Below, one piece after another: positions 1 through 64,000 of a stretch of DNA of 64,000 nt. This DNA comes from Alphaproteobacteria bacterium (lineage in GTDB: Bacteria; Pseudomonadota; Alphaproteobacteria; Micropepsales; Micropepsaceae). The number at the start of each line of letters is the position of its first letter. Position 1 is the stretch's first letter. The stretch covers positions 62,001 through 126,000 of the forward strand of contig JAGWMG010000003.1 of assembly GCA_028871795.1 (NCBI GenBank), written 5' to 3'. A program made the position numbers and the translations under genes. Under the pieces are notes generated by a model, which did no database searches, was not told where the DNA came from, and saw nothing but the letters and a program-made list of their open reading frames with translations.

Positions 1-2
1 GC

Positions 3-239
3 CAGCAGATCAGGGACGTGCTGGCCAAGACGGAGTCGGGCGGAGTCGCGCAGCCCTTCCTGTCCGACGCCGGCGTGGAGCTGTTCATGCGCTGCGACAA
101 GGCCGTGCCCAAATTGCAGGCGTTCGTGCCGTTGACGCGCGAGCAAGTCGAAAAGCAGCTTTTCGAAGAACAGATCAGCGCGATGGCCCGCCGCTACAAA
201 CGCGACCTGAAGCGCAATGCCGACATCGAAGTCCGCTGA
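3..239 (+). CDS. surA: SurA periplasmic chaperone/peptidyl-prolyl isomerase, C-terminal end (partial)
   Basis: Only the last 78 codons are present; the reading frame is open to the left window edge. The tail ([19 protein letters not shown]) matches the C-terminal helix of SurA, which returns to pack on the N-terminal chaperone domain. SurA escorts unfolded outer-membrane proteins through the periplasm to the Bam complex. The identification rests on this tail and on the following pdxA and rsmA, the usual surA-pdxA-rsmA order. The stop lies inside pdxA, so the two genes overlap by 23 bases and are probably co-transcribed. Confidence 0.85.
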   Translation, partial: QQIRDVLAKTESGGVAQPFLSDAGVELFMRCDKAVPKLQAFVPLTREQVEKQLFEEQISAMARRYKRDLKRNADIEVR

Positions 240-1179
240 AGCCGGCCGAACTCCGCTTCTCGTCACCATGGGCGATCCCGCCGGCATTGGGCCGGAAGTG
301 GCGGTCGCCGCCTATGCGGCGCTCGGCGGACGCATCGGCAACCGAGCGTTGCGGCTCGTCGGTGACGCCGACGTGTTCAGGAGCTGCGGCGGCGTTCCGC
401 CGGAGGCGATCGTCAGCACCCGTGCGCACGCCACGCGCTCTCCCGGCAAGGCCGACGTGACGAACGCCATCGCCACCATCGAAGCGGTCACGCTTGCCGT
501 CGGGATGGCGCTCAAGGGCGAGGCCTGCGCCGTGACCACCGCGCCGATCAACAAGGCCGTGCTCATGCAAGCCAGTTTCGGCTTTCTGGGGCACACCGAC
601 TATCTGGCGAAGCTGACGGGGGCGCCGCGCGCCGTGATGATGCTGGTCGGCGAAGGATTGCGCGTGATCCCGCTCACCGTCCATATCCCGATCGCCGAGG
701 TGCCGCGCGCCGTCACGGCGTCCACGATCGTCGAGACGGCCGAGATTGCCCTCGCCGCGCTGAGGCGCGACTTCTCGGTATCCCACCCGCGTCTGGCGAT
801 CGCCGGCCTCAATCCGCACGCCGGCGAAGAAGGCGTCCTCGGCAGCGAAGAAGCCGACGTCATCGCGCCCGCCGTCGCCGAACTGAAACGGCGCGGCCAT
901 GCCGTGCTGGGGCCGCTGCCCGCCGACACGATGTTCCACGCCGAAGCACGCGCGCGCTACGATGCCGCGCTGTGCATGTACCACGATCAGGCGTTGATCC
1001 CGATCAAGACACTGTCCTTCTGGGACGGCGTGAACGTCACGCTCGGGCTTCCCATCGTGCGCACATCGCCCGATCACGGTACCGGTTTCGACATCGCGGG
1101 CAAAGGCCTGGCCGATCCACGCAGCATGATCGCCGCCATCAGGCTGGCCGCGAAGATGGCCGATGCTCGTGCGGGATGA
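217..1179 (+). CDS. pdxA: 4-hydroxythreonine-4-phosphate dehydrogenase (PdxA)
   Basis: The 320-residue protein has normal length for PdxA, which oxidises 4-phosphohydroxy-L-threonine with NAD in the deoxyxylulose-5-phosphate-dependent pyridoxal phosphate pathway. Visible landmarks are the N-terminal [11 protein letters not shown] motif, the metal-binding histidine regions around HTDYLAKL and [13 protein letters not shown], and the C-terminal [10 protein letters not shown] motif. The ATG at 217 is inside surA; a later ATG at 268 would remove part of the conserved N-terminus. It overlaps rsmA by 17 bases, giving a tightly packed surA-pdxA-rsmA unit. Confidence 0.95.
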
Positions 1180-2047
1180 CCTGCCGCCGCTGCGCGAGGT
1201 GATTGCCGCGCACGGACTCTCGGCGAAGAAATCGCTCGGGCAGAATTTTCTTCTCGATCTCAATCTCACGCGCCGCATCGCGCGCGCCGCGCAGGCGCAG
1301 GGCGCCCTCGTTTACGAAGTCGGTCCCGGCCCCGGCGGGCTGACGCGGGCGCTGCTGGCCGAAGGCGCCGCGCGCGTGATCGCAGTGGAGCGCGACGAGC
1401 GCTGCCTGGCCGCTTTGGCGGAAATCGCGGGCGCTTATCCGGGCCGCTTGGAGATCGTCGCCGCGGACGCATTGGCGCTCGACGAGGTCAAGCTTTTGCG
1501 CGAGCGCGGGGAGAACACTCCCGTCCGCGTCGCCGCCAATCTTCCGTATAACATCGGCACCGCCTTGCTGGTGAAGTGGCTGACGGCGGACGTCTGGCCG
1601 CCCTTCTGGAGCAGTCTGACGCTGATGTTCCAGCGCGAAGTGGCGGAACGCATCGCGGCGCAACCCGGCACGCACGCCTACGGCCGGCTGTCGGTGCTGG
1701 CCCAATGGCGCGCCCGGGCAAAAATCCTCTTCGATGTGTCGAAGAGCGCCTTCGTGCCGCCGCCAAAGGTGACGTCGGCCGTTGTCCGCATCGAGCCGCT
1801 GCGCGAACCCGTCGCCGCGGCTCGCCTTCGCGACCTGGAAGCGGTGACAGCGGTGTCTTTCGGCCAGCGGCGCAAGATGCTTCGCCACAGCTTGAAGACC
1901 CTGACACAAGATGCCGAAGCGCTGATCCGCGAAACCGGCATCGATCCGGTGTTGCGCCCCGAACAGCTTTCCGTGGCGGAATTCGCAAGCTTGGCGCGCG
2001 CCTGGGCAAAACGCGTTGAAAAGCCGATTTCGCACGTGCGAGAGTGA
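1163..2047 (+). CDS. rsmA: 16S rRNA A1518/A1519 dimethyltransferase RsmA (KsgA)
   Basis: This 294-residue protein dimethylates two adjacent adenosines in the helix 45 loop of 16S rRNA during late small-subunit assembly. Sequence signs are SLGQNFLLD near residue 25, the SAM-binding VGPGPGGLT, the acidic ribose-binding VERDERC, and the catalytic NLPYNI motif. The C-terminal RsmA domain ends with [14 protein letters not shown] and a short helical tail. The start overlaps pdxA. The next gene begins 23 bases after the stop. Confidence 0.96.
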
Positions 2048-2070
2048 CGGCGCCGAGAGGGGATATTCCT

Positions 2071-3123
2071 ATGCTTAGTCAGGCCGTGGTGGCGTTCGGG
2101 TCGCCCTTGCAGGAAATCGAGACGCCGACGCCGGTGCCGCAGGGCAGCGAGGTCCTGCTCAAGGTCCTGCATTGCGGCGTGTGCCACAGCGACCTGCATA
2201 TCCAGGACGGCTATTTCGATCTGGGTGCGGGCAACAAGCTGGCGATGGCGGCTCTCAAGCTGCCGCACACGATGGGCCATGAGATCGAAGGCGAGGTCGT
2301 GGCGGCGGGGCCAGAGGCCAAGGGCGTGATGGCCGGCGCGCGCCGCACCGTGTATCCCTGGATCGGCTGCGGCAAATGCGCGGCCTGCCGGCGCGACGAA
2401 GAAAACCTCTGCGCCCATCCCAGGCAGATCGGCTGTTCGCCCGAAATTGCCGGCGGCTATGCCAGCCATGTCCTGGTGCCGCACCCGAGGTACTTGCTCG
2501 ATTACGGCGCCACCTCGCCCGCGCTCGCGGCGGCCTACATGTGCTCGGGACTGACGGCGTACTCGGCGATGCGTAAACTGGGCAATCTCGCTGCCGTGGA
2601 CAATGTCGTCGTGCTCGGCTGCGGCGGAGTCGGCATGATGGGCATCGAGTTCGCCAAAGCCCTGTTCGGCAGAGGCCCGATCGCCGCCGACATCGACGAA
2701 GGCCGGCTCGACGCCGCGAAAATGGCGGGAGCGGTCGCGACCTATAACGCCAAGGCGCCCGGCACCGCCAAGCGACTGGTCGCCGATACGAACGGCGGAG
2801 CCGCCGCGGTCGTCGATTTCGTGGGCTCGGAAGAGAGCTTCGAATTCGCCAGTTCCGCCGTGCGCAAGGGCGGACGGATCGTTCTGGTCGGCCTGTTCGG
2901 CGGCGCCATGAGCATGCCGCTGCCGATGTTCCCGCTGCGCGCGTTGACGGTGATCGGAACCTATGTCGGCACGCTGGCCCAAGCCGAAGAAATGCTGGCG
3001 CTGGTGCGCGCCGGCAAGATCGCTCCCATTCCCGTGGCGACGCGCCCCTTGTCGCTGGCTTCGCGCACGCTCGACGATTTGCGGCAGGGCAAGATCACCG
3101 GGCGCGTGGTGCTGAGACCTTAA
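2071..3123 (+). CDS. Zinc-dependent alcohol dehydrogenase (MDR superfamily)
   Basis: The 350-residue protein is a typical medium-chain dehydrogenase. Catalytic zinc ligands appear in CGVCHSD and GHEIEGEV, the structural zinc site in CGKCAACRRDEENLC, and the dinucleotide-binding loop in LGCGGVGMMG around residues 180-190. It oxidises an alcohol or reduces an aldehyde; the substrate cannot be told from sequence. The ATG at 2071 is chosen because GAGAGGGGA lies just upstream; an in-frame GTG at 2044 overlaps rsmA but lacks such a site. Its stop overlaps the convergent gmk stop by four bases. Confidence 0.88.
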   Translation: MLSQAVVAFGSPLQEIETPTPVPQGSEVLLKVLHCGVCHSDLHIQDGYFDLGAGNKLAMAALKLPHTMGHEIEGEVVAAGPEAKGVMAGARRTVYPWIGCGKCAACRRDEENLCAHPRQIGCSPEIAGGYASHVLVPHPRYLLDYGATSPALAAAYMCSGLTAYSAMRKLGNLAAVDNVVVLGCGGVGMMGIEFAKALFGRGPIAADIDEGRLDAAKMAGAVATYNAKAPGTAKRLVADTNGGAAAVVDFVGSEESFEFASSAVRKGGRIVLVGLFGGAMSMPLPMFPLRALTVIGTYVGTLAQAEEMLALVRAGKIAPIPVATRPLSLASRTLDDLRQGKITGRVVLRP

Positions 3124-3755
3124 CCGCCCCGCATCAGCGTCTCGACGAAGGCGGGAATGCCCGGCTGGCGCGAGCGCTTCAGCCGTTCGGCCTCGAGGAT
3201 CGTCTCGACCTGGGCATGGGCGCGGGCGAGATTCTCGTTGACGATGATGTAATCGTATTCGGCCCAATGGCTGAGCTCGTCGTTGGCCTTGGCCATGCGG
3301 CGCCTGACGACTTCCTCCGAATCCTGCGCTCTTGTATGCAGCCGGCGCTCCAGTTCCACGCGCGACGGCGGCAGCACGAAGATGGTGACGACGTCTTCGC
3401 GCACCTGCTGACGGAGTTGCTGGGTGCCCTGCCAGTCGATGTCGAACAGCACGTCGCGCCCGGCCGTCAACGCCTCCAGCACGGGCTGTTTTGGGGTGCC
3501 GTAGCGGTGACCGAAAACCGATGCATGCTCCAGGAACCCGCCGGCATCCGCCATCGCCCGGAATTCATCGTCGCTCACGAAAAGATAGTCGTGCCCCTCC
3601 ACTTCGCCGGGACGCTTGGGGCGCGTCGTGGCGGAGACGCTGATGGTGACGTTCGCATCGGATTCCAGCAGGCGCCGCGACAGGGTCGTCTTCCCCGCCC
3701 CGGAGGGCGAAGACAGGACCAGCATCAGCCCGCGGCGCTTGATGGCAACGCTCAT
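3120..3755 (-). CDS. gmk: Guanylate kinase
   Basis: The protein (211 residues from the ATG at 3755) phosphorylates GMP to GDP. It carries the P-loop SSPSGAGKTTL, the GMP-binding TTRPKRPGEVEGHDY region and the LDIDWQG-like FDIDWQGTQQL segment. The open frame extends 31 codons further upstream into yicC, but the start at 3755 gives a normal guanylate kinase N-terminus and an ATGA overlap with the yicC stop. Gmk is co-directional with yicC and mltG, a common alphaproteobacterial arrangement. Confidence 0.96.
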   Translation of the reverse strand: MSVAIKRRGLMLVLSSPSGAGKTTLSRRLLESDANVTISVSATTRPKRPGEVEGHDYLFVSDDEFRAMADAGGFLEHASVFGHRYGTPKQPVLEALTAGRDVLFDIDWQGTQQLRQQVREDVVTIFVLPPSRVELERRLHTRAQDSEEVVRRRMAKANDELSHWAEYDYIIVNENLARAHAQVETILEAERLKRSRQPGIPAFVETLMRGG

Positions 3756-4639
3756 TCGAGGTTTTGCGCCTGCTCGCGGAACTGATCGATGACGGCTTTG
3801 AGATCCAGACCGATGCGCGTCAGCGCAATGTCCGTCGATTTGGCGCACAGGGTGTTGGCTTCCCGGTTGAACTCCTGCGCCAGGAAATCGATCTTGCGGC
3901 CGACCGCCTCGCCCGACGACAGCAGCCGGCGGGCTTCTTCGACATGGGCCTTGAGCCTATCGAGTTCCTCGCGGATGTCGGCGCGCATGGCCAGCATGGC
4001 AATCTCCTGCTCCAGACGTTCGGGCGAAACCGCTCCGGGCGCCACCAGGTCCGCGATCTGCTCGGACAGCCGCGCGCGCAACGCGGCGGGCTGGGCGGCT
4101 GCCGCGGCTGCGGCCGCTTGCGTCAGCCGCGCGATCTCCGCCACCTGCGCATCGAGCAGAGCGGCCAGTTTGGTGCCCTCGCCTGCGCGCGCCCTTGCCA
4201 GGGCGTCGAAGGCGCCAGCCAGGCTTTCGAGAATGGCGGCATCGCGGCCGGCGCGCTCGCGCGAATCCGCGTCCAGGACCTCGTCCTGGACGATGACGCC
4301 TTTGAGCGCCAGAAGTCCGTCGACGCTTGCTTGTCTGAGACCGGTCTCGGCGGCGACTTCCTTGGCGATCTTGACCGCCGAAGCCAGCGCCGCCGCATCG
4401 ATGCGCAGCCCGCGCGCACTGGATGCCGCCTCGAAGGTCAGCCCCGCCTGGATGTTGCCGCGCTTGAAGCGGCCGGCGGCCAGCATGCGTGCCGCGGCCT
4501 CCAGCCCGTCGAACCCCGGAGGGACCCGCAAGCGCAGCTCGAGGCCGCGGCCATTGACGCTTTTGACCTCCCAGCGCCAATGCGCGCCGTCGCGGCTGCC
4601 ATGGGATTCGGCAAAGCCGGTCATGCTGACGATGGCCAT
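3752..4639 (-). CDS. yicC: YicC-family endoribonuclease
   Basis: A 295-residue YicC/YloC family protein. The N-terminus MAIVSMTGFAES is the family signature, and the C-terminal DUF1732 half contains EIAMLAMRADIREELDRLK and KIDFLAQEFNREANTLCAKS, the most conserved stretch. E. coli YicC is an endoribonuclease that affects small-RNA stability and stationary-phase survival; a role here is inferred from family. The start at 4639 is preferred over an upstream in-frame codon at 4753 because it begins exactly at the family signature. It overlaps gmk by four bases. Confidence 0.92.
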   Translation of the reverse strand: MAIVSMTGFAESHGSRDGAHWRWEVKSVNGRGLELRLRVPPGFDGLEAAARMLAAGRFKRGNIQAGLTFEAASSARGLRIDAAALASAVKIAKEVAAETGLRQASVDGLLALKGVIVQDEVLDADSRERAGRDAAILESLAGAFDALARARAGEGTKLAALLDAQVAEIARLTQAAAAAAAAQPAALRARLSEQIADLVAPGAVSPERLEQEIAMLAMRADIREELDRLKAHVEEARRLLSSGEAVGRKIDFLAQEFNREANTLCAKSTDIALTRIGLDLKAVIDQFREQAQNLE

Positions 4640-4698
4640 AAGGCGACTCCAAAGGAGCGCAGAACTTACCGCCAGCGGCCCCTGAATGTCATCCCGCT

Positions 4699-5697
4699 TC
4701 AATGATGCGGGGCGGGGCGGGAGGCGATCTGTTCCTTTTCGAGCTTGCGCCACTTGACGACGTTCTTGGCCTGCTCGTCGGCGGTCGCCGCGAAGACATG
4801 CCCGCCGCTACCGTCCGCCACGAAATATAGATATTTGGTGTCGGCGGGGTGGAGGACCGCGTCAAGAGAATCCTTGCCGGGATTGCAGATCGGCTGTGGC
4901 GGCAGGCCCGCGATTGCATACGTGTTGTAGGGTGTCGGCTTGTCGATCTCGCTCTGGCGGATGCCGTGGCCGAGCGGGTAGCCCTTGGTGATCCCGTAAA
5001 TGATCGTCGGATCGGATTGCAGTTTCATGCCCAGGCGCAGCCGGTTGACGAACACCGAAGCGATGCGCGGACGTTCCGCGGCGATGGACGTCTCCTTCTC
5101 CACGATGGAGGCCAGGATCACCGCCTCTTCCTTGTTCTTCACCGGCAGATTCGGCGCGCGCTTCGCCCATAGCCCGTCCAGCAGGTCTTGCTGAGCCTTC
5201 TGCATCTTGGCGACGATCCCGCCGCGCGTGGCGCCGCGCGTGAAGAGATAGGTTTCGGGAAGGAGCGTGCCTTCCGCCGGAACCGGTCCGTCGTCGCCCA
5301 CCAGCACGGGGTCGCTCCGCACCACGTCGTAGGCCATCTGGCTGGTCAGCCCTTCGGCGATCGTCAGCTTGTGTTCGATGGAGCGGCCCGCAATCAGGAT
5401 ATTCATAATGTCGTACATGCTGGCGCGGCTGGGGACGGCGTATTCGCCCGCCTTCAGCGCCGCAGCCTCGCCGTGCAGGCGCACGCCGATCTGGAACAAC
5501 ATGGGTTTGAGAACGACGCCCGAGTCGGCAAGCGTCTGGGCGACCCCGCGCAGCCCGCCGCCGCTCTTGATGAGAACCACGGTTTCGCCGCCGTGGCGCG
5601 CTTGCGGCCCCGGTGCCGCGAAACCCGCATACACCCACTCCACTGCGCCCGCGGCGATAACAACGAGCGCGATCGCCAACGCGACATACTTCTTCAT
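4699..5697 (-). CDS. mltG: Endolytic peptidoglycan transglycosylase MltG
   Basis: A 332-residue YceG/MltG protein. It has one N-terminal membrane anchor (about residues 4-24), a LysM-like segment and the catalytic domain with SIVEKETSIAAERPRIASVF, whose glutamate is the catalytic residue, followed by LQSDPTIIYGI. MltG cleaves nascent glycan strands within the periplasm and so sets glycan chain length. It lies 42 bases downstream of fabF, which in many alphaproteobacteria is its direct operon partner. Confidence 0.95.
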   Translation of the reverse strand: MKKYVALAIALVVIAAGAVEWVYAGFAAPGPQARHGGETVVLIKSGGGLRGVAQTLADSGVVLKPMLFQIGVRLHGEAAALKAGEYAVPSRASMYDIMNILIAGRSIEHKLTIAEGLTSQMAYDVVRSDPVLVGDDGPVPAEGTLLPETYLFTRGATRGGIVAKMQKAQQDLLDGLWAKRAPNLPVKNKEEAVILASIVEKETSIAAERPRIASVFVNRLRLGMKLQSDPTIIYGITKGYPLGHGIRQSEIDKPTPYNTYAIAGLPPQPICNPGKDSLDAVLHPADTKYLYFVADGSGGHVFAATADEQAKNVVKWRKLEKEQIASRPAPHH

Positions 5698-5739
5698 GCC
5701 CGACCCTTGAATCCCCGCCCCGCGGACATTCCATGCCGT

Positions 5740-6999
5740 TTAGCGCACGGAAGTAAAGAGCAGCGAGGCGTTGGTGCCGCCGAACCCGAACGAGTTGGAC
5801 AGCGCGGCGTTAACCTCGCGTTTCGCCGCTTTGTGCGGCACGAGGTCGAGTGTGGTCTCGCCGTCGGGATGGTCGAGATTGAGGGTGGGCGGCACTATGC
5901 CGTCGCGCATCGCGAGAATGCAGAAGATCGCTTCAACCGCGCCGGCGGCGCCCAAGAGGTGGCCGATGGCGGACTTGGTCGACGACATGGCGACCTTTGC
6001 CGCGGCGTTGCCGAGCAGCCGCTCGACCGCCCGCGCTTCGATCCAGTCCGCCATGGTGGAGGTGCCGTGCGCGTTGACGTAGTCGATGGCGGAAGGTGAC
6101 ACGCCGGCCCGTTTCAGCGCCATCTGCATGGCGCGGAAGCCGCCCTCGCCGTCCTCGGCGGGTGCGGTGATATGATAGGCGTCGCCGGAGAGGCCGTAGC
6201 CCTTCACCTCGGCGTAGATTTTCGCGCCGCGCGCCTTGGCGTGCTCGTATTCCTCGAGCATGACCGTGCCGGCGCCTTCGCCCATCACGAAGCCGTCGCG
6301 ATCCTTGTCATAGGGCCGCGAGGCCTTTTCCGGCGCGTCGTTGCGGGCCGTCGACAGCGCGCGGCAGGCGTTGAACCCGGCGATGCCGAGTGGGCAAATC
6401 GCCGCCTCGGCGCCGCCCGCCAGCATCACGTCCGCATCGTCGAGCGCGATCATCCTGGCGGCATCGCCGATGGCGTGCGCGCCGGTGGCGCAGGCGGTCA
6501 CGACGGCGTGATTCGGCCCCTTGTAGCCGAAGCGGATCGAGGCATATCCCGACACCAGGTTGATGAGCCGGCCGGGAATGAAAAAGGGCGAGATTTTCCG
6601 CGGCCCCTTTTCGTGCAGCACGATTGCGCCCTCCGCGATGCCGACAAGACCGCCGATGCCCGAACCGATCAGGACGCCGGTGCGGCAGCGTTCGTCCTCG
6701 TTCCCGGGTTGCCAGCCGGAATCGGTCACCGCCTGCTGCGCCGCGGCAAGACCGAAGACGATGAAATCGTCCATCCGCCGCTGGTCCTTGGGATCCACCC
6801 AGGCATCGGCGTTGAACGTTCCGTCCGCTCCGTCGCCGCGCACGACATTGCAGGCGATTTTCGTGGCCATGTCGTCCGTCGGGAACTTGGTGATCGGGCG
6901 CGCGCCGGATTTTCCGGCGATCAGCCGCGACCACGTTCCTTCGACGTCGCTGGCAAGCGGCGTTATCAAGCCTAAACCAGTGACAACGACTCGACGCAT
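5740..6999 (-). CDS. fabF: 3-oxoacyl-ACP synthase II (FabF)
   Basis: The 419-residue protein condenses malonyl-ACP with acyl-ACP in fatty-acid elongation. The catalytic triad is visible: cysteine in VTACATGAHAIGDA, histidine in NAHGTSTMADWIEA and histidine in SAIGHLLGAAGAVEA. The C-terminal NSFGFGGTNASL loop is also present. The length is standard. It follows acpP by 23 bases and forms a fabD-fabG-acpP-fabF cluster. Confidence 0.97.
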   Translation of the reverse strand: MRRVVVTGLGLITPLASDVEGTWSRLIAGKSGARPITKFPTDDMATKIACNVVRGDGADGTFNADAWVDPKDQRRMDDFIVFGLAAAQQAVTDSGWQPGNEDERCRTGVLIGSGIGGLVGIAEGAIVLHEKGPRKISPFFIPGRLINLVSGYASIRFGYKGPNHAVVTACATGAHAIGDAARMIALDDADVMLAGGAEAAICPLGIAGFNACRALSTARNDAPEKASRPYDKDRDGFVMGEGAGTVMLEEYEHAKARGAKIYAEVKGYGLSGDAYHITAPAEDGEGGFRAMQMALKRAGVSPSAIDYVNAHGTSTMADWIEARAVERLLGNAAAKVAMSSTKSAIGHLLGAAGAVEAIFCILAMRDGIVPPTLNLDHPDGETTLDLVPHKAAKREVNAALSNSFGFGGTNASLLFTSVR

Positions 7000-7022
7000 C
7001 GAGGATGGGTCCGCGACGGCGC

Positions 7023-7259
7023 TTACGCGTTCGCCTTGTCGATGTATTTGACGGCGTCGCCGACGGTGACGATAGACTCGGCCGCGTCATCCGGGATTTC
7101 GATGCCGAATTCTTCTTCGAACGCCATCACCAGCTCGACGGTATCCAGGCTGTCGGCGCCGAGGTCTTCAATGAACGACGCTGTGTCGGTGACCTTGCCG
7201 GCATCCACGTTGAGATGCTCGACGACGATCTTCTTCACGCGTTCGGCAGTATCGCTCAT
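7023..7259 (-). CDS. acpP: Acyl carrier protein
   Basis: A 78-residue acidic four-helix protein with the phosphopantetheine attachment serine in [15 protein letters not shown]. It carries acyl chains during fatty-acid synthesis and needs 4'-phosphopantetheine added by a holo-ACP synthase. An AAGGAGAGG tract precedes the ATG at an unusually long spacing of about 12 bases. The 153-base gap to fabG could hold its own promoter, as acpP is usually expressed above its neighbours. Confidence 0.97.
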
Positions 7260-7412
7260 GGGTTTTTATGCCTCTCCTTGCTTCTTATCGCCGCGCTTGT
7301 GTGGGTTGGCCCGCGGCAGCGGCCCTCACTGTTCACAATGCCGAGTGGGGGTCGCCGGTTTCGTAACATAAAGCCATCCGCACCGCCACCGGAGCATAAC
7401 CTATTGAATAAT

Positions 7413-8153
7413 CTAAGAAATCATCGCCATACCACCGTTGACGTGCAGAGTCTGGCCGGTGATATACCCCGCTTCGTTGCTGGCAAGATAGACCACGGCG
7501 GCGGCGATGTCCTCGGGCGAACCGAACCGCCCGGCGGGAATTTTCTCCAACAACGCCTTCTTCTGATCCTCGCCGAGCACAGCGGTCATCGGGGTCACGA
7601 CGAAGCCGGGCGCCACGCAATTCGCCGTGATATTGCGGCTGGCGACTTCGGCGGCAAGAGATTTCGTCATGCCGGCGAGAGCCGCTTTCGCCGCCGCGTA
7701 GTTGCCCTGGCCCGGGTTGCCGGTGGCGCCGACGACCGAGGTGATCGAGACGATGCGTCCCCAGCGCTTCTTCATCATTCCGCGCAGCACCGCGCGTGAC
7801 AGGCGGAAGGCCGCCGTCAGATCGACAGCGATCACCCGATCCCACTCCTCGTCCTTCATGCGCAAGAAGAGATTGTCGCGCGTGATGCCCGCATTGTTGA
7901 CGAGGATGTCGATGGGCCCCGCCGCCGCTTCCGCGGCCTTCGGCAGCGCCTCCACCGACGCGGTATCGCCGAGGTCGCACGCCGCGACATGCGCGCGGAC
8001 GCCCAGTTCGTTCTTCAAAGCCTCGAGCGCGTCGCCGCGCGTTCCCGAAAGAACCACGCTCGCGCCATGCCCGTGCAGCGCCCTGGCGATGGCGCCGCCG
8101 ATTCCGCCGGAAGCGCCCGTCACCAAAGCAGTCTTTCCCGTGAGATCGAACAT
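7413..8153 (-). CDS. fabG: 3-oxoacyl-ACP reductase FabG
   Basis: A 246-residue short-chain dehydrogenase that reduces 3-oxoacyl-ACP with NADPH. The cofactor loop TGASGGIGGAIA, the NNAGITRDNLFLRMKDEEWD motif typical of FabG, and the catalytic SITSV...YAAAK set are present. The frame is open far upstream into fabD, but the ATG at 8153 starts the Rossmann fold correctly and overlaps the fabD stop as TGATG. Position inside the fab cluster makes FabG more likely than a generic SDR. Confidence 0.96.
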   Translation of the reverse strand: MFDLTGKTALVTGASGGIGGAIARALHGHGASVVLSGTRGDALEALKNELGVRAHVAACDLGDTASVEALPKAAEAAAGPIDILVNNAGITRDNLFLRMKDEEWDRVIAVDLTAAFRLSRAVLRGMMKKRWGRIVSITSVVGATGNPGQGNYAAAKAALAGMTKSLAAEVASRNITANCVAPGFVVTPMTAVLGEDQKKALLEKIPAGRFGSPEDIAAAVVYLASNEAGYITGQTLHVNGGMAMIS

Positions 8154-9106
8154 CACAGCGTCCTCGCAAAGGCTTCGATGTCGGCAGCGCCGTCGAGCGT
8201 CACCGTCGCCAGATCTTTGTCGATGCGTTTGACCATGCCGGTCAGCACCTTGTTGCCGCCGGCTTCCACGGTGGTTTCCACGCCCAGCGCGCGGAAAGCC
8301 AGCACGCTCTCGCGCCAGCGTACCCGCCCGGTCACCTGCTCGACAAGCAGCCGGCGGATGGTTTCGGGCTCGTTCGTCTGCACCGCCGTGACGTTGGCGA
8401 CGACGGGCACGGCCGGCGGACGGATGGTCACGGACGCCAACGCGTCGGCCATCTTGTCGGCGGCCGGGCGCATCAGCGGGCAATGGAACGGGGCGCTGAC
8501 CGCAAGCGGGATGGCGCGCTTGGCGCCTTTCGCCTTGGCGATGTCGCCCGCGCGATCCACCGTCGCCTTGCGTCCGGAAATCACCACCTGCCCTGGCGCA
8601 TTGTCGTTGGCGACGACGCAGACCGGATCGGCTTCGACGGCCTGCGCCACCGCTTCCTTGGCGGCCTCTTCGGCCATAGCAACCTCTGCCCCGATCAACG
8701 CGATCATCGCGCCGGCACCGACGGGCACCGCTTCCTGCATGGCGCGCCCGCGAATCCTCAAGAGCCGCGCGGTATCCGCCAGCGTGAAAGCGCCCGCCGC
8801 GCAAAGCGCGCTGTACTCGCCCAGCGAATGGCCGGCGACGAGACGCGCATGGCGTGCGAAGTCCAGCCCCGCCTCGCGCTGAAGCACGCGGATGACCGCC
8901 AGGCTCGCGGCCATGATGGCCGGTTGTGCGTTCTCGGTGAGAATCAGGTCGCTGTCGGGGCCCTCCCACATCAGGCGCGACAGGTTCTGCGACAGGGCTT
9001 CGTCGACCTCCTGAAACGCTTCGCGGGCCGGCGCGAAAGCCTGGGCCAGCGCTTTGCCCATGCCGACGGCCTGGCTGCCCTGTCCGGGAAAGATGAACGC
9101 GCGCAT
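8153..9106 (-). CDS. fabD: Malonyl-CoA:ACP transacylase FabD
   Basis: A 317-residue acyltransferase that loads malonyl groups onto ACP. It begins with FIFPGQGSQAVGMG, has the nucleophile elbow GHSLGEYSAL, the arginine-containing RGRAMQEAVP segment and the catalytic histidine in SAPFHCPLM. The ATG at 9106 is chosen because the family starts just before FPGQGSQ; an earlier in-frame codon at 9142 adds only 12 unsupported residues. It is the first gene of the fab run. Confidence 0.96.
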   Translation of the reverse strand: MRAFIFPGQGSQAVGMGKALAQAFAPAREAFQEVDEALSQNLSRLMWEGPDSDLILTENAQPAIMAASLAVIRVLQREAGLDFARHARLVAGHSLGEYSALCAAGAFTLADTARLLRIRGRAMQEAVPVGAGAMIALIGAEVAMAEEAAKEAVAQAVEADPVCVVANDNAPGQVVISGRKATVDRAGDIAKAKGAKRAIPLAVSAPFHCPLMRPAADKMADALASVTIRPPAVPVVANVTAVQTNEPETIRRLLVEQVTGRVRWRESVLAFRALGVETTVEAGGNKVLTGMVKRIDKDLATVTLDGAADIEAFARTL

Positions 9107-9177
9107 CGTTCGGGTCCCAAAATTGGCCGCGAGACAAATCAAGCGGCGGACGCGAAGTCAAGCTGTCCGCAAGGTCC

Positions 9178-10524
9178 CTAGACGGCCACCGCGTGGACGG
9201 CGCTGCTTTTGGCGAGGTAGCTGTCGAAGGCGGCGGCGACGAGCCTGACCGCGGCGCGGCTTTCGGGCGCCACGACCAGCCGCGCGCCGTCGATCCTGAC
9301 CATGTGCTGCTGCGCGAACGGAACGAGCGCCGCCAGTTCCGCCCGGAAGTCCGCCGCCGACTTGCCGAACGGCGCGCCGATCGCATCCAGGTCGACCGCG
9401 AGATCGCACATCAGCCGTTCGATGACGGCGCGGCGCAGCCTGTCGTCGTCGTTGAGCGCGATACCGCGCACCACGGTCAGCTCGCCCGCTTCGATCGCTT
9501 TGCGATACTCGGGCACCTCGGTCATGTTCTGCGCGTAGCCCTGCGGCAAGGCGCTGATGGACGATGCCCCCAGCCCGATCAGAGCGGGCGCGTCGTCGGT
9601 GGTGTAGCCCTGGAAATTGCGCGCCAGCTTGCCTGCCTTCTGCGCCGCCGCCAGGGAATCGCCCGGCCGCGCGAAATGATCCAGCCCGATGGCGACGTAG
9701 CCGCGCGCGCACAGCATGGCGTGCGCCAGCTCGAATTGCGCCAGACGCTCCTCGGCATCCGGCAATACTTTTTCGTCGATGAGCTTCATGTGCTTCTTGA
9801 AATTCGGCACATGGGCGTAGCCGAAGACGGCGAAGCGCTGCGGCGCCAGCGTCAGCGCCATCTCGATGGTGCGCGCGACGTGGGCTTGCGTCTGGTGCGG
9901 CAGGCCGTAGATCAGATCGATGTTGAGCGCGGCGATGCCCGCGGCGCGCAGCCGTTCCACGGCGCTGCGCGTGACCTCGAAGGGCTGGATGCGGTTGATG
10001 GCGCGCTGCACCGTCTCGTCGCAATCCTGCACGCCGATGCTGGCGCGGTTGACGCCCGCCTCGGCCAGCGCCGCGATCATCTCGTCCTTGAGGCCGCGCG
10101 GATCGATCTCGATGGCGAATTCGGCATCGGGCGCAATTGTAAAATGCGCCGCCAGCGCCGCCGCCAGTTTCCTCACATCGTCTGGCGACAGCATGGTGGG
10201 CGAGCCGCCGCCCCAATGGATGTGCGTCACCGGATGGCCCGGCCCGATGATCGCGGCGACGGTCTCGATTTCCTTCAGCAGCACGCCGAGATACGACGCC
10301 AGCGGCGAATAATGATTGACGATCCTGGTGTGGCAGCCGCAGAACCAGCACAGCGTGTCGCAGAACGGCACGTGCAGATAAAGCGACAGCCCCATGCCCC
10401 GCGGTAACGCCGCCAGCCAGCCGCGGAAAACCTCGCCCGTCACGCCCCCATGGAAATGCGGCGCGGTGGGATAGCTCGTGTAGCGGGGCACGCGGGCGGA
10501 AAAAAGATCGGCAGGAGTTCGCAT
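9178..10524 (-). CDS. hemN: Oxygen-independent coproporphyrinogen III oxidase
   Basis: A 448-residue radical-SAM enzyme that decarboxylates two propionates of coproporphyrinogen III during heme synthesis when oxygen is scarce. The iron-sulfur ligands sit in CDTLCWFCGC (CxxxCxxC), followed by HWGGGSPT and a DLIYGLPHQT segment. The N-terminus (ARVPRYTSYPTAPHFH) and length match true HemN rather than the shorter HemW. An FNR/FixK-like box lies 36-49 bases upstream of the start codon, in keeping with oxygen control. It is not part of the fab operon by spacing. Confidence 0.95.
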   Translation of the reverse strand: MRTPADLFSARVPRYTSYPTAPHFHGGVTGEVFRGWLAALPRGMGLSLYLHVPFCDTLCWFCGCHTRIVNHYSPLASYLGVLLKEIETVAAIIGPGHPVTHIHWGGGSPTMLSPDDVRKLAAALAAHFTIAPDAEFAIEIDPRGLKDEMIAALAEAGVNRASIGVQDCDETVQRAINRIQPFEVTRSAVERLRAAGIAALNIDLIYGLPHQTQAHVARTIEMALTLAPQRFAVFGYAHVPNFKKHMKLIDEKVLPDAEERLAQFELAHAMLCARGYVAIGLDHFARPGDSLAAAQKAGKLARNFQGYTTDDAPALIGLGASSISALPQGYAQNMTEVPEYRKAIEAGELTVVRGIALNDDDRLRRAVIERLMCDLAVDLDAIGAPFGKSAADFRAELAALVPFAQQHMVRIDGARLVVAPESRAAVRLVAAAFDSYLAKSSAVHAVAV

Positions 10525-10559
10525 GGTTCCCGGTTATGGACGTGCTTGCGGCCTTGTCA

Positions 10560-10573
10560 TTGACATCGCTCAA
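10560..10573 (-). promoter_or_regulatory. FNR/FixK-like box upstream of hemN
   Basis: The 14-mer TTGACATCGCTCAA has the dyad TTGA-N6-TCAA recognised by FNR/FixK regulators; on the gene strand it reads TTGAGCGATGTCAA. Its centre is about 42 bases before the hemN start codon. Control of hemN by FNR/FixK proteins is well established in alphaproteobacteria. If used as a class II site, the transcript would have almost no leader. Confidence 0.6.
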
Positions 10574-10682
10574 CTGTGCGGCGCAATAGCGGGATACCCT
10601 TATGCCGTCCGGTTTTCCTTGACCGCGCGGGCGTTCGGGAGGATGATTTGCGTGCCTCGCTCCGTGAGAGCAGATGAGGCGT

Positions 10683-10774
10683 AAAGACGGACCCTCCTCG
10701 AGGGCCGGTCGGCCTTGGAGCTGAATGCCCAGGCCTTGAGGGGCGCTGCCGTCATCGACAGCGCCCACGTCTTT
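10683..10774. other. Folded intergenic segment, possible structured RNA
   Basis: Within the 391-base gap between hemN and the next gene, AAAGACG (10683-10689) can pair with CGTCTTT (10768-10774). Between them lie hairpins CCCTC/GAGGG (10692-10704), GGCC/GGCC (10711-10735) and GGGCGCTG/CAGCGCCC (10741-10766). No known RNA family was recognised and the strand is not clear. Short open frames across it look like chance frames. Confidence 0.25.
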
Positions 10775-10797
10775 GGGGGGTGCTGACTCTTCCCTAC

Positions 10798-10901
10798 TTC
10801 GTCATGGCCGGGCTTGACCCGGCCATCCAGCAAAACGAAAAGTCTTCCGGCGCACAGACGTGCGCCGACTGGATGGCCGCCTCAAGGGCGGCCATGACGA
10901 A
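10798..10901. repeat. REP/MITE-like palindromic element, 104 bp
   Basis: The ends are a perfect 12-bp inverted repeat, TTCGTCATGGCC (10798-10809) and GGCCATGACGAA (10890-10901). Inside are three hairpins: ATGGCCGGG/CCCGGCCAT, CGGCGCAC/GTGCGCCG and ATGGCCGCC/GGCGGCCAT. It encodes no protein. Dispersed palindromes with a similar 'GTCATGGCCGGGCTTGACCCGG' type of core are common in alphaproteobacterial genomes. A half copy occurs at 12689. Confidence 0.7.
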
Positions 10902-10915
10902 TAAGGGGGAAAGCA

Positions 10916-11140
10916 ATGGCTCAAATTCCATTCGACAAACTCGTTCCGCTCTTGTTCTTCGTCCCGTTTGGTGGCGTTGGCCTCTTACTCTTGTTCTTCG
11001 CGCGATGGTATCGCGATTGGAATGTGCGCGAATTGCAAAGGGAAAGATCAGTCGTGATCTTTCGGCTCATCGGCGCTTTCTTTTTCACACTTTCCGCGTT
11101 CTTAGCGTGGCGGACTATGGTGGCCGGATTGCCGCAGTAG
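10916..11140 (+). CDS. Small hypothetical membrane protein
   Basis: A 74-residue protein preceded by a good ribosome-binding site (AAGGGGGAAAGCA before the ATG). It has two predicted membrane segments, about residues 9-28 and 48-68, separated by a charged loop (RWYRDWNVRELQRERS). Base composition is lower in GC than the flanking genes, suggesting possible acquisition. It starts 15 bases after the palindromic repeat. No family was recognised; the short length, clean SD and hydrophobic pattern argue that it is real. Confidence 0.6.
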   Translation: MAQIPFDKLVPLLFFVPFGGVGLLLLFFARWYRDWNVRELQRERSVVIFRLIGAFFFTLSAFLAWRTMVAGLPQ

Positions 11141-11149
11141 CACCTCCGC

Positions 11150-11178
11150 TTGCCCCCGCCCGCCCTTTCCGCTATACG
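11150..11178 (+). promoter_or_regulatory. Sigma-70-type promoter for rpsF operon
   Basis: TTGCCC (11150-11155) and TATACG (11173-11178) are separated by 17 bases, a near-consensus housekeeping promoter arrangement. Transcription would start around 11185, just before the folded leader of rpsF. Confidence 0.5.
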
Positions 11179-11191
11179 CCCGGCCCTTAGC

Positions 11192-11296
11192 GGCTGCGGT
11201 TGCCTGGAGCCCGCCCAAAACGGGTCGGCGCATGGTGCGTTTCCAGGCAAACCAATGCGGGATGAATGGCTACCCCGGCCACCCCGTACCGCAGCC
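11192..11296 (+). promoter_or_regulatory. Structured rpsF leader, candidate S6:S18 autoregulatory element
   Basis: GGCTGCGG (11192-11199) pairs perfectly with CCGCAGCC (11289-11296), and directly inside it TTGCCTGGA (11200-11208) pairs with TCCAGGCAA (11242-11250). A second arm contains TGGC-TACCCCG-GCCA. The structure ends 15 bases before the rpsF start codon. rpsF mRNA leaders in several bacteria bind the S6:S18 protein complex through a CCG-containing motif; that this leader does so is inference. Confidence 0.5.
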
Positions 11297-11311
11297 CGGA
11301 AAGGGACGCAC

Positions 11312-11695
11312 ATGGCTCTTTACGAGCATCTCCTGATCGCGCGCCAGGACATCAGCGCGCAGGCGGTCGACGCGCTCGCCACCCACCTCAAGACCATCGT
11401 CGAAGGCGAAGGCGGCAAGGTCGAGAAGCAGGAATACTGGGGCCTGCGCAGCCTCGCCTACCGCATCAAGAAGAACCGCAAGGGGCACTACGTGCTGCTC
11501 AACATCAACGCGCCGTCGAAGGCCGTGGTGGAACTGGAGCGCCAGCTCAAGATCAACGAAGACGTGCTGCGCTTCCTGACCGTGAAGGTGGACGCGTTCG
11601 AGGTTTCCGCGAACAAGGCGCGGCGCGACGACGCGGCCGTCGTCGTGGCCGTCAAGCCGGAAGGCGTCGTCGAAACCGAGGAGGCCGTACTATGA
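11312..11695 (+). CDS. rpsF: 30S ribosomal protein S6
   Basis: A 127-residue S6 protein that sits on the platform of the small subunit and forms a heterodimer with S18. It starts [15 protein letters not shown] and contains the [19 protein letters not shown] segment typical of the family, with a C-terminal acidic tail. The frame is open 54 codons upstream, but the ATG at 11312 has GAAAGGGA in front and matches the family. It overlaps rpsR by an ATGA junction. Confidence 0.97.
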
Positions 11696-12009
11696 GCTAC
11701 GCAGGCGGACATTCCGGCGGCCGCGGCGGCGAGCGCGAGCGCGGCGGCGAACGCGGCGAAGGCGGACACGGTGCGGCAGGTGGACAGCGCCGTCCCTTCT
11801 TCCGCCGCAAGAAGACCTGCCCCTTCTCGGGCGCGGGCGCACCCAAGATCGATTACAAGGACGTGAAGCTGCTGCAGCGCTTCATCTCCGAACGCGGCAA
11901 GATCGTGCCCAGCCGCATCACCGCGGTTTCGGCCAAGAAGCAGCGCCTGCTGGCCAACGCCATCAAGCGCGCGCGCTTCATGGCGCTCTTGCCCTACGTC
12001 GTCGAGTAA
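11692..12009 (+). CDS. rpsR: 30S ribosomal protein S18
   Basis: A 105-residue S18 protein. The conserved body starts at [13 protein letters not shown] and includes [20 protein letters not shown] and [18 protein letters not shown], the rRNA-binding part. It has an unusually long Gly/Arg/Glu-rich N-terminal extension of about 35 residues ([19 protein letters not shown]), seen in some alphaproteobacteria. The start ATG overlaps the rpsF stop, so expression is probably translationally coupled. Confidence 0.97.
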
Positions 12010-12020
12010 GGAGACCGGCC

Positions 12021-12626
12021 ATGCAAGTGATCCTGCTCGAACGCGTCGAACGGCTCGGCCAGATGGGCGACGAGGTGAAGGTGAAGGACGGCTTCGCCCG
12101 CAACTTCCTGCTGCCCCAGAAAAAGGCCCTGCGCGCCAACAAAACCAATCGCGAGTATTTCGCCACCCAGAAGGCGCAGCTCGAAGCCACCAACCTGGAG
12201 CGCAAGAAGGACGCCGAGGCGGTGGCCGTGAAGCTCAACGGCAAGTCGTTCGTGCTGCTGCGCCAGGCGGGCGACCGCGGCCAGTTGTACGGCTCGGTTT
12301 CTCCGCGCGACATCGCCGATGTCATCACCGCGGGCGGCTTTACCGTTGCGCGCACCCAAGTGCCGCTGGACAAGGCGATCAAGAGCATTGGGCTGGTGCC
12401 CGTGGCCGTCGTGCTGCACCCGGAAGTGAAGGTCAACGTGACGCTCAACGTGGCGCGCAGCGAGGAAGAAGCTGAGCGCCAGGCGCGCGGCGAGGACGTC
12501 CTCGCCGAGAAAACCGAGGCCGAAGAAGCCAAAGTCGCCGCGGAAGAACTGTTCGAAGAAGGCGCCGCGCCGAAGGAAATCGCCGAGGGCGAAGAGGCGG
12601 GCGAGGAAAAGAAAGCGGAAAGCTGA
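12021..12626 (+). CDS. rplI: 50S ribosomal protein L9
   Basis: A 201-residue L9 protein. The N-terminal domain ([19 protein letters not shown]...[13 protein letters not shown]) binds 23S rRNA, a long helix follows, and the C-terminal domain ends near residue 150. An extra acidic Glu/Ala-rich tail of about 50 residues follows, as in other alphaproteobacteria. It starts 11 bases after rpsR and is followed by a strong terminator. The usual next gene in many relatives, dnaB, is found 13 kb away here. Confidence 0.97.
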
Positions 12627-12648
12627 GCCTTCATCCAATTTGAATTGC

Positions 12649-12686
12649 AAAAAGCCCTCTGGCTCCAACCAGAGGGCTTTTGTTTG
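12649..12686 (+). terminator. Rho-independent terminator after rplI
   Basis: AAAAGCCCTCTGG (12650-12662) and CCAGAGGGCTTTT (12669-12681) form a perfect 13-bp stem with a six-base loop, followed by a T-rich run. It ends the rpsF-rpsR-rplI transcript. Confidence 0.92.
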
Positions 12687-13130
12687 AGTTCGTCATGGCC
12701 GCCCTTGGTCGCGAGCGGCGGCGTGGCGATCGGTCGGACGAGCCTAACGTTGATGCACCACGCGTTCCTGCGAGTGGTACGCACGCGCGAAGCCGTTTTT
12801 TTTCCAGCCTCCCCCTGAACCGACAAGGTCGAATGACCATTTCGCCTACATCAACATATTTGCGAACGGACGGCAGGCCCTGGCGGCGCTGCCATGCGAG
12901 ATGCATATTGATGCAGAGGCCGCCTAAATGTGCGTTTAGGTCATCCAAATCGAGCGCTGCAAACGCTCAATCGTCGAATGGCTTCAACCACCTAACCCCA
13001 AAATGGGCCGAATTGAATTCAAAAATAAGAAAAGCGGGAGGGGGGATACATTTTTGCACACGCGTGGGAGGCAACCTCGTTCGCGGGTGCAGCATAGGCT
13101 ATAGTCCTGCCCGCCAACCGGGAGAAACGC
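12687..13130. other. Intergenic stretch with half palindromic repeat
   Basis: No gene is supported in these 444 bases. TTCGTCATGGCC at 12689-12700 repeats the terminal 12-mer of the element at 10798 and looks like a degraded half copy. A short open stretch around 12815-12925 (ending HIDAEAA) could be a gene remnant but has no start signal. The right third is AT-richer and probably contains the panB promoter. Confidence 0.5.
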
Positions 13131-13955
13131 ATGTCCGCCGTTGTCGAAACCAAGCGCGTCACCGTGCCCGAGATCATGGCGCACAAGAACGCCAAGCCGA
13201 TCGTCAGCCTGACCTGTTACCACGCCCACACCGCGCGGCTGCTCGACGCGCATGTCGATCTCATGCTGGTGGGCGACAGCGTCGGCATGGTCATGCACGG
13301 CATGGAGAACACGCTCGGCGTCACCCTCGACATGATGATCCTGCACGGCAAGGCGGTGATGCGCGGGTCGCGGCACGCCCTCGTCGTCGTGGACATGCCG
13401 TTCGGCTCTTACGAGGAATCGCCGCGGATCGCCTTCCGCAATGCCGCCCGCGTGATCCAGGAAACCGGCTGCCAGGCTGTGAAGCTGGAAGGCGGCGCGC
13501 GCATGGCGGACACGGTGCATTACCTGACTCAGCGCGGCATTCCGGCGGTCGGCCATATCGGGCTGACGCCCCAGCGCATCCAGATCTTCGGCGGCTTCAA
13601 GACCCAGGGCCGCACCGAAGCCGAATGGCCCGCCATCGAGGCCGACGCCCGCGCCGTGGCCGAGGCGGGCGCCTTCGCGGTGGTCCTCGAAGGCATGGCC
13701 GAGCCGCTGGCGGCCAAGATCACCCGGGACATAGCCATCCCCACCATCGGAATCGGCGCTTCGGCCCGGTGCGACGGACAGATCCTGGTGATGGAGGACA
13801 TGCTGGGGCTCAATCCCAACCCGCCCAAGTTCGTGCGGCAATACGCCAGCATGGGGGCGGATATCGAAGCCGCCGTGAAGGCTTATGCCGCGGAGGTGCG
13901 GGCGCGGAGCTTCCCCGGCAAGGAAAACGTCTACAGCATGAAACGGGCCGGCTGA
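13131..13955 (+). CDS. panB: 3-methyl-2-oxobutanoate hydroxymethyltransferase (PanB)
   Basis: A 274-residue enzyme that makes ketopantoate from alpha-ketoisovalerate and methylenetetrahydrofolate, the first committed step to pantothenate. Metal-binding and active-site regions are visible: [41 protein letters not shown] and the TIGIGAS segment. The start has GGGAG upstream. No panC or panD is nearby, so the gene is apparently solitary here. Confidence 0.97.
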
Positions 13956-14066
13956 CCGTGAAACATCGGCAAGTTGCGCTTCCGCCCCGCGCGGGCTAAT
14001 TAACACGCCCGGTCAAGGCCTTGTGCCATCCTGAAAACAGGGCAGCCATCCCCGAAAGGAATTTCC

Positions 14067-14783
14067 GTGTCCGACATCTTCCACGAAGTCGAGGAGGACG
14101 TTCGCCGCGAACGGCTCGAAAAGCTTTGGAAGCAGTACGGCGATTACGTCATTGCCGCCGTGGCCGTGGTCGTCGTCGGCGTCGCGGGCTACAAGTTGTG
14201 GCAGCACTACGAGGCGCAGCAGATCGCCAAAGCCTCCGTTGCCTTTACCGCGGCGGCGCAGATGGCCCAGGCCGGCAAGAACGCCGAAGCCGCCCAGGCT
14301 TTTGCCAGGATCGTGCAGAAGGCGCCGAGCGGCTATGCCGCCGCCGCCAAACTGGCGGAAGCCGACGCCTTGCTGGCCAGCGGAAAATCCTCCGACGCCG
14401 TCGCGCTCTACAGGACCATTGCGGAAAAGGACAAGGCGGACTTGGGCGATCTGGCGCGGATGCGCGCCGCCTGGGCGACGGCCGACACGGCGTCGAGAAG
14501 CGATCTGCAGGCTTTGCTCGCGCCGCTGCTCGATCCCAAGTCGACTTGGCGCTTCATGGCGCAGGAGATCATCGCTTATGTCGACTACCGCAGCGGCCGG
14601 CTGAAAGCCGCGCAAAGCGAGTATGAAACCCTTGCGGTCGAACCCGAGGCGTCTGCAGCTTTGCATCAGCGTGCCGCCGCCATGGCGTCGTTGATCCGTG
14701 CCGGCGGTGGAAGGGATTACGGGACGGTGCCGCCGCCGAAGCCCGCCGACGCAAATGCCCAGAAAGGAAACACGCCACAATGA
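14067..14783 (+). CDS. YfgM-like TPR membrane protein
   Basis: A 238-residue protein of the tetratricopeptide-like family that includes E. coli YfgM. The N-terminus MSDIFHEVEEDVRRERLEKLWK is typical, followed by one membrane helix at about residues 27-46 and a periplasmic helical-repeat domain. YfgM associates with the Sec translocon and periplasmic chaperones. The neighbouring bamB and der mirror the enterobacterial yfgM-bamB-der order, which supports the call. Its stop overlaps the bamB start by four bases. Confidence 0.85.
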   Translation: MSDIFHEVEEDVRRERLEKLWKQYGDYVIAAVAVVVVGVAGYKLWQHYEAQQIAKASVAFTAAAQMAQAGKNAEAAQAFARIVQKAPSGYAAAAKLAEADALLASGKSSDAVALYRTIAEKDKADLGDLARMRAAWATADTASRSDLQALLAPLLDPKSTWRFMAQEIIAYVDYRSGRLKAAQSEYETLAVEPEASAALHQRAAAMASLIRAGGGRDYGTVPPPKPADANAQKGNTPQ

Positions 14784-16186
14784 GGTCGCGTCCGCTCCGC
14801 ATCGTGGCGGCCGCCGCGGCCGCGGTGTTCCTGCTCGGCGGCTGTGGCATGACCGATACGGTGAGCCATTGGTTCAGCAGCCCTTCGAAATCCAAACTCA
14901 AGGGCCAGCGCATCTCGGTCATGTCGACGGATGAATCGGTCAAGCCCGATCCGACCCTGAAAGCGACCGCCGTCATCTTGCCGCCCCCATACCGCAACGC
15001 GGACTGGCCCGAGCCGGGCGGCTATGCGGACAACGCCATGTACCATCTGGAGGCGCCCGGCGCGCTCCAGCAAGTTTGGGAGCAGGACGCCGGCGAAGGA
15101 TCGAATTCGGATTCCCGCTTGACGGCTCCGCCGATCGTCGCCGGCGGGAAGATCTACGTCCTCGATGCCAAAGCGCGGGTCTTCGCCTTCGATGCGGCCA
15201 GCGGCGAACCGGGCTGGCATGTCAGCGTCGCGCCGCACGGACATACGGACCTCATCAACACGCTGAGCTTCGGTCTGTTCGGCGAGGACACCAAGCCCGA
15301 TACCAGCAAGGGATTCGGCGGCGGCATCGCCTTCGACGGCGGCAGGCTGTTCGTCACGACGGGATTCGGCGACGTGGTGGCGCTGGACGCGGCGAACGGC
15401 AAAGAACTGTGGCGGGCCTCCACGGGGGTGCCCATCTTCAACGCGCCGGCGGCCAACGGCGGGCGCGTCTTCGTCTCCTCGCAGGACAACCATTTCCACG
15501 CCTACGCCGAAAACAACGGCCGCGAATTGTGGGACCACCAGGGCATCACCGAATCCGCCGGCATCCTGGAGAGCACCAGCGCCGCGGTCGCCGGCGAGTT
15601 TGTCATCGCTCCCTATACGTCGGGCGAGCTCTATGCACTGCGCGTGCAGAACGGGCGCCCCGCCTGGAGCGACATGCTGACGCGATCGGGCAATGTGACG
15701 GCGCTCACCGAACTCGACGACATCGCCGGGAGGCCGGTGGTCGACCGCGACCTGGTGTTGGCGGTCAGCCACTCCGGCGTCATGGCGGCGATCCAGCTCG
15801 GCACCGGCGACCGGCAGTGGACGCGCGATCTCGCCAGCATCCAGACGCCGTGGGTGGCGGGAGATTACGTCTATGTTCTGACGACGCAGGCGCAGCTTTT
15901 GTGCCTCACGCGCAAGGAAGGGCGCGTGAAGTGGCTCCATCAGCTGCCGCGCTGGACCGATCCGGAGGACACCAGCAGCGATCCCATCGTATGGTCCGGT
16001 CCGGTGCTGGTGTCGAACCGCCTGATCATGGTCTCGTCGGACGGCTATGCGGAGTCGATTTCGCCCTATACCGGCGAGATGCTGGGGCGGATGGAGATTC
16101 CCAGCGGCGCCTATATCGCGCCCGTGGTCGCCAACGGCACGCTTTACGTCTTGACCAACGATGCGGAGCTTGTCGCGCTGCGGTAA
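14780..16186 (+). CDS. bamB: Outer-membrane assembly lipoprotein BamB
   Basis: A 468-residue lipoprotein with a lipobox LLGGC (cysteine at residue 22) and a PQQ-type eight-bladed beta-propeller. Propeller repeats such as VYVLDAKARVFAFDAASG, VVALDAANGKELWRAS and YALRVQNGRPAWSD are spaced along the sequence. BamB supports BamA in outer-membrane protein insertion. It is somewhat longer than E. coli BamB because of an extra segment before the first blade, a usual alphaproteobacterial feature. Confidence 0.93.
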   Translation: MRSRPLRIVAAAAAAVFLLGGCGMTDTVSHWFSSPSKSKLKGQRISVMSTDESVKPDPTLKATAVILPPPYRNADWPEPGGYADNAMYHLEAPGALQQVWEQDAGEGSNSDSRLTAPPIVAGGKIYVLDAKARVFAFDAASGEPGWHVSVAPHGHTDLINTLSFGLFGEDTKPDTSKGFGGGIAFDGGRLFVTTGFGDVVALDAANGKELWRASTGVPIFNAPAANGGRVFVSSQDNHFHAYAENNGRELWDHQGITESAGILESTSAAVAGEFVIAPYTSGELYALRVQNGRPAWSDMLTRSGNVTALTELDDIAGRPVVDRDLVLAVSHSGVMAAIQLGTGDRQWTRDLASIQTPWVAGDYVYVLTTQAQLLCLTRKEGRVKWLHQLPRWTDPEDTSSDPIVWSGPVLVSNRLIMVSSDGYAESISPYTGEMLGRMEIPSGAYIAPVVANGTLYVLTNDAELVALR

Positions 16187-16236
16187 AAGGAGCGGGTAGC
16201 GGATAGAAAAAGCTTGTTCGCCATTCGCTATTCGCC

Positions 16237-17580
16237 ATGTCTTTGACTGTCGCCATCGTCGGCCGGCCCAATGTCGGCAAATCCACGCTCTTCAACAAGC
16301 TGGCGGGGAGAAAACTTGCGCTGGTGCACGACACGCCGGGCGTGACGCGCGACCGCCGCGAGGCCGAGACGACGCTGGGCACCCTGACGCTCAGGATCAT
16401 CGACACGGCGGGCGTGGCGGACGGCGCGAAGGACAGTCTCGCCGCGCGGATGACTGCGCAAACCATGACGGCGGCCGCCGGCGCGGACGTCTGCCTGTTC
16501 CTGATCGACGGGCGCGAAGGCGTGACCGCGGCGGACGAGATCGTAGCCCAGGCTCTGCGCCCGTTGGGCAAGCCGGTGGTGCTGGCCGTCAACAAATGCG
16601 AAGGTCGGCAGACGCATCTCGGCGAAGGCGAAGGCTGGTCGCTCGGGTTCGGCGAGCCGATCGCCATCTCGGCGGAACATCGCCTCGGGCTGGAGGAATT
16701 GTCGGAGGCGCTCGCCGCCTTCGCCGGGACCGAAGAAGAACCCGCGGAAGCGGAACCGCCGCCGGGCGACAAGCCGTTGCGCCTCGCCATCATCGGTCGG
16801 CCGAATGTCGGTAAATCCAGTATTTTCAACAGGTTGATTGGCAGCGAACGGGCGTTGACCGGCCCCGAAGCAGGCATCACGCGCGACGCCGTCGCCGCGC
16901 GCTGGCACACCGAAGGGCGCGAAATCCTGCTGCACGATACGGCAGGTTTGCGAAAAAAGGCGCGCGCGGCGGGCCATGCGCTTGAGGAAATGTCCGTCGG
17001 CAGCACGCTGGAGGCCGTGCGTTTCGCCGATTGCGCGATCGTGGTGATGGACGCCACGATGGCGTTCGAAAAACAGGACTTGACCATTGCGGACTTGATC
17101 GCGCGCGAAGGCCGCGCCGTGGTGTTCGCCGCCAACAAATGGGATCTGGTGGAAAAACGCGCGGGCGCCGTCGGCAGATTGCGCGACAAGCTCGACCGGC
17201 TCCTGCCGCAGCTTGCCGGCGCACCGCTGATCGGGGTGTCCGCGCTGACGGGCGAAGGCATGGATCGCTTGCTGCCGTCGGTGCTGGCTGCCGACCGCGC
17301 CTGGAACACGCGCGTGCCGACCGCCACGCTCAACCGCTTTCTGGAAGAGGCCCTGACGCGTCATGCTCCGCCCGCCATCCACGGCCGGCGCGTGCGCATC
17401 CGCTACATGACCCAGCTCAAGAGCCGCCCGCCGACATTCGCGCTATTCGGCACTCAATTGAAGGCGCTGCCGGAGGCGTATTTGCGCTATCTGGCGAACG
17501 GCCTGCGCCAGGCGTTCCACCTGGAGGGCGCACCGCTCCGCTTCGTCCTGCGCACCGCGAAAAATCCGTATGCGGATTAA
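16237..17580 (+). CDS. der: Ribosome-assembly GTPase Der (EngA)
   Basis: A 447-residue protein with two tandem GTPase domains: GRPNVGKSTLF with DTPG at the N-terminus, and GRPNVGKSSIF with DTAG from about residue 185. Each has its NKxD element (NKCE in the first, altered from NKxD, and NKWD in the second). A KH-like domain ends the protein. Der is essential for 50S subunit maturation. Its stop codon overlaps the convergent SDR gene by four bases. Confidence 0.97.
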   Translation: MSLTVAIVGRPNVGKSTLFNKLAGRKLALVHDTPGVTRDRREAETTLGTLTLRIIDTAGVADGAKDSLAARMTAQTMTAAAGADVCLFLIDGREGVTAADEIVAQALRPLGKPVVLAVNKCEGRQTHLGEGEGWSLGFGEPIAISAEHRLGLEELSEALAAFAGTEEEPAEAEPPPGDKPLRLAIIGRPNVGKSSIFNRLIGSERALTGPEAGITRDAVAARWHTEGREILLHDTAGLRKKARAAGHALEEMSVGSTLEAVRFADCAIVVMDATMAFEKQDLTIADLIAREGRAVVFAANKWDLVEKRAGAVGRLRDKLDRLLPQLAGAPLIGVSALTGEGMDRLLPSVLAADRAWNTRVPTATLNRFLEEALTRHAPPAIHGRRVRIRYMTQLKSRPPTFALFGTQLKALPEAYLRYLANGLRQAFHLEGAPLRFVLRTAKNPYAD

Positions 17581-18293
17581 TCGTGGCGCTTGAACGTCAC
17601 CAGCTCGCTGTTCTTCCGATACGACGGCGACAGCATGTCGACGATCAACGGCCCCAGCGCTTCCGGCGGCGGCAGCGTCTCGGGATCTTCGCCGGGCATC
17701 GCCTTGGCGCGCATGGAGGTGCGCACGGGCCCGGGATTGAGCAGGTTTGCTTTGACGTTCGTGCCTTCGCATTCCGCCGCGTAGGTGAGCGCGAGCGATT
17801 CCAGCGCCGCCTTCGACATGGCGTAACCGCCCCAGTAGGGGATGTGCTTGCGCGCCACGCCGGAACTGACAAACAGCGCCCGTCCCGCATCGGAGCAGCG
17901 CAGCAGCGGATCGAGCGAGCGCACCAGCCGCCAGTTGGCGGTGACGTTCACGCCCATCAGATCGTCGAAAACCTTGGGTTCGAGATGGGCGAGCGGCGTC
18001 ACGGCGCCCAGCACGCCGGCATTGGCGAGGAACGCGTCGAGCCTGCCCCAGCGTTCGAAGATCGAGGCGCCGAGACGGTCCAGCGCGTCGAAGTCCTTGA
18101 GGTCCAGGGGGACCAACGTAGCGCTGCCGCCCGCCTTGCGGATTTCGTCGTCGGCTTCCTCGAGCCCGCCCACCGTACGCGCCACCAGGACCACATGCGC
18201 GCCGGCCGCCGCCAGCGCTTTGGCGGCGGCGCGCCCGATGCCGCGCGAGGCTCCGGTGACGAGCGCGACTCTGTTCTCAAGCGGTTTCGTCAT
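17577..18293 (-). CDS. Short-chain dehydrogenase/reductase
   Basis: A 238-residue Rossmann-fold oxidoreductase. The cofactor loop TGASRGIGRAAAK, the NAG motif (ANAGVLG) and the catalytic S...YAMSK set are intact. The closest known neighbours by sequence style are YciK-like SDRs; the substrate is unknown. The ATG at 18293 starts correctly before the Rossmann fold although the frame stays open upstream through purF. It lies 11 bases after purF and may be the last gene of that operon. Confidence 0.85.
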   Translation of the reverse strand: MTKPLENRVALVTGASRGIGRAAAKALAAAGAHVVLVARTVGGLEEADDEIRKAGGSATLVPLDLKDFDALDRLGASIFERWGRLDAFLANAGVLGAVTPLAHLEPKVFDDLMGVNVTANWRLVRSLDPLLRCSDAGRALFVSSGVARKHIPYWGGYAMSKAALESLALTYAAECEGTNVKANLLNPGPVRTSMRAKAMPGEDPETLPPPEALGPLIVDMLSPSYRKNSELVTFKRHD

Positions 18294-18304
18294 CGCACCG
18301 CCGG

Positions 18305-19771
18305 TCACGCGACTTCGGCAAGAAAGGAAAGCTGGCCGTTCTCGGCGCCGTCCGCGGCATCCGTCAGCGGGATCGGATAATCGCCGGAGAAGCAGGCATC
18401 GCAGAAACGCGGCGCGGCGGGATCGCGCTCGGCCTCGCCCATCGCGCGATAAAGCCCGTCGATGGAGACGAAGGCCAAACTGTCCGCGCCGATGAAGCGG
18501 CACATCTCGTCGATCCCCATTTCGTGGGCGAGCAGAGCGCGTTCGTTGGGCGTATCCACGCCGTAGAAACAGGAATGCCGCGTCGGCGGGCTGGCGACGC
18601 GGAAATGGACTTCCGAGGCGCCCGCGTCGCGGACCATCTGCACGATCTTCTTGGAGGTCGTTCCGCGGACGATGGAGTCGTCGATCAGGACGACGCGCCT
18701 GCCCGCGAGCGTGGCGCGGTTGGGATTGTGCTTGCGCCGCACGCTGAAGTGGCGAATGCCGTCGCTGGGCTCGATGAATGTGCGCCCGACGTAGTGGTTG
18801 CGGATGATGCCGAGTTCGAACGGCAGTCCGGAAGCGGCGGCATAGCCGAGCGCGGCAGGTACGCCCGAATCGGGGACCGGAATCACCATGTCGGCGGCGG
18901 CGGGCGCTTCCCGCGAAAGCTCCTCGCCGATGCGCTTGCGCGCTTCGTAGACGTTGAGGCCTTCCACGGTGGAATCCGGGCGCGCGAAATAGATGTACTC
19001 GAAGACGCAGAAGCGGCGGCGCTGTTTCTGAAAGGGATAATGGGACTCGATGCCGTCCTTGGTGACGACGACGACCTCGCCCGGCTTGACGTCGCGTTCG
19101 AACTCCGCACCGATGATGTCGAACGCCACGCTTTCCGACGCCAGGATCGGCGCGCCTTCGAAACGACCCAGCACCAGGGGACGCACGCCCCACGGATCGC
19201 GCACGCCGATCAGCTTCTTGGAGGTCAGCGCCACCAGCGAGTAGGCGCCCTCCACCTGCTTCAGCGCGTCCACCAGCTTGTCGACCACCGGGGCGAAGTT
19301 GCTGCGGGCCGTCAGGTGGATGATGACTTCGGTGTCGGAGGTGGATTGGAAGATCGCGCCTTCCTGCACCAAGCGGGCGCGCTGCGACCGCGCGTTGGTC
19401 AGATTGCCGTTGTGGGCGATGGCGATGCCGCCGCCGGTAAGGTCGGCGAATAAGGGCTGGATGTTGCGCGCAGCCGATCCGCCCGCCGTCGAATAGCGGT
19501 TGTGGCCGATGGCAAAGGAGCCTTTCAAGGTCTCGGTATGGGTGCTGTTCTTGCCGAAAATGTCGCCGACCAGGCCGGGATGGCGCTCGGCCACGAACTG
19601 GCCCTTGTCGTAGGTCACGATACCGGCAGCTTCCTGGCCGCGATGCTGGAGCGCGTGCAGGCCGAGCACGGTCAGGGCGCCGGCATCGGGATGGCCGAAA
19701 ATGCCGAAGACGCCGCACTCCTCGTGCAGTGTGTCGTCATCAAATTCGAAATGGCCGGTCAGGCCGGTCAT
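18305..19771 (-). CDS. purF: Amidophosphoribosyltransferase (PurF)
   Basis: A 488-residue enzyme for the first committed step of purine synthesis, transferring the amide of glutamine to PRPP. The nucleophilic cysteine follows a short propeptide (HEECGVFGIFGH), and the PRPP-binding loop is VVLIDDSIVRGTTSKK. The glutaminase landmarks GHNRYSTAG and HNGNL are present. The start at 19771 overlaps the cvpA stop as ATGA, which matches the widespread cvpA-purF pair. Confidence 0.97.
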   Translation of the reverse strand: MTGLTGHFEFDDDTLHEECGVFGIFGHPDAGALTVLGLHALQHRGQEAAGIVTYDKGQFVAERHPGLVGDIFGKNSTHTETLKGSFAIGHNRYSTAGGSAARNIQPLFADLTGGGIAIAHNGNLTNARSQRARLVQEGAIFQSTSDTEVIIHLTARSNFAPVVDKLVDALKQVEGAYSLVALTSKKLIGVRDPWGVRPLVLGRFEGAPILASESVAFDIIGAEFERDVKPGEVVVVTKDGIESHYPFQKQRRRFCVFEYIYFARPDSTVEGLNVYEARKRIGEELSREAPAAADMVIPVPDSGVPAALGYAAASGLPFELGIIRNHYVGRTFIEPSDGIRHFSVRRKHNPNRATLAGRRVVLIDDSIVRGTTSKKIVQMVRDAGASEVHFRVASPPTRHSCFYGVDTPNERALLAHEMGIDEMCRFIGADSLAFVSIDGLYRAMGEAERDPAAPRFCDACFSGDYPIPLTDAADGAENGQLSFLAEVA

Positions 19772-20436
19772 GGCTTGCCGTTTCCGTCGCTTCCAGTTGC
19801 CTCGATGAGCCTGTCTAGCGCGTGTCGGTCCTTGGCGCCATAGGCCTTCTTGGACTTCTTCTTGACGGCCGTTTTTGGCGCGGCGGCGGGTTTTGGCGGA
19901 GCTTCCTCTTGGACGACCGGCTTTTCGCGCTCGCGCCTGCGGCTGTCCATGTAATGATCCGGGACAAGCGACGCCACGACGTCGGCCGAGTCCTGAATCA
20001 GCGGCAGGAGACGGGCCTTGGCAATCCAGCCCGGCTGGTCCGGTATGGGAACGATGGCCGAGAAGACGAGATAGACGATGCCGATGATCGCCAGCCCGCG
20101 CACGACGCCGAAGGCGCCGCCGAGCGCGCCGTCCAGCGCGTTGATCTGCGATTTCTTCACGCCTTCCGAAAAGCGGAAACTGACGAACGAGAGCGGAATG
20201 ACCACAACCAGGAACACGGCGCCGTAACCCACTACCTCGCCCAGCCAGGAGGGCGCGATCATATCGCGCATCAGCCCGGCCAGCCACGGACCGAAATAGA
20301 GCGTCGCAAAGGCCGCAGCGACCCAGGCGAAGATCGACAATGTCTCGGAAACGAAGCCGCGATAGGTCGCATAAACGGTGGAGACGACGATGACGGCCAC
20401 CACCACCACGTCAATGACCTGGAACGCCACGTTCAT
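19768..20436 (-). CDS. cvpA: CvpA-family inner-membrane protein
   Basis: A 222-residue protein with four predicted membrane helices (about residues 8-26, 30-48, 66-88 and 108-128), the CvpA/colicin V production fold, and DALGGAFGVVRG, a well-conserved stretch in the family. A Lys/Pro/Ala-rich cytoplasmic tail of about 60 residues is added. The biochemical role is not established; in E. coli it affects envelope stress and purF transcription. It overlaps radA and purF by four bases each. Confidence 0.92.
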   Translation of the reverse strand: MNVAFQVIDVVVVAVIVVSTVYATYRGFVSETLSIFAWVAAAFATLYFGPWLAGLMRDMIAPSWLGEVVGYGAVFLVVVIPLSFVSFRFSEGVKKSQINALDGALGGAFGVVRGLAIIGIVYLVFSAIVPIPDQPGWIAKARLLPLIQDSADVVASLVPDHYMDSRRREREKPVVQEEAPPKPAAAPKTAVKKKSKKAYGAKDRHALDRLIEATGSDGNGKP

Positions 20437-21830
20437 GATTCGATTCTAGCACGTCTCGCGGCGGAGCGCGCGGGGACTCCGATGAACGATACGAGCTCGC
20501 CGACATCCTTGATCGTCCGCAGGAAAAGCCCCGCCGCATCGGCGCGCGTTTCGGGCGGCACGACGGCGGTGGAGAAACCCAATTTGGCCGCTTCCTTCAG
20601 GCGCAGTTCGGCTTGCGGCGCCGGACGGATGTCGCCCGAGAGGCTGATCTCGCCGAAGAAAACCGTATCGCGGGACAACGCCCGGTCGCCGATGGACGAG
20701 ATCAGGGCTGCGGCGGCGGCGAGGTCGGCGGCGGGTTCGCCGACTTTCAAACCTCCCGCCACATTGAGGTAAACGTCATGGGTGCTGATTCCCAATCCGC
20801 CGCGGGCGTCGAGCACGGCGAGAATCATCGCCAGCCGGCCCGCGTCCCAGCCGACGACGGCGCGGCGCGGCGTGCCGTAGCCGGCCTCCGCAACCAAGGC
20901 CTGTATTTCGACCAGCAGCGGACGCGTGCCCTCGATGCCGGCGAACACCGCCGTTCCCGGCGAGGTGCTGGCGCGGTCGCCCAGGAACAGCGCCGACGGA
21001 TTGGCGACTTCGGCCAGACCCTTGCCGGTCATCTCGAAGACGCCGATTTCGTCGGTCGGCCCGAAACGGTTTTTCACCGCGCGCAGCACGCGGAACTGAT
21101 GGCCGCGCTCGCCCTCGAAATAGAGGACGGCATCGACCAGATGCTCCACCGCCTTGGGACCGGCGATCTGGCCGTCCTTGGTGACGTGGCCGACCAGGAT
21201 GACGGCGGCGCCCGTCGCCTTGGCGTAGCGCACCAGATCGAAGGATGCCGTGCGCACCTGCGCGATGGTGCCGGGCGCCGCTTCCAGCGCGCTGGTCCAG
21301 ATGGTCTGGATGGAATCGATGGCGACGATGCCCGGCGTCTTGCTTTTTTCCAGCGTGGACAGGATGTCTTCGATGCAGGTGGCCGAGCCGAGCGCCACCG
21401 GCGCGTCGGACAGCTCCATGCGCCCGGCGCGCAGGCGCACCTGCGCCATCGCCTCTTCGCCGGAGATGTAGACGGCGCTGCCGCCAGCCTTGGCGTAAGC
21501 GGCCAGGGCCTGGAGGATCAAGGTCGATTTGCCGACGCCGGGATCGCCGCCGACGAGCAGCGCGGACCCCGGCACCAGTCCGCCGCCGCAAACCCGGTCG
21601 AACTCGCCGATGCCGGTGATCCGGCGCCGCGGTTCCTCGTCCTCGGTCTTCAGATGTTCGAGCGCGAAGGGCCGCCCCTTCACGCGCCGCTGCGCGCCGT
21701 TGCCGACGGGAGCGGGCGCGCCTTCTTCGACGATGCTGTTCCAGGCGTCGCAGGCATCGCATCGGCCCGACCATTTGGCGTGGGCGGCGCCGCAGGCTTG
21801 GCAGACGAAGCTCGCTTGCGCGCGAGCCAT
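20433..21830 (-). CDS. radA: DNA repair protein RadA (branch-migration helicase)
   Basis: A 465-residue RadA/Sms protein. The N-terminal zinc finger is CQACGAAHAKWSGRCDAC, the Walker A is GGDPGVGKST, the RadA-specific KNRFG motif appears as KNRFGPTDEIGVFEM, and the C-terminal Lon-like domain follows. RadA promotes branch migration of recombination intermediates. It sits between mlaF (adjacent stop and start) and cvpA (4-base overlap). Confidence 0.97.
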   Translation of the reverse strand: MARAQASFVCQACGAAHAKWSGRCDACDAWNSIVEEGAPAPVGNGAQRRVKGRPFALEHLKTEDEEPRRRITGIGEFDRVCGGGLVPGSALLVGGDPGVGKSTLILQALAAYAKAGGSAVYISGEEAMAQVRLRAGRMELSDAPVALGSATCIEDILSTLEKSKTPGIVAIDSIQTIWTSALEAAPGTIAQVRTASFDLVRYAKATGAAVILVGHVTKDGQIAGPKAVEHLVDAVLYFEGERGHQFRVLRAVKNRFGPTDEIGVFEMTGKGLAEVANPSALFLGDRASTSPGTAVFAGIEGTRPLLVEIQALVAEAGYGTPRRAVVGWDAGRLAMILAVLDARGGLGISTHDVYLNVAGGLKVGEPAADLAAAAALISSIGDRALSRDTVFFGEISLSGDIRPAPQAELRLKEAAKLGFSTAVVPPETRADAAGLFLRTIKDVGELVSFIGVPARSAARRARIES

Positions 21831-22610
21831 CTAACCGCGTACTTCCATCTGGATCGGGCCTTCGGCGCGGCCGTTGATGAACTGATCGACATAGGGGTTG
21901 CCGCTGTTGTCGATCTCCGAGGTCGGTCCTTGCCAGATGATCCTGCCCTTGTAGAGCATGGCGATGCGGTCGGCGATCTTGCGCGCGCTGACGAGGTCGT
22001 GGGTGATCGACAGCGTCGTGGTGCCGACGGCCTTGGTCTTGACGATGAGATCGTTGATGACGTCCGCCATGATCGGATCGAGGCCGGTGGTCGGCTCGTC
22101 GAAGAAGATGATCTCGGGATCGGCGGCGATGGCGCGCGCCAGTCCGACGCGCTTCTGCATCCCGCCCGAAAGTTCGGAGGGCGAAAGCAGGCCGACTTCA
22201 GGGCCGAGCCCGACCTTGGCGAGCTTTTCCATGGCGATGTCGCGCGCCCTGCGGCGCGCCACGCCGCGCCCCTGGATCAATCCGAAGGCGACGTTCTCCC
22301 AGACCGGCAGGCTGTCGAACAGCGCCGCGCCCTGGAACAGCATCCCGAACTTCCGCAGCATGGCGTCGCGCGCGCGGCCGCGCACCCGCGTCACGTCCTT
22401 GCCGTCGACGTAGATTTCGCCCCCTTCCGGCCTGAGGATGCCGAGCACGCATTTGATCATCACGGATTTGCCGGTGCCCGAGCCGCCGATCACCACCAGC
22501 GACTGGCCGGGCGGGATCGCCAGGTCGAGGCCGTCGAGCACGATCTTCGGGCCGAAGCGTTTCTTGACGCCCTTCAGTTCCACTTTCGCCGTTGAGGCCG
22601 CGCGCGCCAT
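21831..22610 (-). CDS. mlaF: MlaF-like ABC transporter ATPase (lipid transport)
   Basis: A 259-residue ATPase with Walker A GGSGTGKSV, signature LSGGMQKRVGLARA and Walker B IIFFDEPTTGLDP. The family is that of MlaF/Mkl proteins, which drive phospholipid movement between inner and outer membranes with MlaE permease. The start at 22610 is preceded by only eight bases from the mlaE stop. No MCE-domain (MlaD) or MlaB gene is next to it, so substrate-handling parts must be elsewhere. Confidence 0.9.
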   Translation of the reverse strand: MARAASTAKVELKGVKKRFGPKIVLDGLDLAIPPGQSLVVIGGSGTGKSVMIKCVLGILRPEGGEIYVDGKDVTRVRGRARDAMLRKFGMLFQGAALFDSLPVWENVAFGLIQGRGVARRRARDIAMEKLAKVGLGPEVGLLSPSELSGGMQKRVGLARAIAADPEIIFFDEPTTGLDPIMADVINDLIVKTKAVGTTTLSITHDLVSARKIADRIAMLYKGRIIWQGPTSEIDNSGNPYVDQFINGRAEGPIQMEVRG

Positions 22611-22618
22611 GGGAGCCT

Positions 22619-23398
22619 CTAGAAGTTGAAGTAGTTGAAGATGTTGGTGAGAATGTAATTGGCGGCGAGGATCAGGATCGAAGACGACACGACCGCATTC
22701 GTCGTCGCGGAGCCCACGCCTTGCGCGCCGCCTTTCGAATTGAAGCCGTTGTAGCAGCCCAGCAACGCGATGATGAAACCGAAGACGACCGCCTTTATCA
22801 GGCCGGAAAATATGTCCTTGTTCGCCAGCGCGTTCATCGTGGTGTTGAGATAGATCGCGCCGGTGAAGCCCAGGGTTTCGGTCGACGCGATATAGCCGCC
22901 GAACACGCCGATCGAGTCCGCGATCGCCACCAGGATCGGCATCGAGATGATCGCCGCCATCAGCCGCGGCACGACAAGGTACTTTATCGGCCGCGTAGCC
23001 AGCGTGGTCAGCGCGTCGATCTGTTCGGTGACGCGCATCGTGCCGAGTTCGGCCGCTATCGCGGCGGCGACGCGGCCCGCGACCATCAGGCCCGCGATCA
23101 CCGGGCCCAATTCGCGAAGGATGCCCACGAGCACGACCGTCGGCACGAACTGCTCCGCGCCGTAACGGCTGGCGCCGATATAAATCTGCAAGGCCAGCAC
23201 GCCGCCGGTGAAGAACGCGGTGAGGCCGACCACAGGCAGCGAGAAATAGCCGATCCGCATGATCTGCTTCAGCACTAGCGACCAGTAGATGGGCGGCCGG
23301 ACGAAGCTTGAGACCGCGTCGACCATGAAAACGCTCAAACGGCCGATTTCCAACAGCAAGCCCAGAGTCGCCCGCCCGACGGCGGCGAAGATATTCAT
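22619..23398 (-). CDS. mlaE: MlaE-like ABC permease (lipid transport)
   Basis: A 259-residue polytopic membrane protein of the MlaE family. Conserved stretches are ELGPVIAGLMVAGRVAAAIAAELG, TMRVTEQIDAL and the final helices. It forms the membrane core of an inner-membrane lipid transporter together with MlaF. The start overlaps the alr stop region by four bases, so it is co-transcribed with alr. Confidence 0.92.
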   Translation of the reverse strand: MNIFAAVGRATLGLLLEIGRLSVFMVDAVSSFVRPPIYWSLVLKQIMRIGYFSLPVVGLTAFFTGGVLALQIYIGASRYGAEQFVPTVVLVGILRELGPVIAGLMVAGRVAAAIAAELGTMRVTEQIDALTTLATRPIKYLVVPRLMAAIISMPILVAIADSIGVFGGYIASTETLGFTGAIYLNTTMNALANKDIFSGLIKAVVFGFIIALLGCYNGFNSKGGAQGVGSATTNAVVSSSILILAANYILTNIFNYFNF

Positions 23399-24591
23399 GG
23401 CGCAGCCTCGTAGATGCGCGTCGCACGGTGCGAAAGCGACGTCAGGATTTCATACGATATGGTGTTTGCCGCCGACGCGATTTCCTCGAGCGGGATGGTA
23501 TCCCCGAAGAATTCGACATCCATTCCGGTTGCGATCGTGCCCGGCACATCGGTCACGTCCAGGGTCACGAGGTCCATGGACACGCGTCCGACGACCGGCG
23601 CGCGGACGCCGCCGATGGCCCCCGCTCCGCGGTTGGAGATCGCGCGCGGCAGCCCGTCCGCATAGCCCGCGCCCGCCGTTGCCAGCAACGACACACGCTT
23701 CGTGCGGAACGTCGCGCCGTAGCCGACGGTCTCGCCCTTGTCGGCGCGGCGAAGCTGAAGGATACTCGCCGTAAGCCGCACCGCCGGCAGAAACGTATTG
23801 GGTTTTTCCGGCCGCGGATTGCCGCCGTAGAGCCCGACGCCGGGACGGACCATGTCGAACAGATAATCGCGGCCCAGCACCATCCCCCCGGTTGCGGCCA
23901 GGCTCGCCGGCGCCGGCGGCAGCATCGCCAGAGCGGTCTTGAAGCGGTCGAGTTGCAGGCGGTTCATCTTGGCTTCGCCGTCGTCCGCGCACGCCAGATG
24001 GCTCATCAGGAGAACGAGGCGAATGCCCTCCAGGCGCTTGGCATGGTCGGCGGCAAGCGTCGCCAGCTCGCCGCTCGGAAGGCCGAGGCGGTTCATGCCG
24101 GTGTCGATATTGATCGCCGCATCGAGGCATGTCCTGGTCGTACGCGCGGCCGCGCACCAGCCGGCGATCTCGCCGGTCGAATTCAGCACGGGGGTGAGGC
24201 GGTGGCTGATGAGCGCCGGCACGGCGTCCGGCTGCGCTCCGTCGAGGACGAAAATCCGCGCCTGGGGCGCCAGAGGGCGCAAGGAAAGCCCCTCCTCGAG
24301 CCGGGCCACGAAGAACGTGTCGCAGCCCGCCTGGACGAGTGCCGGCACCACCGCGGCCATTCCGGTGCCGTAGGCGTCGGCTTTCACGACGGCCGCGGCG
24401 GTGGCGGTGCCCGCCAGGCGTTGGGCGGTCTTGAAATTCGCCGCAATGGCGCCGAGGCGCACCGTCAGGCGCGCCGCTTCGAAGTCTGCAATCCTGGGTT
24501 CGCCCGGCCGGTCCATCGGAGGCGAACAATGCAGCCCCGCCCGGCCCGCGTCAAAGGCTGTCCGGCCGTCGGGGTGGGGCGTGGTGTTCAT
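23395..24591 (-). CDS. alr: Alanine racemase
   Basis: A 398-residue fold-type III PLP enzyme that makes D-alanine for peptidoglycan. The PLP lysine is in VVKADAYGTG, and the second catalytic tyrosine in GAGYADGLPRA, followed by VVGRVSMDLVTLDVTD. The annotated start adds about 25 residues before the conserved RLTVRLGAIAANF; an internal ATG at 24516 is possible, but the 24591 start makes a TGATG junction with the upstream gene. Confidence 0.93.
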   Translation of the reverse strand: MNTTPHPDGRTAFDAGRAGLHCSPPMDRPGEPRIADFEAARLTVRLGAIAANFKTAQRLAGTATAAAVVKADAYGTGMAAVVPALVQAGCDTFFVARLEEGLSLRPLAPQARIFVLDGAQPDAVPALISHRLTPVLNSTGEIAGWCAAARTTRTCLDAAINIDTGMNRLGLPSGELATLAADHAKRLEGIRLVLLMSHLACADDGEAKMNRLQLDRFKTALAMLPPAPASLAATGGMVLGRDYLFDMVRPGVGLYGGNPRPEKPNTFLPAVRLTASILQLRRADKGETVGYGATFRTKRVSLLATAGAGYADGLPRAISNRGAGAIGGVRAPVVGRVSMDLVTLDVTDVPGTIATGMDVEFFGDTIPLEEIASAANTISYEILTSLSHRATRIYEAAP

Positions 24592-25223
24592 CAGTGCCCG
24601 TTACCGAAGATAATCTTGTCGACGCATTCCGTGCCGGCCGCCTTGGCCGCCAGGCACGGGTCCGCCGTGTTCCGCTCGCGCGCCAGCGCCTCGGCTCCGC
24701 TGATCTTGGGTTCCTTGGGTTGCGTGGGCTGGTACTGGGTGTCCAGCACGATGGTCCCGTATTTGTCGAATTTGTAGTGCCACGGCACCAAGGTGCACTG
24801 CGTCCGGCCTTGGGGAGTGAGGTATTCGAAGCTGTTTGCGCCGCAGGCCAGCGCCCGCCCGAGCGCTAGAGCCGGATCGATGGCGTTGACGGGCGGAGGC
24901 AGGGTGATGGGCAGGGAATAGAATCTGGGCACTTCCTGCTCCGGCCCCTTTTGCCTGTGCGACAGCAACTTGTTGGGCGTGCCCGCGGCTTTCGGCAAGA
25001 GCAGCCACAACAAGGGGGGCTCGGCCGGCCGCCGTCCCGGAAAGCCCGGAATCCATTCGGACTCGATCAAGAGGATCACGAAAAGCACATGAAACACGGC
25101 CGCCGCGGCGGCCGCTGCCGCGCGGCGGGCGGCGCGCTTGCGGGCATCCTCGTCCACGGCTGGACGCATGAGAGAAGTAGCCAGCGTGGCAGCCGACTTA
25201 CTGACGAGAGACGTGTCTGCCAC
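24591..25223 (-). CDS. Hypothetical single-pass membrane protein
   Basis: A 210-residue protein starting with GTG. After a basic, Ala-rich segment it has one membrane helix (about residues 38-54, ending LLIESEWI), then a proline-rich periplasmic or cytoplasmic part. Cysteines at about residues 127, 142, 189 and 200 could form disulfides. No family was recognised. It is the first gene of the alr-mlaE-mlaF-radA-cvpA-purF run and shares a TGATG junction with alr. A related small protein is often found between dnaB and alr in relatives, but this is inference. Confidence 0.65.
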   Translation of the reverse strand: MADTSLVSKSAATLATSLMRPAVDEDARKRAARRAAAAAAAAVFHVLFVILLIESEWIPGFPGRRPAEPPLLWLLLPKAAGTPNKLLSHRQKGPEQEVPRFYSLPITLPPPVNAIDPALALGRALACGANSFEYLTPQGRTQCTLVPWHYKFDKYGTIVLDTQYQPTQPKEPKISGAEALARERNTADPCLAAKAAGTECVDKIIFGNGH

Positions 25224-25452
25224 CGAAATGCCTATTCACCATGAGGACCGGGCTCACGCGCAGTTGCCAGCTTATGCCATCCGCACGGTTATGACGACTA
25301 TAGCATTGTTCGTAATGATATTTCGCGTTCCTAGGCGACCGCGCGACCGGGCACGGCATGGGAGGGTGCGCAAAATGTGCATTGCAAAGCCAAGTCCAGC
25401 CCCGGAGGCGGGCTATTGGGCCGCAGCGGGAGAACATGTCGCCGGCCGGCGT

Positions 25453-26889
25453 CTAGCCGTTCGCTTCGTTTGCCAGGTTGCTGAAGCGGGTGAAGCGGTC
25501 GTCGAAGAAGAGTTCGATCTTGTTGGTGGCGCCGTGGCGGTGCTTTTCGACGAGAACTTCCGCCTTGCGATGCGCGCGTTCGCATTTCTCCAGCCATTTC
25601 GTGTGTTCGCTGGTGCCGATCTCCGGTTCGCGCGATTTCAGGTAGTACTCCTCGCGATAGACGAACATCACGACGTCGGCGTCCTGCTCGATGGAGCCGG
25701 ATTCGCGCAGGTCCGACAGCACGGGACGCTTGTCGTCGCGGGAATCCACGCCGCGCGAAAGCTGCGACATCGCCAGGACCGGCACGTTCAACTCCTTGGC
25801 CAGCGCCTTCAGCCCTTTGGTCACCTCGGTGATTTCCTGCACGCGGTTTTCGGCGCGGCGGCTGGGCTCGATGAGCTGAAGATAGTCCACCATGATGACG
25901 CCGATCTTCTTCTCGCGCTTCAAGCGGCGGGCACGGGCGGCGATCTGGGCGATGGAGATGCCGCCGGTATCGTCGATATAGAGCGGCAGCGTGGAAAGGT
26001 CCTGCATGGTGAGGACGAACTTTTCCCACTCGCTTTCCGAGAAACGGCCGTTGCGGATTTTCCACATTTCGATTTCGGTCTGTTCGGAAAGGATGCGCGC
26101 GGAGAGCTGCTGTGCCGCCATTTCCAGCGAGAAGAACAGCACGGGCGCGCCGCGCGGCGATTCCTCCCCGGCCTCCACGTCCTGCTGCCAGGCGCGGGCG
26201 GCATGGAACGCCATATTGGTGCCGAGCGAGGTTTTCCCCATGCCGGGCCGGCCGGCAACGATCAGAAGATCGGAAGGCTGAAGCCCGCCCAGCAGGCTGT
26301 CGATGTCGGTGAAGCCGGACGGCACGCCGGAAATCTTGCCGCCGCGCGCCTGAGCCCGCTCCGCGCTTTCCACCGCGCGACGCAGGCTCTCGGCGAAATC
26401 GAGCGGGCCTTCGCCGTAGCGCGAGGTTTCCGAGACCCTGTAGAGCGCCTTTTCGGCTTCCTCGATCTGCGCCTGCGGCGGCTTCTCGTGCGGGGCTTCG
26501 TAGGCGCCGTTGACGATGTCTTCGCCGATGCGGATCAGCGACCGACGCACCGCAAGGTCGTGCAGGATGCGCGCATAATCGCGCACATTCGGCATCGCGG
26601 GAGCCGCCTGCGCCAAGCCGGCCAGATAGGCGTGGCCGCCGACTTCCTGAAGTCCGGGATCGGCCTTCATGGCGGCGTGCACGGTCAGCGGCGTCAGCAC
26701 CATGCCGCCGCGCTCCAAGGATGCGGACATCGCGTCGTAAAGGCGCTGATGCAGCGGATCGTAGAAATGCTCGGAGCGGATCAGCGAGGCGACGGCTTCC
26801 AGCGCCCGATTGTCCACCAGGATGGCGCCGAGCAGTGCTTGCTCGACCTCGATGTCGTAGGGGACGTGGCGATAGGCTTCCTGTTCCAT
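25453..26889 (-). CDS. dnaB: Replicative DNA helicase DnaB
   Basis: A 478-residue hexameric helicase of the replication fork. The N-terminal domain opens with PYDIEVEQALLGAILVD, and the RecA-like ATPase has Walker A AGRPGMGKTS, the VDYLQLI Walker B and SQLSRGVDSRDDKRP. A 50-residue C-terminal part ends in the usual LFFDDRFTRFSNL. No intein is visible and the length is normal. The 229-base gap to the next gene suggests a separate transcript for the alr operon. Confidence 0.97.
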   Translation of the reverse strand: MEQEAYRHVPYDIEVEQALLGAILVDNRALEAVASLIRSEHFYDPLHQRLYDAMSASLERGGMVLTPLTVHAAMKADPGLQEVGGHAYLAGLAQAAPAMPNVRDYARILHDLAVRRSLIRIGEDIVNGAYEAPHEKPPQAQIEEAEKALYRVSETSRYGEGPLDFAESLRRAVESAERAQARGGKISGVPSGFTDIDSLLGGLQPSDLLIVAGRPGMGKTSLGTNMAFHAARAWQQDVEAGEESPRGAPVLFFSLEMAAQQLSARILSEQTEIEMWKIRNGRFSESEWEKFVLTMQDLSTLPLYIDDTGGISIAQIAARARRLKREKKIGVIMVDYLQLIEPSRRAENRVQEITEVTKGLKALAKELNVPVLAMSQLSRGVDSRDDKRPVLSDLRESGSIEQDADVVMFVYREEYYLKSREPEIGTSEHTKWLEKCERAHRKAEVLVEKHRHGATNKIELFFDDRFTRFSNLANEANG

Positions 26890-27030
26890 GAGCGCTTTTT
26901 GATGGTGTCCGGGCGGCGCGAAGGCGGACAGCGAATCAATCGGCGCGACGCGGACGCCGCAAGTCTAAACCGAAACCATGCACAGTTTAATCGCGCGCCG
27001 ATTTCGCTTGCTTTTCAAGATGGCGCCGCC

Positions 27031-28266
27031 TCATCCTGCACGGCGTTCGCGAGCGGCGCCCGCAATGCGCGCGGCGCGTTCCGCGTCCACCATGTAGTCG
27101 CGCGTGAGCGGTAGCGCTTCTTGGCGCTTGACCAACTGGATCTGGAAGACGACCTGTGCGTCGTGGCGGAACGCCATCTCCGAGCCGGCGAGATAGAATT
27201 CCCACATGCGGCAAAAACGCTCGTCGTAGAGGCGCGCGATTTCGTCGCGGTTGGCGGCGAAACGGCGCCGCCATTCCTTGATCGTTTCGGCGTAATGCAG
27301 CCGCAGGATTTCCACGTCGGCGATCATAAGGCCGCTTTTTTCCACAGCCCGCATGATCTCGGACAGCGCCGGCACATAGCCGCCGGGAAAGATGTACTTG
27401 GCGATCCAGGGATTGGTGGACCCGGGCCCGTCCGTGCGGCCTATGGTATGCAGCAGCACAATTCCATCGTCCGCCAGAAGGTCGCGCATCTTGGCGAAGA
27501 AAGCGGGGTAGTAGGCCACTCCGACATGCTCGAACATGCCGACGGAAACGATGCGGTCATAGCTGCCGCCGAGCGCGCGGTAATCCACAAGCTCGAACCG
27601 GCAGCGCTCGGTCAGACGCAATTCCCGCGAACGCTGGCGCGCCGCGTCGAGCTGGTTCTCCGACAGCGTGACGCCCAGGACATCGGCATTGCAGTCGCGG
27701 GCCAGATCGAGCGCCAGCCCGCCCCAGCCGCAACCGATGTCCAGCACCTTCAGTCCCGGCCGGTCGAGATGGAGCTTGGCCGCGATATGGCGCTTCTTGG
27801 CGGCCTGGGCGTCTTCGAGCGTGGCGCCCGGCGCGGGGAAATAAGCGCAGGAATATTGTTTGTCGCGGTCGAGAAACAGATCGTAGAGCCGGCTCGACAG
27901 ATCGTAGTGGTGGGCGACGTGCGCCTTGGCGCGCGAGGCGGGGTTGAGTTGCGCAAAGGTTCTGGTCGCCCGCCGGAACGCGCGCGCCAGGCGCAGGCGG
28001 CGAGCCGGCCGCGCCGCCGACAGGTTCTTCAACATGAGCGCCAGCAGGTCCGCCACGTCGCCCCGCTCGACCGTCAGCCGCCCGTCCATGTAAAGTTCGC
28101 CGAGCTTGAACTCGGGATAAAGCGCCAGCTCGAGCATGGCGCGGCGGTCATGGAATTCGATGGCGACGTGCGGCTCGCCCGCGCCGAAGTTCTCCGCGCG
28201 CCCGTCCGGACGGATGACCGTCAGCGTGCCCTGGCGAATAAGGCGCGATAGAAATGGACCAAGCAT
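27031..28266 (-). CDS. cfa: Cyclopropane-fatty-acyl-phospholipid synthase family
   Basis: A 411-residue SAM-dependent methyltransferase that adds a methylene group to unsaturated acyl chains in membrane lipids. Key regions are KYSCAYF-like QYSCAYFPAPGATLEDAQ, the SAM loop VLDIGCGWGGLALDLA and SVGMFEHVG. The start at 28266 has AGGAG five bases upstream; the frame extends 36 codons further but the extra piece is hydrophobic and unsupported. The adjacent non-coding DNA holds one end of the guaA-linked island. Confidence 0.9.
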   Translation of the reverse strand: MLGPFLSRLIRQGTLTVIRPDGRAENFGAGEPHVAIEFHDRRAMLELALYPEFKLGELYMDGRLTVERGDVADLLALMLKNLSAARPARRLRLARAFRRATRTFAQLNPASRAKAHVAHHYDLSSRLYDLFLDRDKQYSCAYFPAPGATLEDAQAAKKRHIAAKLHLDRPGLKVLDIGCGWGGLALDLARDCNADVLGVTLSENQLDAARQRSRELRLTERCRFELVDYRALGGSYDRIVSVGMFEHVGVAYYPAFFAKMRDLLADDGIVLLHTIGRTDGPGSTNPWIAKYIFPGGYVPALSEIMRAVEKSGLMIADVEILRLHYAETIKEWRRRFAANRDEIARLYDERFCRMWEFYLAGSEMAFRHDAQVVFQIQLVKRQEALPLTRDYMVDAERAARIAGAARERRAG

Positions 28267-28364
28267 CCGGCTCCTCCTGAGAAGGCGGTTCCCAATCCCG
28301 AACAGCATAATCAAGAATAATGATAGCTGAAATAATGTCCTTGATAATTGTCTCTTATTCCACC

Positions 28365-28379
28365 TTATTCCCACTCGAT
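28365..28379. repeat. Left copy of duplicated guaA 3' end (att-like)
   Basis: These 15 bases match 31426-31440, the last codons and stop of guaA, at 13 positions; TCCCACTCGAT is identical. Read on the minus strand the copy would encode I-E-W-E-stop, like GuaA. It lies between cfa and the island genes, as expected for the distal attachment site. Confidence 0.7.
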
Positions 28380-28457
28380 GATTTTAGATCATGGTAACAC
28401 GCTGATTTTTCAGCGCAGATTTTTTCTGCTGACGGGTAACCCTCGACTGACGAGCCG

Positions 28458-28625
28458 TCAAATTTCTTCGCTCTTGATTTCAAATGGAACTTTGTGCAAT
28501 CCGAATTTTCTGCGGTTTCGATCACTATCGATATCGATTGGTCGATTTTTGACTCCAAGCGCCAACATCCAGTCGTGCAGTTCGACGCGAAAAAGACCGT
28601 CATTGAAGGTATCACTTCGAGTCAT
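28458..28625 (-). CDS. Possible small ORF or gene remnant in island margin
   Basis: A 55-codon frame starts with ATG at 28625 and reads with a protein-like mixture of charged and hydrophobic residues (GLFRVELHDWMLALGVKNRP). No ribosome-binding site is apparent and an in-frame stop lies a few codons upstream. It could be the end of a decayed gene of the island. No family was recognised. Confidence 0.25.
   Translation of the reverse strand: MTRSDTFNDGLFRVELHDWMLALGVKNRPIDIDSDRNRRKFGLHKVPFEIKSEEI
28591..28602 (+). repeat. AAAAGACCGTCA direct repeat, copy 1
   Basis: This 12-mer lies about 210 bases inside the left att-like copy. Two further exact copies occur near the right end at 31194-31205 and 31257-31268, all in the same orientation. 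Such spacing is reminiscent of integrase arm-type sites. Confidence 0.45.
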
Positions 28626-28738
28626 GGCGGCCAGGGGGCTGCTCAGTCACAACAAAGTATGGCAAACATCTCCCCACCTCGGCGCCACCGCAACTTTGAA
28701 GGCGGCAGGTGCTCACTCATCAGGTTCCACAAGCAATC

Positions 28739-29431
28739 TTACAGCGCGAGAGGCCACAGCCAGAAGACGAGCCCCACAATCGCGATCGCCGCGCCACTCA
28801 AAACTTCACCATGACGCTCAAGCACGCCGGAGCGCAGCCGTTGCAAAACCGCCGTCGACGAAATGCAGATCAACACGTAGGTCGTGATTGTACTGGCGGC
28901 AAACACCATGGCCATGATTGCGATCAAGCCCACACCATATTTCACTGCCGCGAAGAACGCCGGAATCCCTTCGACCATCGGAGACGATCCGAGAATCAGC
29001 GGCAGCGCGTTACGGTTTCTTGATCCGTCTTTGCCGCCAGGAATTCTTGCAGCATTCGGCTGGTCTTGCCGCTTCCCATGAATATGGGCGTGACTGAGAG
29101 CATGATGGGCGTGATGGTGCTGCTCGCGCCAAGCGGACAGGGCTATCCACGCCCCGAAGACGACGAGCGCAACGCTTGATGCCGTATCGATCAACGTACC
29201 GAAGCGCGCCGCAAGAGCCTTTCCCGCAAACCAGACGACCAGCGCAACGGCAAGCGTGGACGCAACATGGCCGGCGCCGGCCTGGAGTGCGACGAGCGCG
29301 GTTTCCTTCTTCGACCAGTTGCGTTGGCGCGCCATCAGCGTGATTGGTGCCCAATGATCGGGCACTAAGGTATGCAACACGCCGACCGCCGCCACCGCGC
29401 CGATCAACAACAGCTGCGGGCCGATGTTCAC
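28739..29431 (-). CDS. NicO/HupE-like transition-metal permease (putative)
   Basis: A 230-residue protein with about six membrane helices. The first helix region carries GVLHTLVPDHWAPITL, a His-Asp motif where nickel/cobalt transporters of the NicO/RcnA group have their HxxxxxH/D signature, and a central loop is histidine-rich (REQHHHAHHALSHAHIHGK), typical for metal-handling permeases. Metal identity and direction are unknown. It starts directly after the stop of the methyltransferase gene, so the two are translationally adjacent. Confidence 0.6.
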   Translation of the reverse strand: MNIGPQLLLIGAVAAVGVLHTLVPDHWAPITLMARQRNWSKKETALVALQAGAGHVASTLAVALVVWFAGKALAARFGTLIDTASSVALVVFGAWIALSAWREQHHHAHHALSHAHIHGKRQDQPNAARIPGGKDGSRNRNALPLILGSSPMVEGIPAFFAAVKYGVGLIAIMAMVFAASTITTYVLICISSTAVLQRLRSGVLERHGEVLSGAAIAIVGLVFWLWPLAL

Positions 29432-30406
29432 TCAGGCCTCCGGCTTCTTTAGCGCGACAAACCAGTGGCCGTTAAACGTTCCCTCGTCACCGATCGTAAA
29501 GCCGGCCTGTTTAGTCCTGCGGCGCCAAGTTCGTGGTGAAGCAAGCGACAGTGCGAGCACATTCGCGACGGCAAACATTGTCCAACCTGGCGCCCACACA
29601 ACGAGAAGAAACGGCGCGCCGGGCTTGAGGACGCGGAAGATTTCGCGCAGCCCTCGTTCTGTCTGCGATCCGAGATGGTCGACGGCATGGACGCTCACGG
29701 CTCCATCGAGACACGCGTTCTCGAAAGGCAAAGCCATTATGTCACCCTGCCTGATCTCCACCCGGTTGGTGAGACCCGCGATCCGCAAATTATGCTCCAG
29801 CAGCGGTCGCCCACCGTCTTCGATATAGTCGGAGCCAAAACGGTCGAGCGCGATGATGCGGGCTCGCTTGAGGGCGCGGCCTAACGCGACTGTCGTCCGC
29901 CCTGCTCCGCAACCGGCATCAAGCAGCAACCCTTCCCCGGCGGATATGAATTCGGTCATGGGCAGAACCGCGCTGGCGTATCTGCCACTGGATCGGGTGA
30001 TGGTACCGCCCGCAAAAAAACTCGCGGCGAACAGAAGCGCAACCATGGCGAGCGGCCACCACATCGGCGCAGCGACCTGCACCGCCACCGCCGCGGCGGC
30101 GAAAACTAGCGCTGCGACCCAAGGCCCGTAGGTCCAGGCCGGATGCCAGCCAAAATCGAATTTCGCGGAACGCCGGCCACCCAGCCGGCGCATGATACGA
30201 GCGCCTGCCACGATGTAGAGAGAGCCGCCCAACACCAGCGCTCCCACGAGATGAAAGCCTGCGAAGAGCAACAGGGTGCGCGACACGGCCGGGAGCGTCG
30301 GGACATAGATCAGCAGCACCAAGCCCGCGATGAGGCTGAGCGCTCCCACAAGCCACATGTGGCTGTGGGCGTGAGTGTGGGGCTCCGGTTTATCTCCAAT
30401 CGCCAT
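29432..30406 (-). CDS. Membrane-anchored SAM-dependent methyltransferase with His-rich N-terminus
   Basis: A 324-residue protein. The N-terminus is histidine-rich (PHTHAHSHMW), followed by about four membrane helices (residues 17-35, 41-66, 91-110 and 114-131), then a class I methyltransferase domain with LLLDAGCGAGRTTVALG, an acidic ALDRFGSDYIEDG, GDIMALPFENACLDG and FRVLKPGAPFLLVVW. Substrate unknown. It is divergent from a TetR gene and abuts the permease gene, which points to a regulated metal- or toxin-linked function rather than housekeeping. Confidence 0.7.
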   Translation of the reverse strand: MAIGDKPEPHTHAHSHMWLVGALSLIAGLVLLIYVPTLPAVSRTLLLFAGFHLVGALVLGGSLYIVAGARIMRRLGGRRSAKFDFGWHPAWTYGPWVAALVFAAAAVAVQVAAPMWWPLAMVALLFAASFFAGGTITRSSGRYASAVLPMTEFISAGEGLLLDAGCGAGRTTVALGRALKRARIIALDRFGSDYIEDGGRPLLEHNLRIAGLTNRVEIRQGDIMALPFENACLDGAVSVHAVDHLGSQTERGLREIFRVLKPGAPFLLVVWAPGWTMFAVANVLALSLASPRTWRRRTKQAGFTIGDEGTFNGHWFVALKKPEA

Positions 30407-30427
30407 GGTGCGCGCTCCGCTTTAAAA

Positions 30428-30505
30428 TTTCTGGACAGCCGAGACGTTACTGAACACTATGGCTGAAAATGACGGAATGAACTCTTGAGGCGAAATGTCC
30501 AGAAA
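30428..30505. promoter_or_regulatory. Divergent promoter region with 10-bp inverted repeat
   Basis: TTTCTGGACA (30428-30437) and TGTCCAGAAA (30496-30505) are perfect inverted copies placed at the two ends of the 88-base region between the methyltransferase and TetR genes. The right copy overlaps the TetR start codon. They are candidate half operators or a looped operator for the TetR protein. Confidence 0.45.
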
Positions 30506-31127
30506 CAAACAGATTGGCGCGGGCGGCCGAAAAGCAGTGGACGGTACGAGAGAAGACCGTCGCATTCAGCGCACGCGTCAAGCCCTGCACCAGGCGCTGA
30601 TCACGCTGGTTTTGGAAAAGGGCTATGAGGCGGTTTCGATTACGGACATCGTCGAGCGGGCGAATGTCGGTCGCTCAACCTTCTATGCGCACTACCCCAG
30701 CAAGGAGGACCTGCTGACGGCTGAGATGACTGAACTGCGCGCTCTGCTCACCGCCCGCCAGCGTGCAGCGCTGGCGCGCACCGGCACTATCGCCGAACGC
30801 AGTCTCGGCTTCAGCCTCGCCTTCTTCGAACATGCTCAGGATTACCGTGATATTTACCGTGCCCTGGTCGGCGAGCGTGGCGCCGCGATCATGATCAATC
30901 GCATCCGCACCTTGTTGACGGAGCTCGTCCGCCAAGATCTGGCTGAAATCATTCCCGCAACTGGAAAACAGCAAGTCCCGCGCGCCGCACTCGTTCAATT
31001 CGTGGTTGGAGCGCTCATGTCAATGCTAACCTGGTGGCTCGACCACAAATCAAATCTACGACCTGCAGAAGTCGATACGATCTTTCGACGTCTCGTAACA
31101 GCAGCGATCACCGGTGCGCTCGAGTAG
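30495..31127 (+). CDS. TetR/AcrR-family transcriptional regulator
   Basis: A 210-residue repressor-type protein. The N-terminal helix-turn-helix is ALITLVLEKGYEAVSITDI followed by ERANVGRSTFYAHYPSKEDLL, a textbook TetR motif at about residues 34-78. The C-terminal ligand-binding half is diverse, so the inducer is unknown. It is transcribed divergently from the membrane methyltransferase and probably represses it and itself. Confidence 0.88.
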   Translation: MSRNKQIGAGGRKAVDGTREDRRIQRTRQALHQALITLVLEKGYEAVSITDIVERANVGRSTFYAHYPSKEDLLTAEMTELRALLTARQRAALARTGTIAERSLGFSLAFFEHAQDYRDIYRALVGERGAAIMINRIRTLLTELVRQDLAEIIPATGKQQVPRAALVQFVVGALMSMLTWWLDHKSNLRPAEVDTIFRRLVTAAITGALE

Positions 31128-31425
31128 ACCGAGAAGCAGGCGGCTTGGCGCTGTTCAGCATCCACTGCACACGAAACGATCGGTGAGTCCGGGAAAAGAC
31201 CGTCAGCGCAACGGGTTCTGTCTGATGGCCTTTTTGTTTCGACCTGTATACCTCAAAAAAGACCGTCAACCCACCCGGCTACCCTAGGCTCAGCACGGCT
31301 GGCACCTTAATAAATATCTTGTTTCTTCAATAGGTTATGGGCATCTGACGATTATTCAATATTTGCATCATTCCGGTGTTGGATAAGCTATTGTTACATC
31401 GGGAATTTGCAGAGGCTATCGCGCC
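31128..31425. other. Right island margin, no gene
   Basis: About 300 AT-richer bases between TetR and guaA contain two exact copies of AAAAGACCGTCA (31194-31205 and 31257-31268). No coding frame or integrase remnant is visible. Confidence 0.6.
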
Positions 31426-31440
31426 TCACTCCCACTCGAT
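31426..31440. repeat. Right copy of att-like repeat, inside guaA 3' end
   Basis: The last four codons and stop of guaA (I-E-W-E-stop). The sequence TCCCACTCGAT at 31430-31440 is identical to 28369-28379. The 3' end of guaA is a known integration site for genomic islands. Confidence 0.7.
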
Positions 31441-32973
31441 CGTCCCGGGCGGTTTGGACGTCACGTCGTACACCACGCGGTTGATGCCTTTGACCTCGTT
31501 GACGATGCGCGTCGCCACGCGCGCCAGGAACGCATGTTCGAAGGGATATGACTCCGCCGTCATCCCGTCCGAAGACGTCACAGCGCGCAGGGCGCAGACA
31601 TAATCGTAGGTGCGGTCGTCGCCCATCACGCCCACCGTCTTGACCGGCAAGAGCACGGCGAAAGCCTGCCAGATCTTGTCGTAGAGGCCCGCCTTGCGGA
31701 TTTCGTCGAGATAGATGGTGTCGGCCTTGCGCAGGATCGCGAGCTTGTCCCTGGTCACGGCGCCGGGAACGCGGATCGCCAGCCCCGGTCCCGGGAAGGG
31801 ATGGCGGCCGACGAACTCTTCGGGCAGGCCGAGCTCGCGGCCCAGCGCGCGCACCTCGTCCTTGAACAGTTCGCGCAGCGGTTCGACCAGCTTCATCTTC
31901 ATATGCGCGGGCAGGCCGCCGACGTTGTGATGCGATTTGATCGTCGCCGACGGTCCGCCGGTGGCGGAGACGCTCTCGATCACGTCGGGATAGAGCGTTC
32001 CCTGGGCGAGGAAATCGGCACCGCCGACCTTCGCGGCTTCGTAGTCGAACACGTCGATGAAGGCGGCTCCGACGATCTTGCGTTTCTTCTCGGGGTCGCT
32101 GACGCCTTCGAGGCTGGCGAGGAAAAGCGCGGAGGCATCGGCGTGCAGCAGCGGGATGTTGTAATGGCCGCGGAATAGCGAGACCACCTGCTCGACCTCG
32201 CCGGCGCGCATCAGGCCGGTATCGACGAAGATGCAGGTGAGCTGGTCGCCTATGGCCTCATGCAGCAGGACGGCGGCGACGGAGGAATCTACGCCGCCCG
32301 AAAGCCCGCAGATGACCCTGCCCTTGCCGACCTGGGCGCGGATGCGCGCGATCGCCTCGGTGCGGAAGGCATGCATGTTCCAGTCGGGTGCGATGCCGGC
32401 GATCCCGACCACGAAATTGCGCAGCATCGCGGCCCCGCGCGGCGTATGCACCACTTCCGGATGGAACTGCACGCCGTAGAAGCGGCGCGTCTCGTCGGCG
32501 ATCGCCGCAAAGGGCGAGTTCTCCGAGGTCGCGACGACATCGAAGGTCGGCGGGATCGACGTGATCTTGTCGCCGTGGCTCATCCACACCGGTTCGCGGC
32601 TCCTGTCGTCTCCCAGCCCGGCGAACAGCGGCGAAGCTTTCACAATGTCGATGTCGGCGCGTCCGAACTCGCGCGCGTGGCCGGCCTCGACGCGGCCGCC
32701 AAGCTGCTCGCACATCGTCATCTCGCCGTAGCAGATGCCGAGTACGGGAACGCCGGCCTGGAAGACGCTCTGAGGGGCGCGCGGCGCGTGCGCTTCGGTG
32801 ACGCTCGCCGGCCCGCCGGAAAGAATGATCGCGCGAGGACGCTTCTCCTTCAGCGCCGCCTCGGCCTTGTTGAAGGGCACGATCTCGCAATAGACGCCCG
32901 CCTCGCGCACGCGCCGCGCGATCAGTTGGGTCACCTGGGAACCGAAATCGACAACGAGAACGGGAGCCGCCAT
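31426..32973 (-). CDS. guaA: GMP synthase (glutamine-hydrolysing)
   Basis: A 515-residue enzyme converting XMP to GMP. The class I amidotransferase domain has the nucleophile in [15 protein letters not shown] and the His/Glu pair in [11 protein letters not shown]; the ATP-pyrophosphatase domain has the PP-loop [12 protein letters not shown]. The dimerisation domain ends with GTIEWE. The reading frame is intact across the att-like site, so the island insertion preserved the gene. Confidence 0.97.
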
Positions 32974-33005
32974 GACCGGATTTAGTCTTTCGTCCCTTGG
33001 GTTGT

Positions 33006-34265
33006 CTAGCGTTCGCGCCGCAAAACAGCTGTGAAAAAACCGTCGGTCCCCGTTTGCAGGGGTGTCGCCTTGAAGAAACGATCCAGGCCGGGAGGCGGCG
33101 CAGTCCCGACAGCCTCAAGCCAGACGGAAGACGCGGGAACGACGTCGAAATCCGCGCGGCGCGACAGGAAGTACCGGGTCCGGTCTTCGTTCTCACAAGG
33201 CAGGAGAGAACAGGTTGCGTAGACAAGCCGCCCACCGGCCGCGACCAGGGCGGCCCCGTGTTCCAGAAGGTCGTCCTGCAGTCCCATCAGCGCCTTCAGC
33301 CCGTCCGGTGTGATGCGCCAGCGCAACTCCGGCTGCCGCCGCCATGTGCCCGAACCGCTGCACGGCGAATCGATCAGCACGACGTCGAACGCCCCTTGCG
33401 GCCGTTCGAGCCTTGGACGAACGATCGTCGCGCCCGCTCTCGTTGCCCGCGACACCAGAGGCCTCAGTCGCGCCGGGTTGGCATCGTGGGCGACGACCTC
33501 ACCGATGTTTTTCATCGCTGCGGCCAAGGCCAGGGATTTGCCGCCCGCGCCGGCGGCAAGATCCAGCACGCGCATTCCGGGCTTGGCGGCGCACAGAATC
33601 GCAGCGATCTGGGCGGCCTCGTCCTGAAACTCGAAGGCTCCTTTAGCGAAGTGCGGCATGGCGCTCAGCTTGGCCGAACCCGCGCCGGGCGGCAGCCGCA
33701 ATCCCATCGGCGCATAGGGCGTCGGATCGACGGCGAAACCCTCGGCACGCAGCGCTTCCAAGACGGCCTCGCGCGATGCCTTCAGCGTATTGACGCGCAG
33801 ATCGACAGGCGCCCGCGCTTGCATCGCGGTCATCTCGTCCGGCAGTGCCGGGCCGAAGGCGCGCGAAAGCTCCGCCTCCAGGAACGGTGGGAACTCGCCG
33901 CGCACGCAAAGCGGCGGCTCCCGGTCCGGCGGCGAAGACAAGGCGCGGCGTTCGGCTCCGCTCAAGACCGCAGGCCCGTAGCCGTTGCCATCGAACAGAG
34001 CGGCGATGGCATCGGTCGAAAGGCCATCGCCAGCCAGCGAGGCGATGACCAGCGAGCGTGCTTCGCCGCTGTCCATGCGCCAGGCGAATGACGAGCGGTG
34101 GCGCAAGACGGCGTACGTGCGTTCGGAAACCGCGGCGCGGTCCTTGGCGCCCATGTAGCGGCGCGCGCGGAAAAAATCGTGCAGGAAACGGTCGGCGGGC
34201 TGCGCCGTCGCCTCGAGGCCCTGCAGGACATCAATGACGGCCTGAAGGCGCGCGGCCGGCGTCAA
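33006..34265 (-). CDS. RsmB/NOP-family RNA cytosine-5 methyltransferase
   Basis: A 419-residue SAM-dependent m5C methyltransferase. The N-terminal NusB-like part precedes the catalytic domain with [17 protein letters not shown], the motif IV cysteine in [15 protein letters not shown] and the motif VI cysteine in [11 protein letters not shown]. It probably acts on 16S rRNA like RsmB, but exact target is inferred. The start appears to be TTG at 34265, directly after and in frame with the guaB stop, with no clear ribosome-binding site. Confidence 0.85.
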
Positions 34266-35948
<1,683 letters not shown>

Positions 35949-36006
35949 TCAGGCGCGCCAGCGCCCGGCCGAACGACCGACCGCGGGAAGCCCATGGAGA
36001 AATGCC

Positions 36007-36345
36007 ATGAAGATGAGAACCTCCCTGTTTTCCGGCATCGCGTTTCTTGCGATCGCGAGCGCAGCGCCGGCGCTGGCGCAGACGGATTCCGCCCCACCCG
36101 CGTCGACGCCCGACGCGGCGCAGACGCCATCCGCCGACCAGCCGGCCGCCACGCCGCGTCACCACAGGCATCACGCGCGCAGCCGCCAAGCCCGCAGCGG
36201 CCCGCAGTATTCGACGCCGGAGGAACAAGCGGCAACGGAGCGTCTGAACGAACAGCAGCTTCAGCTGGCCAAGGCGGCGCCATCGGCGTCGAACACCATG
36301 GCCGCGCAACCGCCGCCAGCCGATCAGCCGCAGCCGCACCGCTAA
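36007..36345 (+). CDS. Small secreted Ala/Pro/Gln-rich protein, hypothetical
   Basis: A 112-residue protein with a clear signal peptide (cleavage expected after ALA in PALAQTDS). The mature part is low-complexity, rich in Ala, Pro, Gln and His, with a short HHRHHARSRQ basic stretch. The ATG at 36007 is preceded by GGAG. No family was recognised; a periplasmic or surface role is inferred from the signal peptide alone. Confidence 0.6.
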   Translation: MKMRTSLFSGIAFLAIASAAPALAQTDSAPPASTPDAAQTPSADQPAATPRHHRHHARSRQARSGPQYSTPEEQAATERLNEQQLQLAKAAPSASNTMAAQPPPADQPQPHR

Positions 36346-36391
36346 CGCGGTAGAGGTGGGAGCGTTTGTCGAGCCTGTTTGACGCGTTCCC

Positions 36392-38137
36392 TCACTCCAA
36401 GTCCGGGTAAGGCCCCTTGCCGCCGCCAGCAATGAAGGCGTCGATGCGCTTCGTCAAGACCGGCAGCGGCACGGAGCCCAGTTGCAGCACCGTGTCGTGG
36501 AAGGCGCGGAGGTCGAATTTCGGCCCCAGCGCCTTTTCCGCCTTGGCGCGCGCCTCGCGGATCGCCATCTCGCCCAGATAATAGGACAGCGCCTGGCCGG
36601 GCCAGGTGATGTAGCGGTCCACTTCGGTTTCGATCTCGCGGTCGGGAAGCGCGGTGTAATCGCGCAGATATTGAATCGCCTGCGCCCGCGTCCAGCCTTG
36701 GCTGTGGATGCCGGTGTCGACGACCAGCCTTGCCGCGCGCCAGATCTGATAGCCGAGCATGCCGAAGCGCTCATAAGGCGTCTTGTACATGCCCATCTCC
36801 TGGCCGAGCCATTCGCAATAGACCGCCCAGCCTTCGCCATAGGCGGAGATATAGGTGTAGCGGCGGAAATCCGGCAGCGTCTTGTCCTCCATCGCCAGCG
36901 GAATCTGGAAGGCGTGGCCGGGCGCGGATTCGTGCAGCGTCAGCGCCGTCAGGCTGTAGAGCGGACGATGCGGCAAGTCGTAGGTGTTGAGAAGGTACAC
37001 GCCGGGCCCGCCGCGGCCCGCGGTGTAGAACGGCGCCATGTCGTCGGGCACCGGCTTGATGGCGAAACGGGTGCGCGGCAGCAGGCCGAAATACTGCGAG
37101 GCCTTGCCGTCGAACTCCTTGGCGATCCAGGCGGCGCGGTCGAGCAAATCCTGCGGCGTCTTGGCAGTGAACTGCGGGTCGCTGCGCAGGAAGGCGAGAA
37201 AGGCGGAAAAATCGCCCTTGAACCCGCTTTCCTGCATCGCGGCGATCATCTCAGCGTGCAGCTTGGCGACTTCGTCAACGCCGATCTTGTGGATGGCGTC
37301 GGGCGACAGATCGAGTGTGGTGTATTCGCGGATCTGCTGGCGGTAATACGCCTTTCCGTCCGGCAGAGCTTCGGCTGCCAACGTGGTGCGCGCGCCCGGC
37401 ACGTATTCCCCGTCCCAGAATTTCAACAGCTCCGCATAGGCCGGCTGCACCTCCTCGCGGATGACCTTCATGGCTTCGGCGCGCAGGCTTGCCTGTTCGG
37501 CGGGCGGAACGTTCGAGAGCATCTCCTTGAAAGGCGTGTAGAGCAGCGACTCTTCCGGCTTAGCCTGCGTCACCGCGGCGATCGAGGCGTCGCGGCCTTC
37601 GAGCGTTTGGCGCGGCGGCGTGAAACCGCGTTTCTCGCCCGCGCGCATCTCTTCGATCTGTTCGCGGAAATAGCGCGGGATGTCGCGCATCTGCGCGATC
37701 CAGCTCCTGTAGTCCGCCAGCGTGCGGAAGGGGCGGCGCGCGGTGTAGCCGATGTCGGTCCAAAAACTGGAATCGGAATTGGCCGGCATTTCGTAGGCGC
37801 GGAACTTCTGGTCGGCGATCAGGTTCGCGATCTGCGGCTTGTAGACGTCGTAATTCACCCGCTCCTTGGGCGAGAGCTTCGCGTAAGGGATGGCATCGAG
37901 CCGCTTCATCACCCGCTGCCAGTAAGCCAGCCGCGCGGCCTGCGCCGCCGCAGCGACCTTGGGCAGACGATCGACCACCGGCTTGGTGCCGTCCTGGTCG
38001 TCCGCGAACTGCGCCTCGCGCCATTTCCATTCCGCCGTGTAGATCGCGCGCAGCCGCGCGTCGGCGGTCTTTCCGGCCGCGTGAACAGGCACCATGGTCA
38101 GCAAAAGTGCGGCAACAATGGCCGCGGTCACCCGCAT
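36392..38137 (-). CDS. DUF885-family exported protein (putative metallopeptidase)
   Basis: A 581-residue protein with a signal peptide ending near VHAAGKT. The DUF885 family carries a zinc-peptidase-like HExxxGH motif, here HESAPGHAF, with a downstream glutamate region YGEGWAVYCEWLGQEMG. Members are exported and their substrates are not known. The start MRVTAA has GGAG at proper spacing; an ATG four codons upstream is less likely. Confidence 0.85.
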   Translation of the reverse strand: MRVTAAIVAALLLTMVPVHAAGKTADARLRAIYTAEWKWREAQFADDQDGTKPVVDRLPKVAAAAQAARLAYWQRVMKRLDAIPYAKLSPKERVNYDVYKPQIANLIADQKFRAYEMPANSDSSFWTDIGYTARRPFRTLADYRSWIAQMRDIPRYFREQIEEMRAGEKRGFTPPRQTLEGRDASIAAVTQAKPEESLLYTPFKEMLSNVPPAEQASLRAEAMKVIREEVQPAYAELLKFWDGEYVPGARTTLAAEALPDGKAYYRQQIREYTTLDLSPDAIHKIGVDEVAKLHAEMIAAMQESGFKGDFSAFLAFLRSDPQFTAKTPQDLLDRAAWIAKEFDGKASQYFGLLPRTRFAIKPVPDDMAPFYTAGRGGPGVYLLNTYDLPHRPLYSLTALTLHESAPGHAFQIPLAMEDKTLPDFRRYTYISAYGEGWAVYCEWLGQEMGMYKTPYERFGMLGYQIWRAARLVVDTGIHSQGWTRAQAIQYLRDYTALPDREIETEVDRYITWPGQALSYYLGEMAIREARAKAEKALGPKFDLRAFHDTVLQLGSVPLPVLTKRIDAFIAGGGKGPYPDLE

Positions 38138-38164
38138 GATGGTCTCCAATTCGTTTTCGCGAGC

Positions 38165-38845
38165 CTAGCCTTTGAATCCCGTTGCGACCAGGTAGAGTTC
38201 CACCGATTCCTGCCGCGAGGCGGGCGGCTTGACGTGCTTCACCTCGGCGAAACGCTTTTTCACCCGTGCCAGCAGTTCGCTGGTCGCGCCGCCCTGGAAC
38301 ACCTTGCCGACGAAGGCGCCGCCGGGCTTCAGCACGCCTTCGGCCATGTCCAGCGCCGCCTCGAACAGCGCCAGCGTGCGGATGTGATCGGTTTCGCGAT
38401 GGCCGGTGGTGGGCGACGCCATGTCGGAGAGCACCACATCGGCCGGCCCGCCGAGCGCGCGCCTCAAAGTATCGGGCGCAACGGCGTCGAGCAGATCGCA
38501 TAGCAGGATCGTCACGCCGGCGATGGGCTCCATTTCCAGGATGTCGGCGGCGACGACCTTGCCCGCTTCGCCCACACGCTCGACAGACACCTGGCTCCAG
38601 CCGCCGGGCGCCGCCCCGAGATCGAGCACGCGCGCGCCGCGCTTCAACAGGTGGAACTTGGAATCCAGCTCCTTGAGCTTGAATGCCGCCCGCGAGCGAT
38701 AGCCTTTCGCCTTGGCCGCGGCCACGTAAGGATCGTTGAGCTGACGCTCCAGCCAGCGCGTCGACGAGACGCTGCGCCCGCGCCCGCTTCTCACATGCAC
38801 CCGCCGCTCGCCGCGCCCGCCGGAGCCGAATTCGTCGCCGCTCAT
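38165..38845 (-). CDS. rlmE: 23S rRNA U2552 2'-O-methyltransferase RlmE
   Basis: A 226-residue FtsJ/RrmJ methyltransferase that modifies U2552 in the A-loop. The K-D-K-E catalytic set is placed by SRAAFKLKEL, LSDMASPTTGHRETDH, FVGKVF and SVELYLVA, and the SAM loop is VLDLGAAPGGWSQV. The N-terminal extension is Gly/Arg-rich. A perfect AAGGAGG precedes the ATG at 38845, which overlaps the Ppx/GppA stop. Confidence 0.95.
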   Translation of the reverse strand: MSGDEFGSGGRGERRVHVRSGRGRSVSSTRWLERQLNDPYVAAAKAKGYRSRAAFKLKELDSKFHLLKRGARVLDLGAAPGGWSQVSVERVGEAGKVVAADILEMEPIAGVTILLCDLLDAVAPDTLRRALGGPADVVLSDMASPTTGHRETDHIRTLALFEAALDMAEGVLKPGGAFVGKVFQGGATSELLARVKKRFAEVKHVKPPASRQESVELYLVATGFKG

Positions 38846-39816
38846 CGCCGGACCTCCTTCATAAATTCGCGCAGGATGCCCTCGCGCAAACCGCGATCGG
38901 CGACACGCAGCTTGGCGCACGGCCAGACCGCCTGGACGGCGCAGAAAATCGCGCAACCAGGGACGATCAAATCGGCGCGCTCCTCACCCACGCAACCCAA
39001 CTTCACGCGCCCCTGACGGTCGAGCATCTTCAGCATCTCCACCACCGAAAGAATCTCGCTGCAATCGTGCCAAGTCGCATCCACCCGCGAACGCACATAC
39101 CGCGTCAGGCCAAGCGCGATGCCGGCCAGCGTCGTCACCGTGCCGGAGGTGCCCAGCAGATGATGGCGCGCGACATCGAACGCGCCTTTCCCGTCCATCC
39201 TGCGACGCTCCGCATCGAAACGGGCGAGCATCGTGTCCCGCATCGCGGCGAACGACGCCGCGCCGCCGCCGTTGGCTTCGGACAACGACATCACGCCCAG
39301 CGGGACGGAGGCGAAGTGCACCATCGAGGTTTCGCCTTCTTTGCGCCTGAGCCAGATCGCTTCCGTCGAGCCGCCGCCGATGTCGAAGGCGAGCGCGCCG
39401 TCGTAGTCCTGTCCGATCAGGGGCGCGCAGCCGACGGCGGCCAGCCGCGCCTCCTCCGCCGGGCTGACGATCTCCAGACGGATGCCCGCTTCCTTTTCCG
39501 CACGCTCGACCAGAACCTGCGCGTTGGCGGCCTGCCGGCACGCCTCCGTGGCGACGGCGCGGACGCGGCGAACGCCATGATGGCCGATGTGCTGGGCGCA
39601 AATCTTCAGGGCGGCAACGGTGCGCTCGATCGCGGCGTCGCCGAGTACGCCGGAGCGCGCCACCCCCTCCCCCAGCCGGACCATGCGCGAAAAGGAATCC
39701 ACGATCCGCAGGCTTCCGTCGCGTTCGCGCGCCGCGATCAGAAGACGGCAATTGTTGGTGCCGAGGTCCAGCGCCGCGAACAGCGGGGCCCGCCGCCGGC
39801 CGTTGCGCCGATGCAT
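38842..39816 (-). CDS. Ppx/GppA-family phosphatase
   Basis: A 324-residue member of the exopolyphosphatase/pppGpp phosphohydrolase family. Phosphate-binding motifs are ALDLGTNNCRLLIA at the N-terminus and AFDIGGGSTEAIWL, with GTSGTVTTLAGI later. It is the short form lacking the C-terminal HD-like domain of E. coli Ppx. Whether polyphosphate or pppGpp is the substrate is not clear. The pairing with rlmE is common in alphaproteobacteria. Confidence 0.9.
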   Translation of the reverse strand: MHRRNGRRRAPLFAALDLGTNNCRLLIAARERDGSLRIVDSFSRMVRLGEGVARSGVLGDAAIERTVAALKICAQHIGHHGVRRVRAVATEACRQAANAQVLVERAEKEAGIRLEIVSPAEEARLAAVGCAPLIGQDYDGALAFDIGGGSTEAIWLRRKEGETSMVHFASVPLGVMSLSEANGGGAASFAAMRDTMLARFDAERRRMDGKGAFDVARHHLLGTSGTVTTLAGIALGLTRYVRSRVDATWHDCSEILSVVEMLKMLDRQGRVKLGCVGEERADLIVPGCAIFCAVQAVWPCAKLRVADRGLREGILREFMKEVRR

Positions 39817-39877
39817 CCTGCTTTGTCCTATGCCGACCCTGGCCAACGCCGCCTGCCGCCGATTTGTCCGCGCGACG

Positions 39878-40384
39878 CTAGCATGGGCGGCCGGACGCCG
39901 CAGCCAGCTCTTTCCGCATGACCACGAAGTGCGACGGTACCAGCAATCTCTCGTATTCGAACGGTTCCGTCCCCGCCACCGAGTATCCCGCCTTGCAATA
40001 AAACGGGAACAGCTCCTGACGGTGATTGACGACCTTGATCTCCATCACGCTGCAACCTCGCGCTTGGGCGAAGGATTCAGCTTCCCGGATGAGCGCCTGA
40101 GCGATGCCTTGCCTCTGACAGGCTGGCGACACGGCAAGCAAACCAAAATACCCGCCGTCCGCGCCGATCTCGACATACACGCAGCCGCGTATTGTCCCTT
40201 CCGGGCCGTTCTCCAGGATAAAAGTTCCCGTTGTTTGCTTCTGACAAACCCCGCTCGCGTCGATTCGGGGACCGTCGTAGAGAACTCTCTCTGCGGGCGC
40301 AAAAGCCTCGTTTATAAGTTTCACCACGCACTCGACGTCGCCGTCCGTTGCCTCGCGAAACCGGCGCCGGCCTGCATTCGGCAT
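39878..40384 (-). CDS. GNAT-family N-acetyltransferase
   Basis: A 168-residue protein with the GNAT fold. The acetyl-CoA loop is in LLAVSPACQRQGIAQALI (Q-x-x-G-x-A), preceded by GCVYVEIGADGGYFG and followed by the FYCKAGY motif. The substrate is unknown. It starts one base after the stop of the acylase gene and may be its operon partner. Confidence 0.85.
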   Translation of the reverse strand: MPNAGRRRFREATDGDVECVVKLINEAFAPAERVLYDGPRIDASGVCQKQTTGTFILENGPEGTIRGCVYVEIGADGGYFGLLAVSPACQRQGIAQALIREAESFAQARGCSVMEIKVVNHRQELFPFYCKAGYSVAGTEPFEYERLLVPSHFVVMRKELAAASGRPC

Positions 40385-40385
40385 G

Positions 40386-42563
40386 TCATTCCCCCGGATG
40401 GTAGCTGCGTTCGATGTGCCCTTGGAGGTCCGAGGGATAGAAGTAGACCGGCCTCAGCTCGCCTCGCGCGTAGCGGACGGCCTCGTCGTCGAAGTGCGGC
40501 GACTTCGGATCGCCACTTTCCCCGCCCGCGGTCACCGCCAGCGCCCGTATCTTCGGCGCGAATTCGACCACCGCGACGAAGCTGTTGCCCGACGTGCCGT
40601 AATAGCGCCTGGTCCCCGGATAGCGGTGCGCGCCGAAGGAAGCGAGCGAGCCCCAGCGTGACGAGGTGAACGGTACGGGAATGCTTGGCCGGTCGTCGCC
40701 GAATGTCGGATCGACGGCGTCCGACACGCGCTGGAAGCGGTTGATGTCGCCCCAGGGCGTGCGCCAATTGCCGAAATCCTTTTCAAGCCGGTCGGAGGCT
40801 TCGGCCAATGCCTGAAGCTTCTGCGCAGGGGTTGCGCGGTCGGCCATGTAGTCATAGCTGTTCACGCCCGCTTCCTTGGCGGCGCGTGTCGTTTCGTCCC
40901 ACAACGTGTCGCCCCAGAACACCGCGAGCGACGTCGCCAGCGAATGGTCCGACCATTTGAAATCCCACTCCCGAAGCAGAGCGATCTGGTCCTTGAGCCG
41001 GGCCTTCAGCGGGTCGCCGGCGGGCATCGCGTCATAGGCCTGCACCAGACCGGGGATGAGACGGGCGAAGGCGGGCAGATACGGATCGAACGCCGCCGCT
41101 ATGAGCGATTCGAGCGTCCAATCCTTGTTGTCCGTCAGCAAGCGCGTGGCGTGGACACCGCGCGGGTTCTCGCCGGCCGTATCCATGTACTTCGGATAGT
41201 CCTTCCGCTTGGGGCTGTAGGGTCCCGCGGCCGAATAGGGCCAATCGTTGGTGTTGAAAATCCAGCCGTTGGGCGGATTCAACAGATGGGGCAACTCATC
41301 CAGCGCATGCAATCCCTTCCAGTCCGTGGCGGGGTCGGCGCCCTCCACCGGCTTGGTATAGTCAAAACGGTCGTCGCGCCTGGGCATGAACTGCGGGTGC
41401 AGATAGGCGATCTCGCCCTTGTCGTCCGCGAAGACGGTGTTGTTGGAGGAGTTGGCGCGCAGCTCCGCCACCTTCATGTAGGACGCATAATCGCCCGTCT
41501 TGGTGCGCAGATAGGACTGCTCCAGCGCCGCGACCGGCTGGTTCATCAGGGCGATGGCGATCCATTTGCCGCCTTCCTCACGGATGATCGGGCCGTGATG
41601 GGTGCTGTAGGTGGTAAAGCTCTTCACCGCCATGCCGCCGCCGGCCGTGCGATAGAAAACCTTGACGATCTTGACGCCCACGGGGCGCTCCTTCGCGCCA
41701 TAGCGGTAAGTGAATTTGCCATTCTTTTGGGAGACGGTCTCGGCGAACTCATCGACCGCATCTGCGCCGGTCGAGGTGTGCATCCACCCCACATGTTGGT
41801 TGAAGCCCTGGTAGACGAAGAACTGGCCCCAGGTCACCGCACCGTAGGCGTTGAGGCCTTCGTCACTCGTCATCTGCAGTTCCGAGCGGAAAAAAAACGA
41901 GGTGTGCGGGTTGATGAGCAGCAGGGCGTGGCCGTCCCTGGTGTCCGCCGGCGCGATGGCGATGCCGTTGGAACCGCCGGGTTCGTGGAAGACGAAGCCG
42001 CGCTCGTTATCGGTCATGCCGAATTGGCGCTTGCCGTAGAAGGCCTCGAGCTGGCTCAAGGGCACCCGCTCGATGTCGCCGCCGATGCTGCCCTCGGTGA
42101 AGCTGAGCGCCATCCAGGGTTCGAACCGCTTTATCACGCGCGGCGTCACGCCCGGGTGGGTGGCAAGATAATAGTTCAGCCCGTCCGCCCAGGCATTCAT
42201 CAGCGCCTTGAGCCATGCCGGACTCTTGGCGTAGTCCGCCTTCAGAACCTGCGGATCGATGAACAGCTTTTGCCGCAGATCGCTATAGATCGCCTTCTCG
42301 CCGTCCGCCTCGGCGTTGCGCCCAAGCGCCGTGATGTAGTTGGTTTCCACCCGGTTGAAATCATCCTCGGCCTGGGCATAGGCCATGCCGAACACGGCAT
42401 CGGCGTCGGTCCTGCCGTGAACATGGGCGATGCCCCAGTCGTCGCGAACGATCCGAACCTGCTGGGCTTCCTGTTTCCAGCGGGCAGCGTCGACGGCCGC
42501 CAGTGCCTGCGACGGGGCACCGGCGGCAACGAACAGAAGTGCAAGAATGCCGATCAGCCGCAA
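40386..42563 (-). CDS. Penicillin/AHL acylase-family N-terminal nucleophile hydrolase
   Basis: A 725-residue exported precursor. After a signal peptide (APSQALA) the alpha chain has DDWGIAHVHGRTDADAVFGMAYAQ, then the probable autocleavage point before serine in HEPGGSNGIAIAP, with GHALLLINPHT following. The family hydrolyses amides such as penicillins, acyl-homoserine lactones or aculeacin-like lipids. Substrate cannot be chosen from sequence. It lies back to back with the Asp-box cluster. Confidence 0.85.
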   Translation of the reverse strand: MRLIGILALLFVAAGAPSQALAAVDAARWKQEAQQVRIVRDDWGIAHVHGRTDADAVFGMAYAQAEDDFNRVETNYITALGRNAEADGEKAIYSDLRQKLFIDPQVLKADYAKSPAWLKALMNAWADGLNYYLATHPGVTPRVIKRFEPWMALSFTEGSIGGDIERVPLSQLEAFYGKRQFGMTDNERGFVFHEPGGSNGIAIAPADTRDGHALLLINPHTSFFFRSELQMTSDEGLNAYGAVTWGQFFVYQGFNQHVGWMHTSTGADAVDEFAETVSQKNGKFTYRYGAKERPVGVKIVKVFYRTAGGGMAVKSFTTYSTHHGPIIREEGGKWIAIALMNQPVAALEQSYLRTKTGDYASYMKVAELRANSSNNTVFADDKGEIAYLHPQFMPRRDDRFDYTKPVEGADPATDWKGLHALDELPHLLNPPNGWIFNTNDWPYSAAGPYSPKRKDYPKYMDTAGENPRGVHATRLLTDNKDWTLESLIAAAFDPYLPAFARLIPGLVQAYDAMPAGDPLKARLKDQIALLREWDFKWSDHSLATSLAVFWGDTLWDETTRAAKEAGVNSYDYMADRATPAQKLQALAEASDRLEKDFGNWRTPWGDINRFQRVSDAVDPTFGDDRPSIPVPFTSSRWGSLASFGAHRYPGTRRYYGTSGNSFVAVVEFAPKIRALAVTAGGESGDPKSPHFDDEAVRYARGELRPVYFYPSDLQGHIERSYHPGE

Positions 42564-42692
42564 GCCAAGCCCCCTGTACTGCCCATCGAGAAGTACACGC
42601 GATCGAATCGTCGTTCAATGTAGCGTTCCCGGAACTTGAGCAATTCGGCGCAGTGCGCGATACAGAGCGCCACGCTCAAACTGGGGTGGCCC

Positions 42693-45600
42693 GTGCGACT
42701 GCGCCGTCTTGCCGTGTTCATTCTCGGAATTTCCACGGCTCTCGGCGCGCAGGCGGCGGTCGATCCATCCCTGTATCAGGGCTTGCATTGGCGGCTGATC
42801 GGACCGTTTCGCGGCGGGCGCGTGCTGGCGGTGACGGGAATCGCGGGCGACAGCCGCCATTTCTATTTCGGCGCGGTCGACGGCGGCGCGTGGGCGACGC
42901 AGGACGCCGGGCGCACCTGGCAGCCGATCTTCGACGGCGAACCGGCGGGCTCGATCGGCGACTTGGCCCTGGCGCCGTCCGCCCCGAACACGATCTATGT
43001 CGGTACGGGCGAGGCGGACATGCGCTCGGACATCGCCCATGGCGACGGCATGTACAAGTCCACGGACGCCGGCAGGCATTGGAGCCGCATCGGGCTTGCG
43101 GACAGCCGGCAGATCGGCCGCATCCTGGTGGATCCGCGCAATCCCGACGTCGTATTCGCCGCCGCGCTGGGGCATGCCTACGGCCCCAATGCGCAACGCG
43201 GCGTGTTCCGCTCCAGCGACGGCGGCAAGAGCTGGAGCAAAGTGCTGTTCACCAACGCCGACACCGGGGCGATCGATCTCGCCTTCAAGCCCGGCGAGCC
43301 GGACACGATCTACGCCGCGTTGTGGCAGACCCGGCGCCCGCCGTGGAGCGTCTATCCGCCTTCGAACGGACCCGGCAGCGGCCTCTATGTGTCGCATGAC
43401 GGCGGCAGCCACTGGAGTCGGATAAGAGGCAACGGCTTTCCGGCGCATCCCGGCCGCATCGGCATCGCGCCGGCGCCGAGCCGGCCGGACCGCGTCTACG
43501 CGCTGATCGATGGGCCGCAGGACGAAGGCGGTCTGTATCGTTCCGACGACGGCGGCGCGCATTGGCTGCGCATTTCCAGCGACCAGCGCATCTGGCAGCG
43601 CGGCTGGTACTTCTGCCGGCTGAGCGTCGATCCAAAGAATGCCGACCGCCTTTATGTGATGAATACGATCGTGTTGCGCTCCGATGACGGCGGCAGGCAT
43701 TTCATCGCCTTGAAAGGCGACCCCACCGGGGACGATTTCCACCAGCTGTGGATCGACCCGACCGATCCCGGCCGGCAGATTCTCGGCAGCGATCAGGGCG
43801 CCTCGATCACCCTCAACGGCGGCAAGACCTGGAGCAGCTGGTACAACCAGCCCACCGCGCAAATCTATCATGTCAGCACCGACAACCGCTTTCCATACTG
43901 GGTCTACGGGGCGCAGCAGGATTCCGGTGCGGTCGCCTTGCCGAGCCGCACGGACGGCGGCGACGGCATCACCATGGAGCAATTCCGCGAGGTCACGGCC
44001 GGCGGCGAAAGCGGAATGATCGCGCCCGATCCCGATCACCCGGACATCGTCTATGGCGGCACGGTCGACAAACTCGATATGCGCACCGGCCAGACCCGCG
44101 AGGTCGATCCGACCCTGGCCTATCCCACGATCCAATATCGAGGTGCCTGGACGCTACCGCTGACGTTTTCCAAGCGCGGCAGGAAGCTCCTGTATTTCGC
44201 CAATCAACGTCTCTTCCGCACGGCGGACGGCGGCAACCGCTGGGTGCCGATCAGCCCGGACCTGACGCGCCCCGACGCGGGCATACCGTCCGGTCTCGAT
44301 GCACCGACGGCAGCCGACGACGATCATGGCGGCCAACGCCGCGGCGTCATCTATACCATAGCGCCTTCGCCATTGCGCGCGCAGGCGCTATGGGTCGGGA
44401 CAGACGACGGGCTCGTCTGGCGCACCGAGGACGGCGGCGCGCACTGGCGCGAGATCACGCCGAAGGCGTTGACGCCGTGGTCGAAAGTCGCCGCGATCGA
44501 GCTGTCCCGTTTCGATGCCAACGTCGGTTATCTGGCGATCGATCGCCATCGTCTCGACGACGACGCGCCCTATATCTACCGCACGCGGGACGGCGGGCGA
44601 AGCTGGGCTCGTATCGACGCCGGCATCCCCAAGGACGGCTTCGTCAACGTGGTGCGAGAAGACCCGGTGCGCAAAGGTCTGCTCTACGCCGGCACCGAAA
44701 AGGGCATAGTTGTGTCGTTCGACGACGGCGCCCGTTGGCAATCGCTGCAACAAAACCTGCCGATGACCTCGGTGCGCGACATCGACGTGCATGGCGACGA
44801 CCTGGTGATCGCCACGCATGGCCGCGGTTTCTGGATCATGGACGATGTCACGGCGCTGCGGCAGGCGGAACCGGCGCAGACGGGTAGTGCCGTCCTGTTC
44901 CGGCCGGCGGTCGCGCTTCGCCTGCGCCGGCCGCAGTTCACCGGCACGCCCTTTCCGAAAGACGAACCGATGGCCGCCAACCCGCCGGACGGCGCCATCA
45001 TCGACTATGCGCTGCCGAACGCGGTCAAGACCCCTGTGACGCTGACCGTGTTCGATGCGCACCATCACAAGGTCCGCGGCTTCAGCAGTGCGGATAAGAC
45101 AACTGCGCCGGATCCGCTCAAGATCAAGTTCGCGCCGGAATGGATCCCGTCCCCGACGATTCTGTCGGCGGCGCCCGGCATGCATCGCATCGTCTGGGAT
45201 CTGCACTATCCCAAACCGCCGGCGCCGGACGCGGCGCAGACAAACGGCGTCTGGGCGCCGCCCGGCCGTTACACGGTCGAACTCAGCGTCGCCGGGCGCA
45301 GCTACAGCCAACCGCTGCTGGTCAAGGCGGACCCTCGAGTAACGGTCCCCGAAGCGGCTTTGCGCCGCGAATTCGTCCTGGCGCGAAGGGTGGAAGAATT
45401 GTCGTCGCGGGCCTATGCCGCGAGCGCCGAGGCAACCAAACTGCTTCAGGCCCTCGAGGCGCGAATGGCGCACGCCGACGCGATGCGCAAACAGATTTCC
45501 GCCTTGATGGCCAAGGTAACCGATCTCAACGGCGTCCCGTTGTATCCCGATCCGCGCGGCTGGCCGGGGCGCCCGCCCCGCCGCCTCGACAGCCTGCGCG

Positions 45601-45803
45601 CCCTGTCAACCGACCTGGCGAAACTCGAAACGGCCGTCGACGGCGCCGACGCCAATCCGAGCGCGGACGCCTTGCAGTCTTATGCGAAGATTTCGCACAT
45701 GTTGGCGGCCACTCTGCAGGCCTGGCAACAATTGAAGCATCGCGACTTGGCGACACTCAACGCCGGTCTGACGGCAACCGGAGCCAAGCCGATCGCGTTG
45801 TGA
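42693..45803 (+). CDS. Exported Asp-box/VPS10-like beta-propeller protein 1
   Basis: About 1036 residues from the GTG at 42693, which leads straight into a signal peptide (LGAQAAVDPS). The body holds about ten Asp-box motifs of the form S-x-D-G-G-x-x-W (for example SSDGGKSWSK, SHDGGSHWSR, TEDGGAHWRE, TRDGGRSWAR), which make a sortilin/VPS10- or sialidase-like propeller. A beta-sandwich-like C-terminal part and a helical tail follow. The ligand is unknown. It is paralogous to the protein at 47208. The TTG at 42636 is an alternative start. Confidence 0.85.
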   Translation: MRLRRLAVFILGISTALGAQAAVDPSLYQGLHWRLIGPFRGGRVLAVTGIAGDSRHFYFGAVDGGAWATQDAGRTWQPIFDGEPAGSIGDLALAPSAPNTIYVGTGEADMRSDIAHGDGMYKSTDAGRHWSRIGLADSRQIGRILVDPRNPDVVFAAALGHAYGPNAQRGVFRSSDGGKSWSKVLFTNADTGAIDLAFKPGEPDTIYAALWQTRRPPWSVYPPSNGPGSGLYVSHDGGSHWSRIRGNGFPAHPGRIGIAPAPSRPDRVYALIDGPQDEGGLYRSDDGGAHWLRISSDQRIWQRGWYFCRLSVDPKNADRLYVMNTIVLRSDDGGRHFIALKGDPTGDDFHQLWIDPTDPGRQILGSDQGASITLNGGKTWSSWYNQPTAQIYHVSTDNRFPYWVYGAQQDSGAVALPSRTDGGDGITMEQFREVTAGGESGMIAPDPDHPDIVYGGTVDKLDMRTGQTREVDPTLAYPTIQYRGAWTLPLTFSKRGRKLLYFANQRLFRTADGGNRWVPISPDLTRPDAGIPSGLDAPTAADDDHGGQRRGVIYTIAPSPLRAQALWVGTDDGLVWRTEDGGAHWREITPKALTPWSKVAAIELSRFDANVGYLAIDRHRLDDDAPYIYRTRDGGRSWARIDAGIPKDGFVNVVREDPVRKGLLYAGTEKGIVVSFDDGARWQSLQQNLPMTSVRDIDVHGDDLVIATHGRGFWIMDDVTALRQAEPAQTGSAVLFRPAVALRLRRPQFTGTPFPKDEPMAANPPDGAIIDYALPNAVKTPVTLTVFDAHHHKVRGFSSADKTTAPDPLKIKFAPEWIPSPTILSAAPGMHRIVWDLHYPKPPAPDAAQTNGVWAPPGRYTVELSVAGRSYSQPLLVKADPRVTVPEAALRREFVLARRVEELSSRAYAASAEATKLLQALEARMAHADAMRKQISALMAKVTDLNGVPLYPDPRGWPGRPPRRLDSLRALSTDLAKLETAVDGADANPSADALQSYAKISHMLAATLQAWQQLKHRDLATLNAGLTATGAKPIAL

Positions 45804-45860
45804 AGGCCCAGCCCTCAGCTAAAGCACGGCAGGCAGTTTCCCCGCGAGCATGTCAGCGGC

Positions 45861-46233
45861 ATGGCGGCCCGCATCCTGTTCAAACTCACGGGACGCGGCG
45901 CAAAGATCGAAGGAACGGAAGACCCGGACCTGCTGCGGAAGGAATACGAACTGATGATGACGGGCTTGTCCGCCGGCGCGGGCACCGGCGGCGCCGCGCA
46001 GACGGATAAAGCCGAAAGCGCCGCGGTCTTCCGCGACCTGTTGGATCGCAGGGACCGCTTCATTGCGCGGCATTGACAAGACATTGCAGGTCGGCGAGAC
46101 GGGTATTCTGTTTCTGGGGGCATTGCACCACGCGACCCAAATGCTTCCCGACACGATCCAGGCGACATCCTTGAGCAAATTCCTGCGCGCCGGGGCGCCG
46201 ACGGGACCGATGCCCTCTAACCGGTCGATATAA
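45861..46233 (+). pseudogene. Frameshifted conserved hypothetical gene remnant
   Basis: An open frame from 45861 (EGTEDPDLLRKEYELMMTG) runs to FRDLLDRRDRFIARH and a TGA at 46074. One base further, the next frame continues with KTLQVGETGILFLGALHHAT up to a stop at 46231. The joined reading looks like a continuous protein, so a frameshift is likely. No family name was recognised. It sits between the two Asp-box genes. Confidence 0.4.
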
Positions 46234-46375
46234 TTGACATGAAAGGCGACGGCCCCGTACACCACTTCACACGAATTTGTGTCTTCGTTGGTGTTGACGC
46301 GGCCATGTCCAAGAACCGTTAATCGGAGATCGCTCGCCCCTTTCGAACGAGGGGCGTTGCCCAGGGGATATTCGA

Positions 46376-47203
46376 ATGAAACGACGCCTGGCCCAAAGCG
46401 CGCTTGTGCTGGCCGCGCTCACCTGTTGTGCCCCAGCCTTGGCCCAAACCGCTGACGAACTCGTCGCCAAGAATCTTTCGGCGCGGGGCGGAGCCGAAAA
46501 GCTCGCTGCGATCGGCTCGTTGTCGCTCAAGGGAGAGATGCGCGCGCCCGGCGATTTCAAACTCGCGTTTTCCGAATTGCGCCAGCGGCTCGACCCCAAG
46601 ACCGGCACATGCACGGTGCGCATCGAGGCAACGATCCAGGGCCTGACACTCATTCAGGCCTATGACGGCAAAAGCGGCTGGCGCGTCAATCCGTTCGAAG
46701 GCCGCAAGGATCCGGAAAAGATGGGCTCGGACGAATCGCGGGCGCTCGCCGACGAAGCTTCGATCGACGGCGCCTTGCTGGCGGCACATGCCATGGGCTC
46801 GAAAGTGGAATATCTCGGCCGGGAAGACGTCGACGGCACCGACGCCTTCGAGTTGCGCGTCAGCCAGACCGACGGCGATGTCTTCACCTATTTTCTCGAT
46901 CCGGACAGCTATCTCGAGATCAAGATTCTCGAGCGGCGCACGATTCGCGGCTCCGAACAGGAAACCGAGTATGAACTCGGGGATTATGAGCGTGTCGGTG
47001 GCGTCTATTTCCCATTCTCGATCGCTTCGGGGCCGAAGAACTCCCGGGACAAGCAAATCCTCACCATCGACAGCGGCGACGCCAATGTGGCGGTTCCTCC
47101 GGGCACTTTTGACTTTCCCGCGACAGGGCCCGCCAAGCCGTCCGGCAACGCGCACGCGAAAGTGCCCGCCAAGTCTCCCGCTCCGCATAGAAAGAGGCAC
47201 TAA
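46376..47203 (+). CDS. LolA-like exported lipoprotein-sorting family protein
   Basis: A 275-residue exported protein with signal peptide ending in PALAQTADE. It resembles the periplasmic lipoprotein/lipid-binding fold of the LolA/LppX type: ELVAKNLSARGGAEKLAAIG, then a long beta-rich part with YDGKSGWRVNPFEGRKDPEK and YYLDPDSYLE-like YFLDPDSYLEIKI. True LolA acts on lipoproteins, but this longer form with a basic C-terminal tail (PAPHRKRH) probably has another role. It is followed after 4 bases by the second Asp-box gene. Confidence 0.6.
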   Translation: MKRRLAQSALVLAALTCCAPALAQTADELVAKNLSARGGAEKLAAIGSLSLKGEMRAPGDFKLAFSELRQRLDPKTGTCTVRIEATIQGLTLIQAYDGKSGWRVNPFEGRKDPEKMGSDESRALADEASIDGALLAAHAMGSKVEYLGREDVDGTDAFELRVSQTDGDVFTYFLDPDSYLEIKILERRTIRGSEQETEYELGDYERVGGVYFPFSIASGPKNSRDKQILTIDSGDANVAVPPGTFDFPATGPAKPSGNAHAKVPAKSPAPHRKRH

Positions 47204-47207
47204 TCCG

Positions 47208-50200
47208 ATGTCGCGCACTCTTCATGGCTTCGCCTTCGCCGTGTTCGGTCTCGCGCTCACTCTGAGCGGCGCTTCGGCCACCGGCTTCGACTCGACGGCC
47301 GTTTCCGGACTGGGCGCCCGTAATATCGGTTCGGCCGCGATGAGCGGACGCATTGCCGCTATCGCCGCCCGCCAGGAGCCGGACGGAAAGGTCACGCTCT
47401 TCGTCGGCGCCGCTTCCGGCGGCGTGTGGAAGAGCACCGACGGAGGCACCACTTTCAAGCCCGTTTTCGACCGGGAACCGGTGCAATCCGTCGGCGCGAT
47501 CGCGCTGGATCCGTCGCATCCCAAGGTTGTCTGGGTCGGCACCGGCGAGAGCTGGACGCGCAATTCGGTCTCGATCGGCAACGGCATCTACAAATCGACC
47601 GACGGCGGCGAAACCTGGACGAACATGGGCCTGCCGGAGTCGGAGCGCATCGCCCGCATCATCGTGAATCCGAAGGACGGCAACGTCGTCTATGCCTGCG
47701 TCCCGGGAAAGCTGTGGAGCGACAGCGCCGATCGCGGACTGTACAAGACCGTCGATGGCGGCAAGTCCTGGTCGCTCATCCTGAAGGGATCGAATCTTTC
47801 GACGGGCTGCTCGTCCGTCACGCTCAATCCCAAGAACCCCGAGGAGCTGATGGCGGGCTTGTGGGATTTCCGCCGCAAAGGCTGGACCTTCCGCTCCGGC
47901 GGCGACGGACCCGACGCGCCGTCGGGCAGCGCGCTCTATCGTTCGGCGGACGGCGGCAAGAGCTGGACCGAGCTGTCGGCAGCGAACAGCAAAGGCTTGC
48001 CGGCTCGGCCCTGGGGCCGCATCGAGGTCGTCTACGCGCCTTCGAACGCGAAACGCGTCTATGCCGCGATCGAGAATGTGCGCACCGCGCTCTATGTCTC
48101 TGACGACGGCGGCACCACTTGGCAAGAGCGCGACCGCAGCCAGCGTATGGTCTGGCGGCCATTCTACTTCCAGCGTCTCGTCGTCGATCCGACAAATGCC
48201 GATCGTCTCTTCAAGATGAACCTCGCCCTCATCGCCTCGGAGGACGGCGGCAAGAGTTTCACCGACGCCTCGGGCGGCAGCCACGGCGATTGGCACGACA
48301 TCTGGATCAATCCGAAGAACCCCAAGCACGTTATCGGCGGCGACGACGGCGGCTTGTGGATCTCCTATGACGGCGGCGTGAAATGGTGGAAGGGCGGCAA
48401 TCTGCCGATCAGCCAGTTCTATCATGTGAGCGTCGACGACAAAGACCCCTATCAGGTCTACGGCGGGCTTCAGGACAATGCCTGTTGGACCGGCGACAGC
48501 GCCTATCCGGGCGGCATCGGCAACGATCGATGGGAAAATTTCTGCGGCGGCGACGGCTTCTTCATGTTCTCCGATCCGGCAGACCCACGTTACCTTTATG
48601 CGGAGACACAAGGGGGATTCATCCTGCGCGCCGACCGGCAGACCTACGCTTGGCGCGACATCCAGCCCAAGGCCGGTTACAAGGAGAAGCTGCGCTTCAA
48701 CTGGAACACGCCGATTGCGTTCTCCCCCAACGAAAAGGGCACCATCTACATCGGCGCGCAATTCCTGTTCCGTTCGCGCGATCACGGCGTCACCTGGCAG
48801 CGGATTTCTCCGGACCTGACGACGAACGATCCGGAGAAGCAGAAGCAGGAAGAATCCGGCGGAATCACGGTCGACAACTCCGCCGCCGAGATGCACACCA
48901 CGATCTACGCCATTTCGGAAAGCCCGAAGAATGCTGGCGTGATCTGGGTAGGAACCGACGACGGCAATGTGCAAGTGACACGCGACGGCGCGAAGACCTG
49001 GACCAACGTCGTCGGCAATGCTGGCGTGCCCAAGGCGAGTTGGGTGAATTGGGTGGAGGCGAGCCGCTTCGACGAAGCCACCGCGTATGTCGCGTTCGAT
49101 CGCCACACCTTCGGCGACATGAACGCCTACGTCTACCGCACGCGGGACTACGGCAAGACCTGGCAGGCGCTGATAACGCCGCAGACGCCGGGCGTGCGCG
49201 GCTATGCCCACGTCGTCAAGGAGGATCCGAAAAACCCGAACATCCTGTTCGTGGGAACGGAGTTCGGACTGTACGTGTCAATCGACGGCGGCTCCACTTG
49301 GGCGGCGTTCCGCCCCAACGATTTTCCGGCGGTCGCGGTGCGCGACATGGCGTTCCAGACGCGCGACGATGCGCTGGTCTTGGCCACCCATGGCCGCGGC
49401 ATCTGGATCATCGACGACCTTTCGCCCATCCGGGCGCTCACGCCGGCGACGCTGGAGTCCGAGGTGGCGCTCATTCCGTCCGCTCCGCAGCAGCAGCGAA
49501 TCGAAGGCAATGGCGGATGGGCGAACGGCGATGCCGCCTATACCGGCGAGAATCCGCCGGATGGTGTCGTCATCAGCTACTATCAGAAGGCGCGGCACGT
49601 CATCGGCCGGCTCAAACTTGAAATCTTGAATGCGAAAGGCGAGGTCATCGCCACGCTGCCGGCCTCCCCGCGCAAAGGCCTCAACCGCGTGGTCTGGTCC
49701 ATGCGCGACGAGGCGCCGGTGACGCCGCCGGCCGCGACGATCGCATTCGGCTCGACCCGGGGTCCGCGCTTCCCGCCGGACACCTATACGGTGCGTCTGA
49801 CAAAGGCGGGCAAGGTTTACACGATGCCGTTGACGGTCGTTCTCGACCGCCGCGCGACCTACTCGCTCGCCGACAAGGTTGCCCAGTATCAAGCGGCCAA
49901 GCGCGTCTCGGGCCTGTTTCGCCGTATGACCAGCCTTGTCGGCTCGATCATGCAAGTGCGCGACGAGGCCGGCGGAATCGCGGCCAAGCTGCCGGCAGGC
50001 GACGCCTTGAAGGCAGAGCTTCGCGGGATTGCGGATCATGCAGACGCGCTCCGCAAAGAAGTCGTTGCCACCAAAGAGGGCGGCGCGATCACCGGCGAGG
50101 AGCGGCTGCGCGAGCACATGGACTACGTCTATGGCGCGATCACGTCGGTCGAAGACCGTCCCACCGCCTATCAGATCGCGCGCATCGACGTCCTCGAACG

Positions 50201-50429
50201 CGAACTCAAAGAGGTCGAGGACGCGTTCGGCGCGTTGATGAAAAATGAAGTCGGCTCGGCCAATTCCAAACTGAAGGCGAAAGGCTTGCCTGAAATCGTC
50301 GTAAAGGATACTTCGATGCCGCCGAGCGGCGGGGGCGGAGATGCAAAAACGCTGGCGTCAAGCCTCATCGGGCTTCGCCTCTATGACTTCACGGGCGTGC
50401 GGCAGGGACGGCGCACGGAGCGGGACTAG
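47208..50429 (+). CDS. Exported Asp-box/VPS10-like beta-propeller protein 2
   Basis: A 1073-residue protein with a signal peptide ending in GASATGFDS. About eleven Asp-box motifs are visible (STDGGETWTN, TVDGGKSWSL, SADGGKSWTE, SDDGGTTWQE, SIDGGSTWAA). It resembles protein 1 throughout, including QFYHVSVDDKDPYQVYGGLQ against QIYHVSTDNRFPYWVYGAQQ. The C-terminus has a beta-sandwich and a helical tail. The frame is open upstream into the LolA-like gene, but the ATG at 47208 starts the signal peptide. Confidence 0.88.
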   Translation: MSRTLHGFAFAVFGLALTLSGASATGFDSTAVSGLGARNIGSAAMSGRIAAIAARQEPDGKVTLFVGAASGGVWKSTDGGTTFKPVFDREPVQSVGAIALDPSHPKVVWVGTGESWTRNSVSIGNGIYKSTDGGETWTNMGLPESERIARIIVNPKDGNVVYACVPGKLWSDSADRGLYKTVDGGKSWSLILKGSNLSTGCSSVTLNPKNPEELMAGLWDFRRKGWTFRSGGDGPDAPSGSALYRSADGGKSWTELSAANSKGLPARPWGRIEVVYAPSNAKRVYAAIENVRTALYVSDDGGTTWQERDRSQRMVWRPFYFQRLVVDPTNADRLFKMNLALIASEDGGKSFTDASGGSHGDWHDIWINPKNPKHVIGGDDGGLWISYDGGVKWWKGGNLPISQFYHVSVDDKDPYQVYGGLQDNACWTGDSAYPGGIGNDRWENFCGGDGFFMFSDPADPRYLYAETQGGFILRADRQTYAWRDIQPKAGYKEKLRFNWNTPIAFSPNEKGTIYIGAQFLFRSRDHGVTWQRISPDLTTNDPEKQKQEESGGITVDNSAAEMHTTIYAISESPKNAGVIWVGTDDGNVQVTRDGAKTWTNVVGNAGVPKASWVNWVEASRFDEATAYVAFDRHTFGDMNAYVYRTRDYGKTWQALITPQTPGVRGYAHVVKEDPKNPNILFVGTEFGLYVSIDGGSTWAAFRPNDFPAVAVRDMAFQTRDDALVLATHGRGIWIIDDLSPIRALTPATLESEVALIPSAPQQQRIEGNGGWANGDAAYTGENPPDGVVISYYQKARHVIGRLKLEILNAKGEVIATLPASPRKGLNRVVWSMRDEAPVTPPAATIAFGSTRGPRFPPDTYTVRLTKAGKVYTMPLTVVLDRRATYSLADKVAQYQAAKRVSGLFRRMTSLVGSIMQVRDEAGGIAAKLPAGDALKAELRGIADHADALRKEVVATKEGGAITGEERLREHMDYVYGAITSVEDRPTAYQIARIDVLERELKEVEDAFGALMKNEVGSANSKLKAKGLPEIVVKDTSMPPSGGGGDAKTLASSLIGLRLYDFTGVRQGRRTERD

Positions 50430-50454
50430 GCCGCGGCCGATCGGTCCGAGGGTT

Positions 50455-52524
50455 GTGCGAAACGGTTTTTTTCTCGTATTCGCGTTCGGATTCCTCGGGA
50501 CCGTCGAAGCGTCCGCCCAGACGGGCGCAGGTCTCGAACGGGTTGTCGTTACGGCGACGCGCGTGCCGCAATCCGTCGATCAGGTTCCCGCCGACATCTC
50601 GGTCGTTTCCGGTGCCGAGATGAGCGATCGTGATGCGTGGACCTTGTCCGCCTCCTTGAACCTCGTTCCGGGCGTCGAGGCGCCGTCAGGCGGCGACGCC
50701 GGCCCGTCAAGCGCCGTACCGTCGTTCTGGGGCCTGCACGAATTCGACGCGTTTTTGCTGGTTGTGGACGACGTCCCGTGGGGAGGGGCCTTCAATCCGG
50801 CGATCACAACGCTGGACCTCACGGACGTCGAGCGCATCGAGGTGTTGAAAGGCGCGGCCCCCGTCATGTACGGCGCCACGTCCTTTGTCGGCGTGGTGCA
50901 CGTTCTCCACTATCCGGCCGGCGAAGCGGCCAACGAGGCCGATGTGGCATACGGCAGCTTCGGCTCCGCGCGCGGCTCGGCGTCCTTCGTGCTGCCGCCA
51001 TGGGGCGGAGCCCGGCAGTCGCTCGCCATCGACGGGCGGAGTCTCGGCTTCGCCGACAAGCGCGAAGCGGTCGCGGACGGCAAATTTCTGTATCGGGGCG
51101 CGCTCGACATAGGCAGGGGCACGCTGCGCCTCGACGCGGATGCCACGCTGGTCCGCGACGTGCCGCCCAGTCCCGTCATCCGCGTCGGAACGGCGCTGAC
51201 GAAGCTCACGCCGCTCGATGCCAATTTCAATCCCGCCGACGCCCGCATCGACGAGAACAAATATCATGTCGCGCTCGGCTATTCGCGGCCGACGGATTGG
51301 GGCTCATGGGACACGCTCCTCTCCTATGCGCATTCCGACATCGTCGATGTTCGCGCTTTTCTGCATCCCGATCTGAGCGGCGCCGCCGACACGCAGAACC
51401 AGCATCGCCTCATCAACGACGCCTATGGCGATACGCATCTCACCAATCCGCTTTCCGGCGACACGACGCTGATCGTCGGCGCCGATCTACTCTATGGACT
51501 CGACCGCCAGACGACGCGAAACGGCAATAGCGCCTACACCGTGCCGCTCGATGGTTCGGCGCTGCCGCCGCCGGCGGCGAAACTGCCCGTCGACGAAATC
51601 GGCACGGTGGACGACCGGCGCATATTTGCGGGGCAATACGCACAGCTCGATTGGAAACCCGGCGAGCGGTGGAATGTGATCGGCGGAATCCGTCTCAACG
51701 AGACCGCCGAGCACAAGCGTTCCTCCGATTCCACGTTTTTGCCGCCACAGCTTTCGGCCGAAAGCGCCAGCCGGACCGTGGTCAGACTGAGCGAAACGGC
51801 CGGCGCGAGTTACCGCGCCTGGGCGCAAGACGGCGACGAAGTCGTGTTCTATGGCGACTATCGCAACGCCTTCAAGCCGGCGGCTGTCGATTTCGGACCC
51901 GACTATACGCCGCAGGTCCTCCTCCCCGAAACGGCGCAAAGTTATGAAGCCGGCATCAAAGGCGCTGCCGCCGGCGGCCTCCTGACGTATCAGGCCGAAT
52001 TGTTCCTCCAGAATTTCCAGAATCTGGCGGTCGCAACGAACTCCGGAGAACTCGCCAACGCGGGCAAGGAGCAGCTGAAGGGTATCGATCTCGAAACACG
52101 CTATCAGGTGACGCCCGATCTCGCGCTGGCGGGCAATTTTGCGTATCACGACGCCCGTTTCACGCGGTATCTGTTTTTCGACGGCGTTTCCAATGTCGAT
52201 GTCGCAGGCAAGCAATTGACGCTGGCCCCAAAGGTTCTCGCCTCGGCGGGGATTCTGTACGTTCCGCAGCAGGGTTTGCGCGCGACGCTCGTGGCTAACT
52301 ACGTGGGGCGCCGTTATCTCGACGAAAAAAACACCGCGCCGGCCGGCGCCTACGCGACGCTCGACATGACGCTCGGCTATCGCATCGGCCGCTACGCGAT
52401 TTCGCTCGAAGAAAACAATCTGACGAACGAGCGGCCGCCGGTCACCGCGAGTGAATTCGGCAGCGAGTCGTTCTATCTGCTGCCCGCTCGCGCCTTCTGG
52501 CTGCGATTGAGTTCCTCGCTCTAA
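50455..52524 (+). CDS. TonB-dependent outer-membrane receptor
   Basis: A 689-residue receptor starting with GTG at 50455 (GAGG upstream) and a signal peptide (EASAQTGAG). The TonB box region ERVVVTATRVPQSVDQVP is followed by a plug domain with DVERIEVLKGAAPVMYGA and a 22-strand barrel ending FWLRLSSSL. The aromatic C-terminal strand is typical for Bam-inserted proteins. Ligand unknown. It lies 25 bases after the second Asp-box gene and is probably in the same transcript. Confidence 0.92.
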   Translation: MRNGFFLVFAFGFLGTVEASAQTGAGLERVVVTATRVPQSVDQVPADISVVSGAEMSDRDAWTLSASLNLVPGVEAPSGGDAGPSSAVPSFWGLHEFDAFLLVVDDVPWGGAFNPAITTLDLTDVERIEVLKGAAPVMYGATSFVGVVHVLHYPAGEAANEADVAYGSFGSARGSASFVLPPWGGARQSLAIDGRSLGFADKREAVADGKFLYRGALDIGRGTLRLDADATLVRDVPPSPVIRVGTALTKLTPLDANFNPADARIDENKYHVALGYSRPTDWGSWDTLLSYAHSDIVDVRAFLHPDLSGAADTQNQHRLINDAYGDTHLTNPLSGDTTLIVGADLLYGLDRQTTRNGNSAYTVPLDGSALPPPAAKLPVDEIGTVDDRRIFAGQYAQLDWKPGERWNVIGGIRLNETAEHKRSSDSTFLPPQLSAESASRTVVRLSETAGASYRAWAQDGDEVVFYGDYRNAFKPAAVDFGPDYTPQVLLPETAQSYEAGIKGAAAGGLLTYQAELFLQNFQNLAVATNSGELANAGKEQLKGIDLETRYQVTPDLALAGNFAYHDARFTRYLFFDGVSNVDVAGKQLTLAPKVLASAGILYVPQQGLRATLVANYVGRRYLDEKNTAPAGAYATLDMTLGYRIGRYAISLEENNLTNERPPVTASEFGSESFYLLPARAFWLRLSSSL

Positions 52525-52545
52525 CGGTTCGCCTTCTGAGAAACC

Positions 52546-53604
52546 TCACGGTTTCACGCCATAGCCCGCATAGGTCCGCTCGATGTTCGGATCGCGTTTC
52601 TTGGCTTCCGCAATGTCGGCCTTGCCGTTGCGCTGGTCGCCGGTGCGCAGCCGCGACAAGCCCAGCACGTACAGCGAGTTCGCCAGAGCGGGCGCCTCGC
52701 CCAGCGCCGCATGGGCGTCGGCGATCGCGGCGGCGTAGTTCCCCATGCGGAAATACACCAGCGCGCGCGAATCGATGGCCGCGAAAGAGTCCGGCTGGAG
52801 CTTCAGGGCCCGGTTGCAGTCGGCGAGCGCGGCATCGAGTTCGTGCCCCCACACCGCGCGCGCCCAGCAGCGGCTGTTGAGATTGTCGGCGTCTGGCAGG
52901 TTGCCGACCGCGACGTCGAGATCGGCGATGGCGCGTTGGTATTGGCCCGCCTCGCCATAAGCCGTGCCGCGGCTGGCCAGGATCTGCAGGGCCTTCGGCT
53001 CCAGGCGGAGCGCCGCATCGAAATCGCGGATTGCCGAATCGTACTGGCCGAGCCGGATGTAGACGCGGCCGCGGCCATACAACGCGGTCGCATCGTGCGG
53101 GCTCAGGCGCAGCGCGGCGTCGAAATCCTTGACCGCCAGCGCGCACTGACCCAGGAAGCAAGTGATCGTCCCGCGATTGCGTAACGCCGTGACGTCGCCG
53201 GGTTGCAGCTTCAGCGCCATGTCGTATTCCGTCAGCGCGCGCCGATCCTGGCCCAGCATGTAATAGGCATAGCCGCGATTGTTGTGGGCGGCGGAAGAGT
53301 CCGGCACCTGCAGCAGCGCCGCGTTGTAATCGTCGAGCGCGCGCCGGTATTGGCCCAGTTCGGTGTAGGCGTTGCCGCGGCTGACATGGGCCCAGGACAG
53401 ATCGGCGGTCGGTGAGGTCTCCGCCCGGATGACCGCGGTGCAGGCGTCGATGCGCGCCTGCCCCGGCGAATGCTGGCATTGTGCGTCGACGTCGGGGGGT
53501 GCGGACAGGATCAGGTAATACCCCACGCCGACGCACGCCGCAGTGCCGATCGCCACGGTCGTGATCGACGTCAGAGCAACGAACAGAACGCGCCCGGCTC
53601 TCAT
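52546..53604 (-). CDS. Tetratricopeptide-repeat membrane-anchored protein
   Basis: A 352-residue protein with one N-terminal membrane helix (residues 5-32) and then about seven TPR units, each with the GxAYxxLGxxxxAxxDYxxAL pattern (for example GNAYTELGQYRRALDDYNAA, RGYAYYMLGQDRRALTEYDM). TPR arrays bind partner proteins. The start at 53604 has GGGGAG in front. No specific role can be given. It ends 21 bases from the convergent receptor gene. Confidence 0.85.
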   Translation of the reverse strand: MRAGRVLFVALTSITTVAIGTAACVGVGYYLILSAPPDVDAQCQHSPGQARIDACTAVIRAETSPTADLSWAHVSRGNAYTELGQYRRALDDYNAALLQVPDSSAAHNNRGYAYYMLGQDRRALTEYDMALKLQPGDVTALRNRGTITCFLGQCALAVKDFDAALRLSPHDATALYGRGRVYIRLGQYDSAIRDFDAALRLEPKALQILASRGTAYGEAGQYQRAIADLDVAVGNLPDADNLNSRCWARAVWGHELDAALADCNRALKLQPDSFAAIDSRALVYFRMGNYAAAIADAHAALGEAPALANSLYVLGLSRLRTGDQRNGKADIAEAKKRDPNIERTYAGYGVKP

Positions 53605-53749
53605 GGCCTGTCCACTCCCCGCTCTGACGGCGGACACCCCGCGCAATGATAGCGGGAATTGTCTCCCTGCGCTACGGACGCAGTTGCACCGTGCACAAAA
53701 GACGTCATCTTGCGGGCCGTTATCACCGGCTGCGCAGCCGGCATATCCT

Positions 53750-55171
53750 TCAATTCGATACCGGCACCATGAGGGTCGTGTTCTTGTGGGACGAGTCCAA
53801 GATGGACGGCGACTTCGGCGTCATGTCGATCAGGTTCCAGTCGTTCGGATCGAAGGTGCGATGGGTCGGCGTCTGGACCGGATAACCATGAACATCCTGT
53901 TGGCTGTCGATGATCCAACCGCGGCCCGAGGAGACATTGGCGAGAACGCGCTCGTCGGTATAGTCGCGGTCCCAGGGGCGGGCGCCGACATCGAGGAGCA
54001 GCGAGGTTTCGACCTCGTCCGCCGGAATCGGCTTTACGTAAGGCGGCGAGATCGGTGGCGTCTTCATCTCGACGATCTTCGCCGTCGAAGTCGTGTAGCG
54101 GCCCAACATCGGCAACGGCCTGCCGATCTGATCGACCGCGATGTTGTCCTTGCCGTAGTACTCAAGATCGCCGGCGCCGCCGATTTCCAGAAAGGCAAGC
54201 GGCATCACCGTCGATACGCCGGCGCGCAGGACATTGCCGACCGCCGTCAGCTCTCCGGCTTGAAAGGGGTGGCCGAGCCATTCATAGGCGACCAGGTTGT
54301 AGTGAACGGCGCGCTGGCCCGGATCGTAGATCAGGTTGTTGACCATTGCGGCGTGCACCCCGCCCTTGAACAGCGGGCTGCGCTCGTAATTGTGGACGAA
54401 GATGTCGCGCGCGATGAGAATATCGGTCGTGTTGTCGTGGATCAGCGCGCCCTTGGAATGCTCGATCTTCCAATGGGTCGAGCGGCTCAAGGACTCGGAG
54501 ATGAGATCGTTGGAAACCGTGACCCGGTGCGAAGTGTGCTGCCGCCATTCGTCCGGCGTGTTTCCGTCGAAGCGGGGACCGGATACGGCGAAGTTCTTGT
54601 TGGTCGCCCAACTCACGGAGCAATGATCGATAATGACGTCATGGGCGCCTTCGTCGGTCCTGATTCCGTCCGTCGAATAGCCCCCGGCTTTTGGCTCGCC
54701 CGCGTCGCCCGGCCGGATGCGCAGGTGCTGCACAATCACGTCATGGGTCACGACTGCCATGCTTTCCCCGCGGATCAGCGTGATGCCCGGCGAGGGAGCC
54801 GTCTGTCCGGCGATCGTAAGATAGGGTTCGGTGATCCTGACGTTACGCTTGTTGAGATCGATCACGCCGCCCACCTCGAACACGATGATGCGCGGCCCCT
54901 TGACGTTGAGCGCTTCCAGGAACGATCCCGGTCCCTCGGCGTTCAACGTCGTGACTTTGATGATCTGCCCGCCACGGCCGCCAGGCGTGGTGGCGGCCCA
55001 GCCCATGGCGCCGGGAAAGGCCAGAAGCGGATGCGATGCAGCAGCCGCAGATTTTGGAACCGGCTTGTGCCTTGCCGCGTGTCTCGTCGCCGCCGCGGTG
55101 TCGGCCGGCACGGCCATCAAGGCGGTGCAAAGGATGACGTTCAAAGCGATGGCAAATCGGCGCACCTTCAT
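53750..55171 (-). CDS. Exported pectate-lyase-like right-handed beta-helix protein
   Basis: A 473-residue exported protein (signal peptide to about residue 26). The repeats typical of a parallel beta-helix include IKVTTLNAEGPGSFLEAL, IIVFEVGGVIDL, LTIAGQTAPSPGITLI, VIVQHLRIRPGD and VIIDHCSVSWATN. These match the polysaccharide lyase 1-like group. The catalytic residues cannot be fixed by eye, so lyase activity is probable rather than shown. An AGGAGGG stretch fixes the start at 55171. Confidence 0.8.
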   Translation of the reverse strand: MKVRRFAIALNVILCTALMAVPADTAAATRHAARHKPVPKSAAAASHPLLAFPGAMGWAATTPGGRGGQIIKVTTLNAEGPGSFLEALNVKGPRIIVFEVGGVIDLNKRNVRITEPYLTIAGQTAPSPGITLIRGESMAVVTHDVIVQHLRIRPGDAGEPKAGGYSTDGIRTDEGAHDVIIDHCSVSWATNKNFAVSGPRFDGNTPDEWRQHTSHRVTVSNDLISESLSRSTHWKIEHSKGALIHDNTTDILIARDIFVHNYERSPLFKGGVHAAMVNNLIYDPGQRAVHYNLVAYEWLGHPFQAGELTAVGNVLRAGVSTVMPLAFLEIGGAGDLEYYGKDNIAVDQIGRPLPMLGRYTTSTAKIVEMKTPPISPPYVKPIPADEVETSLLLDVGARPWDRDYTDERVLANVSSGRGWIIDSQQDVHGYPVQTPTHRTFDPNDWNLIDMTPKSPSILDSSHKNTTLMVPVSN

Positions 55172-55315
55172 TCCCTCCTGCATTGATCGGTCGCGGTCTG
55201 GCGGCTGGAATTTGTCCCCGCCGAAGGTCCTTGGTTGACGCAAAAATGACACCGGTTACCTTAAGATGCAAGACCCCGCGCGGCAATGGGCCCAAGGACG
55301 TTTCAAAGCCGCGCT

Positions 55316-55927
55316 CTAGCGGACGCGGAATATGCGCCTCGTCCAGAACACAAGGGCGACGGCAACCGCCAAGGCGAGCATGACGACGAAAAGCTTGTCC
55401 TCGATGTCCCAGCCGTTCGCGGCGGCGCTGCTGAGCAAAAAGCCCGACAGCAGAAGCGCCGGCGCCCAGACAACGGCCGAAAGGATATTGGCGGCGTAAA
55501 AAGCCGCCGTCGGCATCTCCATCATGCCGGCGGCCAGCGGCACGATGGCGCGCAGTGGGCCGAAGAACCGACCGATGAATACGCTCGCCCAGCCGTAGCG
55601 CCGGAAGAAATCCATTCCTTGCGCCAACGCGTCCGGATGCGTGCGGAACGGCCAAACCTTCGGGATGACCGTCCCGAACCGCCGCCCGATCCAGAATGAA
55701 ATGGCGTCGCCCAGAATGGCGCCGACGCTTCCGGCTGCCGCGGCGGATACGGGATCGATGGCGTGAGCCTTCACCAGCGCGCCGGCTGCGATGAGGATCG
55801 TGGTCCCGGGAAACAGAAGACTGAGAAAGGCGAACGATTCCCCAAACGCGGTCGCGCCGATCACGAAGACCGCCAGATGCGGGTGAGCGGCGATGTAGGC
55901 GACGATCTGCTGAGCGAGATTTTCCAT
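55316..55927 (-). CDS. DedA-family membrane protein (undecaprenyl phosphate translocase type)
   Basis: A 203-residue polytopic protein of the DedA/SNARE-associated family. The motifs ESFAFLSLLFPGTTILIAAG, GSVGAILGDAISFWIGRRFG and GRFFGPLRAIVPLAAGM carry the conserved acidic and arginine residues of the family. Family members flip undecaprenyl phosphate or phosphatidylethanolamine across the inner membrane. The neighbouring UppP gene, six bases upstream, fits the undecaprenyl phosphate role. Confidence 0.88.
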   Translation of the reverse strand: MENLAQQIVAYIAAHPHLAVFVIGATAFGESFAFLSLLFPGTTILIAAGALVKAHAIDPVSAAAAGSVGAILGDAISFWIGRRFGTVIPKVWPFRTHPDALAQGMDFFRRYGWASVFIGRFFGPLRAIVPLAAGMMEMPTAAFYAANILSAVVWAPALLLSGFLLSSAAANGWDIEDKLFVVMLALAVAVALVFWTRRIFRVR

Positions 55928-55933
55928 TTTATG

Positions 55934-56836
55934 TCACTGAATCCAATGCAGGCCGGCGCCGACAATCAACACCAGTCCAAACAATGCCCGGTAGATGACA
56001 AGAGGCCAGGTCGAGAAATTCTGAAGGAAGCGCATCAAGCCCCAGATCGCAAAATAGGCCGACACGCTCGACACCGCCAAGCCGATGCCGAGGACCTGCC
56101 AGCCGTAAGCCGACAGTCCGGCCTGATGCAACAGCCACAGTTCCCGCCCGCCGGCAAGCACGATGGCGGGGATGCCGAGCAGGAACGAGACGCGCGCGGC
56201 GTCAGCGCGCCTGAATCCAAGCCCCAAAGACGCCGTGAAGGTGGATCCCGACCGCGAGAATCCGGGGACGAGTGCGCCGACCTGCGCCATGCCGATGAGC
56301 AGCGCATCGAGCAGGGTCAGTTTCTCGGAGCCGCGTTTGTGTTGCGCCGAAAGCTCCGCCAAACCCATCAGCAGGGCCATTGCGAAGCACGCAATTCCAA
56401 CGACCACGGGCGCACGCAGGGGCGAGTTGCACTGGTTCAGCACCTTTGTAAGCAGCAGTCCGGCAATGCCGATCGGGATTGTCGCGACGACAAGCGCGAC
56501 CGCCAGCCTCAATTCCCGATCTTTCCAGTCTCGACGGGCCGTTGCCGTGAGCGATCCTCGGACCAGCATGACGATGTCGGACCAGAAATAGGCTATGACC
56601 GCGACGAGGGCCGCAAGTTGCATGGCGGCGGAAAAGGCCGAGCCGGGGTCCGGCCAGCCAAGCAAGGCCGGTATCGCCCGCATGTGCGCCGTCGACGAAA
56701 TCGGCAGCAACTCGCTGATGCCCTGGACCACGCCCAGCACCGCCACTTTTGTCGATCCGAGAGCAACGAAGCTCGTGTCCAGGCTGCTTGAGCAGTGATG
56801 GAGCGAGACGTCGAGGTGCGGGCTGGAGGCGGACAA
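55934..56836 (-). CDS. uppP: Undecaprenyl-diphosphate phosphatase UppP (BacA)
   Basis: A 300-residue membrane phosphatase that recycles the lipid carrier for peptidoglycan and other polymers. Both catalytic regions are clear: VQGISELLPISSTAHM (Gln/Glu motif) and PGFSRSGSTFTASLGLG. Eight or so membrane helices are visible. The first 30 residues before the family start are unsupported and the true start may be an internal GTG near VALGSTKVAVLG. It precedes dedA by six bases. Confidence 0.93.
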   Translation of the reverse strand: MSASSPHLDVSLHHCSSSLDTSFVALGSTKVAVLGVVQGISELLPISSTAHMRAIPALLGWPDPGSAFSAAMQLAALVAVIAYFWSDIVMLVRGSLTATARRDWKDRELRLAVALVVATIPIGIAGLLLTKVLNQCNSPLRAPVVVGIACFAMALLMGLAELSAQHKRGSEKLTLLDALLIGMAQVGALVPGFSRSGSTFTASLGLGFRRADAARVSFLLGIPAIVLAGGRELWLLHQAGLSAYGWQVLGIGLAVSSVSAYFAIWGLMRFLQNFSTWPLVIYRALFGLVLIVGAGLHWIQ

Positions 56837-56895
56837 TGTCGGCTCGTCGGGTTCTACGGAAGATTAGCGCGGCGCCGGCCCACAGCCCCGCAGAG

Positions 56896-57300
56896 TTACT
56901 TCTGCGTCCAGCCTCCGCCGACCGGCTTGTAGTACTGGCCCGGCGGCATCTTGGCGAAAAGCTGCGCCGCCGTCGCTTCTCCAGCCGCTTCCGCGCTCAC
57001 GCCGGTTTTCGCGGCCGCCGCATCGTAGGCCTGCTTGCGTCCGGCGTTGATGGCCTCGACCGCCGCGGTCGTTGCGGAATCCGCCGAGCCGTGGACGAAG
57101 CCGAGGAAGCCGTCGCCCTGCTCGCCCACCGTGCCGCTCGCCTTCGCCGCGTCCACCGTCGCCTTCGCGCCGGCGAGATCGACGGCAAATGCCGGCTGCA
57201 CCGGCGCCATCAGTCCCACACCGGCGCCAAGCAGGAGCAGCAACCCAACCGCTGCGGCCGGAATGCGCCCGGCAAAAATCTTTCCACGAGAGCCAACCAT
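56896..57300 (-). CDS. ydbL: YdbL-family periplasmic protein (DUF1318)
   Basis: A 134-residue exported protein with a signal peptide (AFAVDLAGAK). The DUF1318 body reads DAAKASGTVGEQGDGFLGFV, the YdbL signature. In E. coli ydbL belongs to the ydbH-ynbE-ydbL operon linked to phospholipid transport to the outer membrane. The same order is kept here, which strongly supports the assignment. Confidence 0.88.
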   Translation of the reverse strand: MVGSRGKIFAGRIPAAAVGLLLLLGAGVGLMAPVQPAFAVDLAGAKATVDAAKASGTVGEQGDGFLGFVHGSADSATTAAVEAINAGRKQAYDAAAAKTGVSAEAAGEATAAQLFAKMPPGQYYKPVGGGWTQK

Positions 57301-57315
57301 GAAAATTCCTCCGGA

Positions 57316-57501
57316 TTAGAACAGGTTCGGATTTTGTTTAATCACCGATTTGACTTCGTTGTCCAACCTGACGCGGATGTCGGCGTCCAGCTTGGCGTAG
57401 ATGTTGATCGGCGCGACTTCGATGCGGATGGTGGGCGTGCAAGCACCAAGCGACAGCGCCGTCACGCCGATGGCGAAGAGCAAGTTTCCAGAGCCTTTCA
57501 T
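57316..57501 (-). CDS. ynbE: YnbE-like lipoprotein
   Basis: A 61-residue lipoprotein with lipobox SLGAC and a short body (TPTIRIEVAPINIYAKLDAD). E. coli YnbE is of the same size and forms a beta-stranded bridge with YdbH. The ATG at 57501 follows AGGAG by five bases. It lies between ydbH and ydbL, completing the operon. Confidence 0.85.
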   Translation of the reverse strand: MKGSGNLLFAIGVTALSLGACTPTIRIEVAPINIYAKLDADIRVRLDNEVKSVIKQNPNLF

Positions 57502-57519
57502 AGGCACTCCTTTTTGCTG

Positions 57520-60309
57520 CTACCGAGCTTCGGCAGTCAGCTGCGACCACGCGGATTCATATCCGCGCAAAAGTTCGTCAAAATTAAGGGAGGTGTCGAG
57601 CGAAAGATCAATAGGGGTCCCGCGCGGCAGCGGAATGTTTTTCTGGAACGCCGTCCCCTGCAGAAGGTCGAACAGGCCGACCCGAGCCTCATCCGTTCCA
57701 GGGGAATCGCTGTATCCCTTGACGTGAAAGACGATGCGCAGCCTTCCGTGGGGCTCGCTGTCGACCGTGGCCGAAAGCGAGTCGTAGGCGAGATTCTCCA
57801 GCGCCTGATAGGCGACTTTTTCCACCGCATTGGGCTCATTGCTGCCCCACAGGCCGGGATCGAGGGAAAGCCGCCCCGGTCCGTCCGCCCCGATGCGGCC
57901 GCCGGTGAACCGCAGCCCCGCGGGCCCGAAGGAAAACGGGATGGTTCCCGAAATCCGGCCGTCGAGGCGCATCCGCCCACCGAGGTTCGACGCGGCGATG
58001 AGGTCGCCCAGGCTCACATGGGAAAGGCGCACCGCGCTGGTAACGGTCATGCCTGGTTTCAGCTCGACGGACAGCGGCGCGAGCGAGATCGTGCCGCCGG
58101 CGAGCTGGGTCTTCGCGGCGGCGACGCGGACCAGCGACGAAACGAACGAAACGGACGTCTCGACCCGAGTCAGTGGCAGCGCCCAGTCGACGCGCGCGAT
58201 GTCGATGGGCTGGCCCGGCGCCGTCGCCGGCGGCAGCAGCGAGGTGAAGATCATGTGGGTCCGCAGCTGCTCCGCGACGCCGAGCGGGCTGGTGAAACGA
58301 AGATCGCCGATGTCGAGCCGCCCGCCGCTGTCGATGCGCTTCGCCGTCCAGTCGAGCCGACCGGCAAACCGCGCGCTCCCTTCGGCCCGCGCAAGGGCGG
58401 AGAACAGCGGCGATATGTTGACGGGCTGCAATCCCTTGGTGTCGAAGGCGACGTCGGGAAAATCGATTCTTGCGTAACCCGTGCCCGTTTTCGTGCGATG
58501 CGTGAAGTCGATCGTGCCGATATGCGTGCGATGGGAGCCGCTGGCAACGTCGAAACGGCCGCGAACCGTCGCATTGGCGAATTGGATGTTTCCGGCGATC
58601 GACTCGGGAGCGAGGCGCGCAACCTTCGCCCGGTCGGAAAGAACCGCCGCGACGTCGATCTTTGCGTCGCGAGTCCCGGCGGACGATCCGTCGATCACCA
58701 CGCGGCCGCGGCCGCGTGACACCCTCAGGCCCGCCACGTCGAAGTTTGCGCTCAGCTCACTCGCCGTGCCGCGAAGCGTCCAGCCGGCATTCGAGGCGCT
58801 AAAGAACGGTTGGCCGCTCACGGCGCAGAACGTGGCGCTTGCATCGGAGACGACCCGCTTGCGCCGCGAGGTCAGCGACGCCAGGCGCGCGACGATGCAG
58901 CGTTCGGGATTGAGCAGGAACACGCCGTTGCGCAGCCGTGCATCGGCTTGCCCGTCAACCGTCACGCCCTGGAAAGCTCCAAGATCGAAGCGGGCCGCGA
59001 GACCGAGCACACCGTCGAAGGCGCCGCCGGCCCTGCGCCAGGAAAACGCCGGAATGGCAAAGGCGACGTTCGGCACGCCGCGGCCGCTGAGGTCGATGCC
59101 TATGCCGCCCGCGACGCCGGACGGACCGAAGCGCACGGCGGCGCGCCCCGGCACGGGCGATAGGCGCAAAAGGACCGGCCCGGCGCCGCTCAATTGCGCG
59201 GGTCCGGCGAACGTGAATTCGGTCTGCTGGTGCGACACCCGCCAGAAAAGACGCACGTTGAGGGCCAGATCGCGAACCGCCGCCGCCAGCGCATCCGCCG
59301 CGCGGCGATCGCCGCCCAACAGCGGTATGCCGGCAACCAGGGAATTCGCGTCGGCGTGCGACAGCGAGCCCTCGGCCGTCGCTTCCACTTCGCCCCTCGA
59401 CCGAGGATGTCCCTGCGCGATGCCGATTTCGACATTCAAGAAGCGGGCGCGCAGCGACAAGGGCGCCGGCGGGAGGCCCTGCCGGGATGCCGCGTCGGCG
59501 TCGAACGACAGCGTCGCCGATGCGGCCGACACCGCGGCCTCGTCGGAAAGGATCTTCCAGCGGAGCGCGGGGACGTCGAACGAAAGCCGCGCACCGTCGA
59601 CATGCACAGGTCCGCCCGATTCATCGGCCTCCAAGCCGCCGGAGATGGACGCGTGAAGGCGAACGCCGGATGGCGTGGCGACGCCTTTCAGCGTACCGCT
59701 TTCGACATCCGCCGAGAAAATTCCGCTGCGCAGGCGCGCACTCCGGACGACGGCATCGATCAGCCGCGGCTTGCCGCCTTCGATGCGGGCGTTGCCGTCG
59801 ATTTCCATCGAGCCCGCCGGGGTCGCCGCAATGAGCCTGGCGTGCACGACATTGACCGCGAGAGCGTCGCTGACGAAGCTCGGGTATCCCGTGTTGCCGG
59901 CGGATTGCGCGCGGCGAGCATCGATCCAAGGCTGCAGGGAGCCAAGCGAGATACCGTTGGGGCCAACCGTCAGGCGCACGATCGGGCCCTGAACATCGAT
60001 TTCAACGGCCTTGGGAAACCAGCCGCGGGGATCGAACTTCACCACGATCCGTTCGAAAGACACTTCCGGCGCGCGAGGCCGGCCGAGCGAGCCGTGTGCG
60101 GTCGCGCCGCCGAAATCAATCAAATCGACGAGAATCCGGGAACGCACCCCCTGGCTCGCCAAATACTCGTGCAGAAAGAAAGTGGCGAGCGGCGTGCGGA
60201 ACAGATATGACAGAGTGCAAACAATCCCCAGCCCGGTCGCGACCAAGCCGAGAACCGCCAGCCACCTCCCCGTGCTTCTTCGGGGACCAAGGAATGCGGA
60301 GCCGAACAT
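57520..60309 (-). CDS. ydbH: YdbH-family AsmA-like lipid-transport protein
   Basis: A 929-residue protein with an N-terminal membrane helix (residues 15-38) and a very long, beta-rich periplasmic part. The end (RGTPIDLSLDTSLNFDELLRGYE) matches the C-terminal YdbH/DUF-type signature, and the fold belongs to the AsmA-like bridge proteins. YdbH, TamB and YhdP in E. coli carry phospholipids to the outer membrane. Operon partners ynbE and ydbL follow within 18 and 15 bases. Confidence 0.88.
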   Translation of the reverse strand: MFGSAFLGPRRSTGRWLAVLGLVATGLGIVCTLSYLFRTPLATFFLHEYLASQGVRSRILVDLIDFGGATAHGSLGRPRAPEVSFERIVVKFDPRGWFPKAVEIDVQGPIVRLTVGPNGISLGSLQPWIDARRAQSAGNTGYPSFVSDALAVNVVHARLIAATPAGSMEIDGNARIEGGKPRLIDAVVRSARLRSGIFSADVESGTLKGVATPSGVRLHASISGGLEADESGGPVHVDGARLSFDVPALRWKILSDEAAVSAASATLSFDADAASRQGLPPAPLSLRARFLNVEIGIAQGHPRSRGEVEATAEGSLSHADANSLVAGIPLLGGDRRAADALAAAVRDLALNVRLFWRVSHQQTEFTFAGPAQLSGAGPVLLRLSPVPGRAAVRFGPSGVAGGIGIDLSGRGVPNVAFAIPAFSWRRAGGAFDGVLGLAARFDLGAFQGVTVDGQADARLRNGVFLLNPERCIVARLASLTSRRKRVVSDASATFCAVSGQPFFSASNAGWTLRGTASELSANFDVAGLRVSRGRGRVVIDGSSAGTRDAKIDVAAVLSDRAKVARLAPESIAGNIQFANATVRGRFDVASGSHRTHIGTIDFTHRTKTGTGYARIDFPDVAFDTKGLQPVNISPLFSALARAEGSARFAGRLDWTAKRIDSGGRLDIGDLRFTSPLGVAEQLRTHMIFTSLLPPATAPGQPIDIARVDWALPLTRVETSVSFVSSLVRVAAAKTQLAGGTISLAPLSVELKPGMTVTSAVRLSHVSLGDLIAASNLGGRMRLDGRISGTIPFSFGPAGLRFTGGRIGADGPGRLSLDPGLWGSNEPNAVEKVAYQALENLAYDSLSATVDSEPHGRLRIVFHVKGYSDSPGTDEARVGLFDLLQGTAFQKNIPLPRGTPIDLSLDTSLNFDELLRGYESAWSQLTAEAR

Positions 60310-60621
60310 CCGCGCCGATTATGCAGGCCACGCTGCCGATCCGCCAGATTGCGAACGCTTGTTTCCTATATGTTTAAGTGCAGCTGCGGGCATCTGAACG
60401 CAGAAAGAATTAGCAAGAACGTTGGAAAACTTTGTCACAAGAAATGGAAAATCGTTCCGTCTACGGAACAAAATCGTCGTCTAACCCATTGAAATTGCTG
60501 GTGCCCAGGGGCTGAATTGGGTACTGTCCGAATTTGCCCCTCAGTGCCTTAATTTGAAAGAGCGAGTGTCCTAGTTCGTTTCGGCTCGCTTGGGAGCAAC
60601 ACGGTTGGGCAGTCTCAAAAT
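60310..60621. other. Intergenic stretch carrying left tRNA-Phe-related att copy
   Basis: No gene is supported here. The segment 60469-60519 duplicates the 3' end and flank of tRNA-Phe. The sequence is AT-richer than the flanks. Confidence 0.6.
60469..60519. repeat. Left att-like copy of tRNA-Phe 3' end
   Basis: The segment contains CTAACCCATTGAAA and TGGTGCCCAGGGGC(T)GAATTG, matching 62307-62356 apart from a four-base block, one substitution and small differences upstream. The second half equals the 3' terminus of tRNA-Phe including CCA. It would be the distal attachment copy of an integrated element. Confidence 0.7.
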
Positions 60622-60807
60622 TTATTTTGCGTGAGGTCCGAATATCGACAGCCCCAAGAGGAATGCGCCAACCACAATGATGAGTGCCCCGACCTGAGTG
60701 GTCTTTTCACTCCCATCGGTACGGAACCATGTGTTGATGCCTACCAGAGCGAGCCCGGCAACGATCAGGACTGTTCCCATGATCGCTGGTAAGTCGTTCA
60801 TCGTCAT
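60622..60807 (-). CDS. Small hypothetical membrane protein
   Basis: A 61-residue protein with two predicted membrane helices (about residues 6-25 and 38-57) and a short polar loop. A GGTGA stretch precedes the ATG at 60807; other in-frame starts at 60816 and 60801 are possible. No family was recognised. It lies inside the tRNA-Phe-bounded segment and is divergent from the next gene. Confidence 0.45.
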   Translation of the reverse strand: MTMNDLPAIMGTVLIVAGLALVGINTWFRTDGSEKTTQVGALIIVVGAFLLGLSIFGPHAK

Positions 60808-60974
60808 TGCTTTCACCGAGCTTCCGCCGCCCTATCCTGACGTATGTGGATTTAGGTATATTCCCAGGTACTGGCCGGTTCTAGCCCTGGGTAGTTCCGT
60901 TTCCGATATTAACGGACATGGCAACGGCCCGGGAGGCTCGCTAAAGTCGATCATGAGCCGAAAAGGAGGCGAAC

Positions 60975-61433
60975 ATGACGCGGGTGCAGGGCGCGGTGAC
61001 AAACGTGGATGCGGTTTCGGGCGGCAATGGCGCCGGTGATGCCGTATCCTTATGGCGTCTTTACGTTCTGCGCGCCCTCTACGTGATCATTGCGGTCGGA
61101 CAGGGCTCGATCCAGGTGCCAGCGTTCCTTCATCACGCTCATTGGACGCAAACGAGCGCAGTGGCGCACAGCTTCCTTCTGGCGCTCGCGCTCCTGTCGA
61201 TTGTCGGAATCCGATATCCGCTGGGGATGCTGCCGCTGCTGGTCTACGAGCTGCTCTGGAAAATGATCTGGCTGTGCGGTATCGCGCTGCCGTTGTGGGC
61301 TGCCAACCAGGTCGACGCTGACACCCGCGAATCATTCTTCGAAATCGCGCCAATCATTATCCTCTTTCCCCTACTTCCTTGGGGTTATATTTTTTCTAAT
61401 TACCTGAAGAAGCCCGGAGACCGCTGGCGCTGA
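60975..61433 (+). CDS. Hypothetical membrane protein
   Basis: A 152-residue protein with an excellent ribosome-binding site (AAAAGGAGGCGAAC before ATG). It has four predicted membrane helices (about residues 28-44, 64-80, 85-106 and 124-143). The motif PLLVYELLWKMIWL is notable but not tied to a named family. It lies inside the tRNA-Phe-bounded segment. Confidence 0.65.
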   Translation: MTRVQGAVTNVDAVSGGNGAGDAVSLWRLYVLRALYVIIAVGQGSIQVPAFLHHAHWTQTSAVAHSFLLALALLSIVGIRYPLGMLPLLVYELLWKMIWLCGIALPLWAANQVDADTRESFFEIAPIIILFPLLPWGYIFSNYLKKPGDRWR

Positions 61434-61474
61434 TGCGCAGGGCCATTCGGCTGTCCTAATTCGGGACAGCACCT

Positions 61475-61500
61475 GGAATTGAACCACCAACACGCGGATT
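61475..61500. repeat. Internal degenerate tRNA-Phe fragment
   Basis: GGAATTGAACCACC(A)ACACGCGGATT matches the T-arm to anticodon-arm portion of tRNA-Phe (62350-62375) with one mismatch. It gives a third piece of the tRNA within the same 2 kb. Confidence 0.6.
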
Positions 61501-61531
61501 CCGCATTGGGTATGACAATTGATGATTCCTC

Positions 61532-61559
61532 TTGATTTGTTGTCAAATATGACTACACT
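61532..61559 (+). promoter_or_regulatory. Candidate promoter/operator of toxin-antitoxin pair
   Basis: TTGATT (61532-61537) and TACACT (61554-61559) are 16 bases apart, and the small dyad GTCA-AATA-TGAC lies between them. HigBA-type operons are usually repressed by their antitoxin at such a site. Confidence 0.35.
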
Positions 61560-61570
61560 GAGGTTCACAT

Positions 61571-61917
61571 ATGATCCGTAACACAAGGGCGATCAACTGG
61601 TTGAAAGCCGCGCTGAAAGACTTCCTGGCATTTCCGCAGGCTGCACAGGACAAAGCCGGGATAGCTTTGACGATGGTCGCGGAGGGCGCAAAGCCCGATA
61701 TTGCAAGCCGCTGACGGGTTTGGGAAGCGGCGTATGGGAATTGGCGATCAAGTCGCGCGGTGATGCCTATCGGGTCGTTTACGCGCTTCAGCTTGGCGAC
61801 GACATTTGGGTGGTTCATGCGTTCCAGAAAAAATCCAAGAAGGGTATCGCCACACCGAAGCCGGAAATCGATCTCGTCAAGGAACGGATCAAACGGTTGA
61901 AGGAACAACTGCGATGA
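61571..61917 (+). pseudogene. HigB/RelE-like toxin gene, frameshifted
   Basis: The first frame (NTRAINWLKAALKDFLAF) stops at 61711 after PDIASR. One base over, PLTGLGSGVWELAIKSRGDA continues to YRVVYALQLGDDIWVVHAFQ and KKSKKGIATPKPEIDLVKER, the hallmark C-terminal half of phage-derived Gp49-like/HigB toxins. GCAAG at the join fits the loss of one A from GCAAAG. The stop overlaps the antitoxin start. The toxin is probably inactive unless the change is a sequencing error. Confidence 0.8.
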
Positions 61918-62258
61918 TAGCACGCAAGACCGCAAAGCTCGGAACGATCAAAGGAACCGGCAACGTCTTTCGCGATCTGGGCCGGCCGGATGCAGAGCTT
62001 TTGCAGCTCAAGGCATTGCTCGCAGCGCAGATTGTGCATGCCCTTGATGAAACTGGCCTCACCGTGCGGGGCGCAGAAAGTATCACGGGCAATGCGGCGG
62101 CCGATTTTTCGCGAATCCGCAACGCCGACCTTGGCCGGTTCACGGTGGACCGCTTGATGACGATCTTGAGCCGCTTGGGGCGCGAGGTGGCCGTCACCGT
62201 CACGGTGCGCGGGCGCAAGAGTGCCGCCCGCGGGTACGCCGTACCGGCCGGGGTCTGA
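61914..62258 (+). CDS. HigA/XRE-family antitoxin
   Basis: A 114-residue protein starting with ATG at 61914, overlapping the toxin stop. It has a helix-turn-helix-like core: LKALLAAQIVHALDETGLTV then AESITGNAAADFSRIRNADL and FTVDRLMTILSRLGREVAV, the layout of the short XRE antitoxins paired with Gp49/HigB toxins. The frame is intact while the toxin is not, consistent with loss of toxicity after acquisition. Confidence 0.85.
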   Translation: MIARKTAKLGTIKGTGNVFRDLGRPDAELLQLKALLAAQIVHALDETGLTVRGAESITGNAAADFSRIRNADLGRFTVDRLMTILSRLGREVAVTVTVRGRKSAARGYAVPAGV

Positions 62259-62306
62259 CAGGGCGAGACAAGCGGATGGAGTTGGACAACTCGTCCGACT
62301 ACGAAT

Positions 62307-62335
62307 CAAAATTCGCCCTAACCCATTGAAAGTAA

Positions 62336-62356
<21 letters not shown>
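62307..62356. repeat. Right att-like copy at tRNA-Phe 3' end
   Basis: The segment spans about 30 bases downstream of tRNA-Phe and the last 21 bases of the tRNA gene. It is the partner of 60469-60519; the two bound a 1.84-kb segment. Confidence 0.7.
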
Positions 62357-62411
<55 letters not shown>

Positions 62412-62572
62412 GGCTTTGCGGTCTGACCGCAAAGGAACGGCTTTTTAGGCAAGCGGGGCGCCGCTGTCCAGCGGCCAAACCCAACGCCGCCCTCCCCTGG
62501 GCGACCGCCTCGCGCCAAACCCCGATCCCGACGGCGCAAACATGGACGAGGCAACGGCATAATGGCGAGCAC
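62412..62572. other. Region upstream of tRNA-Phe
   Basis: No gene is supported. A hairpin CTTTGCGG-TCTGA-CCGCAAAG lies directly next to the tRNA 5' end. Together with the decayed gene it fills the 482 bases between tRNA-Phe and the next intact gene. Confidence 0.5.
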
Positions 62573-62832
62573 CTACGCCACAATGGACGTTCGTTCATCG
62601 CCGGTTGCGGTGAACTTCATGGTCCGGTCCGTTGACCTTGCCGGTGCACGCCAAATCCGCGCCGAGCGTCTGTCCGGTCGCTTTCGCATCGGTCGCTTTG
62701 CAATAGGGGTTGCGCGGCCCGTTGAGCTTGTCGCTGGCGACATCGGCTATCGTCATACAGCGACGGCCTGTATTTCTGCAGGTCTTCGCGCGGCACCGGA
62801 TTGCATTGTGAGAATCGAGCGGCGCTAACCAT
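62573..62832 (-). pseudogene. Decayed small gene, possibly DUF3617-like
   Basis: Three minus-strand frames carry successive protein-like pieces: EDLQKYRPSLYDD, then ASDKLNGPRNPYCKATDAKA and LGADLACTGKVNG, then TMKFTATGDERTSIVA and a stop at 62573. Joined, they resemble the cysteine-containing end of small exported DUF3617-type proteins. The identification is tentative; the need for two frameshifts suggests decay. Confidence 0.3.
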
Positions 62833-62893
62833 ATTCTGCTATGAATATGGCCGGCGAGATTCGCTGCGGCCTTTCCCGAGCAGGAGCTTCACC

Positions 62894-64000
62894 ATGAACT
62901 GTCCAAAATGCGGTACATCCAATGGCGATGGCGCGAAGTTCTGCGCGAGTTGTGGCGCGGCCATGGCGCCCTCTGCCGCCTCCCCGCCTCCGGGAGGCGC
63001 GGCGCACGGTCCCGGCATTCCGGATTTCGCCAAGAACATCGTCACTCCGGGCCTGATCGCCCGCGTGAAGAACATCATCCTCACGCCGGCAAGTGAATGG
63101 CTGGCGATCGACGCCGAGGCTTCGTCGCCGCGCGCCATCTATCTTCAATATGTCGCCCCGCTCGCGGCGATCGGTGTTATCGCAGGCTTCATCGGCCGAT
63201 CGATCGTCGGCGTCAGCATTCCATTCCTCGGAACCTACCGCACACCGTTCGTGTCTGGCCTCGTGATGGCGGTGGTGATGTATGCGCTGACGTTCCTCGG
63301 CGTGTTCGTCATCGCATTCATTGCCGACGCGCTGGCGCCCACCTTCGGCGGGCAGAAAGATTCTGTGCGCGCGCTGAAGGTTTCCGCCTACAGCTACACG
63401 CCCGCCTGGATCGCGGCCGTGTTCCAGATCATTCCGTCGCTCGGCATCATCGGCGCGCTCGCGGGACTTTACGGAATCTATCTTCTCTTTCTCGGACTGC
63501 CGGTGCTGATGCGCAGCCCGAAGGATAAGGCGGTCGCCTACACCGCCGTTCTGTGCCTCTGCGCCATCGTACTGTACGTAATCATCGGCGCGATCGGTGC
63601 AAGCGTGATCGGCGGCACAATGCTGGGCTCGTTCGGGCCGGGCGCGGCGCTCTCCGGGCCGGGCGACAGTTCCTCCACCAGCGGCGCGGCCGCCGTGCTG
63701 TCGAGTATATTCGGCGGCAAGACCGATGCGGACCGCCAGCGCGTCGACAATTCCCTGCAGGCCCTGGCAAAAATGGGGCAGCAGGCCGAACAGGCGGAGA
63801 AGGCGGCGCGGGCCTCCGGCGGCAATCCGGATGCGGCGGGAGCCAAGGCGGTCGACATCGGCACCGCGCTCGGCGCCATCGGCACGGTCGTCACGGGCGG
63901 CGATAAGACCAAGCCCGTCGACTTCCACGCGCTCAAGGCGTTGCTGCCGGCTTCGCTTCCGGGCATGAAGCGCGACGATGCATCGGGCGAAAGCAACCAG
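62894..64000 (+). CDS. Zinc-ribbon and YIP1-domain membrane protein (partial at window end)
   Basis: The reading frame starts at the ATG at 62894 (CAGGAG upstream) and is open for 369 codons to the window edge. The N-terminus is a zinc ribbon (CPKCGTSNGDGAKFCASCG, CxxC-x12-CxxC). A YIP1-type domain follows with about five membrane helices between residues 90 and 245, including ILTPASEWLAID typical of the family, then an Ala/Gly-rich tail. Function in bacteria is not established. Confidence 0.8.
   Translation, partial: MNCPKCGTSNGDGAKFCASCGAAMAPSAASPPPGGAAHGPGIPDFAKNIVTPGLIARVKNIILTPASEWLAIDAEASSPRAIYLQYVAPLAAIGVIAGFIGRSIVGVSIPFLGTYRTPFVSGLVMAVVMYALTFLGVFVIAFIADALAPTFGGQKDSVRALKVSAYSYTPAWIAAVFQIIPSLGIIGALAGLYGIYLLFLGLPVLMRSPKDKAVAYTAVLCLCAIVLYVIIGAIGASVIGGTMLGSFGPGAALSGPGDSSSTSGAAAVLSSIFGGKTDADRQRVDNSLQALAKMGQQAEQAEKAARASGGNPDAAGAKAVDIGTALGAIGTVVTGGDKTKPVDFHALKALLPASLPGMKRDDASGESNQ

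Follow-up and report, generated by a model that had tools for sequence, protein, structure and literature searches.

What could two large exported propeller proteins be doing beside a LolA-like protein and a TonB-dependent receptor (TBDR)? The question is raised by a gene cluster at positions 42693–52524 of the window, as we call the whole 64,000-nucleotide stretch of DNA that was analysed. A preliminary description had taken this cluster, together with a nearby acylase, for one surface capture and uptake unit.

Organisation of the propeller cluster

The first gene of the cluster encodes PropA (42693–45803, plus strand, GTG start), an exported tandem Asp-box propeller protein of 1036 aa. It is followed on the same strand by the LolA-like gene (46376–47203), the 275-aa product of which carries a Sec-type signal, by the gene for PropB (47208–50429), an exported protein of 1073 aa predicted to be a GH74-type tandem propeller, and by the TBDR gene (50455–52524, GTG start; 689 aa). 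The LolA-like and PropB genes are separated by 4 bp and the PropB and TBDR genes by 25 bp. These coordinates agree with the preliminary description of two exported propellers of about 1,040 and 1,070 residues flanking a LolA-like gene, with a receptor 25 bases after the second. Based on the 4-bp gap, the LolA-like and PropB genes are probably co-transcribed. A scan of positions 42500–52700 identified no promoter, and terminator-like sites were no commoner there than in shuffled sequence.

The gap of 572 bp between PropA and the LolA-like gene contains a 71-aa ORF (45861–46076, plus strand), a doubtful gene with coding-like codon use and no Pfam match. A tblastn search of 42 loci fetched from the genus and class, which include L046, L048 and L182 and of which 35 bear propellers, found no homologue of this ORF. 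The same loci gave no tblastn match above 60 bits to the penicillin-amidase-family acylase (40386–42563, minus strand; PF01804) or to a DUF885 protein, and all three candidates were rejected as members of the unit. The acylase gene noted earlier is present as a neighbour, whereas its link to the unit was unsupported in these loci.

Asp-box motifs ([ST]x[DN]xGxx[WFY]) number 11 in PropA and 10 in PropB, matching the ten or more claimed for each and far exceeding the counts in 1000 shuffles per protein (mean 0.10 and maximum 2 for PropA; mean 0.16 and maximum 3 for PropB). The two proteins share 36% identity over 976 columns, and the alignment takes in some of the region after the propellers, in accordance with the similar C-terminal part described previously. 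In our tree, PropA belongs to an orthogroup A clade of 7 rows (support 100/100) and PropB to orthogroup B. Across 23 genomes, matches to the propeller profile ranged from 1 to 12 per genome, fragments counted.

The LolA-like protein and PropB as a gene pair

The LolA-like protein of the window had no Pfam or NCBIfam match at E 0.01, and PF17131 (LolA_like) was matched by 47 of the 63 aligned members of its family. The AF2 model of this protein (pLDDT 90.6) matched structures of LolA, LolB and LolA-like proteins with Z scores of 8.5–19.2, the highest being to 3bk5 (19.2). Based on this predicted LolA fold, we assigned the protein to the LolA superfamily, and its original label was borne out. 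The family profile found no classic LolA chains in the PDB at E 1; its sole sequence match there was 9tp6, LolA3 of P. gingivalis (E 3.7e-8, 36 bits). Related LolA-like domains occur inside larger proteins, either with an M16 peptidase (L180) or with an aspartyl protease and a PDZ domain (L076–L078), and such fusions to peptidases point to another role.

Of the 80 best named loci, 62 (61 plus L099, which was recovered by tblastn) have the PropB homologue immediately preceded by a LolA-like gene on the same strand; the proportion becomes 62 of 77 when L096, L160 and L162, the records of which hold no upstream gene, are excluded. Carriers of the pair among these loci include Tahibacter, Robiginitalea and Aquimarina. 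In 20 of 20 whole genomes, all of which were reached via LolA-linked loci, the best LolA-like and best PropB matches adjoin with gaps of up to 355 bp, and 19 of these genomes hold further propeller matches. Pairwise distances of the two proteins are also correlated (r 0.94 over 58 loci and the window, uncorrected for species relatedness). This analysis demonstrated that the LolA-like protein and PropB constitute a gene pair conserved across phyla. No third conserved partner emerged, as no other family occurred in more than 11 of the 80 loci. In the genus itself the pair is present in just three of 60 genomes, including the source genome. Our literature search of open-licence PMC papers returned no account of this pair, which is apparently undescribed so far.

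Predicted fold of PropB

Both propellers reach the Pfam cut-offs for Sortilin-Vps10 and BNR, the former with 99.1 and 118.6 bits (cut-off 33) over partial stretches only. In VPS10/sortilin receptors, one ten-bladed propeller precedes a 10CC domain rich in cysteines. The AF2 model of PropB instead comprises a GH74-type tandem propeller (residues ~25–740), a beta region with strands within residues 787–879 and a helical C-terminal part (residues 887–1024). Foldseek ranks 1–20 for this model were all GH74 structures, and TM scores were 0.31–0.59 for GH74 entries and 0.13–0.21 for sortilin. The fold comparison rests on residues 25–743, the region after 744 being hardly sampled, and these residues aligned with the GH74 structures 6p2m, 2cn2, 6mgj and 1sqj over 592–614 residues (Z 27.7–29.9, rmsd 5.2–6.5). 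Single WD40 propellers reached comparable Z scores (27–29.6), with an aligned length of just 280–310 residues. PropB is thus predicted to adopt the tandem-propeller fold of GH74 xyloglucanases rather than the sortilin fold. PropB contains four cysteines and PropA one, too few for a 10CC domain; together with the fold match, this ruled out a sortilin-like ten-bladed receptor. The earlier VPS10-like label accordingly holds for the Pfam match and fails for predicted fold and cysteine content.

PropB resembles GH74 xyloglucanases and OXG-RCBH in its tandem Asp-box propellers, two of which are present in the model, and differs from them in the additional beta region and helical C-terminal part as well as in active site composition. 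The position aligned with the first-blade Asp of GH74, which we take to be catalytic, is occupied by Ala in 60 of 60 PropB homologues (set A3; profile alignment to 2cn2/2cn3, covering the first Asp). The corresponding residue in the 16 members of paralogue set A1 is Ala (7), Val (6), Thr (2) or Ser (1), and never Asp. The aligned site is Asp in 2cn2 and Ala in 2cn3, and both 2cn3 and 6mgl (D60A mutant, according to its title) outscore 2cn2 and 6mgj. The second GH74 Asp corresponds to D465 in OXG-RCBH, as named in the title of 2ebs. Because of the non-Asp residues aligned with the first catalytic position, we rejected membership of the GH74 enzymes.

Other polar positions are strongly conserved: all 60 PropB homologues share H359, D361, Q403, Y405, D410, Q422, D423, N424, D449 and E561, and at least 90% of them keep H363; D361, H363, Q403, Y405, D410, Q422 and D423 are also invariant in set A1. 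This conservation, and the top rank of GH74 structures among full-length fold matches, would be consistent with PropB and its paralogues being polymer-acting enzymes (hydrolases or lyases) built on the GH74 scaffold but with an active site of another kind, the LolA-like protein serving as an accessory or inhibitor. We consider this unlikely, given the replaced Asp and the scores of 146.9 and 148.9 bits to NF045728 (F510_1955 family glycosylhydrolase), below its curated cut-off of 175. Such an enzyme would also leave unexplained why orthogroup B has kept a LolA-fold partner.

The receptor and the proposed role of the pair

The TBDR features a Plug domain (62.4 bits) and a TonB-dependent beta-barrel (121.7 bits), both above the Pfam cut-offs. 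No listed NCBIfam model for receptors of known ligands (siderophore, B12, haem) reached its cut-off, the best being TIGR01783 with 126.5 against 223.5 bits. An orthologue of the TBDR is present in 12 of the 60 genus genomes and propellers in 15. Ten of the 12 also contain propellers (Fisher p 2.2e-6, relatedness ignored), and five of the 15 lack the receptor; the receptor without propellers was found in G031 (67% complete) and G069 (99% complete). In seven of the 12 genomes, propeller genes are found no more than 10 kb from the TBDR, in differing gene orders, and the LolA-like, PropB and TBDR genes are consecutive on a single strand in both the window and G034. The anticipated co-occurrence of propellers with TonB receptors was therefore not refuted inside the genus.

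Beyond the genus this co-occurrence broke down: of 299 genomes sampled across the phylum, one contained the orthologue, the source genome itself, and the pair is kept without a receptor. TBDR domains were confirmed by Pfam at no fewer than seven of the 80 named PropB-homologue loci (a home-made iterated HMM had flagged eight, from which Pfam removed L099), and near the LolA-PropB pair in at least two (L107 and L109). These counts are lower bounds because the HMM overlooked a receptor-like outer-membrane protein (OMP_b-brl_4 and CarboxypepD_reg) beside the pair in L105. We also compared 112 of the 113 listed immediate neighbours of 61 pairs, leaving out L116:7591–8820, the remainder of a split propeller. 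Among the top 25 of the 188 neighbour families, no TBDR family had two or more members and no MMPL/RND family two or more matches, and penicillin amidase accounted for one of the 112 neighbours. Receptors were so scarce at the 80 loci that we rejected cross-phylum conservation of a TBDR alongside the pair. The receptor is a genus-level component, as yet encountered in no other genus, and of the neighbourhood for which conservation analysis had been suggested, the LolA-PropB pair is conserved and the TBDR outside the genus is not.

The co-occurrence and linkage of TBDR and propellers in several arrangements, including the one-strand order in the window and G034, could reflect a surface-exposed unit in which the propellers pass ligand to the TBDR in the style of SusD and SusC. 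This appears distinctly improbable, as no surface anchor was seen: the export signals of the propellers are of the plain Sec type, three of 79 relatives show a loose lipobox pattern, and no T9SS sorting domain was found in any of the six Bacteroidota members checked. Canonical LolA is described as a carrier in the periplasm in the available part of PMC11885536, and outside the genus the receptor does not accompany the pair. Both members of the pair are most probably soluble periplasmic proteins. What survives of the single surface capture and uptake unit is the TBDR-propeller association in the genus, and not the surface location, the acylase or conservation elsewhere.

It is very unlikely that the LolA-like protein and PropB instead maintain the envelope, chaperoning or processing lipoproteins or peptides in the periplasm, with a TBDR adjacency that is accidental and fixed by operon take-over. 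The peptidase fusions favour this reading, as does P. gingivalis LolA3, which barely binds LolB and to which the available part of PMC13103446 ascribes ‘a separate function’. Against it, loss in F. johnsoniae of lolA3, the family membership of which is uncertain, left gliding and amylase secretion unaffected (PMC11885536, available part), and the patchy occurrence of the pair in the genus argues against a housekeeping role.

We tentatively favour, with somewhat less than even confidence, two modules side by side, in which periplasmic LolA-PropB handles an amphiphilic or polymeric ligand and the TBDR acts as a genus-specific import gate. For the demonstrated pair we infer the following ligand and mechanism. 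The cleft between the propellers of PropB would bind a large or amphiphilic ligand, and the LolA-like protein would shield or ferry its hydrophobic part, by analogy with hydrocarbon and terpene loci. The genus module, comprising the dedicated TonB receptor and propeller paralogues A, C and D, may serve in import. In both the window and G034 the TBDR gene comes straight after LolA-PropB in the same orientation; the receptor would therefore admit the ligand, which the periplasmic propellers and the LolA-like protein would receive or process.

More broadly, it is possible, though doubtful, that the pair represents an undescribed multi-phylum periplasmic pathway for moving or processing a single class of amphiphilic ligand, made up of a GH74-fold propeller without catalytic activity and a dedicated LolA-fold carrier. 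In this genus the pathway would have been connected to a TonB receptor of its own and would have expanded into paralogues A–D. Bacterial ‘sortilin/BNR’ proteins of ~1000 aa are numerous, and our search of open-licence PMC papers found no function for them. The cluster is a concrete lead on the role of these common, unstudied propeller proteins, and the LolA-fold partner beside one orthogroup across phyla provides a testable handle, with a defined pair, named strains and a candidate receptor in the genus. The pair further suggests what at least some of the LolA paralogues not serving LolB might do.

Among known systems, Bacteroidota LolA3 (P. gingivalis 9tp6; F. johnsoniae Fjoh_0605) is similar in that 9tp6 is also among the top fold matches of the LolA-like model, but it is distant, as the 36 bits for 9tp6 indicate. 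The Lys-rich C-terminal tail of F. johnsoniae LolA3, described in the available part of PMC11885536, is absent in the few flavobacterial LolA-like members inspected, and the words sortilin, VPS10 and propeller do not appear in the main texts of PMC11885536 and PMC13103446. A DUF1329 protein, 4z48, is a near fold match of the LolA-like model. According to the available parts of the sources, a LolA-superfamily gene stands beside a YCF48/PSII-assembly-factor-type gene in AmeBCD, a monoterpene locus encoding AmeB (LolA superfamily, DUF1329), AmeC (COG4447, PSII-assembly-factor-related) and an RND transporter (PMC6394551), and in the ‘nanopod’ cluster, which encodes DUF1329, a YCF48-related protein and an MMPL transporter (PMC13101534). 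A role in shielding or ferrying has been proposed for such LolA-superfamily proteins at hydrocarbon and terpene loci. P. putida PP_0765/0766 with PP_2018/2019 offers a comparable genetic tie to a periplasmic protein: in the available part of PMC10866462, Tween20 use needs PP_0766 (DUF1329), PP_2018 (called only a periplasmic protein) and the transporter PP_2019. Outside the genus our pair lacks a conserved transporter or receptor, unlike the Ame-type precedent, an observation that speaks against the two-module explanation. The same is true of the five propeller-bearing genomes of the genus without the TBDR, of the two with the TBDR and no propellers, of the presence of the pair in just three of the 60 genomes, and of the peptidase fusions. 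AmeC has only 316 aa, compared with ~1070 aa for the propeller here, and the DUF1329/YCF48 loci carry an RND/MMPL pump, whereas LolA-PropB has no conserved pump and, in this genus, is accompanied by a TonB receptor.

Cluster layout and propeller paralogues

The cluster in the window lies entirely on the plus strand and begins with the exported Asp-box propeller protein PropA (42693–45803; 1036 residues). After a gap of 572 bp follow the tightly packed genes of a LolA-like protein (46376–47203; 275 residues), a second propeller protein, PropB (47208–50429; 1073 residues), and a TonB-dependent receptor (TBDR, 50455–52524; 689 residues), which are separated by 4 and 25 bp. We identified 11 Asp-boxes in PropA and 10 in PropB (means for shuffled sequences 0.10 and 0.16, respectively). 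The two propellers are 36% identical and both pass the Pfam cut-offs for Sortilin-Vps10 and BNR; the nearest NCBIfam glycosylhydrolase model missed its cut-off with both. None of the NCBIfam models listed for the TBDR reached its cut-off, and its nearest PDB sequences were a TonB-dependent receptor (9rvq) and the enantio-pyochelin receptor (3qlb).

The nearby acylase, which the preliminary description had counted into a surface capture and uptake unit, had no homologues by tblastn in the 42 loci examined, and the same was true of the DUF885 gene and a 71-residue ORF. The DUF885 protein (36392–38137, minus strand; 524 bits) is encoded beyond the acylase. A PelZ-like pectate lyase homologue that Pfam does not recognise is found at 53750–55252 (minus strand; 361.9 bits, cut-off 840). 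Intermembrane phospholipid transport genes occupy 56896–60309 in series on the minus strand: YdbH (57520–60309), a YnbE-like lipoprotein with a match slightly below the cut-off (57316–57501) and a DUF1318 protein (56896–57300), which is presumably YdbL.

The host genome contains four propeller loci, those of orthogroups A and B in the window and the others on contigs C7 and C21. A tree built from 30 propellers of the genus and one of a different genome of the class (31 in all, the C7 copy not included) gave support of 100/100 to each of the orthogroups A, B, C and D, and the C21 copy grouped in D. The C7 propeller (L008:6894–9905) is broken by a single in-frame TAG and represents either a pseudogene or an assembly error; its position and likeness suggest that it probably belongs to orthogroup C. 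Propeller-profile matches, fragments counted, ranged from 1 to 12 per genome among 23 genomes. Large paralogue families were seen in twenty genomes (G383–G402), which had 4–12 such matches each.

The LolA-PropB pair and its receptors

A profile scan of genome contigs with the 16-member propeller paralogue alignment (A1) returned at least 591 relatives, of which the best 80 were kept, a choice that biases the sample towards orthogroup B. In 62 of these best 80 loci (61 plus L099), the gene immediately before the propeller, in the same orientation, encodes a LolA-like protein; after dropping three loci without an upstream gene called in the record, the count is 62 of 77. By record title, the taxa were Proteobacteria, Acidobacteria, Verrucomicrobia, Planctomycetota, Bacteroidetes and others. 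Loci without LolA scored below 700 bits to PropB, the exceptions being L096, where the record has no upstream gene, and L115 at 858 bits. Whole-genome analysis covered the genomes behind 23 of 25 chosen loci: in all 20 with a LolA-linked locus the best LolA match adjoins the best PropB match (gaps of at most 355 bp), and in the three further genomes, picked for lacking this link, the two are not adjacent. LolA and PropB distances correlate with r 0.94 (58 loci and the window), a figure uncorrected for common descent.

No third family recurred beyond 11 of the 80 best loci (of at least 591). Of 112 genes examined directly beside 61 pairs, those of the Pfam family DUF72 were the most frequent (11 members), followed by MacB/FtsX and further sortilin/BNR proteins (four each), and no TBDR or MMPL family had two or more members. 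In two loci of Acidobacteria gp2 (L100 and L103), PropA-like propellers are found a few kb upstream of the pair.

Pfam-confirmed TBDR domains were present in at least seven of the 80 best loci of at least 591 (L107, L109, L120, L139, L159, L160 and L171), a lower bound because the first-look HMM missed the receptor-like outer-membrane protein that adjoins the pair in L105. The TBDR is near the pair in L107 and L109. The Silanimonas locus (L109:3165–13180) has the order propeller, TBDR, LolA-PropB, and its receptor is a different one, with no BLASTP match to the window TBDR (E 1e-3).

Within one set of 60 genomes of the genus, the host included, TBDR orthologues (57–100% identical) occurred in 12, large propellers in 15 and both together in 10 (Fisher p 2.2e-6). 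The TBDR was found without propellers in G031 (67% complete) and G069 (99% complete), and propellers without a TBDR orthologue in G005, G023, G029, G072 and G078. Propeller genes lie <10 kb from the TBDR in 7 of the 12 (G000, the host genome, and G004, G013, G022, G026, G034 and G067), in varying orders (C-TBDR-A; A, TBDR, D, C; divergent C and TBDR; LolA-B-TBDR); these are not seven independent events because G026 and G067 are close and share the same order. In G003, G020, G031, G064 and G069, tblastn found no propeller near the TBDR in the stretch examined, which spanned <10 kb on at least one side in each; the distance from the TBDR to the contig end is ~0.6 kb in G020, ~1.1 kb in G069 and ~3.8 kb in G064. 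A different TBDR-like gene, recognised by a home-made HMM only, adjoins a C-type propeller in G004:C141. In a phylum sample of 299 genomes, the TBDR was detected at E 1e-70 in the host genome only.

Structural models and cellular location

For the LolA-like protein, the AF2 model (pLDDT 90.6; alignment of 63 sequences) matched the LolA-superfamily structures 3bk5 (Z 19.2), 4z48 (DUF1329; 18.0) and P. gingivalis LolA3 (9tp6; 17.8), the last of which was also the sole match in a PDB sequence search with the family profile (E 3.7e-8). PF17131 was matched by 47 of the 63 family members (E 0.01).

For the PropB model (pLDDT 90.5, pTM 0.89; 60 sequences), GH74 entries aligned over 592–614 residues (Z 27.7–29.9, rmsd 5.2–6.5), whereas single seven-bladed WD40 propellers aligned over merely 280–310 residues; because the latter reach similar Z (27–29.6), it is the aligned length that favours a GH74 tandem. 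Foldseek placed GH74-type entries at ranks 1–20 and gave sortilin a TM of 0.13–0.21. The propellers are followed in the model by a beta region and then a helical part. The first-blade GH74 Asp position is occupied by Asp in 2cn2 and Ala in 2cn3, and we take this residue to be the GH74 catalytic Asp. At the aligned position, all 60 PropB homologues have Ala, and the paralogue set A1 (n=16) has A, V, T or S.

The N-termini of most propellers look like Sec signals, the N-terminus not being recovered in some (e.g., L098, L102, L155), and a loose lipobox pattern was present in 3 of 79 (L104, L145 and L159). The T9SS sorting domain gave no hit at E 0.001 in any of the six Bacteroidota members scanned, although PorZ matched one of them weakly (21 bits); in a member from Acidobacteria, residues 775–871 matched a sorting domain below the cut-off. 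No member scanned carried the sorting tail on PropB itself. The domain was detectable in 3 of 112 neighbours of the pair, and in a Bacteroidetes locus LolA-PropB is adjoined by a BNR protein distinct from PropB (L113:5229–7892) that bears a T9SS sorting tail. Given the Sec signals, the rare lipobox and the T9SS domain not being found, a periplasmic location is the simplest, not a proven, reading of these sequences.

Possible function and precedents

The LolA-like and propeller families are both already in Pfam. We found the LolA-propeller pair described nowhere in the open-licence literature searched, and the main texts of the LolA3 papers on P. gingivalis (PMC13103446) and F. johnsoniae (PMC11885536) mention neither sortilin, VPS10 nor propellers. 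The pair and the genus-specific receptor cluster look undescribed.

We infer that LolA-PropB may do a job like that of hydrophobic-substrate loci in which, according to PMC6394551 and PMC13101534, LolA-superfamily proteins are encoded with YCF48/PSII-assembly-factor-type proteins; the genus would then have made its own addition of a TonB receptor. Weaker LolA-like relatives are parts of larger proteins: one from a flavobacterial genome is joined to an M16 peptidase (L180:31–2115), and others, in genomes of the genus, to an aspartyl protease and PDZ (L076:1441–3309, L077:1465–3342, L078:1426–3342). These joined domains speak against hydrophobe handling and would fit peptide or lipoprotein processing. 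Residues that are strongly conserved among the propeller homologues would be compatible with an enzyme as well.

For the handling of hydrophobes, the precedents are the monoterpene locus AmeABCD (PMC6394551), the “nanopod” cluster as a second locus of that type (PMC13101534) and P. putida PP_0766 (DUF1329), involved in Tween20 use with the periplasmic protein PP_2018 and a transporter (PMC10866462). In comparison with these cases, LolA-PropB has no conserved pump and its propeller is much larger.
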